From: Simmondsia chinensis
Lineage: Eukaryota > Streptophyta > Magnoliopsida > Caryophyllales > Simmondsiaceae
Assembly (NCBI GenBank): GCA_018398585.1
Contig: JAGTTD010000006.1
Coordinates: forward strand, 6,398,501-6,462,500
Length of the DNA: 64,000 nt
Direction: 5' to 3'
Both the position numbers and the translations under genes were made by a program. The notes beneath the pieces are model-generated. The model did not search any database and was not told the origin of the DNA. It saw only the letters and a program-made list of their open reading frames with translations. Below are positions 1-64,000 of the stretch, in pieces. Each line of letters starts with the position of its first letter. Positions within the stretch are counted from its first letter, which is position 1.

Positions 1-400
1 AGACAAATTATGGGTAAAATTTAAAGAAAATCTTGGGATGAAGTGAGAGAAAGTAAAGAGAAAATATGAACTTCCCATACGATTATATAGGTTGTGAAAG
101 AGAAATGGGGAGATAAATTATGGGTAAAATTTTGAAATAAATATGTAGAGAGATGATTTATAAATATAAGCACATGTGAAAATCATTCATCAAATAAGTC
201 TTATTACACATTGAACATAAGAAATATACTATATTTATCTTGTCAATTCTTCTTTAAATGTCTAATTTTTGAAATAAGAGAAGAGAGAAAAAGAATGAGA
301 AAGAAGAATTGGAGATGAGGTAAGAGAAAATAAAGAGGGAATATGAACTTTCCATATTATCGTGGAGGTTCTGGGAGGGAAATGGGTAGTTATTTTATGC
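1..400. other. AT-rich intergenic DNA with an internal duplicated segment
   Basis: No gene is visible. A segment at about 32-112 (GAAGTGAGAGAAAGTAAAGA, then an AATATGAAC...TTCC block) is repeated in diverged form at about 310-390, and the phrase ATAAATTATGGGTAAAAT occurs at about 5 and 113. This looks like the remnant of an old duplicated repeat. The family is not recognised. Confidence 0.4.
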
Positions 401-410
401 ATATATAATA

Positions 411-798
411 GGAATATTTACATTTTACTACCCTGACTTTTTTGATAATTATAAAAAGAACCCTGACATTCTGGAATTATTAAAAAAGACCCTGAGATTT
501 TATCGTATTAGTAAAAAGGACCATCTCCAGCAAATAAGGGAAAATGATTTCCCTTTCAAAACGGGGAAACCATGATTTTTGAGTGGCCCAAAAACCTTCA
601 CGGTAATTATCATACAAATTGAGATCGAATCAAAATAAACCAGATGGCCTAAAAACCTTTCAAAATGACGTCAGATGGCCGAAGATGGTCCTTTTCATTA
701 ATACGATAAAACCTTAGGGTCCTTTTTAATAATTCAAAAAAGTCAGGGTCTTTTTTATAATTACCAAAAAGGTCAGGGTAGTAAAATGTAAATAACCC
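411..798. mobile_element. MITE of Mutator type with 9-bp target duplication
   Basis: A non-coding element of about 388 bp with long terminal inverted repeats. The left end reads GGAATATTTACATTTTAC and the right end, reverse complemented, GGGTTATTTACATTTTAC; inverted similarity continues inward for about 110 bp on each side through a GACCCTGA/TCAGGGTC-type block. The element is flanked by perfect 9-bp copies of TATATAATA at 402-410 and 799-807. A 9-bp duplication with long inverted repeats is the signature of Mutator-like elements. It has no coding capacity and must have been mobilised in trans. Confidence 0.85.
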
Positions 799-1044
799 TA
801 TATAATAAATAGTGGGTGGTTAAGATTATAAGTATAATTATATATAATGAGATTATTTAAAAAACCAAAAGTTTTGTTCTCTAACAATCTAGGATCAAGG
901 ATAGGAAGAGATTTGGAGGGGGAGGGCAACTCCTCCTTAATATATTAGACAGACTAATTGGTTGTTTTTTCTGAAAAATATTTCTTTTCAAAAGAATTTT
1001 AAATTGTAATTATTTTTAAGGTTTTATTTTGTTTAATTTTATTT

Positions 1045-1410
1045 ATTATGAAAGTTTGTACAAAAATTATATTTAATTCGGTTAAAAATTGATTTGAGAT
1101 TGAGGGTGTAAGATCAAGATAAAAGGGGAAAGTATTTATTTTATTACATAAATCATATTGAATTCGTTTAAGGTTGATTTGAGATTGAGCGTGTAAGATC
1201 AAGACAAAATGGAAAATATCGATTCTAATATATAAAGTTGTACATAAATTATATTTGATTCATAGCTGATTTCATAGGGAGGGTATGAGATCAAGATAAA
1301 ATGGGAAAAATATCGATTTTACTATACAAATTTGGACATAAATCATATTTGATTCGTTTAAGGTTAATTTTAAGATTGAGGGTTGTAAGTTCAAAATAAA
1401 AAAGATTTCC
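1045..1410. repeat. Degenerate tandem repeat, about 85-98 bp period, four units
   Basis: Four diverged units share an AAATCATATTTGATTCG-like part followed by a GATTGAGGGTGTAAGATCAAGA-like part (anchors near 1091, 1176, 1268 and 1366). Spacing drifts from 85 to 98 bp, so this is an old array. The region is very AT-rich and no function is visible. Confidence 0.6.
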
Positions 1411-1719
1411 CTCTTTTGTGAAGGCCAATCATGTTATTATTATCAAAGCGAAAATCATATTTTATTTGACAGGGGGAAATATTTTATTTAGGCTATTTTT
1501 ACTAACTATTTACAGAAGAAAATAACTATAACAAGCAGAAAAAATATGTTTAATCAAATAGAGACTACAATCATGTTATAGAAGAACCAATCTTTGCTTG
1601 GATATTAATAAAATACAACTGTTTTCTTGGATGAAAAGAGTTCAAAGGCGAAACTATTCATTATAATAAAAAACATAAGCAAACAAAATAGTCAGAAGGA
1701 GAGGGCTAGATTACCGAGT
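1411..1719. other. AT-rich DNA, nothing recognised
   Basis: No open frame, repeat or motif that I can support was found between the tandem repeat and the LINE fragment. Confidence 0.3.
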
Positions 1720-2043
1720 CATGATTACAAAATCTCAAACAATACATCTTAGCCACTTCATGCGCTACTAAGTTTGCCGACCTAAAAAAAAAGAACCTAA
1801 CAAAATCTCAATATCCAAAATAATTGCGACAATACCTAACAAAATCTTAATATCCAAAATAATTGCGACAATCTTATAAGGTGGAATGGCATCTATAGAA
1901 AGCACACGAACCACTTCATGATAGTCAGACTCAAAAATCACAATTTGTAGCCGTTCCTGATGTAGGATAGAAGCGGGTTTCAGAATTGTTAAGTTCGTAA
2001 AACACACGAATGGGTGTTGTTCGAATTTCGCTCGAAAGGACAT
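1720..2043 (-). pseudogene. LINE RNase H-like (RVT_3) domain fragment
   Basis: Minus-strand translation contains IVIFESDYHEVV and, further on, LVAHEVAKMY. These match the 'ViiEsDs..vV' and 'NxvAHxLAK' signatures of the plant-type RNase H (RVT_3) domain at the C-terminus of LINE polyproteins. The stretch between them is broken by a near-perfect tandem duplication of about 40 bp (about 1793-1832 and 1833-1871). Only a scrap of the domain remains, so it is not functional. LINE origin is inferred from domain type; a stand-alone RVT_3 gene is the alternative. Confidence 0.5.
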
Positions 2044-2330
2044 GTTCAGAATCCATTGAAAAAATCCCTAAACTCGGAAAAATAACAAATCCTCGGGTCA
2101 TATTTTATTAATCAAAAGAAGTTTCTATTATAATAGCCTAAGGCCCCTATTTATAGAGATAGAAAATCTAAACAATATCAATTTGAAGAGGAATATAAAA
2201 AGTAAACTATAAAGAAATCTAACTGAAAGAAATTCCTATAAGAATAGGAGACCTTGTACAAATATAAAACTAACCTAACTCAATAAATCTAAAGGATAAA
2301 CTAATATCTACATAATTTAAAAGTATAAAT
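2044..2330. other. AT-rich sequence, possible old LTR debris
   Basis: On the minus strand a TATA-like CTATAAATAGG lies near 2150 and is followed by leader-like sequence. This resembles an LTR promoter but has no partner here. No gene is visible. Confidence 0.25.
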
Positions 2331-3128
2331 TGTTGGAAATGTAACAAAGATTAGCCAAATTGAATATTGAAGTTTTAAGCTAAAACCCACATCCCACATG
2401 GATAATTTAGTGAAGGGAGGGGTAGTTTATAAATGACCTTGTAAGAAGTACTTGAGCTGAGTAGTGGCTGAGAGAATAGTAAGAACCACATGCGCGTACG
2501 TCGCCCGCCCGCCGTGCTCAGGCGCGGGTGTCCTTTTTATTACGAGTATTTTTATTTTATCGGAAATATTTTTCAGTCGGCCATCAATGCGCCTTGTAAA
2601 AACGCACCCGTCTCACCCAAGGAGAACCTTCATTACTGCTTAGGGAAGCACCCCTTCAAAACTGACAACTGGACCTCCTTTATTACTGGTTTTTCCCAAG
2701 GGTCGTAACCCTTCAGAGCTGACCGTTGGGAGGTCATAGCTGCTCCCAACAGCCACCATTATAACTATAAATACCGCCTCTTGTCAGCCATTTTTTGTGC
2801 ATCCAAAATCCAGATGAACTTCTCCTCCTCTTTCTCTAAGTTCTCTCGTGCCTTCTTCTTCTTTAAAACTCTTTCTAAGTCTGGGCAAGTTCACTTAGCA
2901 TCCCACCCGGCTTCTAACGAGTGCACGTTAAAGGTTGGATCGCGTTAATCCTAGAGGACGGCCGCCGGTTGAACTGTATGCACCCTAGCAGCGGCGAAAT
3001 CGTCTTTTAGGACGGTGGCTTATACCACGGCGCGGTTACTCATTTGTAAGATATTTCCTCACTTAATCATTTAGTCGTTTCGTTGCTGTGTTTGATTGGT
3101 TACTGTTTTACTCACTGTTTATTCAACA
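2331..3128 (+). mobile_element. Solo LTR of a Ty1-copia family
   Basis: The block starts TGTTGGAAATG and ends TTCAACA, about 798 bp, with no internal retrotransposon region on either side. Flanking 5-mers are TAAAT (2326-2330) and CAAAT (3129-3133), a target duplication with one mismatch. Inside, at about 2880-3040, is a GC-rich block (CGCGTTAATCCTAGAGGACG and ATCGTCTTTTAGGACGGTGG) that recurs in reverse orientation in the LTRs at 55153-55985 and 60508-61177. One of those is joined to copia polymerase sequence, so this is a solo LTR of the same family. It probably arose by LTR-LTR recombination. Confidence 0.75.
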
Positions 3129-3669
3129 CAAATATATTTAAATTTCTTCTAATCCAACTATTTTCATGAATCTCATATTTTATATTATCCTCGTACGTTC
3201 CTAATAGTGAAAAGGCAAGCGACACGACGACCAAGACTCTCTGCAATACAAGCTGAATTAGGAAAAAAGTGGACCCACACCACCCATTCACCAGAACACC
3301 TTCCTACGCAAGACTAACAGCCAAGCTCCATCAACTCAATTTGCATCAGAGTTAATTTTAGGGAAGCCCACCGGCAGTCTGGACCATCAAACCGGTCCAA
3401 CAGCAGCAACAGGCCGCGTTTGGTGGTCTTCAGCCAAAGATCAGAATTTTGAAGCTTCAAGGCAAGCTCTACCCGCCACCCAACCAGGGTCATCGTTTAT
3501 TTCTTGAAAAACAAACCTGCACTGAGATTTCTATAACCACGAACAAAGAAAGATAATTTTAGCCATTAGCAGAGGATCGTCAAAAAAGACGTTGATGTAA
3601 CGAATTCTCGCCATCCAAGAAAACTTAGAAAGCCTACAAAAGATGATTTAAACCAAACATCAATGGCAA
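3129..3669. other. Intergenic DNA, nothing firm
   Basis: No open frame or repeat boundary is convincing. It could be diverged retroelement sequence continuing from the copia LTR family, or the 5' part of the 5S-related element that follows. Confidence 0.3.
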
Positions 3670-3763
3670 GCTAATGCATTTGATCCCATTAGAACTCCGA
3701 AGTTAGGCGTGCTTGGGCGAGAGTAGTACCAGGATGAGTGACCTCCTGGGAAGTTCTCGTGTT
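3670..3763 (+). pseudogene. 5S rRNA-derived sequence (possible Cassandra-type LTR remnant)
   Basis: About 94 bp match plant 5S rRNA in sense orientation, including AGAACTCCGAAGTTA, GCGTGCTTGGGCGAGAGTAG and GTGACCTCCTGGGAAGT, with scattered substitutions. The first ~20 nt of 5S are absent. Single dispersed 5S copies in plants are typical of Cassandra terminal-repeat retrotransposons, which carry 5S in their LTRs; a lone 5S pseudogene or a SINE head are alternatives. No SINE tail follows it, unlike the copies at 31763 and 37870. I could not fix LTR boundaries. Confidence 0.7.
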
Positions 3764-3991
3764 ACCAACTCTATAGTTAAAAAAAAATTACTGTTTATAC
3801 GTCCATTGGACTCCGTTTTAAAGCGAAAGCCGTTTTAAACGGCGTCTGTCCAACACCCCTCGTCGTACGCCATTTTAAACGGCGTTTGCTGAATATGCTA
3901 TAGTAATCTTTGCCAGTTTGGTAAATATTTTTCTGATTGTGCTATTTTAATAAATATTTTTAAACATTATGCTACTTTGGTAAAAAAAAAT

Positions 3992-4310
3992 GGGAAATCG
4001 TACGGATTGGACCCCCAAGCCCCCCCTTAATGTTTTTTAGACCCCTTTAACCATAAATAGACTCTTTTGGACAAAAATGCCCTCCCACCTCACCCCCCCC
4101 CCATCCGTCCCCTCTCTCTCTCTCTTTCTCTCTCCTCATTTAATGCAAGGCAGGCAAAAGTACACTCTTTTGACCTTTCACTCTCCTTTTCTTCATTTTT
4201 TTTTTTCCTTTTGAATTTTTTTTTGTCCAAAAAAAAATATAATTTCCAAATTTGCCCTTTCTTCTTCTTCCCTCCCAGACCTTGTTTAGGCGTGCTAGAA
4301 GTAATTAATA
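3992..4310 (+). repeat. Left terminal inverted repeat of the giant MULE, unique part
   Basis: This unique terminal segment matches 21320-21629 in inverse orientation almost base for base, including its poly-C, CT-repeat and T-rich tracts. The palindromic array begins directly inside it. Confidence 0.85.
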
Positions 4311-6780
4311 AAATCATACACTGGGTATGATTCCTTTTAATGGTGTAAAATGAGCTTATTCAGGTGTATCAGAAGAAATTAGTGGTAAAAGACTTATCAT
4401 ACACAATGTATGATAGGTTATAATGGCATAAAATTAACTTTTGCTTTTTGTTTCAAGTAATTAGACGTACAGTTGGATGAAATCGAATCATACACTGGGT
4501 ATGATGCGTTTTAATGGTGTAAAATGAACTTATTCAGGTGTATTCCAAGCAATTAGTGGTAAATGACTTGTCATACACAATGTATGATAGGTTATAATGG
4601 CATAAAATCAACTTTTACTGTTTTTTTCAAGTAATTACTGTTACAGTGGGCTGAAATCGAATCATACAATGGGTATGATGAGTTAAAATGGTGTAAAATA
4701 AACTTATTTAGGTGTAGTTCAAGCAATTAGTGGTAAATGCCTTGTCATACACAATGTATGATAGGTTATAATGGCAAAAAATTAACTTTTGCTTTTTTTT
4801 CAAGTAATTACTGTTACAGTGGGCTGAAATCTAATCATACAATGGGTATGATACTCTGAAATGGTCTAAAATGAACCTTTTCAGGTTTTATTAAAACAAT
4901 TAGTGGTAAATGACTTATCATACACAATATATGATAGGTTATAATCGCATGAAATCAACTGTTGCTGTTTTTTTTCAAGTAATTAGACGTACAGTGGGAT
5001 GAAATCGAATCATACACTAGGTATGATGCGTTTTAATGGTGTAAAATAAACTTATTCAGGTGTATTACAAGAAATTAGTGGTAAATGACTTGTCATACAC
5101 AATGTATGATAGGTTATAATGGCATAAAATCAACTTTTGCTATTTTTTTCAACTAATTACTGTTACAGTGGGATGAAATCGAATCATACAATGGGTATGA
5201 TACATTTTAATGGTGTAAAATTAACTTATTCAGGTTCTTTTCAAGCAATTAGTTGTAAATGACTTATCATACATAATGTAGGATAGGTTATAATGTCAAA
5301 AAATCAACTTTTACTGGTTTTTACTTCTAATTACTGTTACAGAGGGCTGAATCGAATCATACAATGGGTATGATGTGTTTTAATGGTGTAAAATGAACTT
5401 ATTCAGGTTTATTTCAAGCAATTAGTTGTAAATCACTTATCATACACAAATTATTATAGGTGTTAATGGCATAAAATTAACTTTTGCTGTTTTTTTCAAG
5501 TAATTAGGGGTAAGTGGTCTGAAATCGTATCATACACTGGGTATGATTCGTTTTAATGGTTTAAAATAAACTTATTCAGGTTTATTATAAGAAATTAGTG
5601 GTAAATGACTTGTCATACACAATGTATGATAGGTTATAATGGCATAAAATCAACTTTTACTGGTTTTTTTCAACTAATTACTGTTACAGTGGGATGAAAT
5701 CGAATCATACAATGGGTATGATACATTTTAATGTTGTAAAATGAACTTACTCAGGTGTTTTTCAAGCAATTAGTTGTAAATGACTTATCATACACAATGT
5801 ATGATAGGTTATAATGTCAACAAATCAACTTTTACTGGTTTTTACTTCTAATTACTGTTACAGAGGGCTGAATCGAATCATACAATGGGTATGATGTGTT
5901 TTAATGGTGTAAAATGAATTTATTCAGGTTTATTTCAAGCAATTAGTTGTAAATCACTTATCATACACAAATTATTATAGGTGTTAATGGCATAAAATTA
6001 ACTTTTGCTTTTTTTTCAAGTAATTAGGGGTAAGTGGTCTGAAATCGAATCATACACTGGGTATGATTCGTTTTAATGGTTTAAAATGAGCTTATTCAGG
6101 TGTATTACAAGAAATTAGTGGTAAATGACTTGTAATACACAACGTATGATAGGTTTAATGGCATAAAATCAACTTTTACTGGTTTTTTCAACTATTTACT
6201 GTTACAGTGGGATGAAATCGAATCATGCACTGGGTATGATGCGTTTTAATGGTGTAAAATGAACTTATTCAGGTTTGTTTCAAGGAATTAGTTGTAAATG
6301 ACTTCTCATACACAATGTATGATACGTTATAATGGCAAAAAATCAACTTTTGCTATTTTTTCAAGTAATTAGGGGTAAGTGGTCTGAAATTGAATCATAC
6401 ACTGGGTATGATTCGTTTTAATGGTTTGAAATGAGCTTATTCAGGTTTAGTTCTAAACAATTAGTGGTAAATGACGTATCATACCCAATGTATGATAGGT
6501 CGTAATGGCATAAAATCAACTTTTGCTGTTTTTTTTCAAGTAATTAGGGGTACAGTGGTCTGGAATCGAATCATAAACTGGGTATGATGCTTTATAGTGG
6601 TGTAAAGTGACCTTATTCAGGTATATTAGAAGTAATTAGCGGTAAAGAGCTTGTCATACACAATATATGATAGGTTTTATTGGCATAAAATCAACTTTTG
6701 CTGTTTTTTTTCAAGTTATTAGGGGTACAGGGGTCTGAAATCGAATCTATATACGTGTAGTTCAAGTTTTATTGGTGTAT
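4311..6780 (+). repeat. Palindromic subterminal array 1 (about 172-bp units)
   Basis: About 15 units. Each has two half-units: one with TCATACACTGGGTATGAT then TTTTAATGGTGTAAAATGA, and one with TCATACACAATGTATGATAG then TTATAATGGCATAAAATCAA. The motif is an imperfect palindrome at every half-unit, and unit length is about 170-176 bp. The array mirrors array 6 at the other end and lies inside the element, so it forms part of a multi-kilobase inverted repeat. In MULEs, subterminal repeats are candidate transposase-binding sites; that role is inferred here. Confidence 0.85.
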
Positions 6781-6890
6781 GATGCACTTCATACACGGTA
6801 TATGATGGGTTATATTTGTGTAAAATCAACGTGTATTTGTGTATTTTAGTAATGTGTATTTAGAAAAAAAATATACATTTTGAGTATAGT

Positions 6891-7330
6891 AATCCGTATG
6901 ATTTTCCTTCAAAAAGGCCCTCCCATTCACACCCCCCCCCCCCCCCAACCCGTCCCCTTTCTCTCTCCTCATTTAATGCGCAGCCGATTACTGTACTTTA
7001 GCCTCTCTCCACTCCATTTTCTCTCTCTTCATTTAATGCAAAAGTACATATTTTTACTTTATGTCATGTAACTTGCTTCTCACTCTATTCCTCCCTTCTT
7101 CTCATTTCCCGCCTATTTACTCACCTCTTATTCATGGTATTTGTTACTTTTCTCTTAATCTGAATTCCCCAAGTCCATTTTTCTCTCATTTTTCTCTCAA
7201 TCTGCTACATTGGGCCCTCGGAAGAAGAAGAAGAAGAAGCCATTTTAAGATCGTGTTTGAAGCTTCGTGGCATTGCTGTAGGTTCAACGTTGAGTCCTTA
7301 CACACATTTCACGGTTTTCAGATTAGATAC
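6891..7330 (+). repeat. Internal copy of the element's terminal module, left
   Basis: At 6891-6907 the sequence AATCCGTATGATTTTCC is the reverse complement of the outer terminus with two differences. It is followed by AAAAAGGCCCTCCCATTCAC, a poly-C tract, CCGTCCCCTTTCTCTCTCC and CTCATTTAATGC, which repeat the layout of the outer terminus. The same module occurs inverted at 17870-18208. Its far side (about 7000-7330) is pyrimidine-rich and probably is the transposase gene's promoter and leader. Confidence 0.65.
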
Positions 7331-7399
7331 TGAAGGTAACATGACCATTTGCTGACATTGTCGTTAACGTATCCTTGTCCTATGAGGTCGGTGTGTTAC

Positions 7400-8880
7400 A
7401 AGTCGTTTATGGTTTATGATTGGTTTAAATGATGTATTATAACTTTCTTTTGGTGTGTTTGAACTCATTAGTGGTGTATGATTAGTCATATATCGTGTAT
7501 GATAGGTTTTAATGGTGTGAAATTAACTTGTTTAGGTGTGCTTCATGTAAATAGTGCTGTATGATCTATCATACACCGTGTATGATAGGTTTGAATGGTG
7601 TGAAATCAATTTGTGTTTGTGTATGTTAAGTAATTAATGGTGTATAATCAGTCATACACTGTGTAGGATTGGGTTTAATGGTGTATAACCAACTTGTGTT
7701 TGTGTGTATTAAGTAATTAGTGGTGTATAATCAATCATACACTGTGTATGATTGGTTTTAATGGTGTATAACCAACCTGTGTATGTGTATGTTAAGTAAT
7801 TAATGGTGTATAATCAGTCATACACTGTGTAGGATTGGGTTTAATGGTGTATAACCAACCTGTGTATGTGTATGTTAAGTAATTAATGGTGTATAATCAG
7901 TCATACACTGTGTAGGATTGGGTTTAATGGTGTATAACCAACTTGTGCAGACGTTTTTTAAGTAATTAGTGGTTTATGAGCAACCATACACTGTGTATGA
8001 TTGGGTTTAATGGCGTATAACCAACCTGTGTATGTGTATGTTAAGTAATTAATGGTGTATAATCAGTCATACACTGTAGGATTGGGTTTAATCGCGTATA
8101 ACCAACCTGTGTATGTGTATGTTAAGTGTATAATCAGTCATACACTGTGTAGGATTGGGTTTAATGGTGTATAACCAACTTGTGCAGACGTTTTTTAAGT
8201 AATTAGTGGTTTATGAGCAACCATACACTGTGTATGTTTGGGTTTAATGGCGTATAACCAACCTGTGTATGTGTATGTTAAGTGTATAATCAGTCATACA
8301 CTGTGTATGATTGGGTTTAATGGCCAATAACCAACCTGTGTATGTGTATGTTAAGTAATTAATGGTGTATAATCAGTCATACACTGTGTAGGATTGGGTT
8401 TAATGGTGTATAACCAACCTGTGTATGTGTATGTTAAGTAATTAATGGTGTATAATCAGTCATACACTGTGTAGGATTGGGTTTAATGGTATATAACCAA
8501 CCTGTGTTTGTGTATATTAAGTAATTAATGGTGAATAATCCATCATACACTGTGTATGAGAGCTTCAAAGGGTGTATGATGAACTTATTTTGGTGTCTTT
8601 CAAGTACAGAATGGTGTATGGCTTACCATACACCGTGTATGATAGGTTTGATTGGTCTAGGATGAACCTGTTTTGGTGTCTTTCGTGTATAGAATGTGGT
8701 ATCCTTAACCGTAGACCGTGTATGATTGCTTTAAAAGGTGTGTGATGAACTTATTTATGACTGTAACGCAAATCATACACCATGTATTCTTTCTTAAAGT
8801 AGTGTAATTTGTGTATTATGGTTTTAAACCAATCATACACCGTTTTTAGTGGTTTCGATGCTGTACTTTCATTCCACCCT
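7400..8880 (+). repeat. Palindromic array 2, upstream of the transposase
   Basis: About 15 units of roughly 60-100 bp, each with TCATACACTGTGTAGGATTG or the full palindrome TCATACACTGTGTATGATTG, followed by GGTTTAATGGTGTATAACCAA and GTGTATGTTAAGTAATTAAT. Several units are nearly identical, showing recent local expansion. The array occupies the 5' leader or leader-intron region of the transposase, because a splice acceptor (TTGTCCACAG) sits directly before its ATG. Confidence 0.8.
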
Positions 8881-8935
8881 AGTGTGTTTCATGTCAATTT
8901 TGCTTTGATATCATGTTTTTTTCTTGTCCACAGTA

Positions 8936-11624
8936 ATGGGTGATGCTGCTATTGCATGCGTTATGTACGGTGGCTACTTTAAGGGGAGGGCAAAGTACGC
9001 TGGTGAAAAATTGGCTTATATTTTTGTGGATGAGAAAACTGACTTCGCTGGTTTGAAAAGGACTGTGGCGGAGGTGATTGGTGCTCAGTTGGATGCGGGT
9101 TCAAAGATGCATTTTCAATCTTTTACCGCTGTTCCGGCCGTGCCCTTGTACGATGTCGTTGACGATAGGTCCGTTATGTTTTGGAAGGCACTAGCCAAAG
9201 AAGATAGGGCGAAGCATCCTTTGATCGTAACTGTAGAGTCATCCGGTGACAGGAATCCTAGCTTCAATTGGCAACGAACTCCCTTTCAAATAATTCCCGA
9301 TGGTGACGAGAATAGTGGCCGTTCGCACCCTGAGGTTCCCCAGACTTCTGGTGGATGTATGGATGCGGGGATGGAAGAAGCAGCCCGTGCAGATGCATCT
9401 GATGTAGAATTGAACATGCCTACTGTGACGGTTGAGGCAACAGCAACAGGTGGAGATTGGGAAAATTCCAATCAAAGTGCATAGGATAATTTGGACAATA
9501 TCAATTTATCCCAGGTGCAACCGACTGTACCTGATGCCTCACCTCCAGAGGGGCACACTTATAAGCATCGTAATATTTCCCGTAAAGACCCTCTGATTGT
9601 CGAACCTGAATTGGAACGGAATGCGGAACCCAGCGGTCAACCGAATGTCCACCCTGACATCCAAGCTGCTGGTGATCCTCGTTCTGATGATGAGGCTGGC
9701 TCCGGTGATGAGAGGAGCCGGATCAACGAGGTATATGCGCTGGGCCGAATGGTTGAGGATATTGAATTCGATCAAATATTTACGACGAAGAGGGACTTGT
9801 TGACTAACCTGGCAGTGATTGCGCTTAGGGAAAATTTTGAATTCAGGAGCTACAAGTCGAACAAATCCTTAACGGTTGTCCGCTGCGCACAAGAGGGCTG
9901 CACATGGAGGGTTCGGGCTACGTGTGTAGCAGATGGTGGCTGCTGGATGGTTACAAAAGTAGAAAAGAACCACAACCACCCTAGCGATCTCACCACTGTT
10001 AGACACAGGCAGGCAACCAGTTGGGTCGTCGGGGAGTGCGTCCGCAAGAAACTTGTGAACCTCGGGAGAGTGTTCAAGCCACGGGATGTCATAGATGACA
10101 TCCGAAGTTGCTACAGTGTCGATATCAGCTACAGTGTTGCTTGGAGGGCGAGAGAGTTTGCATACGACAATGTTAGATTGGGTACGGCCGAAGAGTCCTA
10201 TGCATTCTTGCCTGCCTATCTGCAAGTCCTCAAACAGACTGACCCCGGTGCCACATTTTATTTACAGACTGATGATGAAAGTAGGTTTCAGTACCTCTTC
10301 ATTGCGTTTGGTGCTTCACTTAATGGGTACCCGGTTTTGCCGGCCGGTTGTGAGCATTGACGCAACACATCTGAAGGGAAAGTACCGGGGTGTTTTGTTC
10401 ATGGCCGTTTGCCACGATGCCAACCAGCAAATTTTCCTGATTGCTATCGGCATCGGTGATTCAGAGAATGATGCATCGTGGCATTGGTTCCTTAGTAGGT
10501 TGAAGGAAGTAACTGGGGAGCCTGCTGGCCATGTCATTGTATCCGATAGACACCGAAGCATCCAACGCGCGGTGGAAGAACTTTTCCCTGTCACATTTCA
10601 CGGGCTCTGCATGTACCACTTGCTGAACAACTTGAAGGCCAAAGTCAAGAGCAACAGGAAGCATTTGGATCAGTACTACTACAACGCAGCCAAAGCATAC
10701 AACATTCAAGAATTCCATAGTTTGTTTTTCAGTTTATGTTGTGCTGTACCCGGGGCTAAAGATTACTTGGAAGATGTGGGACTGGACAAGTGGACTCGTT
10801 CCCACTCCCCTTGTCGTCGGTACAACATAATGACGACAAATATTTCGGAATCCATGAACGCTGTATTGGTCAAGGTACGTGGCTATCCAATTACAGCCCT
10901 TGTTGATGAGTGTAGGCTACTGTTGCAGAGGTGGTTTCACGAAAGAAGAGCCAAGGCTGAAGCTTGCATCAGTACAATGTCCCCCGACGTCGAAAAAAAA
11001 TTACAAGACAGATTCAAGTTAGCAAGAACGATGACGGTAAGCTCCGTACATATTGTCTTATTTTCTCATATTTTTGTATTTTGCATGCACCTTGGTTGTT
11101 TGACGCGTTTGTCTATTATTGTGGTAATGCAGATATTGCGAGCTGATGATCATACGTTCGACGTCATCGATGGGGAGAAAAACTTTGTAATAGATATGTC
11201 GCTCTGGACATGTACCTGCCGCAGGTTTCAGCTTGAGCAGCTTCCATGTGAGCATGCGTTAGCAGTGGTACAGCACAGTCCTTATGCTCTGTACAACTTG
11301 TGCTCGCCGTACTACAGTAGAGAATATTGGTACGAGTCGTATAGAGGTGTCGTCTACCCGATGCCACACATAAGTGACTGGCGTATCCCTCGTGATGTAG
11401 CTGACATGAATCTTCTTCCACCCGACGTTAGAACCTCTTCTGGGAGGAGGCGGAAGAGGAGGATTCCGTCTGTCGGTGAGGAGCGTGTTCATCAAAGGTG
11501 CAGTCGGTGCAAGGAACACGGGCATAACCGATCCACGTGCAAGAATCCAATTGCTCTGCATCCTAATGGCGAATGCACCTCATCCAACTCCGGCCGTCCA
11601 TCTCAAGTCCCTCCTCCAAATTAA
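8936..11624 (+). pseudogene. mudrA-like: MuDR-type MULE transposase, damaged
   Basis: The transposase would bind the element's ends and cut and join DNA in the nucleus. The ATG at 8936 follows a CAG acceptor. Reading on: an N-terminal MULE domain (GGYFKGRAKYAGEK), the Mutator DNA-binding domain (KNHNHP, about 9760-10040), the MULE catalytic domain with first Asp in VVSIDATHLKGKY, second Asp in VIVSDRHRSI and the Glu in NISESMNAV, a SWIM zinc finger (CTCRRFQ...PCEHALAV), and a CCHC knuckle (CSRCKEHGHNRSTC). A 96-bp in-phase intron with GTAAGC and TGCAG ends is likely at 11037-11132. Two lesions are visible: a TAG at 9482-9484 and a frameshift near 10325-10335, just before the first catalytic Asp. 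The 5' array could hold further exons. As sequenced it cannot give a full protein. Confidence 0.85.
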
Positions 11625-11888
11625 CTTATAGTCTTCAAATGTATAAATTTTACTTGTGACATACCTATATAATTTCGTTTTACCATAGGATTTACATTGT
11701 ACATTACCATAGGATTTACGTTGTATCCAGTGTACTGAAAATTGTCGGAAGGTTGTGATGTGTACGTAATAGGGTAATGAAAAATGTGTATATTTCCAGA
11801 CTGTTGTATATTCCTATAATGAAAGCTGTCAATGAATTGATTTGAAGTTGGTCCCAATTGTGTGTTCTAAGTGGTTGATGTGTTTTTC
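11625..11888. other. Transposase 3' flank between convergent genes
   Basis: AT-rich sequence after the transposase stop, with a short imperfect direct repeat (ACCATAGGATTTAC twice near 11680-11720). It is probably the 3' untranslated and termination region. The orientation of the palindromic units flips across this segment. Confidence 0.4.
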
Positions 11889-13410
11889 AAGTGTGTTACG
11901 ATGTATGTCGACATGCGTGGATGGTGTATCGCCACACGTATCAGCATCAAAGGTAAGTCATACACCACTAAGTAGTTGAAACACACTTGTAGAGGTTGAT
12001 TTCACACCATTAAGACTTGTCATACACTAAGTATGGTAAGTCATACACCACTAGGTAGTTAAAATACACTTGTACAAGTTGATTTCACACCATTAAGACT
12101 CATCATACACTAAGTATGGTAAGTCATATACCACTAAGTAGTTGAAACACACTTGTACAAGTTGATTTCACACCATTAAGGCTTGTCGTACACTAAGTAT
12201 GGTAAGTCATACACCACTAAGTAGTTGAAACACACTTGTACAAGTTGATTTCACACCATCAAGACTCATCATACACTAAGTATGGTAAGTCATACACCAC
12301 TAAGTAGTTGAAACACAATTGTACAAGTTGATTTCACACCATCAAGACTCATCATACACTAAGTATGGTAAGTCATACACCACTAAGTAGTTGAAACACA
12401 CTTGTACAAGTTGATTTCACACCATCAAGACTCATCATACACCACTAAGTAGTTGAAACACACTTGGACAAGTTGATTTCACACCATCAAGACTTATCAT
12501 ACACTAAGTATGGTAAGTCATACACCACTAAGTAGTTGAAACACACTTGTACAAGTTGATTTCACACCATCAAGACTCATCATACACTAAGTATGGTAAG
12601 TTATACACCACTAAGTAGTTGAAACACACTTGTACAAGTTGATTTCACACCATCAAGACTCATCATACACCACTAAGTAGTTAAAACACACTTATACAAG
12701 TTGATTTCACACCATTAAGACTCATCATACACTAAGTACGGTAAGTCATACACAACTAAGTAGTTGAAACACACTTGTACAAGTTGATTTTACACCATTA
12801 AGACTTGTCATACACTAAGTATGGTAAGTCATACACCACTAAGTAGTTGAAACACACTTGTACAAGTTGATTTCACACTATCAAGACTCATCATACACTA
12901 AGTATGGTAAGTCATACACCACTAAGTAGTTGAAACACACTTGTACAAGTTGATTTCACACCATCAAGACTCATCATACACCACTAAGTAGTTGAAACAC
13001 ACTTGTACAAGTTGATTTCACACCATTAAGACTCATCATACACTAAGTATGGTAAGTCATACACAACTAAGTAGTTGAAACACACTTGTACAAGTTGATT
13101 TCACACCATTAAGACTCATCATACACTATGTATGGTAAGTCATACACCACTAAGTAGTTGAACCACACTTGTACAAGTTGATTTCACACCATTAAGACTC
13201 ATCATACACTAAGTATGGTAAGTCATACACCACTAAGTAGTTGAAACACACTTGTACAAGTTGATTTCACACCATCAAGACTCATCATACACTAAGTATG
13301 GTAAGTCATACACCACTAAGTAGTTGAAACACACTTGTACAAGTTGATTTCACACCATCAAGACTCATCATACACCACTAAGTAATTGAAACACACTTGT
13401 ACAAGTTGAA
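11889..13410 (-). repeat. Palindromic array 3, homogeneous 83-bp tandem repeat
   Basis: About 17 units of 83 bp, read on the plus strand as AAGTCATACACCACTAAGTA, GTTGAAACACACTTGTACAA, GTTGATTTCACACCAT and CATCATACACTAAGTATGG. Some units lack the last part. Differences between units are few, so homogenisation or expansion is recent. The units are in the opposite orientation to arrays 1 and 2. The array lies between the two convergent genes. Confidence 0.9.
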
Positions 13411-13616
13411 GCCGTTTATTCCTTCCGTGTCTGTACAAGTGTACGGAAGTATACAGCCGCAATTTCCCCATCTGCTCTTGCGTGCATTGGGAGATGCTCA
13501 GTCCTTTGGTAAGCAAAAACTCTATGAACTTTACAACAAAAATTCCACAGTCTGACCTGCAGTTAATATTAATACAGATTTCACAGTCAGAAATTGTACA
13601 TCATTGCAAGTAATGA

Positions 13617-16600
13617 CTATTTTGCATCCACTTCATAACCAAAAGTCCAAATGAACAGAATAGTAAAATTGCATGAGAAGTAGATGTCATACCCCCCTTG
13701 TGGTGGACATTCATTCCGTTTGTAAGTTACCGAGAAAGGCTTGCCCTTGAACTGTATGAGGTCCTTTCGGACATCCCAAAAATTAACCAACGCTAGAGCA
13801 TGTGGAAGCAATTTTGCAATTGGTTCCACATGTTGTAATCTTGCTGCCCTGGATTTGGCGGCGTACAAGGAATCAAATACCTGTATCCGCCAATCATTAA
13901 GATGGATGGCAGCAAGGAACCAATGTTGATTAGGTTGATTAATGGGCATGTATATCCGATCCACGTTGTGGCAGCTGACCCCATACGTGGCATCCCCGGC
14001 AAGGAACTTAATGATCAACGAATCAAAGTCAGTAAAAGCTGACTCAAGCGGGATTCCACTGTTTTGAATCTGTTTTAGTAGGGGTCCAAATTGAGGAGCA
14101 ACAGTTGTGTCCGTGCATGTTGCCCTCTGGTCGAATTGCTCTGGCCACTGATATTTCTTCTCCAAAATGTAGTGCAGAATTACATCCATTTCCTGCGATT
14201 CAAAACTAATTAGTTGAGACAAGTTGATTTTACACACATAAATAAGTTCATTTTACACAGTTGAACCGTATGACTAATCATACACCACTCTTTATTCAAA
14301 ACACACTAACACAGGTTGATTTTACACCTTTAGCATCAACCATACACGGTGTATGACTAGTAATACAACACTTACTTAATACATAATAACATAAGTAGAT
14401 TTAACACAGGTTGATTTTACTTATTAGTTGACACACGGCAAAACTATCATGATGGGAAACATACCTCATCAGTAAGCCAGGCGTCCTCGTTTCTCAACCG
14501 ATACCAAAATTGACCCGTCGTCACAGTCAAAACAGAGAAATCCATTCGTTGATCATTAGGTAACGGAAAGGGGGTCTTCAAATCTCTGTAATATACAACA
14601 CCAAGCACGATATATAAGCATACCATAAGAAAGATGATTTCAGACCACTGTAACAGTAATTATTTGAAAAACGAGCAAAAGTTGATTTTATGCCATTAAA
14701 ACCTATCATACATTGTGTATGACAAGTCTTTTAACACTAATTTCTTGTAATAAACCTGAATAATCTCATTTTAAACCACTAAAACGAGTCATACCCAGTG
14801 TATGATTCGATTTCAGACCACTGTAACAGTAATTACATAAAAATAACTGCAAAAGTTGATTTTATGCCATTAAAACCTATCATACATTGTGTATGCCAAG
14901 TCATTTACCACTAATTGCTTAAAATACACCTGAATCGAATCATTTTACACCATTAAAACGCATCATACCCAGTGTATGATTCGATTTCAGACCACTGTAA
15001 CAGTAATTACATAAAAAAACTGCAAACGTTGATTTTATGCCATTAAAACCTATCATACATTGTGTATGCCAAGTCATTTACCACTAATTGCTTAAAATAC
15101 ACCTGAATCGAATCATTTTACACCATTAAAACGCATCATACCCAGTGTAGGATTCAATTTCAGACCACTGTACCCCTAATTACTTGAATAAAACAACTAC
15201 AGTTGATTTTATGCCATTATAACCTATCATATATTGTGTATGACAAATCATTTACGACTAATTAATTAAAATACACCTGAATAAGTTCACTTGATACCAT
15301 GATAGTGCATCATACACAGTGTATGATTTTCTTTCAGACACCACTAATTACTTGAAACACACCTAAGAAAGATGCATTCTAGAAACTTTTACATACAAAT
15401 TATCAAAAAGCATCGTGCAAAATCACACTCACTTAGCGACCGTTGCGTGGAAACTTTTGTAAAAATCTTCAAAATCTTCTATGTCTTTGTCGGAGGGAGG
15501 CTGGAATGGATTGAAGGGCAGAACTGGCTCCGGTCCAGGATGGGTAATTTTTGCCCGTTTGCTCTTACCCTCCGCAGTCCATTCCTCACCTTTGTACTTG
15601 GGGTTTGGCTTGGGGTCCCTCCTCTCTTGCCCCAAACTACACACTGTCTCGGACAATGTCAACAAGTTTTCAACGCCTTCGACATGCGGTGACGATGGTT
15701 CCTTGAAGACATTTTCCTCGGCCCTAGATGGCATAGCACATAGCAAAAGTCAATAAGCATCAACATGCATGAAAACATAACAAATTGGGACACTAACAAG
15801 GAATCTAGTGTCTTACCCAGTACGTACAGGAGAAACTATTATGGCTTGCTCAATCGGGGATGGATGAGCGGAAGTCGATGAACATAAGTGCGGCGATGCG
15901 GCCTGCGCTTGACGGTCTGAGAGCAGCTCCTTAATCAGTGCATCCTGTGCCTCAAACCGTCGTTCGTACATTTGCAGCATTCGCTGGTGCGCTTCAAGCT
16001 GCATCCGTACCATTTTGCACCTCTTTATCCATCGCTTCGAGTCTCTCCATAACCTGCAATAAGTCCTCCAAATTAGCATAATCAGCAAATTTGAATAATG
16101 TAGTATCCACACGGATAAAAATACGATTAAATAAACACAAAATAATTTATCATACCGATTGGTCCGCCGAATTGGTTGACGTAGGATACGGGTCCTCCCT
16201 GGATGCCGGCAACGGAGGTTGAGTTGCCAATGGTTGTGGCTCCTCACCAAGCTCTGCTGGCATTGCCATAACAGGAGATTGAAACCCCTCCTCAGCATCC
16301 TCAGCATAGGGAATGCCTTGTAGATTAGGCTGACCGGCTTCCGCACTCGTCAGTCTAATCGGTTCGGCATTCAATTGCTGATCAAAGGAAGATACATCAT
16401 ATACACGTTAGTAAAATTACAAAACACACTTCTAACCCAAAATATATGAAACATACAGTAGTAAAACAATAACAACATAGTGTATTTATTACCTGATCAA
16501 ATACCGTTGAGAGCAGAGCGGAGTACGGAGCCTTAACGGACATCTTCCAGTTAAGGATCCGCCCAAGAGACTGGTCGCCAACCCTCACCGCCCCAACCTT

Positions 16601-17434
16601 GGCAAGTTCTGGAAGGGTTTCCAGGGCAAATATGGAAACCACATCGTAGAACCCGTGGACGGAGTAGGTATTCTCCAAACCGTGGTGCATTCTTGCAGCG
16701 AAATCCTTGAGCTTCCGCACCAAGAATTTCCAGCTCAAGGATCCCCATGCAACACGATTGAAAGAGTCCACATCGTCCACGAGGGCCAGGATGTTCGGGT
16801 CAATGCCCGTTCGCTTGCGTTTGGCGAACAGTAGAACCTCGACCAGGTACGCAACAGCAAGCTTAACCTGGTCCTCCATGATGGAGCAGCTTCTGCATGC
16901 ATCAAAAAGCTGCTGCCTAGTCATCCTCCCCCTCATGCTATACTTGGCAACCAACCTGTTGGGACCACCGCGTATATCTTCCACACCGGCATATCTCAAG
17001 CCGGTGAGAATGCAAAACTCCCTCCTCCCAAGGTGCACTACCTTCCCACCAAATAAGAATGATAACTCCTCGGGATTGGGGTTGGCCACCTGGTGGAGAA
17101 GGACAAGGTGAATGAGACTATGCCAGAAGCTGACATTGGTCTCACTCAGCCCAAGCAGATGCCCGACATTGTATTGTGAGGCAAGGGCAAGCTGTAATGT
17201 AAAACACTTTTAGTTAATATGGTATCATAAATGTCATTGTCAAAAGTCAACATAATTAAAATGGATACAGTGTCAAACATTGGCTTCGTCGTCCTTCAAG
17301 ATTTCCTTTATCTCCGTGACAACCTTGGTTGACAAACCTATTTGGTTGATTTGGAGGAATTTTCAGAAACCCCTCGGGAAAATGTAATCAACCTCAACGG
17401 CAGGACGGCTGTTCCTACGTGTGTAAAATGCCAT
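13617..17434 (-). pseudogene. DUF1985 plus ULP1-like cysteine protease gene of the MULE, damaged
   Basis: Plant KaM/ULP genes carried by Kaonashi MULEs join an N-terminal DUF1985 to a C48 (SUMO-protease-like) domain. Exons read on the minus strand: about 17434-17285 (start ATG, in-frame TGA at 17363-17365), 16493-17191 (DUF1985: RREFCILTGLRYAG), about 16158-16385, about 15813-16040 (coiled coil around ERRFEAQDALIKELL, frameshifted), about 15429-15746, about 14466-14587 (RLRNEDAWLTDE) and about 13617-14190. The last has the ULP1 core with NQHWFLAAI (catalytic His) and VFDSL (catalytic Asp). The expected QxxxxDCG with the catalytic Cys is not found; CPPQGGYD runs into unrelated sequence. It is very likely inactive. 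The biological role of these captured proteases is not established. Confidence 0.78.
14230..15370 (-). repeat. Palindromic array 4, inside introns of the ULP-like gene
   Basis: About six to seven units of the same class as array 6 (ATCATACCCAGTGTATGATTCG, then TTTTATGCCATTAAAACCTATC). They are split by the exon at 14466-14587. The orientation is that of the right half of the element. Repeat units therefore sit within transcribed introns. Confidence 0.75.
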
Positions 17435-17439
17435 CTGAA

Positions 17440-17860
17440 ATAAAAGCAATACACCATTAACTGAACACAAACAGACACACTTTGGTTCTACACCATTGAA
17501 ACAAATCATACAGAGTGTATGATTGATTATACACTACCACTAATTACTTATAATACACAAACACAAGTTGGTTATACACCATTAAAATCAATCCTACACA
17601 CTGTATGGTTGCTCATATGAAACATGCAGAAGTTCATTATACCACAAAGGTCAATTTTACGTGAAAAAAAACCACAAAACATGCAGAAGATCATTTTACA
17701 CAAATAAAAAACACTAATCACAAAGCCACTAACACCAAAACCCTAAACCCTAACAAATACTATGCACTATGTTCAGGAAATGGTACGAAACAAACGGATA
17801 TTATACATTGGAGCACCAAAACCCTAAACCGTACAAAAATAACTCTTACTCACTTTCGAA
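17440..17860 (-). repeat. Palindromic array 5 and 5' flank of the ULP-like gene
   Basis: Two to three units at 17470-17640 (CATACAGAGTGTATGATTG and TACACCATTAAAATCAATCC) resemble array 2 in inverse orientation. Beyond them, AT-rich sequence contains short AAACCCTAAACCCTAA runs near 17740 and 17820. This is the presumed leader of the ULP-like gene. Confidence 0.6.
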
Positions 17861-17869
17861 AATGGTGAT

Positions 17870-18208
17870 TAAAGACTGGAGCAGCTATAGATCAAGGATG
17901 AAGGTGTGAAAACAGAGGTCAGACCCACGGGAACGACAATCGCAGCTGAAGTAGAGGAGAAAGAGGATGAACAAATTCGGAAAGAGGAGAGAGAAAATGA
18001 ACGGGTGAGAGAAAGAGGAGAGTGACTGGTGGCTTGTAAAACAAGTTGCTTATGGGGAAGACAGAAAGGCGGGAAGGGGTTTTACAGCTGTAAGTAAATG
18101 AGGCGAGAGCAGGGGTACGGATGGCATTAAATGAGGAGAGAGAAAGGGGACGGGTTGGGGGGGGGGGGGTGAATGGGAGGGCCTTTTTGAAGGGAAATTG
18201 TACGGTTA
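17870..18208 (-). repeat. Internal copy of the element's terminal module, right
   Basis: This is the inverse counterpart of 6891-7330: CATTAAATGAGGAGAGAGAA, GGGGACGGG, a poly-G tract, GGGAGGGCCTTTTTGAAG, then GGGAAATTGTACGGTTA at 18192-18208, which resembles the outer terminus GGGAAATCGTACGGATT. The purine-rich part probably contains the promoter and leader of the ULP-like gene on the minus strand. Confidence 0.65.
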
Positions 18209-18239
18209 TACTCAAAATGTATATTTTTTTTCCAAATAC

Positions 18240-21200
18240 ACATCCCAAAAATACACAAATAAACGCTGATTTTACACAAATATTACCCATCATACACCGT
18301 GTATGAAGTGCATCATACACCAATAAAACTTGAAATACACGTATATAAGCAGATTTCAGACCACTGTACCCTTAAATAAATGGAAAAACCTGCAAAAGTT
18401 GATTTTATGCTATTAAAACCTATCATACATTGTGTATGATAAGATCTTTACCGCTAATTACTTCAACTATACCTAAATAAGGTCATTTTACACTATTAAA
18501 ATGAATCATACCCAGTGTATGATTCGATTTCAGACCACTGTACCCCTAATTACTTGAAAAAAAACAGCAAAAGTTAATTTTTTGCTATTATAACCTATCA
18601 TACATTGTGTATGATAAGTCATTTACAACTAATTACTTTAAAAACACCTGAATAAGTTCCTTTTACACCATTAAAACGTATCATACCCATTGTATGATTC
18701 GATTTCATCCCACTGTAACAGTAATTAGTTGAAAAAACCAGTAAAAGTTGATTTTATGCCATTAAAACCTATCATATATTGTGTATGACAAGTCATTTAC
18801 CATTAATTTCTTGTAATACACCTGCATAAGCTCATTTTACACCATTAAAAACGAATCATACCCAGTGTATGATTCGATTTCAGACCCCTGTACCCCTAAT
18901 AACTTAAAAAAAAACAGCAAAAGTTGATTTTATGCCAATAAAACCTATCATACATTGTGCATGACAAGCTCTTTACCGCTAATTACTTCTAATATACCTG
19001 AATAAGGTCACTTTACACCACTATAAAGCATCATACCCAGTTTATGATTCGATTCCAGACCACTGTACCCCTAATTACTTGAAAAAAAACAGCAAAAGTT
19101 GATTTTATGCCATTACAACCTATCATACATTGGGTATGATACGTTATTTACCACTAATTGTTTGGAACTAAACCTGAATAAGCTCATTTCAAACCATTAA
19201 AACGAATCATACCCAGTGTATGATTCAATTTCAGACCACTTACCCCTAATTACTTGAAAAAACAGCAAAAGTTGATTTTTTGCCATTATAACGTATCATA
19301 CATTGTGTATGAGAAGTCATTTACAACTAATTCCTTGAAACAAACCTGAATAAGTTTATTTTACACCATTAAAACGCATCATACCCAGTGCATGATTCGA
19401 TTTCATCCCACTGTAACAGTAAATAGTTGAAAAAACCAGTAAAAGTTGATTTTATGCCATTAAACCTATCATACGTTGTGTATTACAAGTCATTTACCAC
19501 TAATTTCTTGTAATACACCTGAATAAGCTCATTTTAAACCATTAAAACGAATCATACCCAGTGTATGATTCGATTTCAGACCACTTACCCCTAATTACTT
19601 GAAAAAAACAGCAAAAGTTAATTTTATGCCATTAACACCTATAATAATTTGTGTATGATAAGTGATTTACAACTAATTGCTTGAAATAAACCTGAATAAG
19701 TTCATTTTACACCATTAAAATACATCATACCCATTGTATGATTCGATTCAGCCCTCTGTAACAGTAATTAGAAGTAAAAACCAGTAAAAGTTGATTTGTT
19801 GACATTATAACCTATCATACATTGTGTATGATAAGTCATTTACAACTAATTGCTTGAAAAACACCTGAGTAAGTTCATTTTACAACATTAAAATGTATCA
19901 TACCCATTGTATGATTCGATTTCATCCCACTGTAACAGTAATTAGTTGAAAAAACCAGTAAAAGTTGATTTTATGCCATTATAACCTATCATACATTGTG
20001 TATGACAAGTCATTTACCACTAATTTCTTATAATAAACCTGAATAAGTTTATTTTAAACCATTAAAATGAATCATACCTAGTGTATGATACGATTTCAGA
20101 CCACTTACCCCTAATTACTTGAAAAAAATAGCAAAAGTTAATTTTATGCCATTAACACCTATAATAATTTGTGTATGATAAGTGATTTACAACTAATTGC
20201 TTGAAATAAACCTGAATAAGTTCATTTTACACCATTAAAACACATCATACCCATTGTATGATTCGATTCAGCCCTCTGTAACAGTAATTAAAAGTAAAAA
20301 CCAGTAAAAGTTGATTTTTTGACATTATAACCTATCCTACATTGTGTATGATAAGTCATTTACAACTAATTGCTTGAAAAGAACCTGAATAAGTTCATTT
20401 TACACCATTAAAATGTATCATACCCATTGTATGATTCGATTTTATCCCACTGTAACAGTAATTAGTTGAAAAAAACAGCAAAAGTTGATTTTATGCCATT
20501 ATAACCTATCATACATTGTGTATGACAAGTCATTTACCACTAATTTCTTGTAATACACCTGAATAAGTTCATTTTACACCATTAAAACGCATCATACCTA
20601 GTGTATGATTCGATTTCATCCCACTGTACGTCTAATTACTTGAAAAAAAACAGCAACAGTTGATTTCATGCGATTATAACCTATCATACATTGTGTATGA
20701 TAAGTCATTTACCACTAATTGTTTTAATAAAACCTGAAAAGGTTCATTTTAGACCATTTCAGAGTATCATACCCATTGTATGATTAGATTTCAACCCACT
20801 GTAACAGTAATTACTTGAAAAAAAAAGCAAAAGTTGATTTTTTGCCATTATAACCTATCATACGTTGTGTATGACAAGGCATTTACCACTAATTGCTTGA
20901 ACTACACCTGAATAAGTTCATTTTACACCATTTTAACTCATCATACCCATTGTATGATTCGATTTCAGCCCACTGTAACAGTAATTACTTGAAAAAAATA
21001 GCAAAAGTTGATTTTATGCCATTATAACCTATCGTACATTGTGTATGACAAGTCATTTACCACTAATTGCTTGGAATACACCTGAATAAGTTCATTTTAC
21101 ACCATTAAAACGCATCATACCCAGTGTATGATTCGATTTCATCCAACTGTACGTCTAATTACTTGAAACAAAAAGCAAAAGTTAATTTTATGCCATTATA

Positions 21201-21310
21201 ACCTATCATACATTGTGTATGATAAGTCTTTTACCACTAATTTCTTCTGATACACCTGAATAAGCTCATTTTACACCATTAAAAGGAATTATACCCAGTG
21301 TATGATTTTA
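18240..21310 (-). repeat. Palindromic subterminal array 6 (about 172-bp units)
   Basis: About 18 dimeric units, the inverse of array 1: TACACCATTAAAACG, ATCATACCCAGTGTATGATT, ATTTTATGCCATTATAACC and TATCATACATTGTGTATGA. It is longer than array 1 (about 3.07 kb against 2.47 kb), so unit number has changed independently at the two ends. Confidence 0.85.
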
Positions 21311-21319
21311 TTAATTACT

Positions 21320-21629
21320 TCAAGCACGCCTAAACAAGGTCTGGAAGGAAAGAAGAAGAAAGGGCAAATTTGGAAATTATATTTTTTTTTGGACAAAAAA
21401 AAAATTCGAAAGGAAAAAAAAAAATGAAGAAAAGGAGAGTGAAAGGTCAAAAAAGTATACTTTTACCTGCCTTGCATTAAATGAGGAGAGAGAAAGAGAG
21501 AGAAAGAGAGGGGACGGATGGGGGGGGGTGAGGTGGGAGGGCATTTTTGTCCAAAAAAGTCTATTTATGGTTAAAGGGATCTAAAAAACATTAAGGGGGG
21601 GCTTGGGGGTCCAATCCGTACGATTTCCC
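21320..21629 (-). repeat. Right terminal inverted repeat of the giant MULE, unique part
   Basis: This is the mirror of 3992-4310, ending AATCCGTACGATTTCCC at 21629. Small differences from the left copy lie mainly in the homopolymer and CT-repeat tracts. Confidence 0.85.
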
Positions 21630-21638
21630 AAAAACAAT

Positions 21639-22606
21639 AGAATCTTCTCTTTCTCTTTTTCCTTTTTTTTATTTTTTTATTTTTTTAATAACACTTAGAA
21701 TCTTCTCATTGAACTTCTCTGTTATAAGGAAACATCATTTACATGTAAAAGAAATGAAATTAAAATACAATCATACTCCCTCGTAATCCTATGTGATAAA
21801 GGACTCCTAATAATAACTACTAATACGACGAATAAAAATATAAATAACTAGAATAAAAAAGATTCTAGACAAAGTCAAAACTTAGATGAAATCAAAGCTC
21901 ATCTGAGTCAAAACTATTCTAGGATCTCTATCAGCTTCGCTATCTATATAGATACAACAAGAATACAGTAGCACTCTTGGCTAAGGAATCACTCTTCGAA
22001 AGCGCTGCTCTTCGCCAATGTATAGAAAGGGTTTGGCCGTATCAGTCTCATAACATTTTTTTTTTCCTGATAATTTGAAAATGGCGAGTCAAGTATACTT
22101 CACCAAACAAAGTATACGACCTGATCAGTCTCAGAACATGCATCATTATACAGGTGTAACGACCAGTCCTCGATCACATGAACGCTTTAATGGAACAGAC
22201 TGCAAGGGGGTTACGATTCCGATGAGATAGCTCTTGTTTCTTGAGCAAAGTAACAATCACTAATTGGCAGTTGGTACAAGCCTGGAAAACTCATGCCTAT
22301 TTGACCAAGTTGCGATAAAAAAACCGTTCTCTTGACGAACAATTTTTGTATAAGCACTTTTGTAAAGAGTGCAATCAATATACCTAAAAAGTTTAGTTTT
22401 TACCGTTGTTTCTGCTTAAAAGGAGAAGCAAAACTTTCCTACTTCTATTTAAAAGCAGAAAAATAACTGCTGCTTCTATTTTAAAAACATTTTTCTTTCT
22501 AAACCAATCATTTTTAAAATAAAAAAGAATTCCTTTTTTGAGGAAAAAAGTAGTTCTTTTCTTTTTTTTCCAAAAAGAAGCTTCGTCAAACAAACTTTTA
22601 CTAGTC
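21639..22606. other. Downstream flank of the helicase gene, probable 3' UTR and MITE-like sequence
   Basis: This AT-rich region lies between the MULE and the helicase stop codon. The part nearest the stop contains inverted, AGCAGAAG/CTTCTGCT-type sequence at about 22400-22600 (TTTCTGCTTAAAAGGAGAAG, AAAAGCAGAAAAA, TGCTGCTTCTATTTTAAAAA). This looks like a hAT-type MITE that may form part of the 3' UTR. No coding sequence is visible. Confidence 0.35.
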
Positions 22607-23071
22607 TTATGCTCTTTTTCCTTGTTTCTTCTTACTCTTCTTCATAAACAATGATAAATGCTCAATATCTCCTTTAAACGAAGGCGTATCACCAGTCAAC
22701 CACTGTATAGCTTCAGCAGCAGCATCTTTTTCAGCTTGTTTCTTGCTATTACTTGGTTGACCCACAAACTCCAACTCATTAAAAATAACGGTAGAACGAA
22801 ACTGATTGTTCTTCAGTTGTCGAGTCTTGTAGACAGGCGCCTCGTGTCCTGCACGTGCAAGCAGCGTTTGCAATTGGCTCTTCGAATTCTCAGCCCCATC
22901 TTTTGCATTATTAGCTTTTGGGGTGGATGTTTGCTTTGTTGTCTTTTTCGAGGGCGTTGGTAACCGGCGTCCAAAGACGAATCTACCTTCACATTGGTCT
23001 TCAGAGACTAGCAGTCTTACGGCAGATACAAGGTCCTCGTGGGCGTGGATGTCTAACTTGGGATCCAATAG
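22607..23071 (-). CDS. Helicase exon 19 (dsRNA-binding domain, stop)
   Basis: Encodes [20 protein letters not shown], a basic linker, and a dsRBD ([19 protein letters not shown], then [20 protein letters not shown] and AAEAIQWL). It ends in a basic [11 protein letters not shown] tail and the stop codon at 22607-22609. Confidence 0.95.
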   Translation of the reverse strand, partial: LLDPKLDIHAHEDLVSAVRLLVSEDQCEGRFVFGRRLPTPSKKTTKQTSTPKANNAKDGAENSKSQLQTLLARAGHEAPVYKTRQLKNNQFRSTVIFNELEFVGQPSNSKKQAEKDAAAEAIQWLTGDTPSFKGDIEHLSLFMKKSKKKQGKRA

Positions 23072-26000
23072 CTGGAGAAACGAGCACGGGTCAGTGAATC
23101 CTTGTTTCAATAGTAAAAGTACTGTTAAGCTTGAGATCATAGGAGAAGAGGTTCTGGGTTCAAGTCTGTTCAACTACAATCCTGCTTACGGGGTTTGTTT
23201 GCTGTTTTTGTTTTTTGCGAAGCTAAGGACCTTGGAAATGATTCTTTTTTTTTCCTTGTTTTTGGTTTCTATTTTCAGTTTTCATTCAAACTTGGAAAAA
23301 AGTGAACATAAAACGAGATAATAAAAAAATGGTTTTCAAAATCCAATTTAAGTTTTTTAAAAATCCAAAACTGCAAACAAACGATACCAAATAGGCCTTA
23401 ACGAACATGCCACCATGGATGAAATTTCAAATAAAATCAAAACAACAATTTGCTAGTATATGGTCACTTAGAGATCCAACCTTGAAAATGGAGATTGGAT
23501 TATGAACTGCAAAAAATAGTGGTAATTTGCAATTTCTAATTTCAATCAGCCTTATTAGTTGGTCGGAAGTGGGTATGAGAAGCAAGAATTTATATGACGT
23601 GGGTTTTTTGACTTTCTTGTGGTTAGTAGGAAGCACGTAATCGTTAAGAAGTTAAAACTTATTGTGAAAAATGCTACTGCTTCCCACAAAATCGAGGAAC
23701 TGAACCTAGGGAAGGATAATTTAAGTCCTAATGCTTGGGAAATTTTGTTAACACCTAAATTTAATGTCCCAAAAAATTCACAGGAGTGATTTAATAAGAA
23801 GTGCAATTTAGTACATGAACTTGCTTCCCATGCATGGAATCAAATTGCGACCCACAGTCACCTTGCAGTTGTGATCATGGAGTTGCACTAGACGGGTCGC
23901 AATAATCGCGTTGGGTTCTAAGGGATCTAAGTAGGGGAGTAAATGAACCGAGCCGGCTTGCGAGGTCACTCATCAAGCTCGAAAAGCTCTGCTCGTTTCA
24001 AGCTACAGCCGGCTCGTTTAGCTTGTCAAGCCAAGCTCAAGCCTAACGAAGCTCGAGCTCGTAGGCTCTCGAACCTAACTGCGCCTATTTTAATATAATT
24101 TATTAGCTTAAATATGTCCAACCAAGCCAAGAAATGAGCCTAGCTCAAGCCCAGATTGAGCTTAAATGAGCCCAAAATTTGCAAGTTCAGTTTGGAGCTT
24201 AACGAGCCGAATTCTAGCTTAACCGAGCCGAGGATGAGTCCAGATTGAGCTTGAAGTTTCTAAACTTGGCGAGCTTCGAGCAGAGTGAAATGTAAATGAG
24301 CCGAGCTTCGAGCCTGACGAGCTCGGACTCGAGTCGGCTCAAATACACTCCTAGATTTAAGTTACTTTTAAGCATTATATGTAAAAGGATGTATAAACAG
24401 TCCCAATGATTAAATGAAAATTGTGTCAAAATCTGTTATATAATGGTTGTTATGATTGTAATGTAACGGCCTTTATTTGATTCCCATAAGAACCAAAACA
24501 GAGCTTCACAATAGCTTAACCCAAAAAGGAATTAAAGTATTGCTGACCTTATTTTGGATTAGTTCTTCAAGCTCCCTCTTCAAGCTCAAGTAAGTTTCTG
24601 CTAAAGCAGGTTTCATGAAGAACTCCAAATATCCTCCCAACATTTTCAAATGCCCATCCTGTCAAAACGCAAAAGGCGATCCAATAATTTAGAACCAGAT
24701 AAAATAGATACAGTGCTGATAACATAGCAAGAGAAGTTTAAGAATCCAACCAGCCCACCCCTCGAAACATTCCCTCCGAAAAGCAGTAGTATGGAATCAG
24801 ATATCGCAGTGGAATCCCGCAAGAAGACTGTGTTCACTTTCACCTTTTCGTTGAAGACAAGCCATGGGTATGGTATCTTTTGTTCTTGTCCATTCACCGA
24901 GTTCTACAAAAAGCAAGAAAGGCGATTTGTTAGACAAAATACTCAAGATTTGGTTTGATCCAGATACTAATTTGTTAATTTGAGAGAATGAGAAGAGGAG
25001 GAAGAAACCCAATGACACAATAATTTACTTGGAAAATCCTCAAATGAGGGAAACACCATGCACAGAAGGATGAAAACTTCACTAAATTTGGAATGGACAA
25101 TTACAAACGACTCAAACTCACCAACTCTTTTCTATCTGCACAAAAGTCCTACAACATAATATATTGTGGGGACAAGAAAGCAAACGCTGGAAAATAACAG
25201 GTATAGTGACCAACCTAATAACAAGGTCCATACCATGGGGGCTTAATCCAAACTAAAGAATTGGAGATACAGCATAACACAAATCTTAGCAGAGCCACAT
25301 CAACATAGATGAGAAGGCACAGCTGCAAAAGGGAAGAATCTTACCGAATATAAAAGAACCTGACCATCCTCCATTGTCTTCAACATTATTGACTTCTCTT
25401 TGTTCTGTAAAAAAAGATCAAGATTAGTTATTGATAGTGAAAACATCCACTGGATCAATTATTGTCCTTTTCTTCCTAACCTCCAGTGATTTCATCAAAA
25501 ATCAAGGCTCCGTCTATTTGGATGGAAAAGCTTTTCCATCACATTTCAATAGTTTCATTATACAAATGAGTAGCAATTGTTACTTTAACAGAAAATGTTT
25601 TCCTCCACAAACAGGAATTTGACGGCCCCACTTGCAGAAGGAATTACATTTTGCTTCACAAAATGGAAAACATTTCTCATCATAAAGTCACATCTTATAT
25701 TTTACATCAATCTCAATTTGATCAAGCACGAATCTCTTATAAACATAGATAGCAAAAATTATTTTCCTTAGCTAAGCAAAAAATATATTTAATAAAAAAA
25801 TAGTTCTAGATGAAAATATTGAGAGAAAAAAATTTTCCAAATGACAAACCAAATGGAGCCTAAATGAAGTCAACCGGGGTCCTTAGCAGTCAATTTAAGT
25901 TGATTCAATTATCAGCTAACGCATCCCTTTCTCAATCAGGATTCCCTACTGAGCAAAACCCAACAATGACAAAAAGGAAAACTTAGATGATATCCCAATA

Positions 26001-26343
26001 TCAGAATAAACAGGACAATTTCAAAGTATGATGCTCAGATTTTCCCCGGTGCTAATGCAACCCAAATATAAAAATAACGATAAAGATAAAATAAAGGGTT
26101 ATTTACACCATTACTCTTTGTACTTTACTTATTGCGTCAATTAAGTCTCTATACTTTTGATTGTGTCAATTTAGTCCATGTACAATCAAAAAATTAATGT
26201 TAATTTCTAGCTCAAATTGTAGCGTTCCTTAGCACTTAGAAGTGCTTCCCATGTGAAAGGGCTATTTGAAAAAGGACCAACGTTTACATAGGGTGAATGT
26301 GTTCTCACCCTTGGTCAAAAATTAACATTAATTTTAGGCGGCC

Positions 26344-26375
<32 letters not shown>

Positions 26376-29300
26376 GGGGACCCCGAAAACCACCTAAATT
26401 TTAGGTTAGGCATCAAAAAATCACCTAACTTTTCTAATTTTTCAAAGTCATACCTGAACTTTTCAAAAAAATTTCAATGTCATACCTAATGCTAACACCG
26501 TAACTTTCGTTTAAAATAAATACAAAATTACCAAACTCCCCTCGATAAAACTTGTTTTTTATGAATGAATTATAAACAAGTTCACAAAATAAAAAAAAAT
26601 TCTAAATTTTCTTAATGGCAAATGCCTGTAGCAGCATGCCGAACCCTTAACAATTTTACGAATTCATACGTGAAGGGTAATTCGTCATTTGCAAAATACA
26701 TTACTTAATATAATTTAATTAAATTAAATTAAACTTTGTGTTTTGATGCATTTATACCCAAAACGCAACGTTTCATTTGATGGAAAGTTAATAGTGTCAG
26801 CATTAGGTGTGACATTGGAAATTTTTTTAAAAACTTAGGTGTGACTTTGAAAAATTAAAAAAGTTAGGTGGTTTTCTGATACTTGACCTAAAATGTAGGT
26901 TGTTTTCAGTGAAAAAAAAAAAAAAAAAACCTTAATTTTAATTTTGAACTAAACTGGAACAAGTTCAATCCTAAAAGCACTAAATTCACATAATAAGTAA
27001 AGTACATGGATTAATAACACAAATCACGTACCACAACAGCGCAGACACCAGGAAATAAACCCGAACAAATGACTGCTCGGACAAGATGCTGATCCTGGCT
27101 CCATGTATTACAGCTTTCCTTGTCTTGGTCAACAAGACCAGTATCTTTTAGCAAGGAAAAGAACTGCTTCCGCAAAGAATCAATGGCTCTCAAAGTCTGG
27201 AATGACAGAAAATTTGTCCAACAGTACTCATAACCTGATTGCTGTCTTTCCGCATCTTTCCAACCCTCGTAAGCACGAACAAGGGCAAGATGATCACTGA
27301 ACTCATGAGCAGAAAACTGGGCCTTTGCTGAGTCTGCAAGCTGGAAAAGTAAGCAACACGATGTCAGAGACAATACTTCATCGATACTTCAGAATCATGG
27401 AATCAAATCTCAGTTTATGGCAATCAGAAGAATCACATTTGGTATATTAGGAGAATATAAATTGCTTTCAAGCCTTATCTTTGTAAAAAGTTGAATAAAA
27501 AAGCCACACAACCATTAATTTTATACCTTTTGATAGGTTTTAACATATGAATGCATGTATAAATATATTTTACTAAAATAAAATACAATGTATCCATCAC
27601 AGAGGCAATCACTAAAGTATCGTTATGCAATGGCCAATCACATAATGGCTAGCCTAAAATTGATTACTATTAAATTTCAATGGACTTTTAGGCCCGAGTC
27701 ATACAGTTGGCATACATGATATCCACATAAAGTGAGGTTCCATCCTAAAGCCAATTGGTATTTGGTGGAGTAGCCCATTAGGTTATTTTTGTTCTCTTTC
27801 AACTTTAATGTGGGATTTCTTACTAAACTCACATGTAGAGTCCTTAACAATTACGCAACAACCCTTCTACATTACGTAATGGCCTTTATCTAATCCCATG
27901 TTTAGAATAATAAATGCATAGTCTCCTCATACAGTTGTCAAGACTCAAGTTTACTTACATCCTTCTTGTCAACTGGTGCGAGGAAGGGATCTCTAACACT
28001 AAGACCAGCAACAACGGTCATAATTGGATTCAGGCATTTGAATATGGCCCCGAATATGAGCATTTTCCCCAGCTTGGGCTCCACCGGAAGCATAGACAAA
28101 TTTTGACCTGCAAAAAATGAGTGATTCATGTAACATTTTACTTGAAATACAACAGAGGTTAACATCTCAGAAGCCTAAATGGAAGAAAGAAAAGAGGAGA
28201 AAACAGGTAATAAGTATCAACATAATTAATTCCTTTACCAAGTACTGTAAGATTTTCACTCTCATCAAGAGCTCCAATGGTCTTCAAATAATCAACCGCA
28301 TTTTGAACCTAACATAAGAATTAACGCAGAAGTGTTAAACAAAGCGAGAGAGAGAGAGAGAGAGAGAGAGAGGGGAGGTCCTGGACCTGTGTGTAGACAT
28401 AAAAATTTTCCTAAACTACAAGCGCAAAAGGTCCTTGGGTCCAACATTAATCCCTAAACTACAGCTTCATGGGCCAAGCCCATGAACCAAGATGAAAGAG
28501 GTCCATGCAGGCCTACTTTGAAGATGAATCATTCCTGTACCTAGGAGCCCCTAGCCCTTGTGTTAGGGGGTTGGAAATAGTAAAGAGAGGTCAGTTGTGC
28601 TCTCCCACTCAAACAACGACAACAAACCCAGTGCCTTAAGGGCCCGCATATGCAGGGTTGGATGTACGCAGCCTTACCCTTTCAGAGTGCTACCCTAAAT
28701 AGAGGCTATGTCCGAGGACCCCCAACCTTTAAGCAAGACAACAACCATCTTCCTTGAAGAAACCTTCCACTTGATCGAGAATAAACCTTGAGCCTTCCTT
28801 CGAGTTCCACTCCGGGAGATTGAATCTTTGTATATTTGTATTTGATATACGAATACAGAGATTATACCCTTTTCCTTTTGAAATAAAAGAAATACTATTT
28901 TTGTGGTGCATTATTTCGTCCATTTATTGCTCCCGAAATTTGTGCTTTACACCATTTAGATGATACAAAGAACATATTTAGAAGAAAAGAACAAATCAAT
29001 AGTCTTACTGATAAAGGTTCAGGAGGTTGCAAAGCCTTGGACAGAAACTCTGTTATCCCACCGAGTCTTAAACTTTTAATTTGCAAACAAAGAGACTGAA
29101 GAGGTGTTCTTAAAAGCTCCGGCAACTGATAATCAGCAAAAGCATCATATACGCATCTTGGGTAGAGATGATAACATTCCCCAGGTTGAACACGACCAGC
29201 TCTACCTCTTCTCTACAAAAAAGAGGGCAAAATTTACAGAACATATAAGCATCAGCAGTCAATGTCATGAGACTATTTAAGCAGACACCCATAACTTTCA

Positions 29301-30821
29301 CCACAGCAGTAAATGTTTTGAGATCAGTCACTAAGTAGTAGCAGATTAACCGCATGAGTAACAAAAATGAAACGCAATCATAAACCTAGGAATTAAAAAT
29401 ATCATTCTACAACAACAACGACAACAACACAAAGCCTAAGAGGCTCCTGCCGGGGCAAAGTCTGAGGGGGTGAACTGTATGCAGCCTTACCCCTACATGG
29501 TGCTAGCCTAAAGGAAAGCTATGTCCGAAGGGCCCCCAATCCTAGAAGTCAAAACTGAAAGAATATCATTCTGAAAGGGGGATAATGAAATTGTCATTAA
29601 ATCAATAAGGCGCGAGTGTGGTGGTCCTTGGTGCATTACGATCCCAATCAACGATCTCCACAGCAAAAGACTAGAAGAGGCTAACATCTCAATTGTTCAC
29701 ACTTTCAAAAAGGGAAATAGTGCGGCTGATTGGGTTGCTAAGGAAGGAAGCAAAGATATTCAAAGGAAGGAGTATATTTTTCCCCCCTCAGCTTAGGAAA
29801 ATCATTCATTACCCTAGCCTCCACAGGAAGGCCCTTCATGAGCAAGGCATCCTCAGGAGATTCTTGACTAGGAGTGTTCATAAACCGATCCGGACCGAAA
29901 AACCGGACCAGACTAGTCATTTGGTCCAAGACCAGCCCGGACCGATTTAATTTCGATCCAGTCTTCGGTCTTCAAGTTGAGTTTAATTTGGGTTTCGGTC
30001 CAATCCGGTCCAAACCCAAAAAACCCGAGACCGAAAACCCGGTTTATGTCATTCGGCGTCATATATATTTTATTAAAATATAATTAAGCTATTCTGAACT
30101 TACATTATTTGGGCCTAAAATTAGCTTAAAAAAAGCCAATAAACACCTAACATAAAGTTCAATTCTAAAAATAAGCTATTTTCCTTTCTCCACATTTGCA
30201 TTCTACTGAAATTTGCTTCCTAATTCCCGTTAAACCTCATCAATAAGTTATATAATTTTTTATTCTTTTTTATATTTTTTGTCATATATTACATCTTTTT
30301 GTTTGCTTTATTTTTTGTTTTTAGTGAAAAACTATTGCATTATGTATATTACTACAACTTCCATGTATAATTATTTCTATTTAATTTTTGCATTATGAAG
30401 AATTTCGATGGTTAGTAGTAAAGAATCAACGAATAAGAGCATCAAATTAAAGAGGCCACACTGTCGAGGTCGAGCTTAGTAAATATAAGATGTTATGGTG
30501 AGTCATCATATTTTGTGGAATGTGGATAATCATATTACATTTTCTATTATTTCTATGTTGATTTGTGTATCCTTTTTTTTCCTCTACTAGATGCTTTTTA
30601 AGTTACCGAAAATTGACAAAATGTGCTAAATCCAATTTATAATAAAAATGAAAAAAATGATAATCGGTCCAAATCGATCCAGTCCATGTAGCAATCAGTC
30701 TGGTCTTGGATCGGACTGGTTAAGTTGGTCCAGTCCTCGGTCCTCAAAATAGGCTAGTTTTGGTCTTCGGTCCAGTCCAATCCAAGTTTGGACCAACGAA
30801 CACCCCTATTCTTTACCCTTA

Positions 30822-30863
<42 letters not shown>

Positions 30864-33800
30864 GCAATCATAAGATTAGACTGATGGTCTCTTCAACAGA
30901 TTTCCAATACAATCACATTTCCCAGAATGCATAAAACATTTAGCAATTTGTATTTAATATGATATCCAAGAGCAATTTCAGCAACAAGATCCCACATCCA
31001 CCCATAAAGAACAGCAAAGGGAATGCCACTTAAGGCATGAAAAATGCTAAACACCTAATCTTCTGCTTATAAAGTTGCTCACCTACCGTGTCTCTTCTAA
31101 CAGTCAGCTTGAAGTCCTATCGACTGGAAACAGGTATGTCTATCTTCAAACTATGTTATGGGTAGCGACTAGAGATTATTCCTCACAGGAAGCTTCCCAT
31201 GAGGTTTTTATTTTCGAAAGGGCAAGATTTTATGAAGTACCACAAAATAAAAGTGCATCATAGGCGACACATACCTAGCCCCCAGCCAATCCAACCAAAA
31301 AGGCAACACCACATATTATGTAAACAGTGACCACTCATTAAGATTATCGCAGCCCAGTATGCGGTGAACCACAATCTCTTTTGAACAGTCAACTCATAAT
31401 GCTTAAATGAACGCAAATAAAACATAATTATAAACTAGCGCAAAAAAGCCTGCTAGTCTCTAGAATGTTGATATGGTTTTTCTGCTTATCTCTAGGAAAT
31501 TCTCTCTCTATGGACAGGAACCAAATATGTCAAGCACAAGATGTCCTCAAAGCTAAAAGAAAAATAAATATAAACTAACAAAAAAGAAGCCCGCTAGTCT
31601 CTAGAATGAAGATTATGGTTGTTTTGATATTGAAAGGAACATACCCAGTGCCTTAAGGGCTCCCGTCTACGCAGAGTCTGGGGGGACGGATGTACGCAGC
31701 CTTCCCCCTTCAAAGTGTTAACCTGAAGAGAGGCTGCTTCCCAGTATCCCCACCCTAAGGGTGAGGACTTCCCAGAAGGTCACCCATCCTGATACTAATC
31801 TCGCCCAAGCACGCTTAACTTCGGAGTTCTAATGGGATCCGGTGATGGTGTGTTAGTGCCCTCTTTGGTTGGCTGTTTTGATATTCTAAAAGAGATTCAG
31901 CCTACATGATCCTTTCAATATGATGCATTTTACATAGAAGTAAAGACATTTGTGTTTGGATCTAGAAGATTAACCAAGTGAACTCAATCAATTTTTTGTA
32001 GATGTCTGAAAACACAGCGTCCAAGAAAGAGAATCCTCATACAAAATAATAGAAGCGCAAAGCGGAGCAGCATGCTCAACGGATAAACCATACAAAAGTG
32101 ACAACTAGTCAGCAAAGGTCACCTCTCAAAGCCATGTATCTGCCTAAAATTCAATTAACAAACCCAAAGGCTCGAAGCCGAATCATAAAGTTTGGAGAAG
32201 CTTGGCTCGTCTTGAGCTCATGCGTAGCCAAGCCTAGTAAAGCTCAACTCGCAAGCTCCAGCAGTAAGAATATAAGCCCATCTCAATAAAAAAGTTATAA
32301 GCTAAATAGCCTTAATTGAGCCAAGTTCAAGCACAAATGACCCAAACTCAAGTATAATCGAGTCCATACGAGCTAAGAAAGACAAGCTTAGATCGAAGCC
32401 TATTGAGCTAGGTTCAAGAATAGTGGCACAAAGCAAATGCAGAAGTAGCAAAGTGGGGGTAGGAATGGAAGCAAAAGCAAGGGAACAAGTGGTCTAGAAG
32501 TTTCAACATTAAGAGTTACAGAAAGTATCTATATTCCAAAATTTTAGATGCATGTAGAAAATTAATGAAATTTCATAAATTAAACCGTTAAAGAATGACA
32601 ATGAGACAGTTAATATTAAACAATAATTGAAAAAATTGAGTACTAGAATGAATAAAATAAAATAAAATAAAAAATTGGGTCCTACATATCCAAAGTATTC
32701 AACTATTGTTTGAATCAAGTGATAATTAGCGAACAAGTCCCTGATAAGTCTTTTGTTATCCAAAATTATTCAACACAAGTGATCAAAAAAAGAATTATTC
32801 AACACTATTTGAATCAAGTTTTGCTTGATGCCCATTTCAAACGTGAATCTAAACTTCGAAACATTGAGTCTATTTTTTGAGCATGAAAACATTTTAGAGT
32901 TTCTTACAACTACAAGTTTAAGCTCAACCAAATCAATATGTGACAAGCTGAGCTAGAGCTCAAAATTTCTCAGGCTTGAGGCAGGCTCCTTTGCACCCCT
33001 AACCACACCAGATAAGGCATATGTGGAAAGAGAAAATGAATATAACTTTGATATAGACTTCCAATCCCATTGTGTCCACCAACCCAACATCCTATCCGTT
33101 CTGTAGATTACCACATCCACACGGTTGGGTCACCGAACTGCAAGCCCTATACATCTGTCAATAGACATCTGCTAGCATCCAACAGATCGCACCCACAACC
33201 ACCAACACAAGCACAACCAAAATTATCAGAATTCAGTATTAGCATACCAAATTGACAATAACTTTTAGGAGAAAGTTTTCCATAGCAAAAAGGGAAGTGA
33301 AAGAATTAGAAGAAAATAAAAAGCATTGCATACCGTCACTTCATGATGAAGACTAGAACATACCTGTCGGGCTGCAGCTTTAGATATCCAAGACGGAAGC
33401 AAACAGGGAGTATTGTTTAAAGCATCATATGATGTCTCTTTTGCTTTACCACAGTCAACAACAAAGACTACGTCATTTATTGTGATACTGGTCTCTGCCA
33501 TATTAGTCGCAAGAACTATTTTCCTCACTCCATCTGGTGGCTTATCAAAAATCAACCTCTGCATACAAATCAGTTAGAAGTTTGTCAATAATGGAATGGA
33601 AACTCACATTTACGAGGACTGTAAATCTAAAACAAAGCAAATATCACAGCCATCAAATGCAATCAAATTGTCAAAAAATGCTCCGTCATGCATCGCCAGC
33701 TCACACCTACATGTTAAGTTTTGCAGCACCCTTTTACAAGTTTCAAACATTAATTCCGTGAAACTGGAAGATGGATTTTCCCACCTCTGATTCACAAGGG

Positions 33801-36800
33801 AATATTACTATATTTCTATAAGTCCTATGTGTTCATAACTATTGCTGCCAATTCTTACTTAGGCCGGAACGCCATCTCTATATGTGTACATGTACAAGCG
33901 CTAAGAGAAATTTAAGACCCTAAAGCCATAAAATGCTACAATGATGACAATTACATGGCGTTTGCAACACCCCACTTCCAGCATGCTACAATGGCAACTC
34001 CAGATAAGACCACAACCATGGAATCATGGCCCGCTAACTTGTACCCACACAAATTGACATAAAGAATTGCCATGAGAACATTTGAGATAAGTTACACTCC
34101 ACGCAAAATCCCAACCAACAAGGGACCGCTAACTTCGCTCCTTTTCTCTCAACTCCCTTCTCTCATCCTTCCCACCCATTCCCAGCTAGAAAGTTGATGC
34201 ATCGAATCAAATAATATAACAGCAGTTAGATAGGATTCTTGAGCTATCAGTTATATGTTGGTCGTTACATGATATTGGCTTTTCCATAATGCATATATAA
34301 TGCATCTTAGTTCACCAAATTACATTTCAAATAAAAAAAATTAATGATTGTATAGTACAACAACAACAGTCCCAGTGCCACACAGGCTCCCGCTTGCGCA
34401 GGGTCTTGGGGGGTAGGATGTACGCAGCCTTGCCCCATCAGGGTGAGACCCTGACAAGAGGCTGTTTCCGAGGACCCCCAACCTGGTCTTTAGAATTTGA
34501 TAGTTATGAAGATCCCGAAAGAAAGAAGGGCATGTAAGACGGGCACGTAGAGCATGTAAAAAGCATACAAAGCATCGAAAACAATCCAGGCATTTATGCA
34601 TGTAAGCGTGAAGGGCAAAATGTATAAGCAAACAAGCACTGAGCTCGAGAGAGAGAAGTAGAGAACGTGAAGCGCAGACCTATGAAGAAGTAGAGAGCGG
34701 AAGAGCTCGAGAGAGAGAAGGTATAGAGCAAGGGGAAGAGAGATTGAGATGGAGAGAGGGAGAGAGACAGAGGGGGAGAGAGAGAGAAGAACGGGCACTG
34801 ATTGACCAACTAAACCCGTATCGCACATATTCAACGGGCATACAAGCAGATACAGGTGCGCAAAGCTCCTACACTGCTAAATCTGTTACCCCATCCTAAA
34901 CTTGCACTGAGCTCTAAACTAGGGCCATCTCTCTATTTGGGTTGGGGTCAGCAAGGTCCCACCAAAATGTTACTAACTAATTTATATTTATATTTATATT
35001 TATATTTTTATTTGTATTTGTATTTGTATTTGGCCGGCATCTCCTACTCTTCCCGACTATAAAATGAGGTTGTTCACACCCCTCTTTGGGACAGCAGTGA
35101 GTTCTTTAATCAACTTTTCTTTGGCCGACCTCTTCCTCTCTTCCCACCCCTATTGGAGCACTGAGCCACCCAACAGCGCCAATATCTGCGATGTTGCACC
35201 AGGCGGACGGGCACTCACTTGTTCTACAAGTGATGGGTGCTCCTACACCATTATATCGGGTGCACCAATACTAATCTTCCACTGGGCTCTATCTAGGGCA
35301 ATGTCTTCGTTTAGGTTAAGATATGCGAGATCCTGTCGAATCGTCTCCATCCATCTCTTTTTTGGCTGTCCTCTCCCTCTTTTTCCGTCTGCACTATCAA
35401 GTTGTTCTCATTTCCTGACAAGGGCATCAGTGGGTCTCCTCCTAACATGCCCAAACCACCGAAGATACTCCCTCAACTTATCCTCTATCGGTGCAATGCC
35501 TAATTTACTTCTTATAACTTCATTTCTGATCCTGTCTTTCCTAGTGTATCCATACATCCATCTTGACATCCTCATCTCCGCCACCTTCAGCTTCTGCGTT
35601 GATGGCACTTACTGGCCAGCACTCTGCCCCATAGGTCATAGCCGGCCTCACTACCGTCTTGTAGCATTTGCCCTTTAATTTTAACGGAAACTTCCTATCG
35701 CACAGTACCACTGAGGCCATTCTCCATTTATGCCCCCCCCCACTTTAATCCAATTGTTGACATCTGCATCCACCTCCCCGTCTTGTTGCACCATGGATCC
35801 CAAGTATTTAAACCATGCTTTCTGTGGTATGCACTCTGTTCCAATCCTGACGCCTTTTGCACTTGGTGTAATAGATGTGCCGAACTTGAGTTCCATATAC
35901 TTGGTCTTAGATCTGCTGAGTCTTAAACCTTTCAATTCCAAGGCTAACCTCCATAGTTCGAGTTCCTCATTCACGTCCTCCCTAGTTTCCCCCACCAGGA
36001 CTATATCATCCGCGAAAAGCATGCACCAAAGCACATTCCCTTGGATGCGCCTTGTGAGTTTGTCCATAACCAAAATGATTGTGTAGTGATTCATTCAAAT
36101 TTAGGCAAAAATAAGGCCTAAAAGCAACAAATCCTTAAAAATCCCCGGGGTATAGTCACTACCAATGACATATGAAATAAGTCCACAACACCCCACAACA
36201 TCATAACGGTTAGCATGATGCAAATTTCAATTAGATTCCATTTGATTGACTCCCTTATCCCTGAACTCACTGCCACTCTAAATTTTGCACTTTTTTTTTC
36301 CTTCCCCATTTTCCATGTCCACCTCTCCATTGCTCTTCTAAATTTATTATTACTATCTCTTTTCCTTCATACACAATCTCATCTCCATTCAGAAAACAGA
36401 TGACTGGCCCGCAGACTTCAAGCTCACCTAATTTTTTGTTACCTAGGTTCAAAAACAGTACTATCAAGTTTCCTTTCAATAACACAAGAGAATAACTAAA
36501 TAAAGAAACAAAATGTTGGCCCTTATATTGTAATTTTGATGATAACGATCACTTAGTGAGTCAAAGTATTTCACTGTTCTAATCTTGTTTGAAAATGACT
36601 CATAAGAAAGCAACAAAAATCAAGATTGATCAAGTTGATATCAAGTATTTCAAGATGACAGATCAAGCAAAAATAAACAAAGTTGAAGAGAAGATTGATC
36701 CATAATCAGGAGAACGAGATCCGAGTCTAGGTGCTTCAAGGAGTCTCTTTTTATCTTTCAAGACATAGGATCAGGATATATTTATCTCAATATCAATTTG

Positions 36801-39800
36801 TGACGCTCTAACAAAAATATTTTTGATAAATTTGAAATTTAATTTCCAAATCCTATTTAAAAAGCACTCAATTCAAATCCGAGCTAATTCAATTTTTCAA
36901 TTAAAACATTTTCTATATTGGCGTTATCAAAAGTATGCCTAAATTAACGAGATCAAGAAAATTTTATTAGGGTGATATTTTAGCTTGATTACAAAATTGT
37001 TGTTTAAAAAATAAGATTAAAAATGGTAACAAAATCAAACTAACGATAAAAAGCGTTCAAAAACACACCGGCATGCTTAGTGTCAACACACTGAAAGCAT
37101 GTGCCGACACACAAACATACAGTAACCAAAGTGGGCTACTGTGTATCGACACACAGAGGCCGTGTGTCAACACACAAGCTTGCAACGGCTCCAAACAGCT
37201 ACGTTTTTAATTTAGTTTCTTTTCTAATGCTTTCTAAAAAAACCCCCAATGTCTCTTAAGCCCTCTTTTACCTATAAACTTGAATGTTTTGTTTAATCAT
37301 CCAATTCTCCAAGCATTCATTGATAAAAAAATATTGTTTTATACTTGTGTTTTAACATTTTTCTTTTTTATCGAACTTGTGCTTTAACATTTTAATCTCT
37401 TGTTTTTTTGAAGTTTTCTTGAGCATCACTAGTTCTTTTTATTATTGCGTATTTTAGCTCAATTGGCATATCCTTAGCTTTTGCTAAGCTTGAATAATTG
37501 TCAAATCACTCTTGAAAGAGTGGGAATTTCATTTCTTAAATTTATTTCATTATAAAGGTTGGATCCTGAGTTTATGTTACAAAAGAAATAATTGTAAAAG
37601 GTTAGGTCTCGAGCCTACGTACAAAAAGACAAGTTGTAAAAGGTTGGATCCTAAACCTAACTTTTAAGAGGATCATCAAGCTTAGTAATAGGCTCAAGTG
37701 ATAAAACTTGGGGAGTGCACTAGCTTCCGGTTTGGAAAAAAAAAAGGAACATATCCAGTGCCTCAAGGGCTCCCGCCTATGCAAGGTCGGGGGGGGATGT
37801 ACGCAGCCTTCCCCCTTCAGGGTGTTAACCTGAAAAGAGGCTGTTTCCCAGTACCTCCAACTTGAGGGTGAGGACTTCCCAGGAGGTCACCCATCCTAGT
37901 ACTACTCTCGCCCAAGCACGCTTAACTTCGGAGTTCTAATGGGATCCGGTGACGGCGTGCTGGTTCCCACTATAAAAATTCTTGTGCATTCTCCTCTTCT
38001 TCCCTTTACTTTTTATATTTCGCATTTCAATTCAATTTTTGGTTCTTAGGTCAAATAGCTCCTTGAACCGACTACATAAATGGGATAGGCTTGATGGCCA
38101 GAGGGGAGAAGTGAGATAAAAGAAAACCGGTTAACAAATAAATGGAGATGTCACGAACAAGAACAGACCACAAAACATTTAGTATACTGGAATTTCACCT
38201 GACCAGTTAACAAATAAATGGAGATGTCATGACCAAGAACAGACCACAAAACATTTATTATACCGGAATATCACCTGCTCAGAACTCGGCATGGAACCAT
38301 GGCAAGCAAGCAATAAAACTCTGCTTGGATCTCCCAAAAGAGGATGAGCCTGAAGTTGATCTTTTAGCGTATTTATGTCCTCCCACCCAGTCATGAAAAC
38401 CAGAACTGCACCAGCCCTTTCGTTCTTACATATATGGCAAAGAACATGCTCAATCAGGTTGAAACCAATTGAATCAGGATTCCAACAGGACAATGAATCT
38501 CGAGTCTGATGACTATAGCTACTAAAATCAGCATCTTCCAATGTATCCTGCTCCAAAGTTCCAAAAAATGATGGTCAACCAGCAGCAAGCAAAAAGCTCA
38601 CGAAAGAAAAAACAACCTTAAAATCTTTCAGACCTCCACTGCAGAGGCAATCTGGCTCTTCCTCTTTCTAAGAGTCTGTTTCTGCATTTTCCATATCTTC
38701 TCTTGGCCATAATCATCAATCTGATTATAGGGGGTCAACCTGTATCTGGTATTCTCCAAAATATTCTCCAAAAAGTGAGCTCGAACCGGATAAGTAAAAC
38801 CCTGTCATTTAAATGATTTAAACCATCACCCACCCGTTGGGATGCAGAAAAGGCTGACAAAACAGTATGATACTGATTTAAACGGATAAGCACATTGGGT
38901 AACACAAATGCAGCTGGACACTTTCGACGGTGTCTTTTGTGGTCTTAGGGATAGAGCGAAAAGGACATGTTCTTAAGCTACTAAAGGTGACCTATATCAT
39001 GTAGCAATAGCATGTTCTCGTAACCATCCACAAGAAACTTAAAACGACTAACTAAACTTATTCTAAAAGAAACATCTATTGAAGCACATAATCACCAAGT
39101 GAGAGTAGACATCAGCTCGGGCAAATGAAAATAGCCATCAAGATATTCAAAATTGCTGACCTCCCCTTTCACCTCCCAAAAAGACATTGTTTAGTAGTAA
39201 AATGAATTAGATTCTAAGGTAAGGTTGGCAGAGCATGACATGAAGCCTGAAGTTGTTAAGACTAAGAGCGACTCCAACACAACTTGAAACATCCCAAATC
39301 AGACTGAAAACCAACATTATTTGCCTCAATGTTGAGCGTTGCAATAATTAACATATATGTTTTATCCTTTGTTTACTGGACAGTTTGCATCTGTAGAGCA
39401 AAGGGGCATGACCCAGAGAAGTCACTCAGCCCCAATGGCATGCTTCTCTAATATTTCAGGTTCAAAAGTGCAACTTGGAATCAATTTAACATTTACGGAC
39501 AAGACTTCTAAGTGCCTGAACTTACAGGAATATGTAGCATAGGCGCACCACCAAAGAAAGAAGAGAACATCTCAGCATTCAGAGTGGCACTCATCAAAAT
39601 CAACCTCAAATCAGGTCGTCGCGGTAGGAGATCTTTTAACACAATGAGGAGAAAATCTGACACAGTAACAGAGCTAAGGACACATCATTAACTGCTCAAA
39701 AACAGTTTGTAGCAACAGAAATCAACAGAAGACACCATAAAAAACTTAGCAGTCACCTTCATTCATGCCGCGTTCATGAATCTCGTCAACAATAACATGA

Positions 39801-42800
39801 GTTACACCTCTCAAAGCTCTGTCAACAAGTAATCTCCTCAACAATACACCTGTGGTGCAAAAAAGGAGGCGGGTATCCCTCCCTTTCATGCCTTCTAGCC
39901 TAACTTTATAACCAACCTATCAATAGAGAGAGGAAAATTAGCACTACACTGAGACAGTCTGCAGAGAGGACTTAAAACAAATAAAACTTGGGAGCAGTAT
40001 CTCGATGAAAAATCTCATAATTAGAGTAAAAACTCACAGATTCTCCCAGTTGTTCCCCCCGTTCTGCAGCAACTCTCTCAGAAACAGCCATTGCAGATAT
40101 TCTTCGAGGTTGAGTACAAATTATGCTGCAACTAGCGCCACAAGCAGCTTCAATCTCAGACTCTAAGATGTATTGAGGAAGTTGGGTTGTCTTGCCACAG
40201 CCAGTTTCACCAGAGACCACCACCACCTGCACCATTTACAGAACATAAGCTACATTCCCAAAAATCAAACCGGGCTCAGGCCCAAAAGCAGTAGTCTCCC
40301 TGGTGTAAAAAGCAAGGAAATCGGCTCATCCCCACGACCAATTAAATACCTGCTGTGCCCAGCACAAGCAATCAGTGAGGAAGAAGATAACAGAATGGCA
40401 TTCGTTATGGAGGATTGGAGACTGCTATCAGGACTACACCATGGAGAACAGTTCAACTGAACAATTTGCATCTCCCTCCCATGGTTCCTGCTAATTACAA
40501 TTAGGTTCCTATGCGTAGCGCTATATAAACCCGCAAGTTACTGAACTGGTTATACATATGAATGAGATCATCAAGCTTCTCCTACCTCATGTCTCTCTAC
40601 CGTCCTCTCCGATGCATGCCTAGGGACCAGCCGAACCATTCCACAGTAGCGGCCCAGGTCAAGGCCCCAATGAGAGCCCAAACCCAGGAGCCATCCAGCA
40701 CACTCGACCTAGGGGGCCCAAGCCCGCAGCAAAAGGATTTTTCATCGCAGCAGAAAGGTGTGAGCCTCAATAGGTTTGAACACGGCCCAACGCCAAAGGA
40801 AGTGAGGCACGGGCCTCCATACTAGTGTGCAGCCGAAAAGCAGAAGTGGTCCTATTTTTATCGGGGGCATGCTGAGGTCACGTGAGAGAAGGGGAATACA
40901 GGAAGGTTATGGCTACCAATAGCTCAAACAAATCAGATTCACCTCAACAAACGCCTGTGCCCACATCTTTTGCTATTTGCTTATTAGTCCTTGCTCTGGC
41001 TATAAATAGCATAAACCTCATTATATTGAGCATGCGTGGAATGAAATGATTGTTTCTCCTATTTATTCTAGTTTTATGTTTCCTCTTCTGCAAAAACTAG
41101 ATAGCTAATGAATTTGGGATCTATCACTCTCTCTGTTTCTGTAATCTTCCCTTGTTCCTATTGAAATCCCATCAATATAAAAAACTCCAGGGCAGTTCGT
41201 TATTACATTGTGTCTCCAGAGTTTTACTTGTATCGATGTTTGAGAAGTATTCTATTTCAAGGAAAATGGTGTAGTTCCACTTGGTGTGTAGAACTAATTC
41301 CTTCTGGGTGTGGCAAAACAACAGAGATTCCAGTTAATTCTTTTTTCTTTTTTCCTTAATTTCCCTTTCCCAGCACTTTTGGGGATGTTTGGAAAGAAGA
41401 CTGCCCCTTTTGGGCTGCCTATCACAGGTCATGATAGGATAAAATCAAGGAATGGGTTTCATGAGACCAAACTGAAATTCGGAATTGAGGGATAAGCCAC
41501 ATGCTGCACCCTCGATGGACTGGAACTTTCAGTTGGACCATAATGAAAAAGAAACCTTTGCTTTGCTTTTAGTAATTTCAGGTCAAATTCCCTTTACAAG
41601 AAGAAAGTAATCCATGGCGTGAAGTGAGACACAAAGATGCTTGGATTGGCAATCAGTCCTAATTGAGAAGGGCAATACCATTTTAGAGTCTTCAAAGGAA
41701 AAGGAAAAGTGATGGCAATTTTCATTACACAGTCAATAAGCTCATCATTTTACGTCTCCTTCAAACTCAAAATTGAATTAGTAAAGAGGACTGCATGTTA
41801 ATCAAAAGACCTGCAATCATGACTGGCATAAATTATGCACACTAACCTGGTTCTCTGATATGGCTTTTAGCAAAGCATCCCTTTCTTTGTATGCTGGTAG
41901 ACTTTTTCGAAATTCTAGCATCTTCTGACCCTCTGGTGAGTCCTGAAAAATATATAAATTTGTCAGTGATACAATCAGCCACCCAAAATTTAACACGAGA
42001 TAACACCAAGAACTAGAAAGTTGAAGCAGAGTCCTTTTTTCTGTAATGAAAAAGCCAGCAGAAAAGTAGCCATAGAAAACGCAAAGTAACACATAGAAAA
42101 CCCAACCATGAGACAACATAGCCAGATTTTCAAACCACCTTCATGCATGTAAAATACTCTTATTCCCAATATCCAAAGACAAAAGTTGCTTGTCTAACAA
42201 CCCCACCCCTTATCCACTAACCAAAATAAATAAATAAATAAATAAAGCAAGCATGATCACTATTAGCTTGCATCGGTACACTTGTATTAAGTCGCCAGAT
42301 ATGTTCAAAACTTCAGACACGAAATCAATCATTCAGATAAAGCTACAACAACTAAAAAAAAAGCACGATATCAAATGTGACCATGGTTGGGTATTCCAAC
42401 AAACAGCATAAGTTTAGTGGTAAATTTCCTGCATCTCCTCTATGAATACATTTATTTGAGATGCCTGCATAAATTCCCTTCTTGAGTTAAAGCCCTTTTC
42501 AGGCACTAGTTTGTTGTTGCTGTTGTTGTTGTCAAGTTAAAGCCATTTGCAACAGTGATTCGACAAAGAGTGGGATTGAGCTAAAAACGAGGAAAATACT
42601 AAAAAGAAAGAAAACAGCTTTCGATTCTCCTTGTGTTGCAACTTCATATAAAGGTCACAAGAGTCGCGTGATTCTATTACTCTTCCCCTCCATCCATCCA
42701 TATGTCCCCCTCAACCCAAACGGATAGCTCAGTGCACAAAGCTCCGCCAAAGTAGGTAACGGAAGTATTAGATTTACGCAGTTTTACCTCCACACAAATT

Positions 42801-45800
42801 GCCTGAGAATCAAAGGCATACCAACCAGGTCACAATGGATCACTCATACTGATTGCATCAAGGTCAACTCTCCCCTCCCCTCCCCTCCCCTCCCCCAAAA
42901 CTATTCGCTACTCTTGCCTTTTTCATTCCCTCGGAAAACTACAAGCCCTCCCTTAATTTTCTTTGGAACATTTACTTCTTGTTCCTCTCTTTTCCTTTCA
43001 TTCCAAACCTTTCGAATTCTCTTTCTTCACTTATTACTTTTCTTTTTGGTTTCATATTCACTTTTTTTAATCAGAAAAGGAAATATATTCATATCACCCA
43101 TCAAGTACTCCTGGACCATGCAAATTTCCTGCCTGAGTAAGATTAAAGAGCATAAATAGCACCAGCACCATGTCACAGGATGACACTTTCACCAGTGTCA
43201 CGGCCTCCCAATGCCCTTAACTTCACCCCTAAGGTCCCTCGTTAAGACCCGTGATGCCACTTAGCTTCACTCCGAAAGTACCTCGCTAAGTCAGGCTAAC
43301 CCCGAAAATGTGAGAGTGTTAAGTTACGCAGCGGAATAATATAATTTGGGAAGGAAAAGAAATAGAACCACACATACACATAGAGAGAGAGAGTCACGGT
43401 TTAGAGAGAGAGAGAGAAGATGGAAGAGTTTTTGTGAAATGGGGAATTGATTCTTCCCTTGGTATTTACACTTGTATTTATAAACAAATTTACATGGGAC
43501 AATAAAGCAAAAGCATTGTACTCTTGTCTCTCTTGTCCTTGCCTAGCCAACCACCCTATTGTCCTTTTTGTCCTAGGCTTACCTTTTTTGTCTCTACTTT
43601 TCCTACACTTCTTTTACAAGTGTTGAGTTTTGGAGGGAAAACTCCTTGCCCTTCTTTTCCTTGTCATGGCCGTCCCCCACAACCCCTTCTTTACATCTTA
43701 TTTTATTTTTACCCGATACGATATTTACACGTATTTTACATAACGTCCTATGGACCCGCTCCTTTACGGATTTGTGCCGAGCACTTCCCCAAAGGTTTGC
43801 GTCCTTACAAAATTGGACTACGTACATAAATATATCCGTAAGAATATTCTAGAAGAGCCTAGAGCGAACTATGGCCTTCTGGAACATTCCCACCGTACAT
43901 CGATACATAATAAAATTATACAAAATTATTACGGAACTAAGCGATCCGTGACACTCTCCCCCACCTAAGCTATTGACGTCCTCGTCAATGCTAGACGGTC
44001 TCGAGTTCTTTAGACGCCGTTCCTCTTTATTTGAGCCTTCCTCTTGTTCTTCATGTCTTCAAGTCCGGAAAGCCCTTCCATTTTACCAAGTACATGAAGT
44101 ACTTAGTCCGGTTCCTGCATCCCGAGCCTCGTTCCACAGGTTCCTTCATCTCTGTTGGCAGCTCCACGTGATGCTTCACTGCCGGTTGTGCCACAGAACG
44201 GTTGTCCCGCAGCGTCGCCCTGTTTGGAGCGCTTTCGCACCCCGAGTGTTTTGGTTGTTTATTTTCAATGGGCAAAGGTCCGGGCACCCGTGCTTTGTCC
44301 ACTCGAGTATCGATCTCGCTGTTCACGGTCTGTGCTTCCCCACAGCTTGTCCCAAACCCCTGCATTCTGATTTTCGGGTCTGTTTTCAACAGCCCCTGTG
44401 CTGAAAAGTGAGGCGCACCCTTGCACCTCCCATGCCCACCCCCGGGCAAGCCTTGTGCACCCAATCGTAAGTCAAGTGCACCCCAATGCAACCCATGCCT
44501 TGTCAAGCACAAGTTACGCCTAGCCGTGCGCAACCTATGCGCACTCATGTCCAAGTCAAGAGCCCTCGTGTGCAACCCATGCACACTCAAGCCCAAGTCG
44601 TGAGCCTTTGTGCACAGCCCCTGTGCACTCCAGCCCACATCGTGCACACACCCGAAAAGGTCGTGTACACTCAAGTCCCTGTTAGGCACGTCAAGGCCCA
44701 AGTCTTGCACATCCGATCTTGAGTCTCGACAATGCCCTTCACAATACAAGTTGTGCCCTGCAGTGAGCACCCCTTGCGTCACGTTCAGCATCCAGTGCAC
44801 TATCAAATGCACCACATGCACCTCCCTGGGCACCCCCAGTTCGGCCCTGGACACACCCAGTTCGATCCTGGGCACTGCCAGTGCGGTCCTGGGCATGTCA
44901 CGCCCAGCTCTGTCACTGTCCAGCTCAGGCGCAGCCAAGCGCCCCCTGTGCACTGTCTTTGCCCGGTCCTGGTCAAGCCTCTGCGTGGTCGGGGACCCTG
45001 TCCCAGGCCCCAACCTGTCTCTGCAGTGAACCTCCTCCCAAGGAAGTCCCACCTTGTCACACTTCTCCTCTGCCCATGTCCTTTGCGTGTAGGCCTCGGC
45101 CTCCTTTGCATCGGACTTCGAAAATTTTGATGAAGAAGTGTCCCATTTTAGGATGTGCATCCCATGCACACCCCTCCCCAAGTGTTGTGCCTCAATTGGC
45201 ACTCTAAATGTATGAGGGCGCACCCCATGTGCACCCAATGTCAAGCTCAGCGCCCCGAGTCCCAAGCTTCGTGCCTCCGGTCCTAAGTCACGCCTTGCCA
45301 TGCCTAGGCCAGGCACTCTCACGCCCACTATGTGCCCTGTTATGCGCAGCACCTGCGCACTCCAAAACAGCTCGTGTGTGCCTCTTGCTCGGTCCACGGT
45401 CCTGAACTCCACCCTTGCCCCCAAAGGTGTTTGCTTCGGTTTGTAAGGTGGCCTTGTGTCTTCAAGTTCACTCGGTGCCTCCTTGGTTTGAGTCATCTTC
45501 ATAACATCATTCCTCGGAAGTGAAAGTGATTTTAGGACATTGGAGAAATTCGTCCCCAACATCGTCTTGAAGTCACCTTCTAGGACCACCGTCAAACCCG
45601 GTGTGTCGTGCCAACCCTTAATGCAAGTTGTCACAACACGTCCCCTGTCATAGATGAGCCTAGATGAAGATACCCCTCTCTTCATCCATCTCACCCCCCT
45701 TTCAAGGCCCCATCCGAGCCCCTCCGATCCTTGCCTCGAACCGGATTTTTGTTTGGCACCCTTGTCATCAAGTGCCTCGGTCTCAATAGCGACAAGCACC

Positions 45801-48800
45801 CTTGTGTTGACACGCCCGTGTCCCATTCTTGAGTGCCTTGTCCCTGGTGAGTCACGCCCACCTAAGTGCGCGCCTCCTTGGACCCGGGCGCACCCCTGCG
45901 CCAAAGTCAGCGTCACCACGTCCGGAACCTTGGTGCGTGCCTGCACCTCGGTCCTCTGATCCTGGGCCTGCGTTTCCGCAAACACCGCACCCCGAGCCTC
46001 TATCGGTGTAGCCTGGGCCTGCACCTGAACCAGTGCAGCACCCCTGGCCTGTGTCCCGACATGGGCCAGTGCCCGATCCTGGGCATCAACCCGTGTCCTG
46101 CTTCTGTTGTCGCCAGTGCCTTCCGATTCCAGTGCCTTTGGCTGGGCCTGGCCCAGGACCTGTGCACTGACCTGCACAGCCCTGTGCCTACCAAGCCCGA
46201 CGTAGGCCTTACTCTCGGAAGCCATGTGCCTACCAAGCCCAACGTAGGCCTCACTCTTGGAAGCCCCGTGCACCACCTGTGCAACGGTTCCAGCATCATG
46301 TTCCTGAACCTCGACCTGCTCCTGGGTCTTGGTTCTGACAGCATCCTGGGCCTGCATTACCCACGCATGCCCTTGTCCCTTGGCACACCCATGTGCCTCG
46401 GTTGTCCTTTGTGCACCCCGTTGTGCACCTTGCTCGACCTCCACGAACACACTCGTTTCGGTCTCTTGAGTCCCCTTGGCCTGCGCCCCATGCACACCCG
46501 CGGCTGATCCATGCACGCCCCAACGTGCACCATATCGGACCTCAACACACCCCCGTGCCTTAGTCCCTCGGATCCCCTTGGCCTGTGTCTCGAGCTCACC
46601 CGCTGCTGACCCAAATGCAACATCACCCAAATTATTTTGGACCTCCACACTCTCAAGTGTCTCAGCCCCATGAGCCCCCAAGGCATGCACAATGTGTGCA
46701 CCCAAGGCAAACTCACGCACCACCATCCCAGATCCTAGCTCGGTCCCATCGGCTCGTGTCTGGTTCGTTAGGCACTCCTGTGCCCTCAGCTCAGACCCAT
46801 GCACAGTCCCATTGGCATGTGTCCTGACATTCGTGCACCCCCGTGCACTCTCCTCGGTCCGGGCCTGCTTGCTGTCACACGCAGCACCCCGGGCCTGCGT
46901 CGCAGCACCCTGGGCCTATGCCATGACACTCGCAGCACCCTCTATCTCGGCCCTGACATGGGCCTGCGTCTGAACCAACGCAGCAGCCCGTGTCTCGTCC
47001 GACTCTGCGACCTGTGCACCAGGTCCTGTCCGTCGTCCCTGGGCACTGTCCCGGTCTCCGTCTCTGCTGGGCCCTGGGACCTGTGCACCCGACACTGTCA
47101 GTTGTGCCTGGGCACGGTCCTGGGTCCTGTCCTGGCTGGTTCCTGGGACCTGTTCGCCTGACACTGCCTGCTGTGCTTCCGACACTGCCTGACATGTATG
47201 GGTCCGGTCCTGGACAGCAACCTGCTCAGCGGCACGCAGGTCTCCCCCACCCTGCGTGCTGTCCCCTTCTTGTCCGCAGCAAGCACCCTCATCATCCAAC
47301 CCCGTTTCTTGTTCAAGTGCAGCCACCCGCTCCACTAGTGCTTGTCTTTTTGGACATTCACGTGCGTAGTGAGGCTCACCACACAAGAAACAGTTATGAC
47401 GCCTAGGTCGCTTGCCCCCACAACCAAAAGTACTTCTACCCGAAGTGCTCACGGTTGTGTGGACTTCAAGATTTTCACCCGGCACCAACCCCATGTTGAC
47501 ACCGTCCATGTCATGACTAGTAAGCGTACCTTTTATGATGAACCGGTCCTTACCCTTGCTTGACTTAGGCCCACACGGTTGGATCTCCAACTCTCCTCTC
47601 GGTTTCTCCTCTCGGTTCTCCTCCTTTTGTGATGTGCCCGAACTCCTTTCCTTCTCGGTTTCACTCCCGGTTACGAGCAACCCTTTGCTCTGATACCACG
47701 CTGTCACGGGATGACACTTTCACCAGTGTCACGGCCTCCCAATGCCCTTAACTTCACCCCTAAGGTCCCTCGTTAAGACCCGTGATGCCACTTAGCTTCA
47801 CTCCGAAAGTACCTCGCTAAGTCAGGCTAACCCCGAAAATGTGAGAGTGTTAAGTTACGCAGCGGAATAATATAATTTGGGAAGGAAAAGAAATAGAACC
47901 ACACATACACATAGAGAGAGAGAGTCACGGTTTAGAGAGAGAGAGAGAAGATGGAAGAGTTTTTGTGAAATGGGGAATTGATTCTTCCCTTGGTATTTAC
48001 ACTTGTATTTATAAACAAATTTACATAGGACAATAAAGCAAAAGCATTGTACTCTTGTCTCTCTTGTCCTTGCCTAGCCAACCACCCTATTGTCCTTTTT
48101 GTCCTAGGCTTACCTTTTTTGTCTCTACTTTTCCTACACTTCTTTTACAAGTGTTGGGTTTTGGAGGGAAAACTCCTTGCCCTTCTTTTCCTTGTCATGG
48201 CCGTCCCCCACAACCCCTTCTTTACATCTTATTTTATTTTTACCCGATACGATATTTACACGTATTTTACATAACGTCCTATGGACCCGCTCCTTTACGG
48301 ATTTGTGCCGAGCACTTCCCCAAAGGTTTGCGTCCTTACAAAATTGGACTACGTACATAAATATATCCGTAAGAATATTCTAGAAGAGCCTAGAGCGAAC
48401 TATGGCCTTCTGGAACATTCCCACCGTACATCGATACATAATAAAATTATACAAAATTATTACGAAACTAAGCGATCCGTGACAACCAGGAATCATAGAA
48501 ACAGTCCTGAATTTTGAGATTGAAAATAAACCTGCCACTCTTGCTGTCGACTCCGCAGCAGTAAACTTTTGCGCCGCAGGATTCTCTCCTTGGCAACACT
48601 AATCTGTGCAGGAGGATCAGGTTGCCCATGAAGTACGTCATTATTACCCATATTGCTGACATTGCTTCTTGAAATGGAATCTGCAAGATTTTTCCTGCCC
48701 ATGGGCTTTTGAGAAGTGTATTTCCTGAGCAGATTATCCGCTTCCCTTTGCAACCCGAATGGCAACATCACCTAAGGTTTTTCTCATATGTTAGCAAGTC

Positions 48801-51800
48801 ACTCTGGACTAGGAGAAAAATAGCATACTGAAAGAAGGGGGCAACAGCAAAACTCTACATGCATGCATAATCAAAATATAGGACATAATTTCGTCCATCT
48901 GAATAGAATATAGGAAGCAACATTAAGGGATTCAAGGAGTAGAAAAGAATTCAGGATTATGGCAAATTACCTCCCTTTGAGGACGCTTATCATCGAGATC
49001 AGAACGATAAGTTGGTAGGGGAACTTTACTGAAGACAACCACTTTTGCATATTGCCGGCTGCCAAGTGAAGTTAAAGACAAGTATGTATAAGGGCACGCA
49101 TGAGACTGATAATATTTCGATTAAGATATGGACTAAAGAAATTAAATTACCTATGCAGGCCCATGCTGGTGGCCATTGCTGAAAGTTGCTCAAAGTCGCG
49201 CCTATCTTTTCTTTCTCTTGATACCACTTCTTGCTCATTTTCGTTTCGGAGTAGCATCGTCAACTTCCATTTCCACTCATCAATGTTGTCAAGGGCGGAA
49301 GCACACTGAAAATAACAAACTCAAACATTGTTAGTACCCTCCAGGGCTGATATTGTACAACTTTTTGATTGATAAAAAAGATTCCATTCCAAAATGAACT
49401 AGTTGGGTGATATGAAACAAGTACTTAAGTAACAAAAGATGTTATATAAAAAATAAAAATAAAAAGGCAACAGAATATGCACATGGTGTATCCACGAGGA
49501 TACATTTGCATGCTGAAGAAGGGCGTTAGGAAAAGAAACAAACAATAACAGACAGGCACGGTAAGGTTCCAGTTAATCTCTTTACATTCTCTATGACTAA
49601 AATATCAATGCAAAAGCAAGCAATTGGGAGAAAGTTCACGCAGGATTACAATCTTCACAAGCAAAACAATAGTAAATGCTAACTTAACGCCAGAGATGGC
49701 AGGCTAAACACTAATCCATTGTTCAACAGGTAATATAAGACATTGCAATCTTCAAGTTTATATTCACTAGTTCAGAACTCTATCACAATACCGGCATCAA
49801 AATCCCTGGACTGCAGTATACTATACGTGACTTTTGTTGTCCACTTTTTCACAAATCTGTAACAACCCAAGCTAATGCCTGAACAAGCGCCATGGAATAA
49901 TAAATCAAGGATCAAGGCAATATCACATAAGCGGGATGTTCGCGGGCATCTAATAACAGGACATAGCGATCGAGTCAAGATGTTGAAGAAAATATAAATT
50001 GCTTTTCAAATCCTTTTTTTTTTGCATTCGAATGAAAAGCCATAATAGCATCAATTTTATCACACCTTTGATAGCTCAAAATATGTAAATACAACTATAA
50101 GTATATTTAAGTAAACACAATGTAACAAATATGCATCATAAATGAGATTACAAAATCCAATCCCATAGCCCAATCGCATCATGACTAACTCAAAATCCAT
50201 TACGTAATGGTTGTTCCATTAAATGGATTTAGGTTGTATTAGGTGCCGCATATTTTGACGGCTTTTGAGAATTGTAGCTTTCATGAAAGTTTGAGTGTGC
50301 TTGAGATAGTCCAAATGGAGAATTGCTTTGTCAAAACTAGCTTTTAGAAAACTTATATTTCGGGAAAGCATTTGTGGAGCAACAAGACAAACAGTTTTCT
50401 AGTAACAAGATTTACAGCCCAGCTTACATGCAACTCAATTAGTTCCCGGGACACAAGCACCACCCACTCAAAAGTCTCCCTATATGCAACAGGATAAATT
50501 AAGGTCCCATACCTAGTAAGTGGCTCAAGAAATTATATATAGATGAATAACTTGAACCGATTGCTTGAATTGAGGATGTATACATTATAGATTTTCTAAC
50601 TCGTGACATTTCTAGAATGCTTGTCAATACAAAGAAGCTTCTTTCCCATTATTCGATGTATGGACTTCTAAAGATAGTATTGATTTTTCCACTACCATCA
50701 ACTCCTAAAAAATGCTTCAACTCAATGAATAACTTCAAGGTGGATCTATGCAACTACTGTATGATCCATTTCCAAATGGTGTGCTTCAGAGGTAACAAAT
50801 ATGCTCAAAACAATCACTATTACATTGAAATCATGGAAATTGGAAAATAAAATCGCGATGAGTTGTGATGAATCGTATCTCTTTTTATCTACTGAGTGAA
50901 TGATACTAATATACTTCCACTAATTCTTGAAATATAAAATCATGTACATTCTACTTTATTTTGATGCTATTGTGCGCCCCAAAGAGCAACCTAATGGACC
51001 TGCCAATGATCTAGTATTGTGCCCTAAGACGCCAGAAAGAAAGCACGTCTTTGGCAGGGAAATCAGAACATAAAACGTGTTGAACCCCAAATAGATACAA
51101 ACTCAAAAAGATTTCATATCGACTCTCAGCCATTTAAAATAACATCCTATTGTCCAAACTCAGGACCATATGAGAGAAAAATTCATCAGGAAAGCAGACC
51201 AGAATAATTAGAACCCCAAATTATTCCCATCTCAAATTTGCAAGACTAGTCACATAAGCCTCTTTCTTTACAAATAGAGGCACACAAACCCACATAATCA
51301 ATTGATCCAGAAACTTCCATCGCCTAAGGCTAAACAACTGAATCTCCTAGCTCCGCAATAGATAGTATGAACAGGAACCAAAGTAATGAATTCATAAACA
51401 AGTCCATTAACTAATTTGACACACCTTCAAGTAGCTCATCCAAGCAATAAACCTAGATAAGAACGCACCACTGATAAGAAGATTCCTACACAAGTTTTAA
51501 CAACAAATTGACATGTTCACTATCAAAGCCGCATCTCCACAACACAAACAAAGATCCCATTCCCTCAACTTTTTCCACAAGCATAAATCAAGCCCCACGC
51601 CACTTTCCCAATCAGCTTCAAGTCGGTCCTGACATTGTTAGGGCTCGACGCAAACATTTTAAATAGATAAAAACATTTCTTTTAACAAAAAACTACTGAT
51701 TTAATAAATTATAAAAACCTAATCATAAAACTTATTAATATTATTAGTAATTGATACTTAAAATCACTACCAAAAAAAAAAAAGTAAAGTTACGTGTAAT

Positions 51801-53439
51801 CGCCTTTGGTGCCCTACAATTTGGGCCCAGCGGTTGCTTGAGGTAATGTCCGGCCTAAGCTCAACACCAATCACACAATAGCACTAATCTATCCACTTCA
51901 CCAGGCAACATACATGAACCAAATGCAAATTTTACCAAGTAACACACACATAAGTTTGTAATCAACCAAACGGAAGCAAGGGAACCAAAACTGATACATG
52001 CCCAAATGAGTATATGGGTTGAGAAGCAATACGGCACGCCAAAAAAAAGTATAGCAGGCCTGGCCTGGGTAAGAACGAACTGTATAAATAGACCAAGACT
52101 GTATTAGAAATAAATCAATGAAACCAATGTCATCTCTATCTTTTCTCTACTTCTTATATAATCATTTGCGCATTTATCGATTTATTTACACCATTGCTCC
52201 CTTACGTTCTTAAATTCGTTCAAATTAGTGTCTCATCTATTCTTTAGGTCAAAACAATTCCTAATGCTTGTAAGGTTGTTGAAATTGGACCCTCATCTTT
52301 TCTTTTGCTCTAAATGGCTCCAAATGTTTCATTTCATGACAAGATTGGTCCCCATCTAGTAACCAAAATTAGGTAGAATTTAAAAAGATGAGGTCTTAAT
52401 TTTGTCATAAAATAAAACACGGGACTTGTTATTGCCAGGGCAAAAATTGTTATTACTACAGCAATGATACAACAACAACAAACCCAGTGCCTTAAGGGCT
52501 CCGGCCAATGCAGGGTCTTTTTAGGGGATGTATGCAGCCTCACCCTTCAAGGTGCTACCCAAAAGGAAGGATGCATCCGAGGACCCCAACCTGAAAAGCA
52601 TAAAAATAACAGTACGAAGAGAGCATAAAGCAGCAATAAGCAATAAAACAACAAGCAGCAGGCCGCAAAGCACATAGCACCGCCGGGCAACAACACCCGC
52701 ACAAGCAGCAAACAACAAGCAACCAACAGCACATAGCAACAGCAAGTATAAGCAAACAGGCACACATATAAGCCTAAGGGTGCTAGGACCAGCTTAGTTG
52801 TGCTCCTTTATTCTAAACTGCTATATCGGCTTTACCTATGCTAGCCCTTCCATTTAGCTCTATCTAAGGCCAGAGCAATGATGTAACAAAAATAACGAGA
52901 GCTAGCATTACCCTAAAACATTAAAGACTATTTTCAAAGAAAAGATGAACAACTAATTTGACCAAAGTTGCAAAGACAAGAGACCAATTATAACAAACTT
53001 AAAAAGAAAAGTGACCAACAAAGTGAATAACTCCATATGCTCATCTGGGCATGCATCAAAACCCAAAAAGATTTCAACTTTAACTCACCAATTGGTTCCT
53101 AGCATCACTCTCTGGCTCCGACTCATCCTCAGAGTAATCATCATAAGCAAACCTCCCAAACTCTTTACTCTGCTGCAACCAATACGGCAAATTAACCCCA
53201 TTTCTCTTCACCAAAACCCCTTCATTTCCACGCCAATCCACCTCCAACCCCCGCCCGCCCGACCCAGACCCGACCCAACATGTAATTGGGCGCAAAGGGT
53301 GGCCAGAACGGGACCTAAAGGTAAGAACTTTAAGGGTTTTGGTGTAGGAAGGTAAGCGGAAGTTAAAGAAGGGGGTTGTGGTGGGGTGAAGTGACATGGT
53401 GGTGGCGCGGATGTGGAGGAAGAATGAAGAAATGGGCAT
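22607..53439 (-). CDS. DExH3: DExH-box ATP-dependent RNA helicase, DExH3/DExH5-like (19 exons)
   Basis: An ATP-driven RNA helicase of the DEAH/RHA family. The 19 exons join in consistent phase to about 1188 codons, close to plant DExH3/DExH5 as I recall them; the paralogue is not certain. Residues 1-60 are basic, Ser/Thr-rich and acid-free, like an organellar transit peptide. Motifs in order: GETGCGKT (I, about 316), DEIH (II, about 417), SAT (III, about 449), [11 protein letters not shown] (V, about 634), QRRGRAGR (VI, across the exon 11/12 junction, about 682), then the helicase-associated and OB-fold region ([12 protein letters not shown], about 840; [20 protein letters not shown], about 957) and a C-terminal dsRNA-binding domain (about 1097-1160). 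The ATG at 53439 has a good context (GCCGCCATG); the open frame further upstream has no ATG. No lesion was seen, so the gene is probably functional despite large TE-filled introns. Confidence 0.93.
23224..23400. mobile_element. Small MITE in helicase intron 18
   Basis: Non-coding segment with imperfect inverted ends TAAGGACCTTGG and CCAAATAGGCCTTA. The layout resembles short hAT-type MITEs. The target duplication is not clear. Confidence 0.4.
23932..24353. mobile_element. hAT-type MITE rich in GAGC words
   Basis: Ends are TAGGGGAGTAAATGAACCGA and, reverse complemented, TAGGAGTGTATTTGAGCCGA. Flanking 8-mers are GATCTAAG (23924-23931) and GATTTAAG (24354-24361), an 8-bp duplication with one mismatch, as for hAT elements. 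The interior is full of GAGCTCG/CGAGC words that give strong secondary structure. It has no coding capacity. Confidence 0.8.
24548..24658 (-). CDS. Helicase exon 18
   Basis: Encodes [20 protein letters not shown] to [11 protein letters not shown]. Acceptor TTGACAG, donor GTCAGC. Confidence 0.9.
24751..24903 (-). CDS. Helicase exon 17 (OB-fold)
   Basis: Encodes [40 protein letters not shown] and [11 protein letters not shown]. The donor GTTGGA is non-consensus but gives the family sequence in phase. Confidence 0.9.
25345..25404 (-). CDS. Helicase exon 16
   Basis: A 60-bp exon encoding [20 protein letters not shown]. Acceptor TTTACAG, donor GTAAGA. It belongs to the OB-fold region. Confidence 0.88.
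25504..25862. mobile_element. hAT-like MITE in helicase intron 15
   Basis: The inverted ends AAGGCTCCGTCTATTTGG and TTAGGCTCCATTTGG (reverse complement of the right end) enclose about 360 bp of AT-rich DNA with GGAAAA/TTTTCC arms. A target duplication could not be shown. Confidence 0.5.
26096..27020. mobile_element. MITE with a second foldback element nested inside
   Basis: The outer ends are GGGTTATTTACACCATTAC and an inverse counterpart ending TTAATAACAC, with matching inner TGTACTTTACTTATT/AATAAGTAAAGTACA arms. The outer element is split at about 26337 and resumes at about 26935 around the inner foldback element. Its right end stops about 12 bp before the donor of exon 15. Confidence 0.55.
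26338..26934. mobile_element. Nested foldback MITE with a poly-C tract at its left end
   Basis: Long inverted arms: AACCACCTAAATTTTAGG, CACCTAACTTTTCTAATTTT, TTCAAAGTCATACCTGAACT on the left, and the inverse (AGGTGTGACTTTGAAAAATT, AAAAAGTTAGGTGG) on the right. A diverged second copy lies at 54285-54545. The left boundary is a run of 26 C (26350-26375) and the right one a run of 18 A. Confidence 0.6.
27032..27340 (-). CDS. Helicase exon 15
   Basis: Encodes [20 protein letters not shown] to [17 protein letters not shown], including the conserved [13 protein letters not shown] and [14 protein letters not shown]. Donor GTACGT. A MITE end lies within about 12 bp of the donor. Confidence 0.93.
27450..27905. 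repeat. Dispersed repeat in helicase intron 14
   Basis: The start (AATATAAATTGCTTTCAAGCC, then AAAAGCCA) is matched at 49990 in intron 1 (AATATAAATTGCTTTTCAAA, then AAAAGCCA), with similar following sequence to about 27660. The far end (TAATGGCCTTTATCTAATCCC) resembles 24470-24485. It looks like an unclassified non-autonomous element present several times in this gene. Confidence 0.4.
27959..28107 (-). CDS. Helicase exon 14
   Basis: Encodes [20 protein letters not shown] to [19 protein letters not shown], the helicase-associated (HA2) domain with the conserved LSVRDPF. Confidence 0.93.
28239..28308 (-). CDS. Helicase exon 13
   Basis: Encodes [23 protein letters not shown], split by phase 1 into exon 14. 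It is too short to be obvious as an open frame but matches the conserved helicase-associated domain. Confidence 0.85.
28345..28373. repeat. GA microsatellite
   Basis: A run of about 14 GA units in helicase intron 12. Confidence 0.8.
28612..28736 (-). mobile_element. LINE/SINE 3'-tail copy
   Basis: On the minus strand it reads GGGTCCTCGG...GGGTAAGGCTGCGTACATCC...GGCACTGGGTTTGTTGTCG, ending in a TTG-rich tail. The same module ends the RTE LINE at 34357 and the 5S-headed elements at 31632 and 37743. It is a short copy, either a 5'-truncated LINE or a SINE. Confidence 0.65.
29009..29212 (-). CDS. Helicase exon 12 (motif VI)
   Basis: Encodes [20 protein letters not shown], completing motif VI with the Gln at the end of exon 11, then [19 protein letters not shown] and [12 protein letters not shown]. 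Confidence 0.95.
29409..29561 (-). mobile_element. LINE/SINE 3'-tail copy with 11-bp target duplication
   Basis: A 153-bp minus-strand copy of the same tail module, ending in (TTG)n. It is flanked by perfect AATATCATTCT at 29398-29408 and 29562-29572. The duplication shows it moved by target-primed reverse transcription as a unit of this size. Confidence 0.8.
29600..29800 (+). pseudogene. LINE RNase H-like (RVT_3) C-terminal fragment
   Basis: Plus-strand translation contains [20 protein letters not shown], matching the C-terminal 'RegN.aADwlAk.g' signature of the RVT_3 domain of plant LINEs. Only the end of the domain is present, in helicase intron 11, cut by the hAT element at 29869. Confidence 0.5.
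29869..30808. mobile_element. hAT-type non-autonomous element rich in GGTCC/GGACC words
   Basis: Ends are TAGGAGTGTTCA and, reverse complemented, TAGGGGTGTTCG. Flanking 8-mers are TTCTTGAC (29861-29868) and TTCTTTAC (30809-30816), an 8-bp duplication with one mismatch. Both subterminal regions are packed with GGTCC, CCGGACC and related words that fold back on each other; the 550-bp centre is AT-rich with no transposase. Confidence 0.8.
30822..30863. repeat. T18-A24 homopolymer junction
   Basis: A run of 18 T is followed directly by 24 A, just outside the hAT element. It could be two retroelement tails in opposite orientation or a sequencing/assembly artefact. Confidence 0.7.
31632..31873 (-). 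mobile_element. 5S rRNA-headed SINE with 12-bp target duplication
   Basis: A 242-bp element flanked by perfect TGTTTTGATATT at 31620-31631 and 31874-31885. On the minus strand the head is 5S rRNA sequence (31763-31859 antisense, with AGAACTCCGAAGTTAAGCG and GTGACCTTCTGGGAAGTCC). A junction with AGGGTGGGGATACTGGGAAG follows, then a tail of about 115 bp equal to the RTE LINE end in this window. The 5S internal promoter would be at the 5' end, as in SINE3-class elements. A second copy with the same junction is at 37743. Confidence 0.8.
32160..33003. mobile_element. Probable GAGC-rich hAT-like element, ends unclear
   Basis: GAGCTCA/AAGCTTGGCTCG words at 32165-32420 and an inverse set at 32920-33003 ending CTCCTTTGCACCCCTAA resemble the element at 23932. 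The right end has a hAT-like terminus, but I could not identify the left terminus or a duplication. Confidence 0.4.
33364..33558 (-). CDS. Helicase exon 11 (motif V)
   Basis: Encodes [20 protein letters not shown] and [20 protein letters not shown], then [18 protein letters not shown]. The preceding intron is about 4.7 kb and full of insertions. Confidence 0.95.
34357..36094 (-). mobile_element. RTE-type LINE, 5'-truncated and decayed
   Basis: Minus-strand translation gives part of a reverse transcriptase with FADDIVLV (35681-36094) and the RTE-type C-terminus ([37 protein letters not shown], then [20 protein letters not shown] in another frame). A long 3' region with an AAATAC repeat and a GA/CT-rich tract (34640-34800) ends at the tail module and (TTG)n near 34357. 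The 5' end is cut inside the RT domain at about 36094, and frameshifts show it is dead. The tail matches the short copies and 5S-headed elements elsewhere in the window. The link between RT part and tail is inferred from orientation and order. Confidence 0.7.
36514..38045 (+). mobile_element. SIRE-like copia LTR, interrupted by a SINE
   Basis: It starts TGTTGGCCCTTATATTGTAA then TTTTGATGATAACGATCA, and later has AAAGGTTGGATCCTGAG, CACTAGCTTCCGGTTTGG and CTTCCCTTTACTTTTTATAT. I recognise these as features of SIRE/Maximus-type LTRs from memory. The 5S-headed SINE at 37743-37969 splits it. The 3' boundary is unclear (no CAACA end found). Confidence 0.5.
37743..37969 (-). mobile_element. Second 5S rRNA-headed SINE copy
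   Basis: Same architecture as 31632-31873: antisense 5S part (37870-37965; AACTTCGGAGTTCTAATGGG and GGGTGAGGACTTCCCAGG on the plus strand) joined at the same point to the RTE-type tail (GATGTACGCAGCC, CCAGTGCC). It is inserted in the SIRE-like LTR. I could not define its target duplication. Two independent insertions with the same junction mean the fusion itself was mobile. Confidence 0.75.
38128..38276. repeat. 76-bp tandem duplication spanning the exon 10 donor
   Basis: Two units of 76 bp (GTTAACAAATAAATGGAGATG, AAGAACAGACCACAAAACAT, ATACTGGAATTTCACCTG or ATACCGGAATATCACCTG). The second unit ends in the real 5' splice site of exon 10 (CAG/GTGATA on the minus strand). The first keeps a decoy CAG/GTGAAA at about 38197-38201. 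Confidence 0.8.
38275..38547 (-). CDS. Helicase exon 10
   Basis: Encodes [39 protein letters not shown] and [13 protein letters not shown], the start of the second RecA-like domain (motif IV region). A tandem duplication just downstream carries a second copy of its 5' splice site. Confidence 0.93.
38634..38801 (-). CDS. Helicase exon 9
   Basis: Encodes [20 protein letters not shown] to [11 protein letters not shown]. The donor GTCTGA is weak but keeps phase with exon 10 across an 86-bp intron. Confidence 0.85.
39526..39656 (-). CDS. Helicase exon 8 (motif III, SAT)
   Basis: Encodes [36 protein letters not shown] and APMLHIP. SAT couples ATP hydrolysis to unwinding. Donor GTAAGT. Confidence 0.93.
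39757..39916 (-). CDS. Helicase exon 7 (motif II, DEIH)
   Basis: Encodes [30 protein letters not shown] and [17 protein letters not shown] is the Walker B box of DEAH-type helicases. Phase 1 out. Confidence 0.95.
40038..40226 (-). CDS. Helicase exon 6 (motif I, Walker A)
   Basis: Encodes [20 protein letters not shown], with the P-loop that binds ATP, and motif Ia [20 protein letters not shown]. Confidence 0.95.
40830..41240 (+). other. LTR-like promoter sequence in helicase intron 5
   Basis: GGCTATAAATAGCATAAACC near 41000 and a following AATCTTCCCTTGTTCCTATTG leader resemble a solo LTR promoter and end. Boundaries and target duplication were not found, so this is only a suggestion. Confidence 0.3.
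41847..41942 (-). CDS. Helicase exon 5
   Basis: Encodes [20 protein letters not shown] to LLKAISENQ, the block directly before the ATP-binding fold. The preceding intron is about 6.6 kb, mostly retrotransposon. Confidence 0.92.
43171..43953 (-). repeat. 3' LTR of the chromovirus-like element
   Basis: 783 bp. Contains a GA microsatellite near 43385-43420. Same length as the other LTR; differences seen near 43177, 43495, 43626 and 43933. Confidence 0.9.
44051..47707 (-). CDS. Gag remnant, low-complexity region and chromodomain start (one frame, one stop)
   Basis: From the primer-binding site almost to the polypurine tract the minus strand is open in one frame except for a TAG at 46916-46918. 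The first 263 codons include [20 protein letters not shown], a CCHC zinc knuckle of chromoviral Gag; the capsid part is missing. The following ~950 codons are GC-rich low complexity made of GAH, AQG, VHDLG and HGL-like words, rising from short degenerate DNA repeats. The last residues, [16 protein letters not shown], are the start of a chromodomain, which in chromoviruses is the C-terminal tail of integrase. An RNA-binding and chromatin-targeting product is conceivable; whether it is made is unknown. The true start codon is not clear. Confidence 0.6.
47702..48484 (-). repeat. 5' LTR of the chromovirus-like element
   Basis: 783 bp, upstream of the primer-binding site on the minus strand. Its edge lies 47 bp inside the intron from the exon 4 donor. 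Confidence 0.9.
48532..48771 (-). CDS. Helicase exon 4
   Basis: Encodes [20 protein letters not shown] to [18 protein letters not shown]. The donor GTTTAT begins the large intron that holds the LTR retrotransposon; the retrotransposon's right end lies only 47 bp from this donor. Confidence 0.9.
48971..49058 (-). CDS. Helicase exon 3
   Basis: Encodes [20 protein letters not shown] and LDDKRPQRE, the block after the WKWKL region. Acceptor TTGGCAG, donor GTAATT. Confidence 0.9.
49151..49305 (-). CDS. Helicase exon 2
   Basis: Encodes [19 protein letters not shown] and [20 protein letters not shown], a strongly conserved N-terminal block of this helicase group. The acceptor is TTTTCAG and the donor GTAATT; phase 2 out. 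Confidence 0.9.
49985..50225. repeat. Second copy of the intron 14 dispersed repeat
   Basis: AATATAAATTGCTTTTCAAA, AAAAGCCATAATAGCATCAA and the following AT-rich part resemble 27450-27700 in order and wording. It lies in helicase intron 1. Confidence 0.4.
50226..52440. other. Helicase intron 1 interior, nothing firm
   Basis: A long AT-rich intronic stretch. No exon is missing from the helicase here because exon 1 joins exon 2 in phase. Parts are probably old TE sequence but I recognise no family. Confidence 0.4.
52469..52873 (-). mobile_element. 5'-truncated RTE LINE tail copy with 9-bp target duplication
   Basis: A 405-bp minus-strand copy with the (TTG)n tail and tail module at 52470-52600, then a CA/AGCA-rich stretch, then CATTTAGCTCTATCTAAGGC, which matches sequence after the RTE coding end (GGGCTCTATCTAGGGCAATG at about 35285). 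AGCAATGAT flanks it at 52460-52468 and 52874-52882. It therefore includes more of the LINE 3' region than the short copies and links tail and LINE. Confidence 0.6.
53089..53439 (-). CDS. Helicase exon 1 (start codon, probable transit peptide)
   Basis: Starts [14 protein letters not shown] and runs to [15 protein letters not shown], followed by the donor GTGAGT; ends in phase 0. The Arg/Ser/Thr-rich, acid-free first 60 residues suggest plastid or mitochondrial targeting. The acidic [10 protein letters not shown] stretch precedes the conserved domain. Confidence 0.88.
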
Positions 53440-53640
53440 GGCGGCAATGGATGAAGAGAGAGAGAGAGACAGGAGAGTTGGCTCTCCCTCGTTGCTCAAC
53501 GAGTGGGAGAGGGGAGATAGAGAAGAGAGGGGAGGGTTTTACATTAGTGTGATGGAAAGTAGGCATTACCTTGGCTGAACCGAGGGCTTGGCTAAGAAAA
53601 ATACTGAATATTCGAAAAATTAAACTGAGCTTGATTTGAA
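53440..53640 (-). promoter_or_regulatory. Helicase 5' leader and promoter-proximal region
   Basis: The minus strand upstream of the ATG is CT-rich (CTCTCTCTCTCTTCATCC, CCTCCCCTCTCTTCTCTATC), typical of plant 5' leaders. No clear TATA box was located. Confidence 0.4.
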
Positions 53641-54284
53641 AATTAGGGTAATTGACCTAAAAATATCCGTTTAGGGTAAACCTGACAATTAAAATATAGA
53701 TATCAATTTAAATACGGTTATTATTTTGTAAAACTTTTGGGCACCCAATGCAATTTGATATTGATTATATATATTATTTTAAATAAATATTTATTTTGTA
53801 TTGAAAATAATTCGTTATATTATCTTCATTAAGTGTTAAGGTTACAGGTTTAATTCTAAATCCCAACTAACATTTTTTCAAACTATGCATTTTTTTCATT
53901 TCTTCTTTCAACAAAAGCTTACCCTCTGTAAACAAAAAACATTCAAATTCTTCAGCCATCTATTGCAAAAATTAGACTTTTCCTTTAGTTTTTGAATAAA
54001 TCAGCAACAGTAAATTAATAGAATAAGGATTTTTTTTTTTTTTTTGGCTATGCTCTATCTTTTTGTATGCAATCTTTGAACTTTATATCTTTATAAAGCT
54101 TTGGTTTATGTGTTACAGTCATTTTAAACACTTTATGATTTTGTGACCATCAAAGTTAACAATTATATGCATGATCTTTTTCTAATTTTAAATTATGAAG
54201 CTCAAATGGAATAGTGTTATAATAATTTTGTAGTATGCTTGCAAAAGACTTAATGGTCAAAACTTTTTATAAAATTAATTTGGC
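53641..54284. other. AT-rich intergenic DNA
   Basis: No gene is visible. A run of T near 54030-54045 is the only simple feature. Confidence 0.3.
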
Positions 54285-54545
54285 TTTTTTTTATTGAAAA
54301 TCACCTACAGTTTAGCATAGGTATCGTAAAACCACCTAACTTTTCTAATTTTTCAAAGTCACACTTAAATTTTTCAAAAAATTTGCAATATCACATGTGA
54401 TACTAACACCGTTAACTTTATGTCAAATGAACGCGGCGTTGTGGGGTATAAATATATCAAAACACCTGGTGATTCATCGTGCGTTACACAGAACGATGTT
54501 GACATTTATAAATAGTTCTAAGCCAAGTGTGATTTTTTTAGAATA
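54285..54545. mobile_element. Diverged partial copy of the nested foldback MITE
   Basis: AAAATCACCTACAGTTTAGC, AACCACCTAACTTTTCTAAT and TTTTTCAAAGTCACAC match the left arm of 26338-26934. The right arm is nearly absent, so this copy is truncated or rearranged. Confidence 0.55.
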
Positions 54546-54602
54546 AAGTTAGTATATGTACCAGTATAGGTATTTTTTTTAGAATAAAGTTAGTATATGT
54601 AC

Positions 54603-54716
54603 CAAAGAGGGTACCAACACGTCAAGGGTTATACCCTGAAAGGGGAAGGCTAGGTATATCTACCCCCTCAACCCTTCTTAGACGGGAGCCCTTAGGACAC
54701 TGGGTATGTTGCTCTT
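54603..54716 (-). mobile_element. LINE/SINE tail copy with 17-bp target duplication
   Basis: A 114-bp diverged copy of the tail module on the opposite strand sense (CCCAGTGTCCTAAGGGCTCC on the minus strand... read here as GGGAGCCCTTAGGACACTGG). It is flanked by perfect AAAGTTAGTATATGTAC at 54586-54602 and 54717-54733. A third copy of this 17-mer at 54545-54561 belongs to a separate 41-bp tandem duplication at the left flank. Confidence 0.7.
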
Positions 54717-55152
54717 AAAGTTAGTATATGTACATCAGGAACTTACTTTTGTGTAAATTGGAAAGTTCTCGGTTATGCATCCTTAAATTCTCAGCAAAAA
54801 GTTTCAATAACATTTTATTATGGTTTGCTCTTGTGAGATGCATTGACAATACATATATTTTTGAAAAATTACAAATTTGTATGATAATTATTTGATCGAC
54901 CATCAAAGTCACTCACATCATCATACGAAAATGTAATGTACAACGTCATTATGTTTGAAAAGTGTCTTGTATTATATAATTCTCTTATGCACTGCTTGTA
55001 CATATTAGTTTTTCGTATTTCTCTTATGCAACTTTAAATGCTCTTGTATTATAATTCTCTTGCATTTTTTGATGATCTAGAAAATTAAAATAGTTTGTCA
55101 TTATTTAATTACATGATAGATTATGTATTATAGAATTGATAGAATATGAAGG

Positions 55153-55985
55153 TGTTAGCACAATATCAATATGCAGCGAATTTTCAGTGAAATACTGTAG
55201 CAAAAGCATATCAAAACAACTGTGAAAAACAGCAATAAAAGTTAAGTAAATATACCAGTAAAATCGCAGCGGAGAATCAGTGATATTACAGTAGTGAAAA
55301 CCAGCAAAGCGGAACTGCAGTGAAGCAAAATTGCAATAATATTCAAGTATAGCAACGAAGGAGAGGAAGAGCAATTAGAAAGATCTTACAAAACGATGAT
55401 ACCGCGCTGTGGTAAAGATCATTGTCCTAAAAGACGATTTTGCAACTACTCCGGTGCACACAGTATAACCGGCGGCCGTCCTCTAGGATTAACGCGATCC
55501 GACTCTTAATTTGCACTCATTAATTGCCGGGTAGGAATGCCTTGAACTTTGCCCGAAACAAATGTGCAGAATCGTGTGAGAATTTTTTTCAATTCTATGT
55601 GTGCTCCTCATAATACTTAGAGTGTGAGAGAGTGAGAATTCTATATCAATATAGAGAAAAATGGGGTTTTATATGATGTGAAGAAGAGCAAGGGCTTGAG
55701 CATTTATATCTGTAATATTAACTCCAAACGACTATTTGAATGGTAAAAGACATGTGTAATGATTGTAATAATGGTCCCAACAGCAATAATTTTTAATTAA
55801 TTCCCAACGGCCACAATTTTAGTGACATTAAACCTCTACGGGTAAGTGGCTAGTAATGGGTCTTGAAAAATATTTTCTGAAAAATAAATGTACTCGTTGA
55901 GAAAATGATCACCCACACTATTTTTTCAATGCGGGATACAACTCCCTTAAAAAACTAAAGGTTAGCTTGTATCATTTTTCCAACA
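55153..55985 (-). repeat. 3' LTR of a Ty1-copia element (minus orientation)
   Basis: 833 bp, on the plus strand starting TGTTAGCACAATATC and ending TTTTTCCAACA. It contains the conserved GC-rich block (GGCGGCCGTCCTCTAGGATT, AACGCGATCCGAC, TAAAAGACGATTTTGC) shared with 2331-3128 and 60508-61177. A polypurine tract (reverse of ATCCTCCACAAAGGAT) lies directly beyond it at 55986. Confidence 0.75.
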
Positions 55986-56770
55986 ATCCTCCACAAAGGA
56001 TACAATGGAAGAGAACAAAGAAGAATAGATTGGCCAAAGGGAGTTCGGTTTTTCAGAGCCGATGTCATGTGACTTGAATCGTCACCTATTGTAACCAAGT
56101 TTAGGACCAACATCTTGCGAGGAGACCTTCGTCTTGAACCTCACAAGGGGTTGTATAATCTGTCACCCGGACAATACTAAACTCTAGATCTCGACAACTC
56201 CAGCGGTTAGGCACATTTTATCAGTCATGCACTTGTCCTAGATATTCATAGACGCTTTAGAAGGCAAGTCTTAGACCTTCGTAGGGAGAGGTCACACTCC
56301 CACATCTATATAGGTAGATCACATCAAGTGTATGTTACCGCACACCACCAAACATATGGATGTGGGTCCACTAAGAGCTAAAGCTCAACCTTACCCCTTG
56401 GTAGTCCATCAAGTGCAGGCCTTACTTACACTACCAAATATATGGCAATGGACTCGTCTCCGCATTGTCACACCATAGGAAGGGACAACATAAAATACAG
56501 TACATTCCTTGAATGAAACTATGACTTTTCACATTCAACTTGTTAAGACCAGGTTGGATACATCACAGTTTATTCATGTATAGACTTTAGTCCCATCCCC
56601 CTCGATGTTTCCACAATCATTTTTCGACAGTGTCTTTATCAATGGATCCATAAGGTTCTTTTTAGACTTTTACAATTTAGTGATATCACTTTCTTTCAAG
56701 TAGATAGTTTATGATCTTATGCCTAAGACGAATAGGTCTCCTCTTGCCAAATCCATCAAGTGTGCCGTAT
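55986..56770 (-). mobile_element. Copia 3' untranslated region and RNase H end, truncated
   Basis: Collinear with 61178-61975 of the second copia element (for example ACCTTCGTCTTGAACCTCAC, CCGCACACCACCAAACATAT and GATCTTATGC). It reaches only the last codons of RNase H before similarity ends near 56770, so the rest of the polymerase has been deleted or replaced. Confidence 0.7.
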
Positions 56771-59384
56771 CCACACCACCCGTTACGGACCATGGGTTAG
56801 GTTAAAGCATCAAGCTCAACCATCATAAATGGCATTTCAACATTGTATTGCAACAAAGCGGTACTTGAGAGTTGACCACTGCTAACATCAATCATGAGTT
56901 GCTCTTACCCCCACATTGAGGTATCTACAACGAGTTGTTAAACAATTAGCTCTATCACCTACTAACTTCAACAAGAGTCAGTATAACACAATAGTGGAGC
57001 AAATATCCTATTCATCAAATCTCCACCTCAAGTACTCAAATTGTACACAAATTGTACGTATACCGTATATATAGTTGGCACGAAAAACATGTACAGCAAA
57101 TTTGTCAATTTCACATATCATCATAATTGTGAAACGTTAATATCTCAAATCAATTGGATCACAACTAGTTTAGGTCACGAAAGACCATATATCCATTTTT
57201 ATCGTACTTAGGGTACATGTATTATAACTATTAAGGGTAGTCCATGTATTACCAATGTTATATCAGATTTTGGTAACATCAAGAGAAAGAGGTATAAAAA
57301 ACCATAATTCATAAGGTGCCTTTTACAATTCAAGTTAAGACAACCCAAGCCTTCACAAGGCTTTCAAGTCCAAGTGTTAGCATCATCAATTTATTCACAC
57401 TAACTTTGGACATTCACTAAAATAATATTCCTACCATAATCAATTTCCATACGCTAGCTATAACTAGCAAACATTGGCAAAAACATAATAATCAGAAAAG
57501 ATTATGATCAGACAATATATTTCATAAGCTTTCGGGTGCTCTTACAACCCCCAATGGAATTTCTCAATACATAATCCTAGGCCACTCAATTTTTCTACCT
57601 ACCAACTCAATCCTTATAGATAACTAAACAACGCAGGTTTCAGAGGGGTATCACAAAGTATATCTCACTAACAAGCCTAAATACATAGTCATTAGTAGAA
57701 TATCTCTCACCGATATCAGACACCTAATACGACAATAAGTTTATTACAACGTAAACCCCATTTAAAGTACTTCACTAGTACCTCAATAATTTAATTACAG
57801 CACTTCAATATTATTCATCTAGATCAATGTAAGTAGACTAGATCTACCACTAACATTTGATATAGTGGGACGAGTGTTGTAAAACCATAATGTTATCAAT
57901 CATCTTAGTGTATTTAGCTTGTGATGCGATGCCTCATTTTTTTCTTCATCAAGTGAACATTAGGGTCATATGGTATGTCATTTAAATGACCAACATGAGC
58001 ATACCAATAACCCAAATAAGGTACCTAAACACAAGTTAAATACTAAGTCTATAATCAATTAAAGTTTTCATATTACATGCACCTTACCCTTTTCCCAAAA
58101 ACTAGAAAGGAAGGCATGAAACAATGATCCTAATAGCATAACAGTCTCCAAAGACAACACGAGTCCACATATGACTCAAACATGTCATGCTTTTTTCCAA
58201 CTCTTTGCTAAAATTCAGCAACGCAACTTCAGTTCATACTAGAATTCTACAAATTTAGCAGCTAATAGTCCCAGAAATTGCAATAAAATCAATACAGACA
58301 CAACATGCAGCACAAAACCAACCTGTAGCAACAAATTCAGCATGCAACAGTCCAAAAACAACACAAAATCAGTATGGATAGCACTTAAAAGACAGCATAC
58401 CAGCATGAAACCAGTCCATAACAGCATGTAAAAGAACTAGTTCATCTCTAAATCAATATGCTATCATCATTTCAAGCACACATGTACCAACATATGTAAC
58501 TTGCTTCAATCATAACCATAGAAAACACATGAGACACATCAACATGAAGATTAAGACACTAAATCATACTTAGATTTTTTACAATAACTCACAAGTTCGC
58601 TAAGTCCTTTACAATAATCAACTATACCACTTAGGTCACTCATACATATGCAAGAAAAATAACTCTCTCATACAAGATTTTATCTCATGGTTAAAACTCA
58701 AACATTCAATACTCTACCAACACAAGGATTCAAGATTGTGCAAATAGATATGCCTAACCTAAGAGTTGGCAATTCTAGATTCAAGACTGCATTCTAACAA
58801 GTATAAGCGACAACAATCACACAGAACATTGAAAAATCACATAGTCCAATTTCTGAATAGTATGGTCAGCCACACAACATCAGCACCAGCACCATGTATA
58901 GGTATTCAAAACAACACCAAAACAGAATCCAAATCAAGGACTCTCCTCCGACTACCAATACAAGAATCTACACCAGATTCTCAACCGACCATACATGAGG
59001 CCAAATACGAGAGATCAACCTGAATCGCTCCACCAATCAGATGAACCTAGAGCTTTCTCGCTTCAAGGCAAACCGTTAGTTTCAAGCATAAACATCTTTT
59101 ACATAAGCAGGAAACTAGAGGATGTTCAAACAACAACGAGAAATCTATGCTACCTATGCCACCTAATTGAGTGTCCAAAACTAGGACACTTAAACTTGTC
59201 TCAACCACCACATAGGAGACAAACTAGGGCCTTAGATGCAGTCCAATGCTCTAACAGTAATGACCCATCCCAGAAACTAGTCCAACTCGACTAGAAACAA
59301 CCAAAGACTTCAAGAAGGTCCTAACCAATTAGACACTTCTAAGGTTTCAAAAGAAAACCAATTTTTCTCAACCATAATGTATAT
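56771..59384. other. Long stretch with no recognised gene
   Basis: AT-rich DNA of about 2.6 kb. Some short open frames exist but none matches a family I know. It might be deeply decayed retroelement interior, given the copia ends on both sides. Confidence 0.35.
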
Positions 59385-59850
59385 ACCCTTACAGCTGTAA
59401 ACGAGCAAAGTCAAGCCGAGTACCCTCTTCTTCAAATTTGAGCTTTCAATAAGCCTTAAAAAACTTGCATTCAACCCAAGTTTTTATCGAATTTTAAATC
59501 TTTTATTTAAATTCAATTTGATGAAATATTAGTGTATTTGATATTCAACTCTGTTTGGCTCAGTAGCCTTATCAAGAAGAGTCAAACTCGTTATCTCACC
59601 AAATCAAGCTTATAATCAAAGTGATCTTGCTATTGAGCTCGTCTTATGATAAAGCCACGTCATAGTCTTGTTGAGCTCAAAACCAAGTTGAGCAATTTGA
59701 GTTACTATTGAGCTGTTATTGAGTTTATATTGAGCGCGTAATAAGTTGTTAACAACCCTTTAACACGCCCTTATCAAACTGGAGTAGATTACCCTCTTGT
59801 TCGAGTTCGGATTGTTAAGCTTATCAAGTCTAATTGAGTCTCTAGAATGA
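59385..59850. repeat. Possible GAGC-rich hAT-like remnant
   Basis: AAACGAGCAAAGTCAAGCCG, TTGAGCTCAAAACCAAGTTG and TTATTGAGTTTATATTGAGC words recall the elements at 23932 and 32160. Ends are not defined. Confidence 0.3.
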
Positions 59851-59969
59851 AAATGAATGAACCTATTTCATTTTGAAAAAGAGCAGTTCATCGAACATTT
59901 GGTTGGTCTACCCCTGATATACCGTGTATGACTAATGTTGGAGCTATATAAAATTACTCAACAATTGGG

Positions 59970-60075
59970 GGATGAGCAGCAGCATTGCATTATTAATATC
60001 TATTAGTCTGCCAATTTTTGGTGTCAATAGATTTGACTAAAGATGCCCAGCATTGCATTATTAATATCTATTAGC
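59970..60075. repeat. 26-bp direct repeat pair
   Basis: AGCATTGCATTATTAATATC followed by TATTAG occurs at about 59975 and 60049, 74-75 bp apart, next to the PPR fragment. It is a local duplication of unknown cause. Confidence 0.6.
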
Positions 60076-60122
60076 AACCCCTCTCTCCCATACGCCTCTC
60101 TCTTTCATCTCTAACGACCATT

Positions 60123-60507
60123 CTAGGCATACCCATAAATTATAACATTCCAATATACAACATCGCTATCTCGTAAAAGAATTTCATCGAACACCTTATG
60201 CGCATCATCCAAACAACCCATCAGTAAATACTCAAAAATTAACGATGTCAAGCAAACCGCATCTCTAGCATAACTTTTACCAAACACTTGGCGCGCATAA
60301 TCTAACTCCCCAATTTGCTCATATATATAAATAAGAGAACTATTTACAAACGCATCATAATCAAACCCAAAACATGCCCATGAATCTCTTTCCCTATACA
60401 AATCACATTTGATTTCGCACAAGATTTCAAGACAAACAGAAAAGTATACGAATTCGGCTCAACATCAGACACCGACATTCGAATATAGAATTCAACAGCA
60501 CAAATCA
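60123..60507 (-). pseudogene. Fragment of a PPR protein gene (PLS class)
   Basis: On the minus strand, starting next to the copia LTR, the translation reads NSYTFLFVLKSCAKSN and GKEIHGHVLG. After a one-base shift near 60365 it continues DAFVNSSLIYIYEQIGELDY, ARQVF and CLDDAHKVFDEI, then YWNVIIYGYA. These are consecutive pentatricopeptide repeats of organellar RNA-binding proteins. The fragment lacks both ends, has a frameshift and stops at 60123. The upstream side abuts a truncated LTR. Confidence 0.75.
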
Positions 60508-61177
60508 AAAATAGCGCGCTTTGAAAAATACCACTGTTCTAAAAAACGATTTCGCCGTTGCTCCGGTGCAAACAGCTGTATTGGCAGCAGTCCTCCAGGA
60601 TTAACACGGTCCAACTATTAACGTGCACTCATTAATCGCCAGGTAGGAGAGCCCAAGAACTTTGCCCAAATATTTTGAGAGAGAGAAGGACCGAAGATGA
60701 GAGAAGAGAAGAGTGTTGTTGATTGAGTGATGATGCACTATATGAAGCCTTGTATTTATACTGAAATTACGAAAAATTTGCACTAATTGCCAACGTTCAA
60801 ATGCAGTAATGGCCAAGGTTCAACGGCTAGATTCTTTGATTAATAAAAATGTCAACAGTCAAAAATACTAATAGCTACAGTAATGAAAATGTAACAGCAA
60901 TGGTGACTGATTTTCCATAAATTAAATATACCCTTTATTAAAAAGAACACCCACGCTCTAGCACGGCACGGGATGGCACAACATGGCACGACGGGCGGGC
61001 GGCGCATGTGTGTAGTTCCCATTGTCTCACCCATGACTTTATTTAAAGGGTTATTTTAACATGTACATATATAAACCCAAATAGCCACCCCTCTTTTGTC
61101 TATGTGAGATGTGGCTTTGAACCTTTTTCCTTGTAGTTACTACTTTACTTGGTTTTTGCTTATATCTTTTTCTAACA
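60508..61177 (-). repeat. 3' LTR of the second copia element, truncated
   Basis: On the minus strand it starts TGTTAGAAAAAGATATAAGC right after the polypurine tract, and carries the family's GC-rich block (GTCCTCCAGGATTAACACGG and TTCTAAAAAACGATTTCGCC on the plus strand). Compared with the LTR at 55153 it lacks its last part and passes directly into PPR sequence near 60508. Confidence 0.7.
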
Positions 61178-64000
61178 ATCCCCCATAAAGGATCCAAGCA
61201 TAGAAGAGGAAGAAAGATAGAATGGGCAAAGGGAGTAAAGTTTTTCAGTGCCGATGTCTCGCGACTTGAATAGTCACCTAGGGTAACCCAAGTTTAGGAC
61301 CAACATCTTACAAGGTAACTTTCGTCTTGAACCTCACAAGGGGTTGTATAGTCTTCCATTCGGACACATACCAAACTCTAGATCTTGGCAACTCCTGCGA
61401 TTTGGTGCATTTCATCCACCATGTGTTGATTCTAGATATTCATAGGCGCTCTAGATGGCAAGTCTTCAACCTTCATAGGGAGCGGCCGCACTCCAACACC
61501 TACATAGGTAGATCCCATCAAATGTGTACTACCGCACACCACCAAACATATGAATATGGGTCCATAAAGAGCTAAAGCTCAACCTCACCCCTTGGTAACA
61601 CACATGCATTGTCCATCAAGTGCAAGCCTTGCTTACACCACCAAACATATGGCTTTGGACCCGTCTCTACACTGTCACACCATAGGGAGGGACAACATAA
61701 AATACAGTACATTCTTTGAATGAAACTATGACTTTTCACATTGAACCTGTGACCAGGTTGGATACATCACAGTTTATTCATGTATAGACTTTAATCTCAT
61801 CCCCTCGATATTTCTACAATCATTTTACGACAAAGGCCTTTTGTTAATGGATTCGCTTGTTAATGGATCCGCAAGATTCTTTTCAGACTTTATATAGTCT
61901 AGTGATATCAATCCACTTTCTAGAAGATCCTTCATGATCTTATGCTTGAGACAAATGTGTCTCCTTTTGCCATTATAAACCTTGTTATTAGCTGTAGCAA
62001 TTACAGCTTGACTGTCACAGTGAAGTGATACTGATGGAGCTGAAAGCCCCCACAATGGCACGTCTCCCAATAAAATTCTTAGCCACTCGGCTTCATGACC
62101 TGTCAACTCAAGAGCAATGACCTTGGATTCCATAGTAGACGTAGCAGTACAAGATTGCTTAGAGGTTTTCCAGGATATAGCACCTCTAGTTAGTGTGAAC
62201 ACATATGTACTAATGGAATTAATTTCGTCATTGTTAGACACCCAATTAGTGTCACAATATCCTTTTAAAACAACAGAAAACTTTCCAAAGTAAAGTCCCC
62301 AATCCATAGTTCCTCTTAAATATGTAAGCAATCTTTTTAATGCGTTCCAATGCTCTTGATTAGGATTATGTGTGTATCTACTGAGTCTAATTACAGCATT
62401 TGCAATATCAGTTCTAGTATAGTTCATTAGAAATATAACACTACCAATTATTTTGGCATACTCAGATTGGCATATAGCAACACCTTTATGTTTAGTTAAA
62501 CATATACTGAGATCATAAGGTGTTCTTACAGGATCAACATTATACATCTCAAACTTTCTAAGTATCTTCTCAAAATAGCGAGACTGGTTTAGGCTTATGC
62601 CTTTGGGAGTTCTCACAATTTTAACTCCTAAAATCACATCTGCCTCATCCAAATCTGTCATATCAAATTTAGAGCATTGAAAGTTTTTCGTTTCATTGAC
62701 AACATTCGAGTTCGTGCCAAAAATCAACATATTATCAACATATAGATAAATTATTACACATACATTTGAATCAGATTTAAAACATACACAAGAATCACCA
62801 TTATTTACACGAAAATTACTAGCAATTGCTATTAGACTTCTCATGCTACTATTTTGGTGCCTATTTGAGACTGTATGGAGATTTTATAAGTTTACAAACT
62901 TTCTTTTCATTAACAGGGACAATAAAACCCTTAGGTTGTTCTATGTAAATCTCTTCGGCTAGGTCACCATTAAGAAATATTGTTTTAACATCGATTTGAT
63001 ACACTATCATATCATAAATAGATGTAAGGGCAAACACAGTTCTAATTGTAGTTATTTTAGTGACAGGTGAAAAAGTGTCAAAGTAATCGATCCCCTTTTT
63101 CTAGGTGCAACCCTTAGCCATTAACCTTGTCTTAAACTTATTTATTGTCCCATCAGCTTTCATTTTTCTTCTAAAGACCCACGTATAACCTATTGGTTTA
63201 CATCCTCTAGGAAGGTCTGCCAATGCCCATGTGTGATTATTTATAATTGATTCTAGTTCGCTATTAATAGCTTCTTTCCAAATGGTGGAATGAACCGATG
63301 TTATAGCCTCATCATAGGTTTTAGGGTTTTCCTCTAACATATAACACTTACTATTTCTTCATTTATGGAATTATCTTCTATTAGGAAGTAGTAACAAAGT
63401 CAGGTTCAAAGTTCATTTCTTTCCTATCTCTTTTACTTCTTCGAATTTCGGGAGTGTCTATATCATTAGTACGATCATGGTTTAAGGCAAATTAGGAGGT
63501 TGTGCATAATTAGATTTCAAGGGAAATAGATGTTCAAAGAATTCATCGTCTTTGGATTCAACGATACTACCACATGCATAGGAACTATTAAATCCCTTGA
63601 TTAAAAATAGATAAGTAGCATTGTGATGAGCATACTCGATAAAAATAGAATCAATAGTCTTAGGTCCAATTTTAATTCGATTAAAGTCAGGTAATCCAAC
63701 CTTGGCTAGACACCCCCACACTTTCACGTATTTTAGATTAGGTGCATGACCTTTTCACATTTCGTATAGAGTTTTATCTATTTTTTTTATGAGAAACTTT
63801 ATTTAGCACATGACAAGTAGATAACACCGCTTCCTCTCATATGTTATCAAGTAGTCCAGAACTAATAAGCTTAGCATTCATCATGTTCTTTAAAGTTCTA
63901 TTTTTCCTCTATGCTATATCGTTAGATTGTGGACAGTAAGGAGGGTTTCGCTCATGTATCATCCTATTTTTCTCACAAAATTTTTCTGATGAAGTTGGGT
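61178..64000 (-). pseudogene. Ty1-copia polyprotein 3' half (integrase end, RT, RNase H), decayed
   Basis: Order on the minus strand from the window edge: integrase core end (YCPQSNDIA, about 63740-64000, several stops), post-integrase region (MKVWGCLAKVGLPDFNRIKI, 63482-63727), the start of RVT_2 (EAINSELESIINNHTWALAD, 63101-63340), then RT C-terminal half and RNase H (61825-62844). In the RT the catalytic YVDD reads YVDNMLIFG, so one of the two Asp is lost. RNase H keeps MESKVIALELTGHEAEWLR and HCDSQAVIATANN. A polypurine tract (about 61178-61195) follows. The order INT-RT-RH defines Ty1-copia. It is a dead copy. Confidence 0.85.

What the first reader, a model, noticed from the sequence alone, without database searches (positions are those of the whole stretch)
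4311..21310. One palindromic word, TCATACAC/GTGTATGA, fills all non-coding space of the element and switches orientation between its two genes
Six arrays (4311-6780, 7400-8880, 11889-13410, 14230-15370, 17440-17640, 18240-21310) are built on the same palindrome plus a TTTAATGGTGT/ACACCATTAAA word. Units left of about 11.8 kb read one way and units right of it the other, so the element is an inverted lattice with more than 80 palindromic sites. Possible roles are cooperative transposase binding, replication or hairpin-based small RNA production. This is the strongest candidate for an undescribed system in the window.
Basis: partly seen in the sequence, partly recalled or inferred. Interest (0 to 1): 0.8.

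Follow-up and report, generated by a model that had tools for sequence, protein, structure and literature searches.

The report
Transposon with repeated anti-silencing target sites
A damaged plant jumping gene carries about a hundred copies of one short mirror-image DNA word in its non-coding DNA, most likely landing sites for its own protein that blocks the plant's silencing of it: a known trick in an unusual layout.

Summary
The arrays are real. Window 3992-21629 is one 17.6-kb Mutator-like element (MULE), by its genes from a plant, with a 9-bp target duplication (8 of 9 identical) and inverted repeats about 3 kb long. It carries the dyad TCATAC-N5-GTATGA 105 times (2 or fewer mismatches; 54 perfect) against 4 times in the rest of the window; none overlaps a modelled exon. 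Four of the six arrays lie in matching positions of the inverted repeats, so most of the 'orientation switch' is TIR symmetry; the arrays between and inside the genes follow the right half. The element encodes a MURA transposase (+) and, convergently, a DUF1985-Ulp1 protein (-). DUF1985 is a domain of VANC, the Arabidopsis VANDAL anti-silencing factor, which binds short motifs in tandem repeats of non-coding DNA. Best explanation: a VANC/Kaonashi-type target lattice, bound by the element's own DUF1985-Ulp1 protein to block silencing. Differences: a palindromic motif, a dominant 83-bp spacing, and arrays inside kilobase TIRs, although TIR degeneration is said to accompany VANC genes. Binding and hypomethylation could not be tested here, and no relatives or genome-wide counts could be obtained. 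New variant of a known kind.

The parts
3992..21629 (.). whole MULE, 17,638 bp; ends GGGAAATCGTACGGATTGGA, identical 20 of 20 in inverted orientation
3983..3991 (+). left target-site duplication AAAAAAAAT (right copy 21630-21638, AAAAACAAT; 8 of 9 identical, low-complexity)
3992..7056 (+). left TIR arm: about 98% identical to the right arm to about 6750, about 90% to 7056, about 77% or less further in
18077..21629 (-). right TIR arm; about 520 bp longer than the left arm in its array
4311..6780 (+). array A1, 174-bp units of two dyads (spacings 83 and about 91), in the left TIR
7400..8880 (+). array A2, 83-bp units, upstream of the transposase gene
8937..11624 (+). MURA transposase gene (DBD_Tnp_Mut, MULE, SWIM); broken: stop at 9482-9484, frame change near 10.34 kb; probable intron 11038-11133
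   Evidence: sequence read
11940..13410 (-). array A3, mainly 83-bp units, between the 3' ends of the two genes; 2 CG and 1 CHG in 1471 bp
13690..17434 (-). DUF1985-Ulp1 (VANC/Kaonashi-type) gene: DUF1985 in 16400-17209, Peptidase_C48 in 13620-14252; a last exon near 13.5 kb is uncertain; broken: stop in exon 1, frame change in exon 4
14230..15370 (-). array A4, in two introns of the DUF1985-Ulp1 gene; 14636-15328 is 85-86% identical to the TIR arrays
17440..17640 (-). array A5, two dyads just upstream of the DUF1985-Ulp1 start codon
18240..21310 (-). array A6, 174-bp units, in the right TIR

Best explanation
The arrays are the binding lattice of a VANC-type anti-silencing system. The element's own DUF1985-Ulp1 protein would bind the TCATAC-N5-GTATGA dyads (probably as a dimer, because the site is a dyad) in the TIRs, upstream regions, introns and intergenic DNA, and so remove or block DNA methylation over the whole element, so that transposase and DUF1985-Ulp1 are expressed and the element can move. 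Arrays grow and homogenise by unequal exchange between units and by conversion between TIR arms. Shown: boundaries, TIRs, genes and domains, arrays, absence from modelled exons, lower divergence of half-sites than of the rest of the unit in three of six unit sets. Inferred: that this protein binds this motif, that binding is dimeric, that it causes hypomethylation. This copy is disabled in both genes and could at most be a target for the protein of an intact relative.
For: DUF1985 (E 7.6e-13, above the curated cut-off) and Ulp1 C48 (2.8e-11) on the minus strand, MURA transposase on the plus strand. VANC proteins contain DUF1985 and bind short motifs in tandem repeats in introns, intergenic and terminal non-coding DNA and upstream of the transposase gene (PMC5735166); Ulp1-bearing VANC genes (KIU) are reported to do the same for KIU elements (PMC13317346). 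Here the dyads lie in the same kinds of place and in 0 of 9 modelled exons. Half-sites diverge less than the rest of the unit in A6 83-bp units (1.5% v 11.0%), A1 83-bp units (1.2% v 10.6%; the TIR copy of A6, so not independent) and A2 (4.5% v 12.9%), each with 2 of 83 register shifts as low. Each array family has its own version of the central bases, as described for VANC21 motif subtypes.
Against: Half-site conservation is unremarkable in the other three unit sets: A6 about-91-bp (19 of 91 shifts as low), A1 about-91-bp (20 of 91), A3 (27 of 83). The units were cut at dyads, which favours conserved dyads. The element has long TIRs, unlike typical VANDALs. The dyad does not look like the known VANC21 (YAGTATTAY) or VANC6 (AGTTGTCC/AGTTGTAC) motifs. 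No binding, methylation or expression data; no homologue found.
Confidence: 0.68

Rival explanations
1. The dyads are binding sites of the element's transposase, multiplied in the TIRs; internal arrays are functionless copies spread from them.
For: The largest arrays are in the TIRs, and A4 in the intron is 85-86% identical to the TIR arrays. Transposases of MULEs recognise TIRs (general knowledge).
Against: The array begins about 320 bp inside the ends. A2 and A3 have their own unit types, about 71-77% like A4 in the matched stretches, and A3 lies between the two genes, where end recognition needs nothing. One transposase site per end would do.
Confidence: 0.12
2. Neutral minisatellite: tandem repeats expanded inside a MULE by slippage and unequal exchange, with no binding protein; absence from exons only reflects selection on the genes.
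For: Tandem arrays in TE non-coding DNA are common; conservation at dyads is significant only in some unit sets; node words are not more conserved across families than other registers (27 of 83 shifts).
Against: Same dyad kept in three unit families with consensus identities of only 57-64 of 83 positions; half-sites diverge 3-9 times less than the rest in A1, A2 and A6 83-bp units; the second gene belongs to the type known to bind such arrays.
Confidence: 0.12
3. The arrays mainly feed small RNAs: the long inverted repeat, or single palindromes, form hairpins that are diced and set or regulate silencing.
For: TIR arms of 2.8 kb at 98% could give long double-stranded RNA; long MULE TIRs are described as siRNA sources (PMC10398659; PMC6446971). 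This could hold together with the best explanation, since VANC1/VANC6 targets and RdDM targets overlap in Arabidopsis.
Against: Single units do not fold better than shuffles: z 0.16, -1.72, -0.07, 0.04 for 4 units; two 17-base dyads alone give -4.8 and -4.3 kcal/mol. It would not explain half-site conservation.
Confidence: 0.08

Closest known systems
VANDAL21/VANC21 and VANDAL6/VANC6 of Arabidopsis (Hosaka et al. 2017, PMC5735166; passages and section 9 seen)
   Same: MULE with a MURA-type transposase and a DUF1985 gene; short motif multiplied in tandem repeats in non-coding DNA, including introns of the DUF1985 gene and the region upstream of the transposase; motif subtypes by array.
   Different: There: other motifs (not described as palindromic in the passages seen), degenerate TIRs (PMC10398659), no Ulp1 in the terms searched. 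Here: 17-bp dyad, 83-bp units, about 3-kb TIRs made largely of arrays, Ulp1 domain.
Kaonashi (KI-MULE / KIU) elements of Arabidopsis (via the review PMC13317346 and PMC2528002, passages)
   Same: DUF1985/VANC-type gene with an Ulp1 domain, in reverse orientation to the transposase; reported sequence-specific hypomethylation of like elements.
   Different: KI-MULEs are non-TIR; here the TIRs are long and nearly identical. The motif of KIU elements was not available for comparison.
Ulp1-bearing MULEs of grapevine and melon (PMC2528002, passages)
   Same: Ulp1 sequence downstream of the transposase in MULEs, some with TIRs, in either orientation.
   Different: No motif arrays are mentioned in the passages seen; TIR lengths were not compared.

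Membership tests
Mutator-like element (MULE) | MURA-type transposase domains | tested here: met
   MULE 2.2e-22, SWIM 1.7e-9, DBD_Tnp_Mut 8.6e-8
Mutator-like element (MULE) | 8-11 bp target duplication and terminal inverted repeats | tested here: met
   9 bp, 8 of 9 identical; ends 20 of 20; TIR 98% over 2796 columns
VANDAL (non-TIR MULE) | absent or short degenerate TIRs | tested here: not met
   arms of about 3 kb; the survey PMC6446971 lists 46-174 bp for the VANDAL clade and says that some members have TIRs
VANDAL (non-TIR MULE) | transposase falls in the VANDAL clade | not tested
   no plant reference transposases were at hand; no tree built
VANC-type anti-silencing system | DUF1985 protein encoded beside the transposase | tested here: met
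   PF09331, 49.1 bits against a cut-off of 35.1
[quoted passage not shown]
   105 dyads, 0 in 9 modelled exons
VANC-type anti-silencing system | the DUF1985 protein binds that motif | not testable with these tools
   needs DAP-seq, ChIP-seq or EMSA
VANC-type anti-silencing system | binding causes loss of DNA methylation | not testable with these tools
   needs methylome data
VANC-type anti-silencing system | helical periodicity of motif spacing (recalled abstract of Sasaki et al. 2022; paper not held) | tested here: inconclusive
   53 of 104 intervals are exactly 83 bp (8 turns of 10.4) but 32 are 89-92 bp, not whole turns; 10.38-bp power of consensus units p 0.006 (A1), 0.0075 (A6, same consensus), 0.0035 (A4, 4 units), 0.065 (A2), 0.31 (A3)
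Kaonashi (KIU) gene | DUF1985 and Ulp1 C48 domain in one gene, antisense to the transposase | tested here: met
   both domains on the minus strand 13.6-17.4 kb, transposase on plus; one gene by exon model only, no transcript
Kaonashi (KIU) gene | intact Ulp1 catalytic triad | tested here: inconclusive
   only profile positions 81-139 of 217 matched; the exon that should hold the catalytic Cys was not placed with certainty

The most novel reading that the evidence does not exclude
A long-TIR lineage of MULEs turned its inverted repeats into helically phased, palindromic landing lattices for a dimeric DUF1985-Ulp1 anti-silencing protein. Within the 83-bp unit GTGTA-type words recur every 20-21 bp (offsets 9, 29, 50, 71 or 70), i.e. 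every two helical turns, so the protein could spread along one face of the DNA across TIRs, upstream regions, introns and the spacer. The same arms would be the host's siRNA source, so that silencing and anti-silencing compete for the same repeats. This would contradict the idea that VANC systems go with loss of TIRs.
Probability: 0.25. Interest if true: 0.65.

Novelty: new variant of a known kind. Interest (0 to 1): 0.45.

Why it matters
VANC anti-silencing is an unusual case of a transposon that undoes its own epigenetic silencing in a sequence-specific way. A version with a clear palindromic site and a dominant unit length would give a simple substrate for asking how a DUF1985 protein reads DNA, what the Ulp1 domain adds and whether spacing matters, and would test the proposal that VANC genes and long TIRs do not go together.

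Tried and rejected
Helical lattice: GTGTA words at offsets 9, 29, 50, 71 of the A2 consensus (a fifth at 44 is off the lattice) give P 0.0017 for random placement; but the unit families share an ancestor, and the word positions are not more conserved across the three 83-bp families than other registers (27 of 83 shifts as high). Kept only in the novel case.

Hairpin small RNA from single palindromes: not supported (4 units).

Homologues: one protein search with the spliced DUF1985-Ulp1 model found nothing at E<=0.001 among 7994 scored candidates; I suspect that the database holds few plant proteins. A viral-contig scan with the DUF1985 exon gave no relative. PDB by sequence: nothing for DUF1985 at E<=1; for the C48 exon 10 hits, best E 0.54, all named as SENP1 or XopD, proteases of this type. 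A single-sequence fold of the DUF1985 exon was useless (mean pLDDT 36), so no fold search was made.

Literature: searches (20 of 657 listed; 2 of 2; 5 of 5; 15 of 518; 12 of 15; 10 of 83, array words; titles only, none looks related to transposons; 6 of 6). No paper that I saw in these listings names this element, but few were opened and the listings are partial. Sasaki et al. 2022 (EMBO J), the key paper on Ulp1-VANCs and spacing, is not held; what I say of it is recalled. Of PMC5735166 I saw passages and section 9; of PMC10398659, PMC13317346, PMC2528002 and PMC6446971 passages only.
Full report
What is there. By its genes the window is plant DNA (plant-type MULE, DUF1985, a Copia reverse transcriptase; no species name was available). 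Positions 3992-21629 form one Mutator-like element. Its ends are identical for 20 of 20 bases and are flanked by AAAAAAAAT and AAAAACAAT, a 9-bp duplication with one difference (low-complexity, so weak on its own). The inverted repeat is unusually long: 3991-6779 aligns to 21630-18838 at 98.0% over 2796 columns. A global alignment goes on at 92% and 89% to 7056 and at about 77% or less further in, with many gaps; the right arm has about 520 extra bases in its array, about three 174-bp units. A survey of MULEs gives TIRs of 14-500 bp for the elements in its analysis (PMC6446971, passages).

The genes. On the plus strand lies a MURA transposase (MULE 2.2e-22, SWIM 1.7e-9, DBD_Tnp_Mut 8.6e-8). 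On the minus strand, convergent to it, is a multi-exon gene with DUF1985 (7.6e-13) and an Ulp1 C48 domain (2.8e-11) (exon model by eye). Both are broken in this copy: in the transposase a stop at 9482-9484 and a frame change near 10.34 kb; in the DUF1985-Ulp1 gene a stop in exon 1 and a frame change in exon 4.

The motif. The repeated palindrome is TCATAC-N5-GTATGA. With spacer 5 there are 54 perfect sites, all in the element; 95 of 96 at 1 or fewer mismatches; 105 of 109 at 2 or fewer. With spacers 3-7, 108 of 116 matches lie in the element against 2-8 in ten Markov-1 simulations of it. None overlaps any of the 9 modelled exons; arrays make up 9835 of 12,815 non-coding bases, 77%. Of 104 intervals between successive sites, 53 are exactly 83 bp and 32 are 89-92 bp. 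TIR arrays alternate 83 and about 91; A2 and A3 mainly use 83.

Orientation. The companion word TTTAATGGTGTA (2 or fewer mismatches) is forward 37 times and reverse 0 times in A1 and A2, forward 0 and reverse 52 times in A3-A6; 2 reverse matches lie elsewhere in the element. For A1/A6, and by position A2/A5, this follows from the TIRs. A3 (between the genes) and A4 (in introns of the DUF1985-Ulp1 gene, 85-86% identical to the TIR arrays) are extra: they follow the direction of the DUF1985-Ulp1 gene.

Is the dyad under constraint? Divergence of the 12 half-site positions against the unit outside the dyad: A6 83-bp units 1.5% v 11.0% (17 units), A1 83-bp units 1.2% v 10.6% (14 units, the TIR copy of A6), A2 4.5% v 12.9% (11 units), each with 2 of 83 register shifts as low. 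But A6 about-91-bp units 4.7% v 9.3% (19 of 91 shifts), A1 about-91-bp units 4.5% v 9.6% (20 of 91) and A3 0.8% v 3.0% (27 of 83) are unremarkable. Units were found through the dyad at 2 or fewer mismatches, a selection effect, though the TIR arrays show no skipped unit in the site list. So constraint is supported in part of the arrays only.

Mechanism. In Arabidopsis VANDALs the DUF1985-containing VANC protein binds a short motif (VANC21: YAGTATTAY, by ChIP-seq and EMSA) that is multiplied in tandem repeats upstream of the transposase gene and in introns of VANC and VANB; the protein is found in introns, intergenic and terminal non-coding DNA and causes loss of methylation throughout the element (PMC5735166). 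Ulp1-bearing VANC genes (KIU) are reported to act on motifs in KIU elements (PMC13317346). The present element has the same ingredients in the same places, so I infer that the DUF1985-Ulp1 protein of intact copies binds the dyads and keeps family members unsilenced. Binding, dimerisation and demethylation are inferred, not shown.

What differs. VANC-bearing VANDALs are described as having degenerate TIRs, with the suggestion that this avoids siRNA-based silencing of long TIRs (PMC10398659); some VANDAL-clade members do have TIRs, 46-174 bp in the survey, and Ulp1 MULEs with TIRs are known in grapevine and melon. Here a VANC-type gene sits in an element whose kilobase TIRs are themselves made largely of the arrays. 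The site is palindromic. Spacing hints at helical phasing (83 bp is 8 turns of 10.4; GTGTA words every 20-21 bp in the A2 and A3 units), but the evidence is mixed.

Limits. No plant relative, genome-wide count, methylome or small-RNA data could be reached; the own-genome search did not complete. The reading rests on domain identity and layout, not on binding data.

Noticed in passing
11940-13410: Array A3 has 2 CG and 1 CHG in 1471 bp (43 CG expected from base shuffles), so nearly all its cytosines are CHH; but it is essentially one unit repeated, so this is close to one independent observation.
   Followed up: partly
6891-6907 and about 18194-18207: Degenerate copies of the element's own terminal sequence, inverted, at the inner side of each outer array, followed by a stretch like the terminal region: each outer arm looks like a small array-bearing MULE of its own, or a duplicated end. 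Not resolved.
   Followed up: partly
3656-3770 (+), 31752-31869 (-), 37859-37974 (-): Three 5S rRNA matches above Rfam's threshold (45.7, 64.4, 75.5 bits), scattered; could be 5S-derived promoters of Cassandra-type retroelements (recalled), not checked.
   Followed up: no
16400-17209 (-): The DUF1985 exon also matches the plant mobile domain (PMD) weakly (E 0.0032, below the curated cut-off), hinting at a distant tie between VANC-type and PMD proteins.
   Followed up: no
22607-23173 (-): Frame with a double-stranded RNA-binding motif (1.5e-10) right of the element; probably a host gene exon.
   Followed up: no
61825-62883 (-): Copia-type reverse transcriptase (RVT_2, 1.5e-16).
   Followed up: no
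44051-47719 (-): GC-rich (about 57%) open frames of 954 and 267 aa with no Pfam match at E<=0.001.
   Followed up: no
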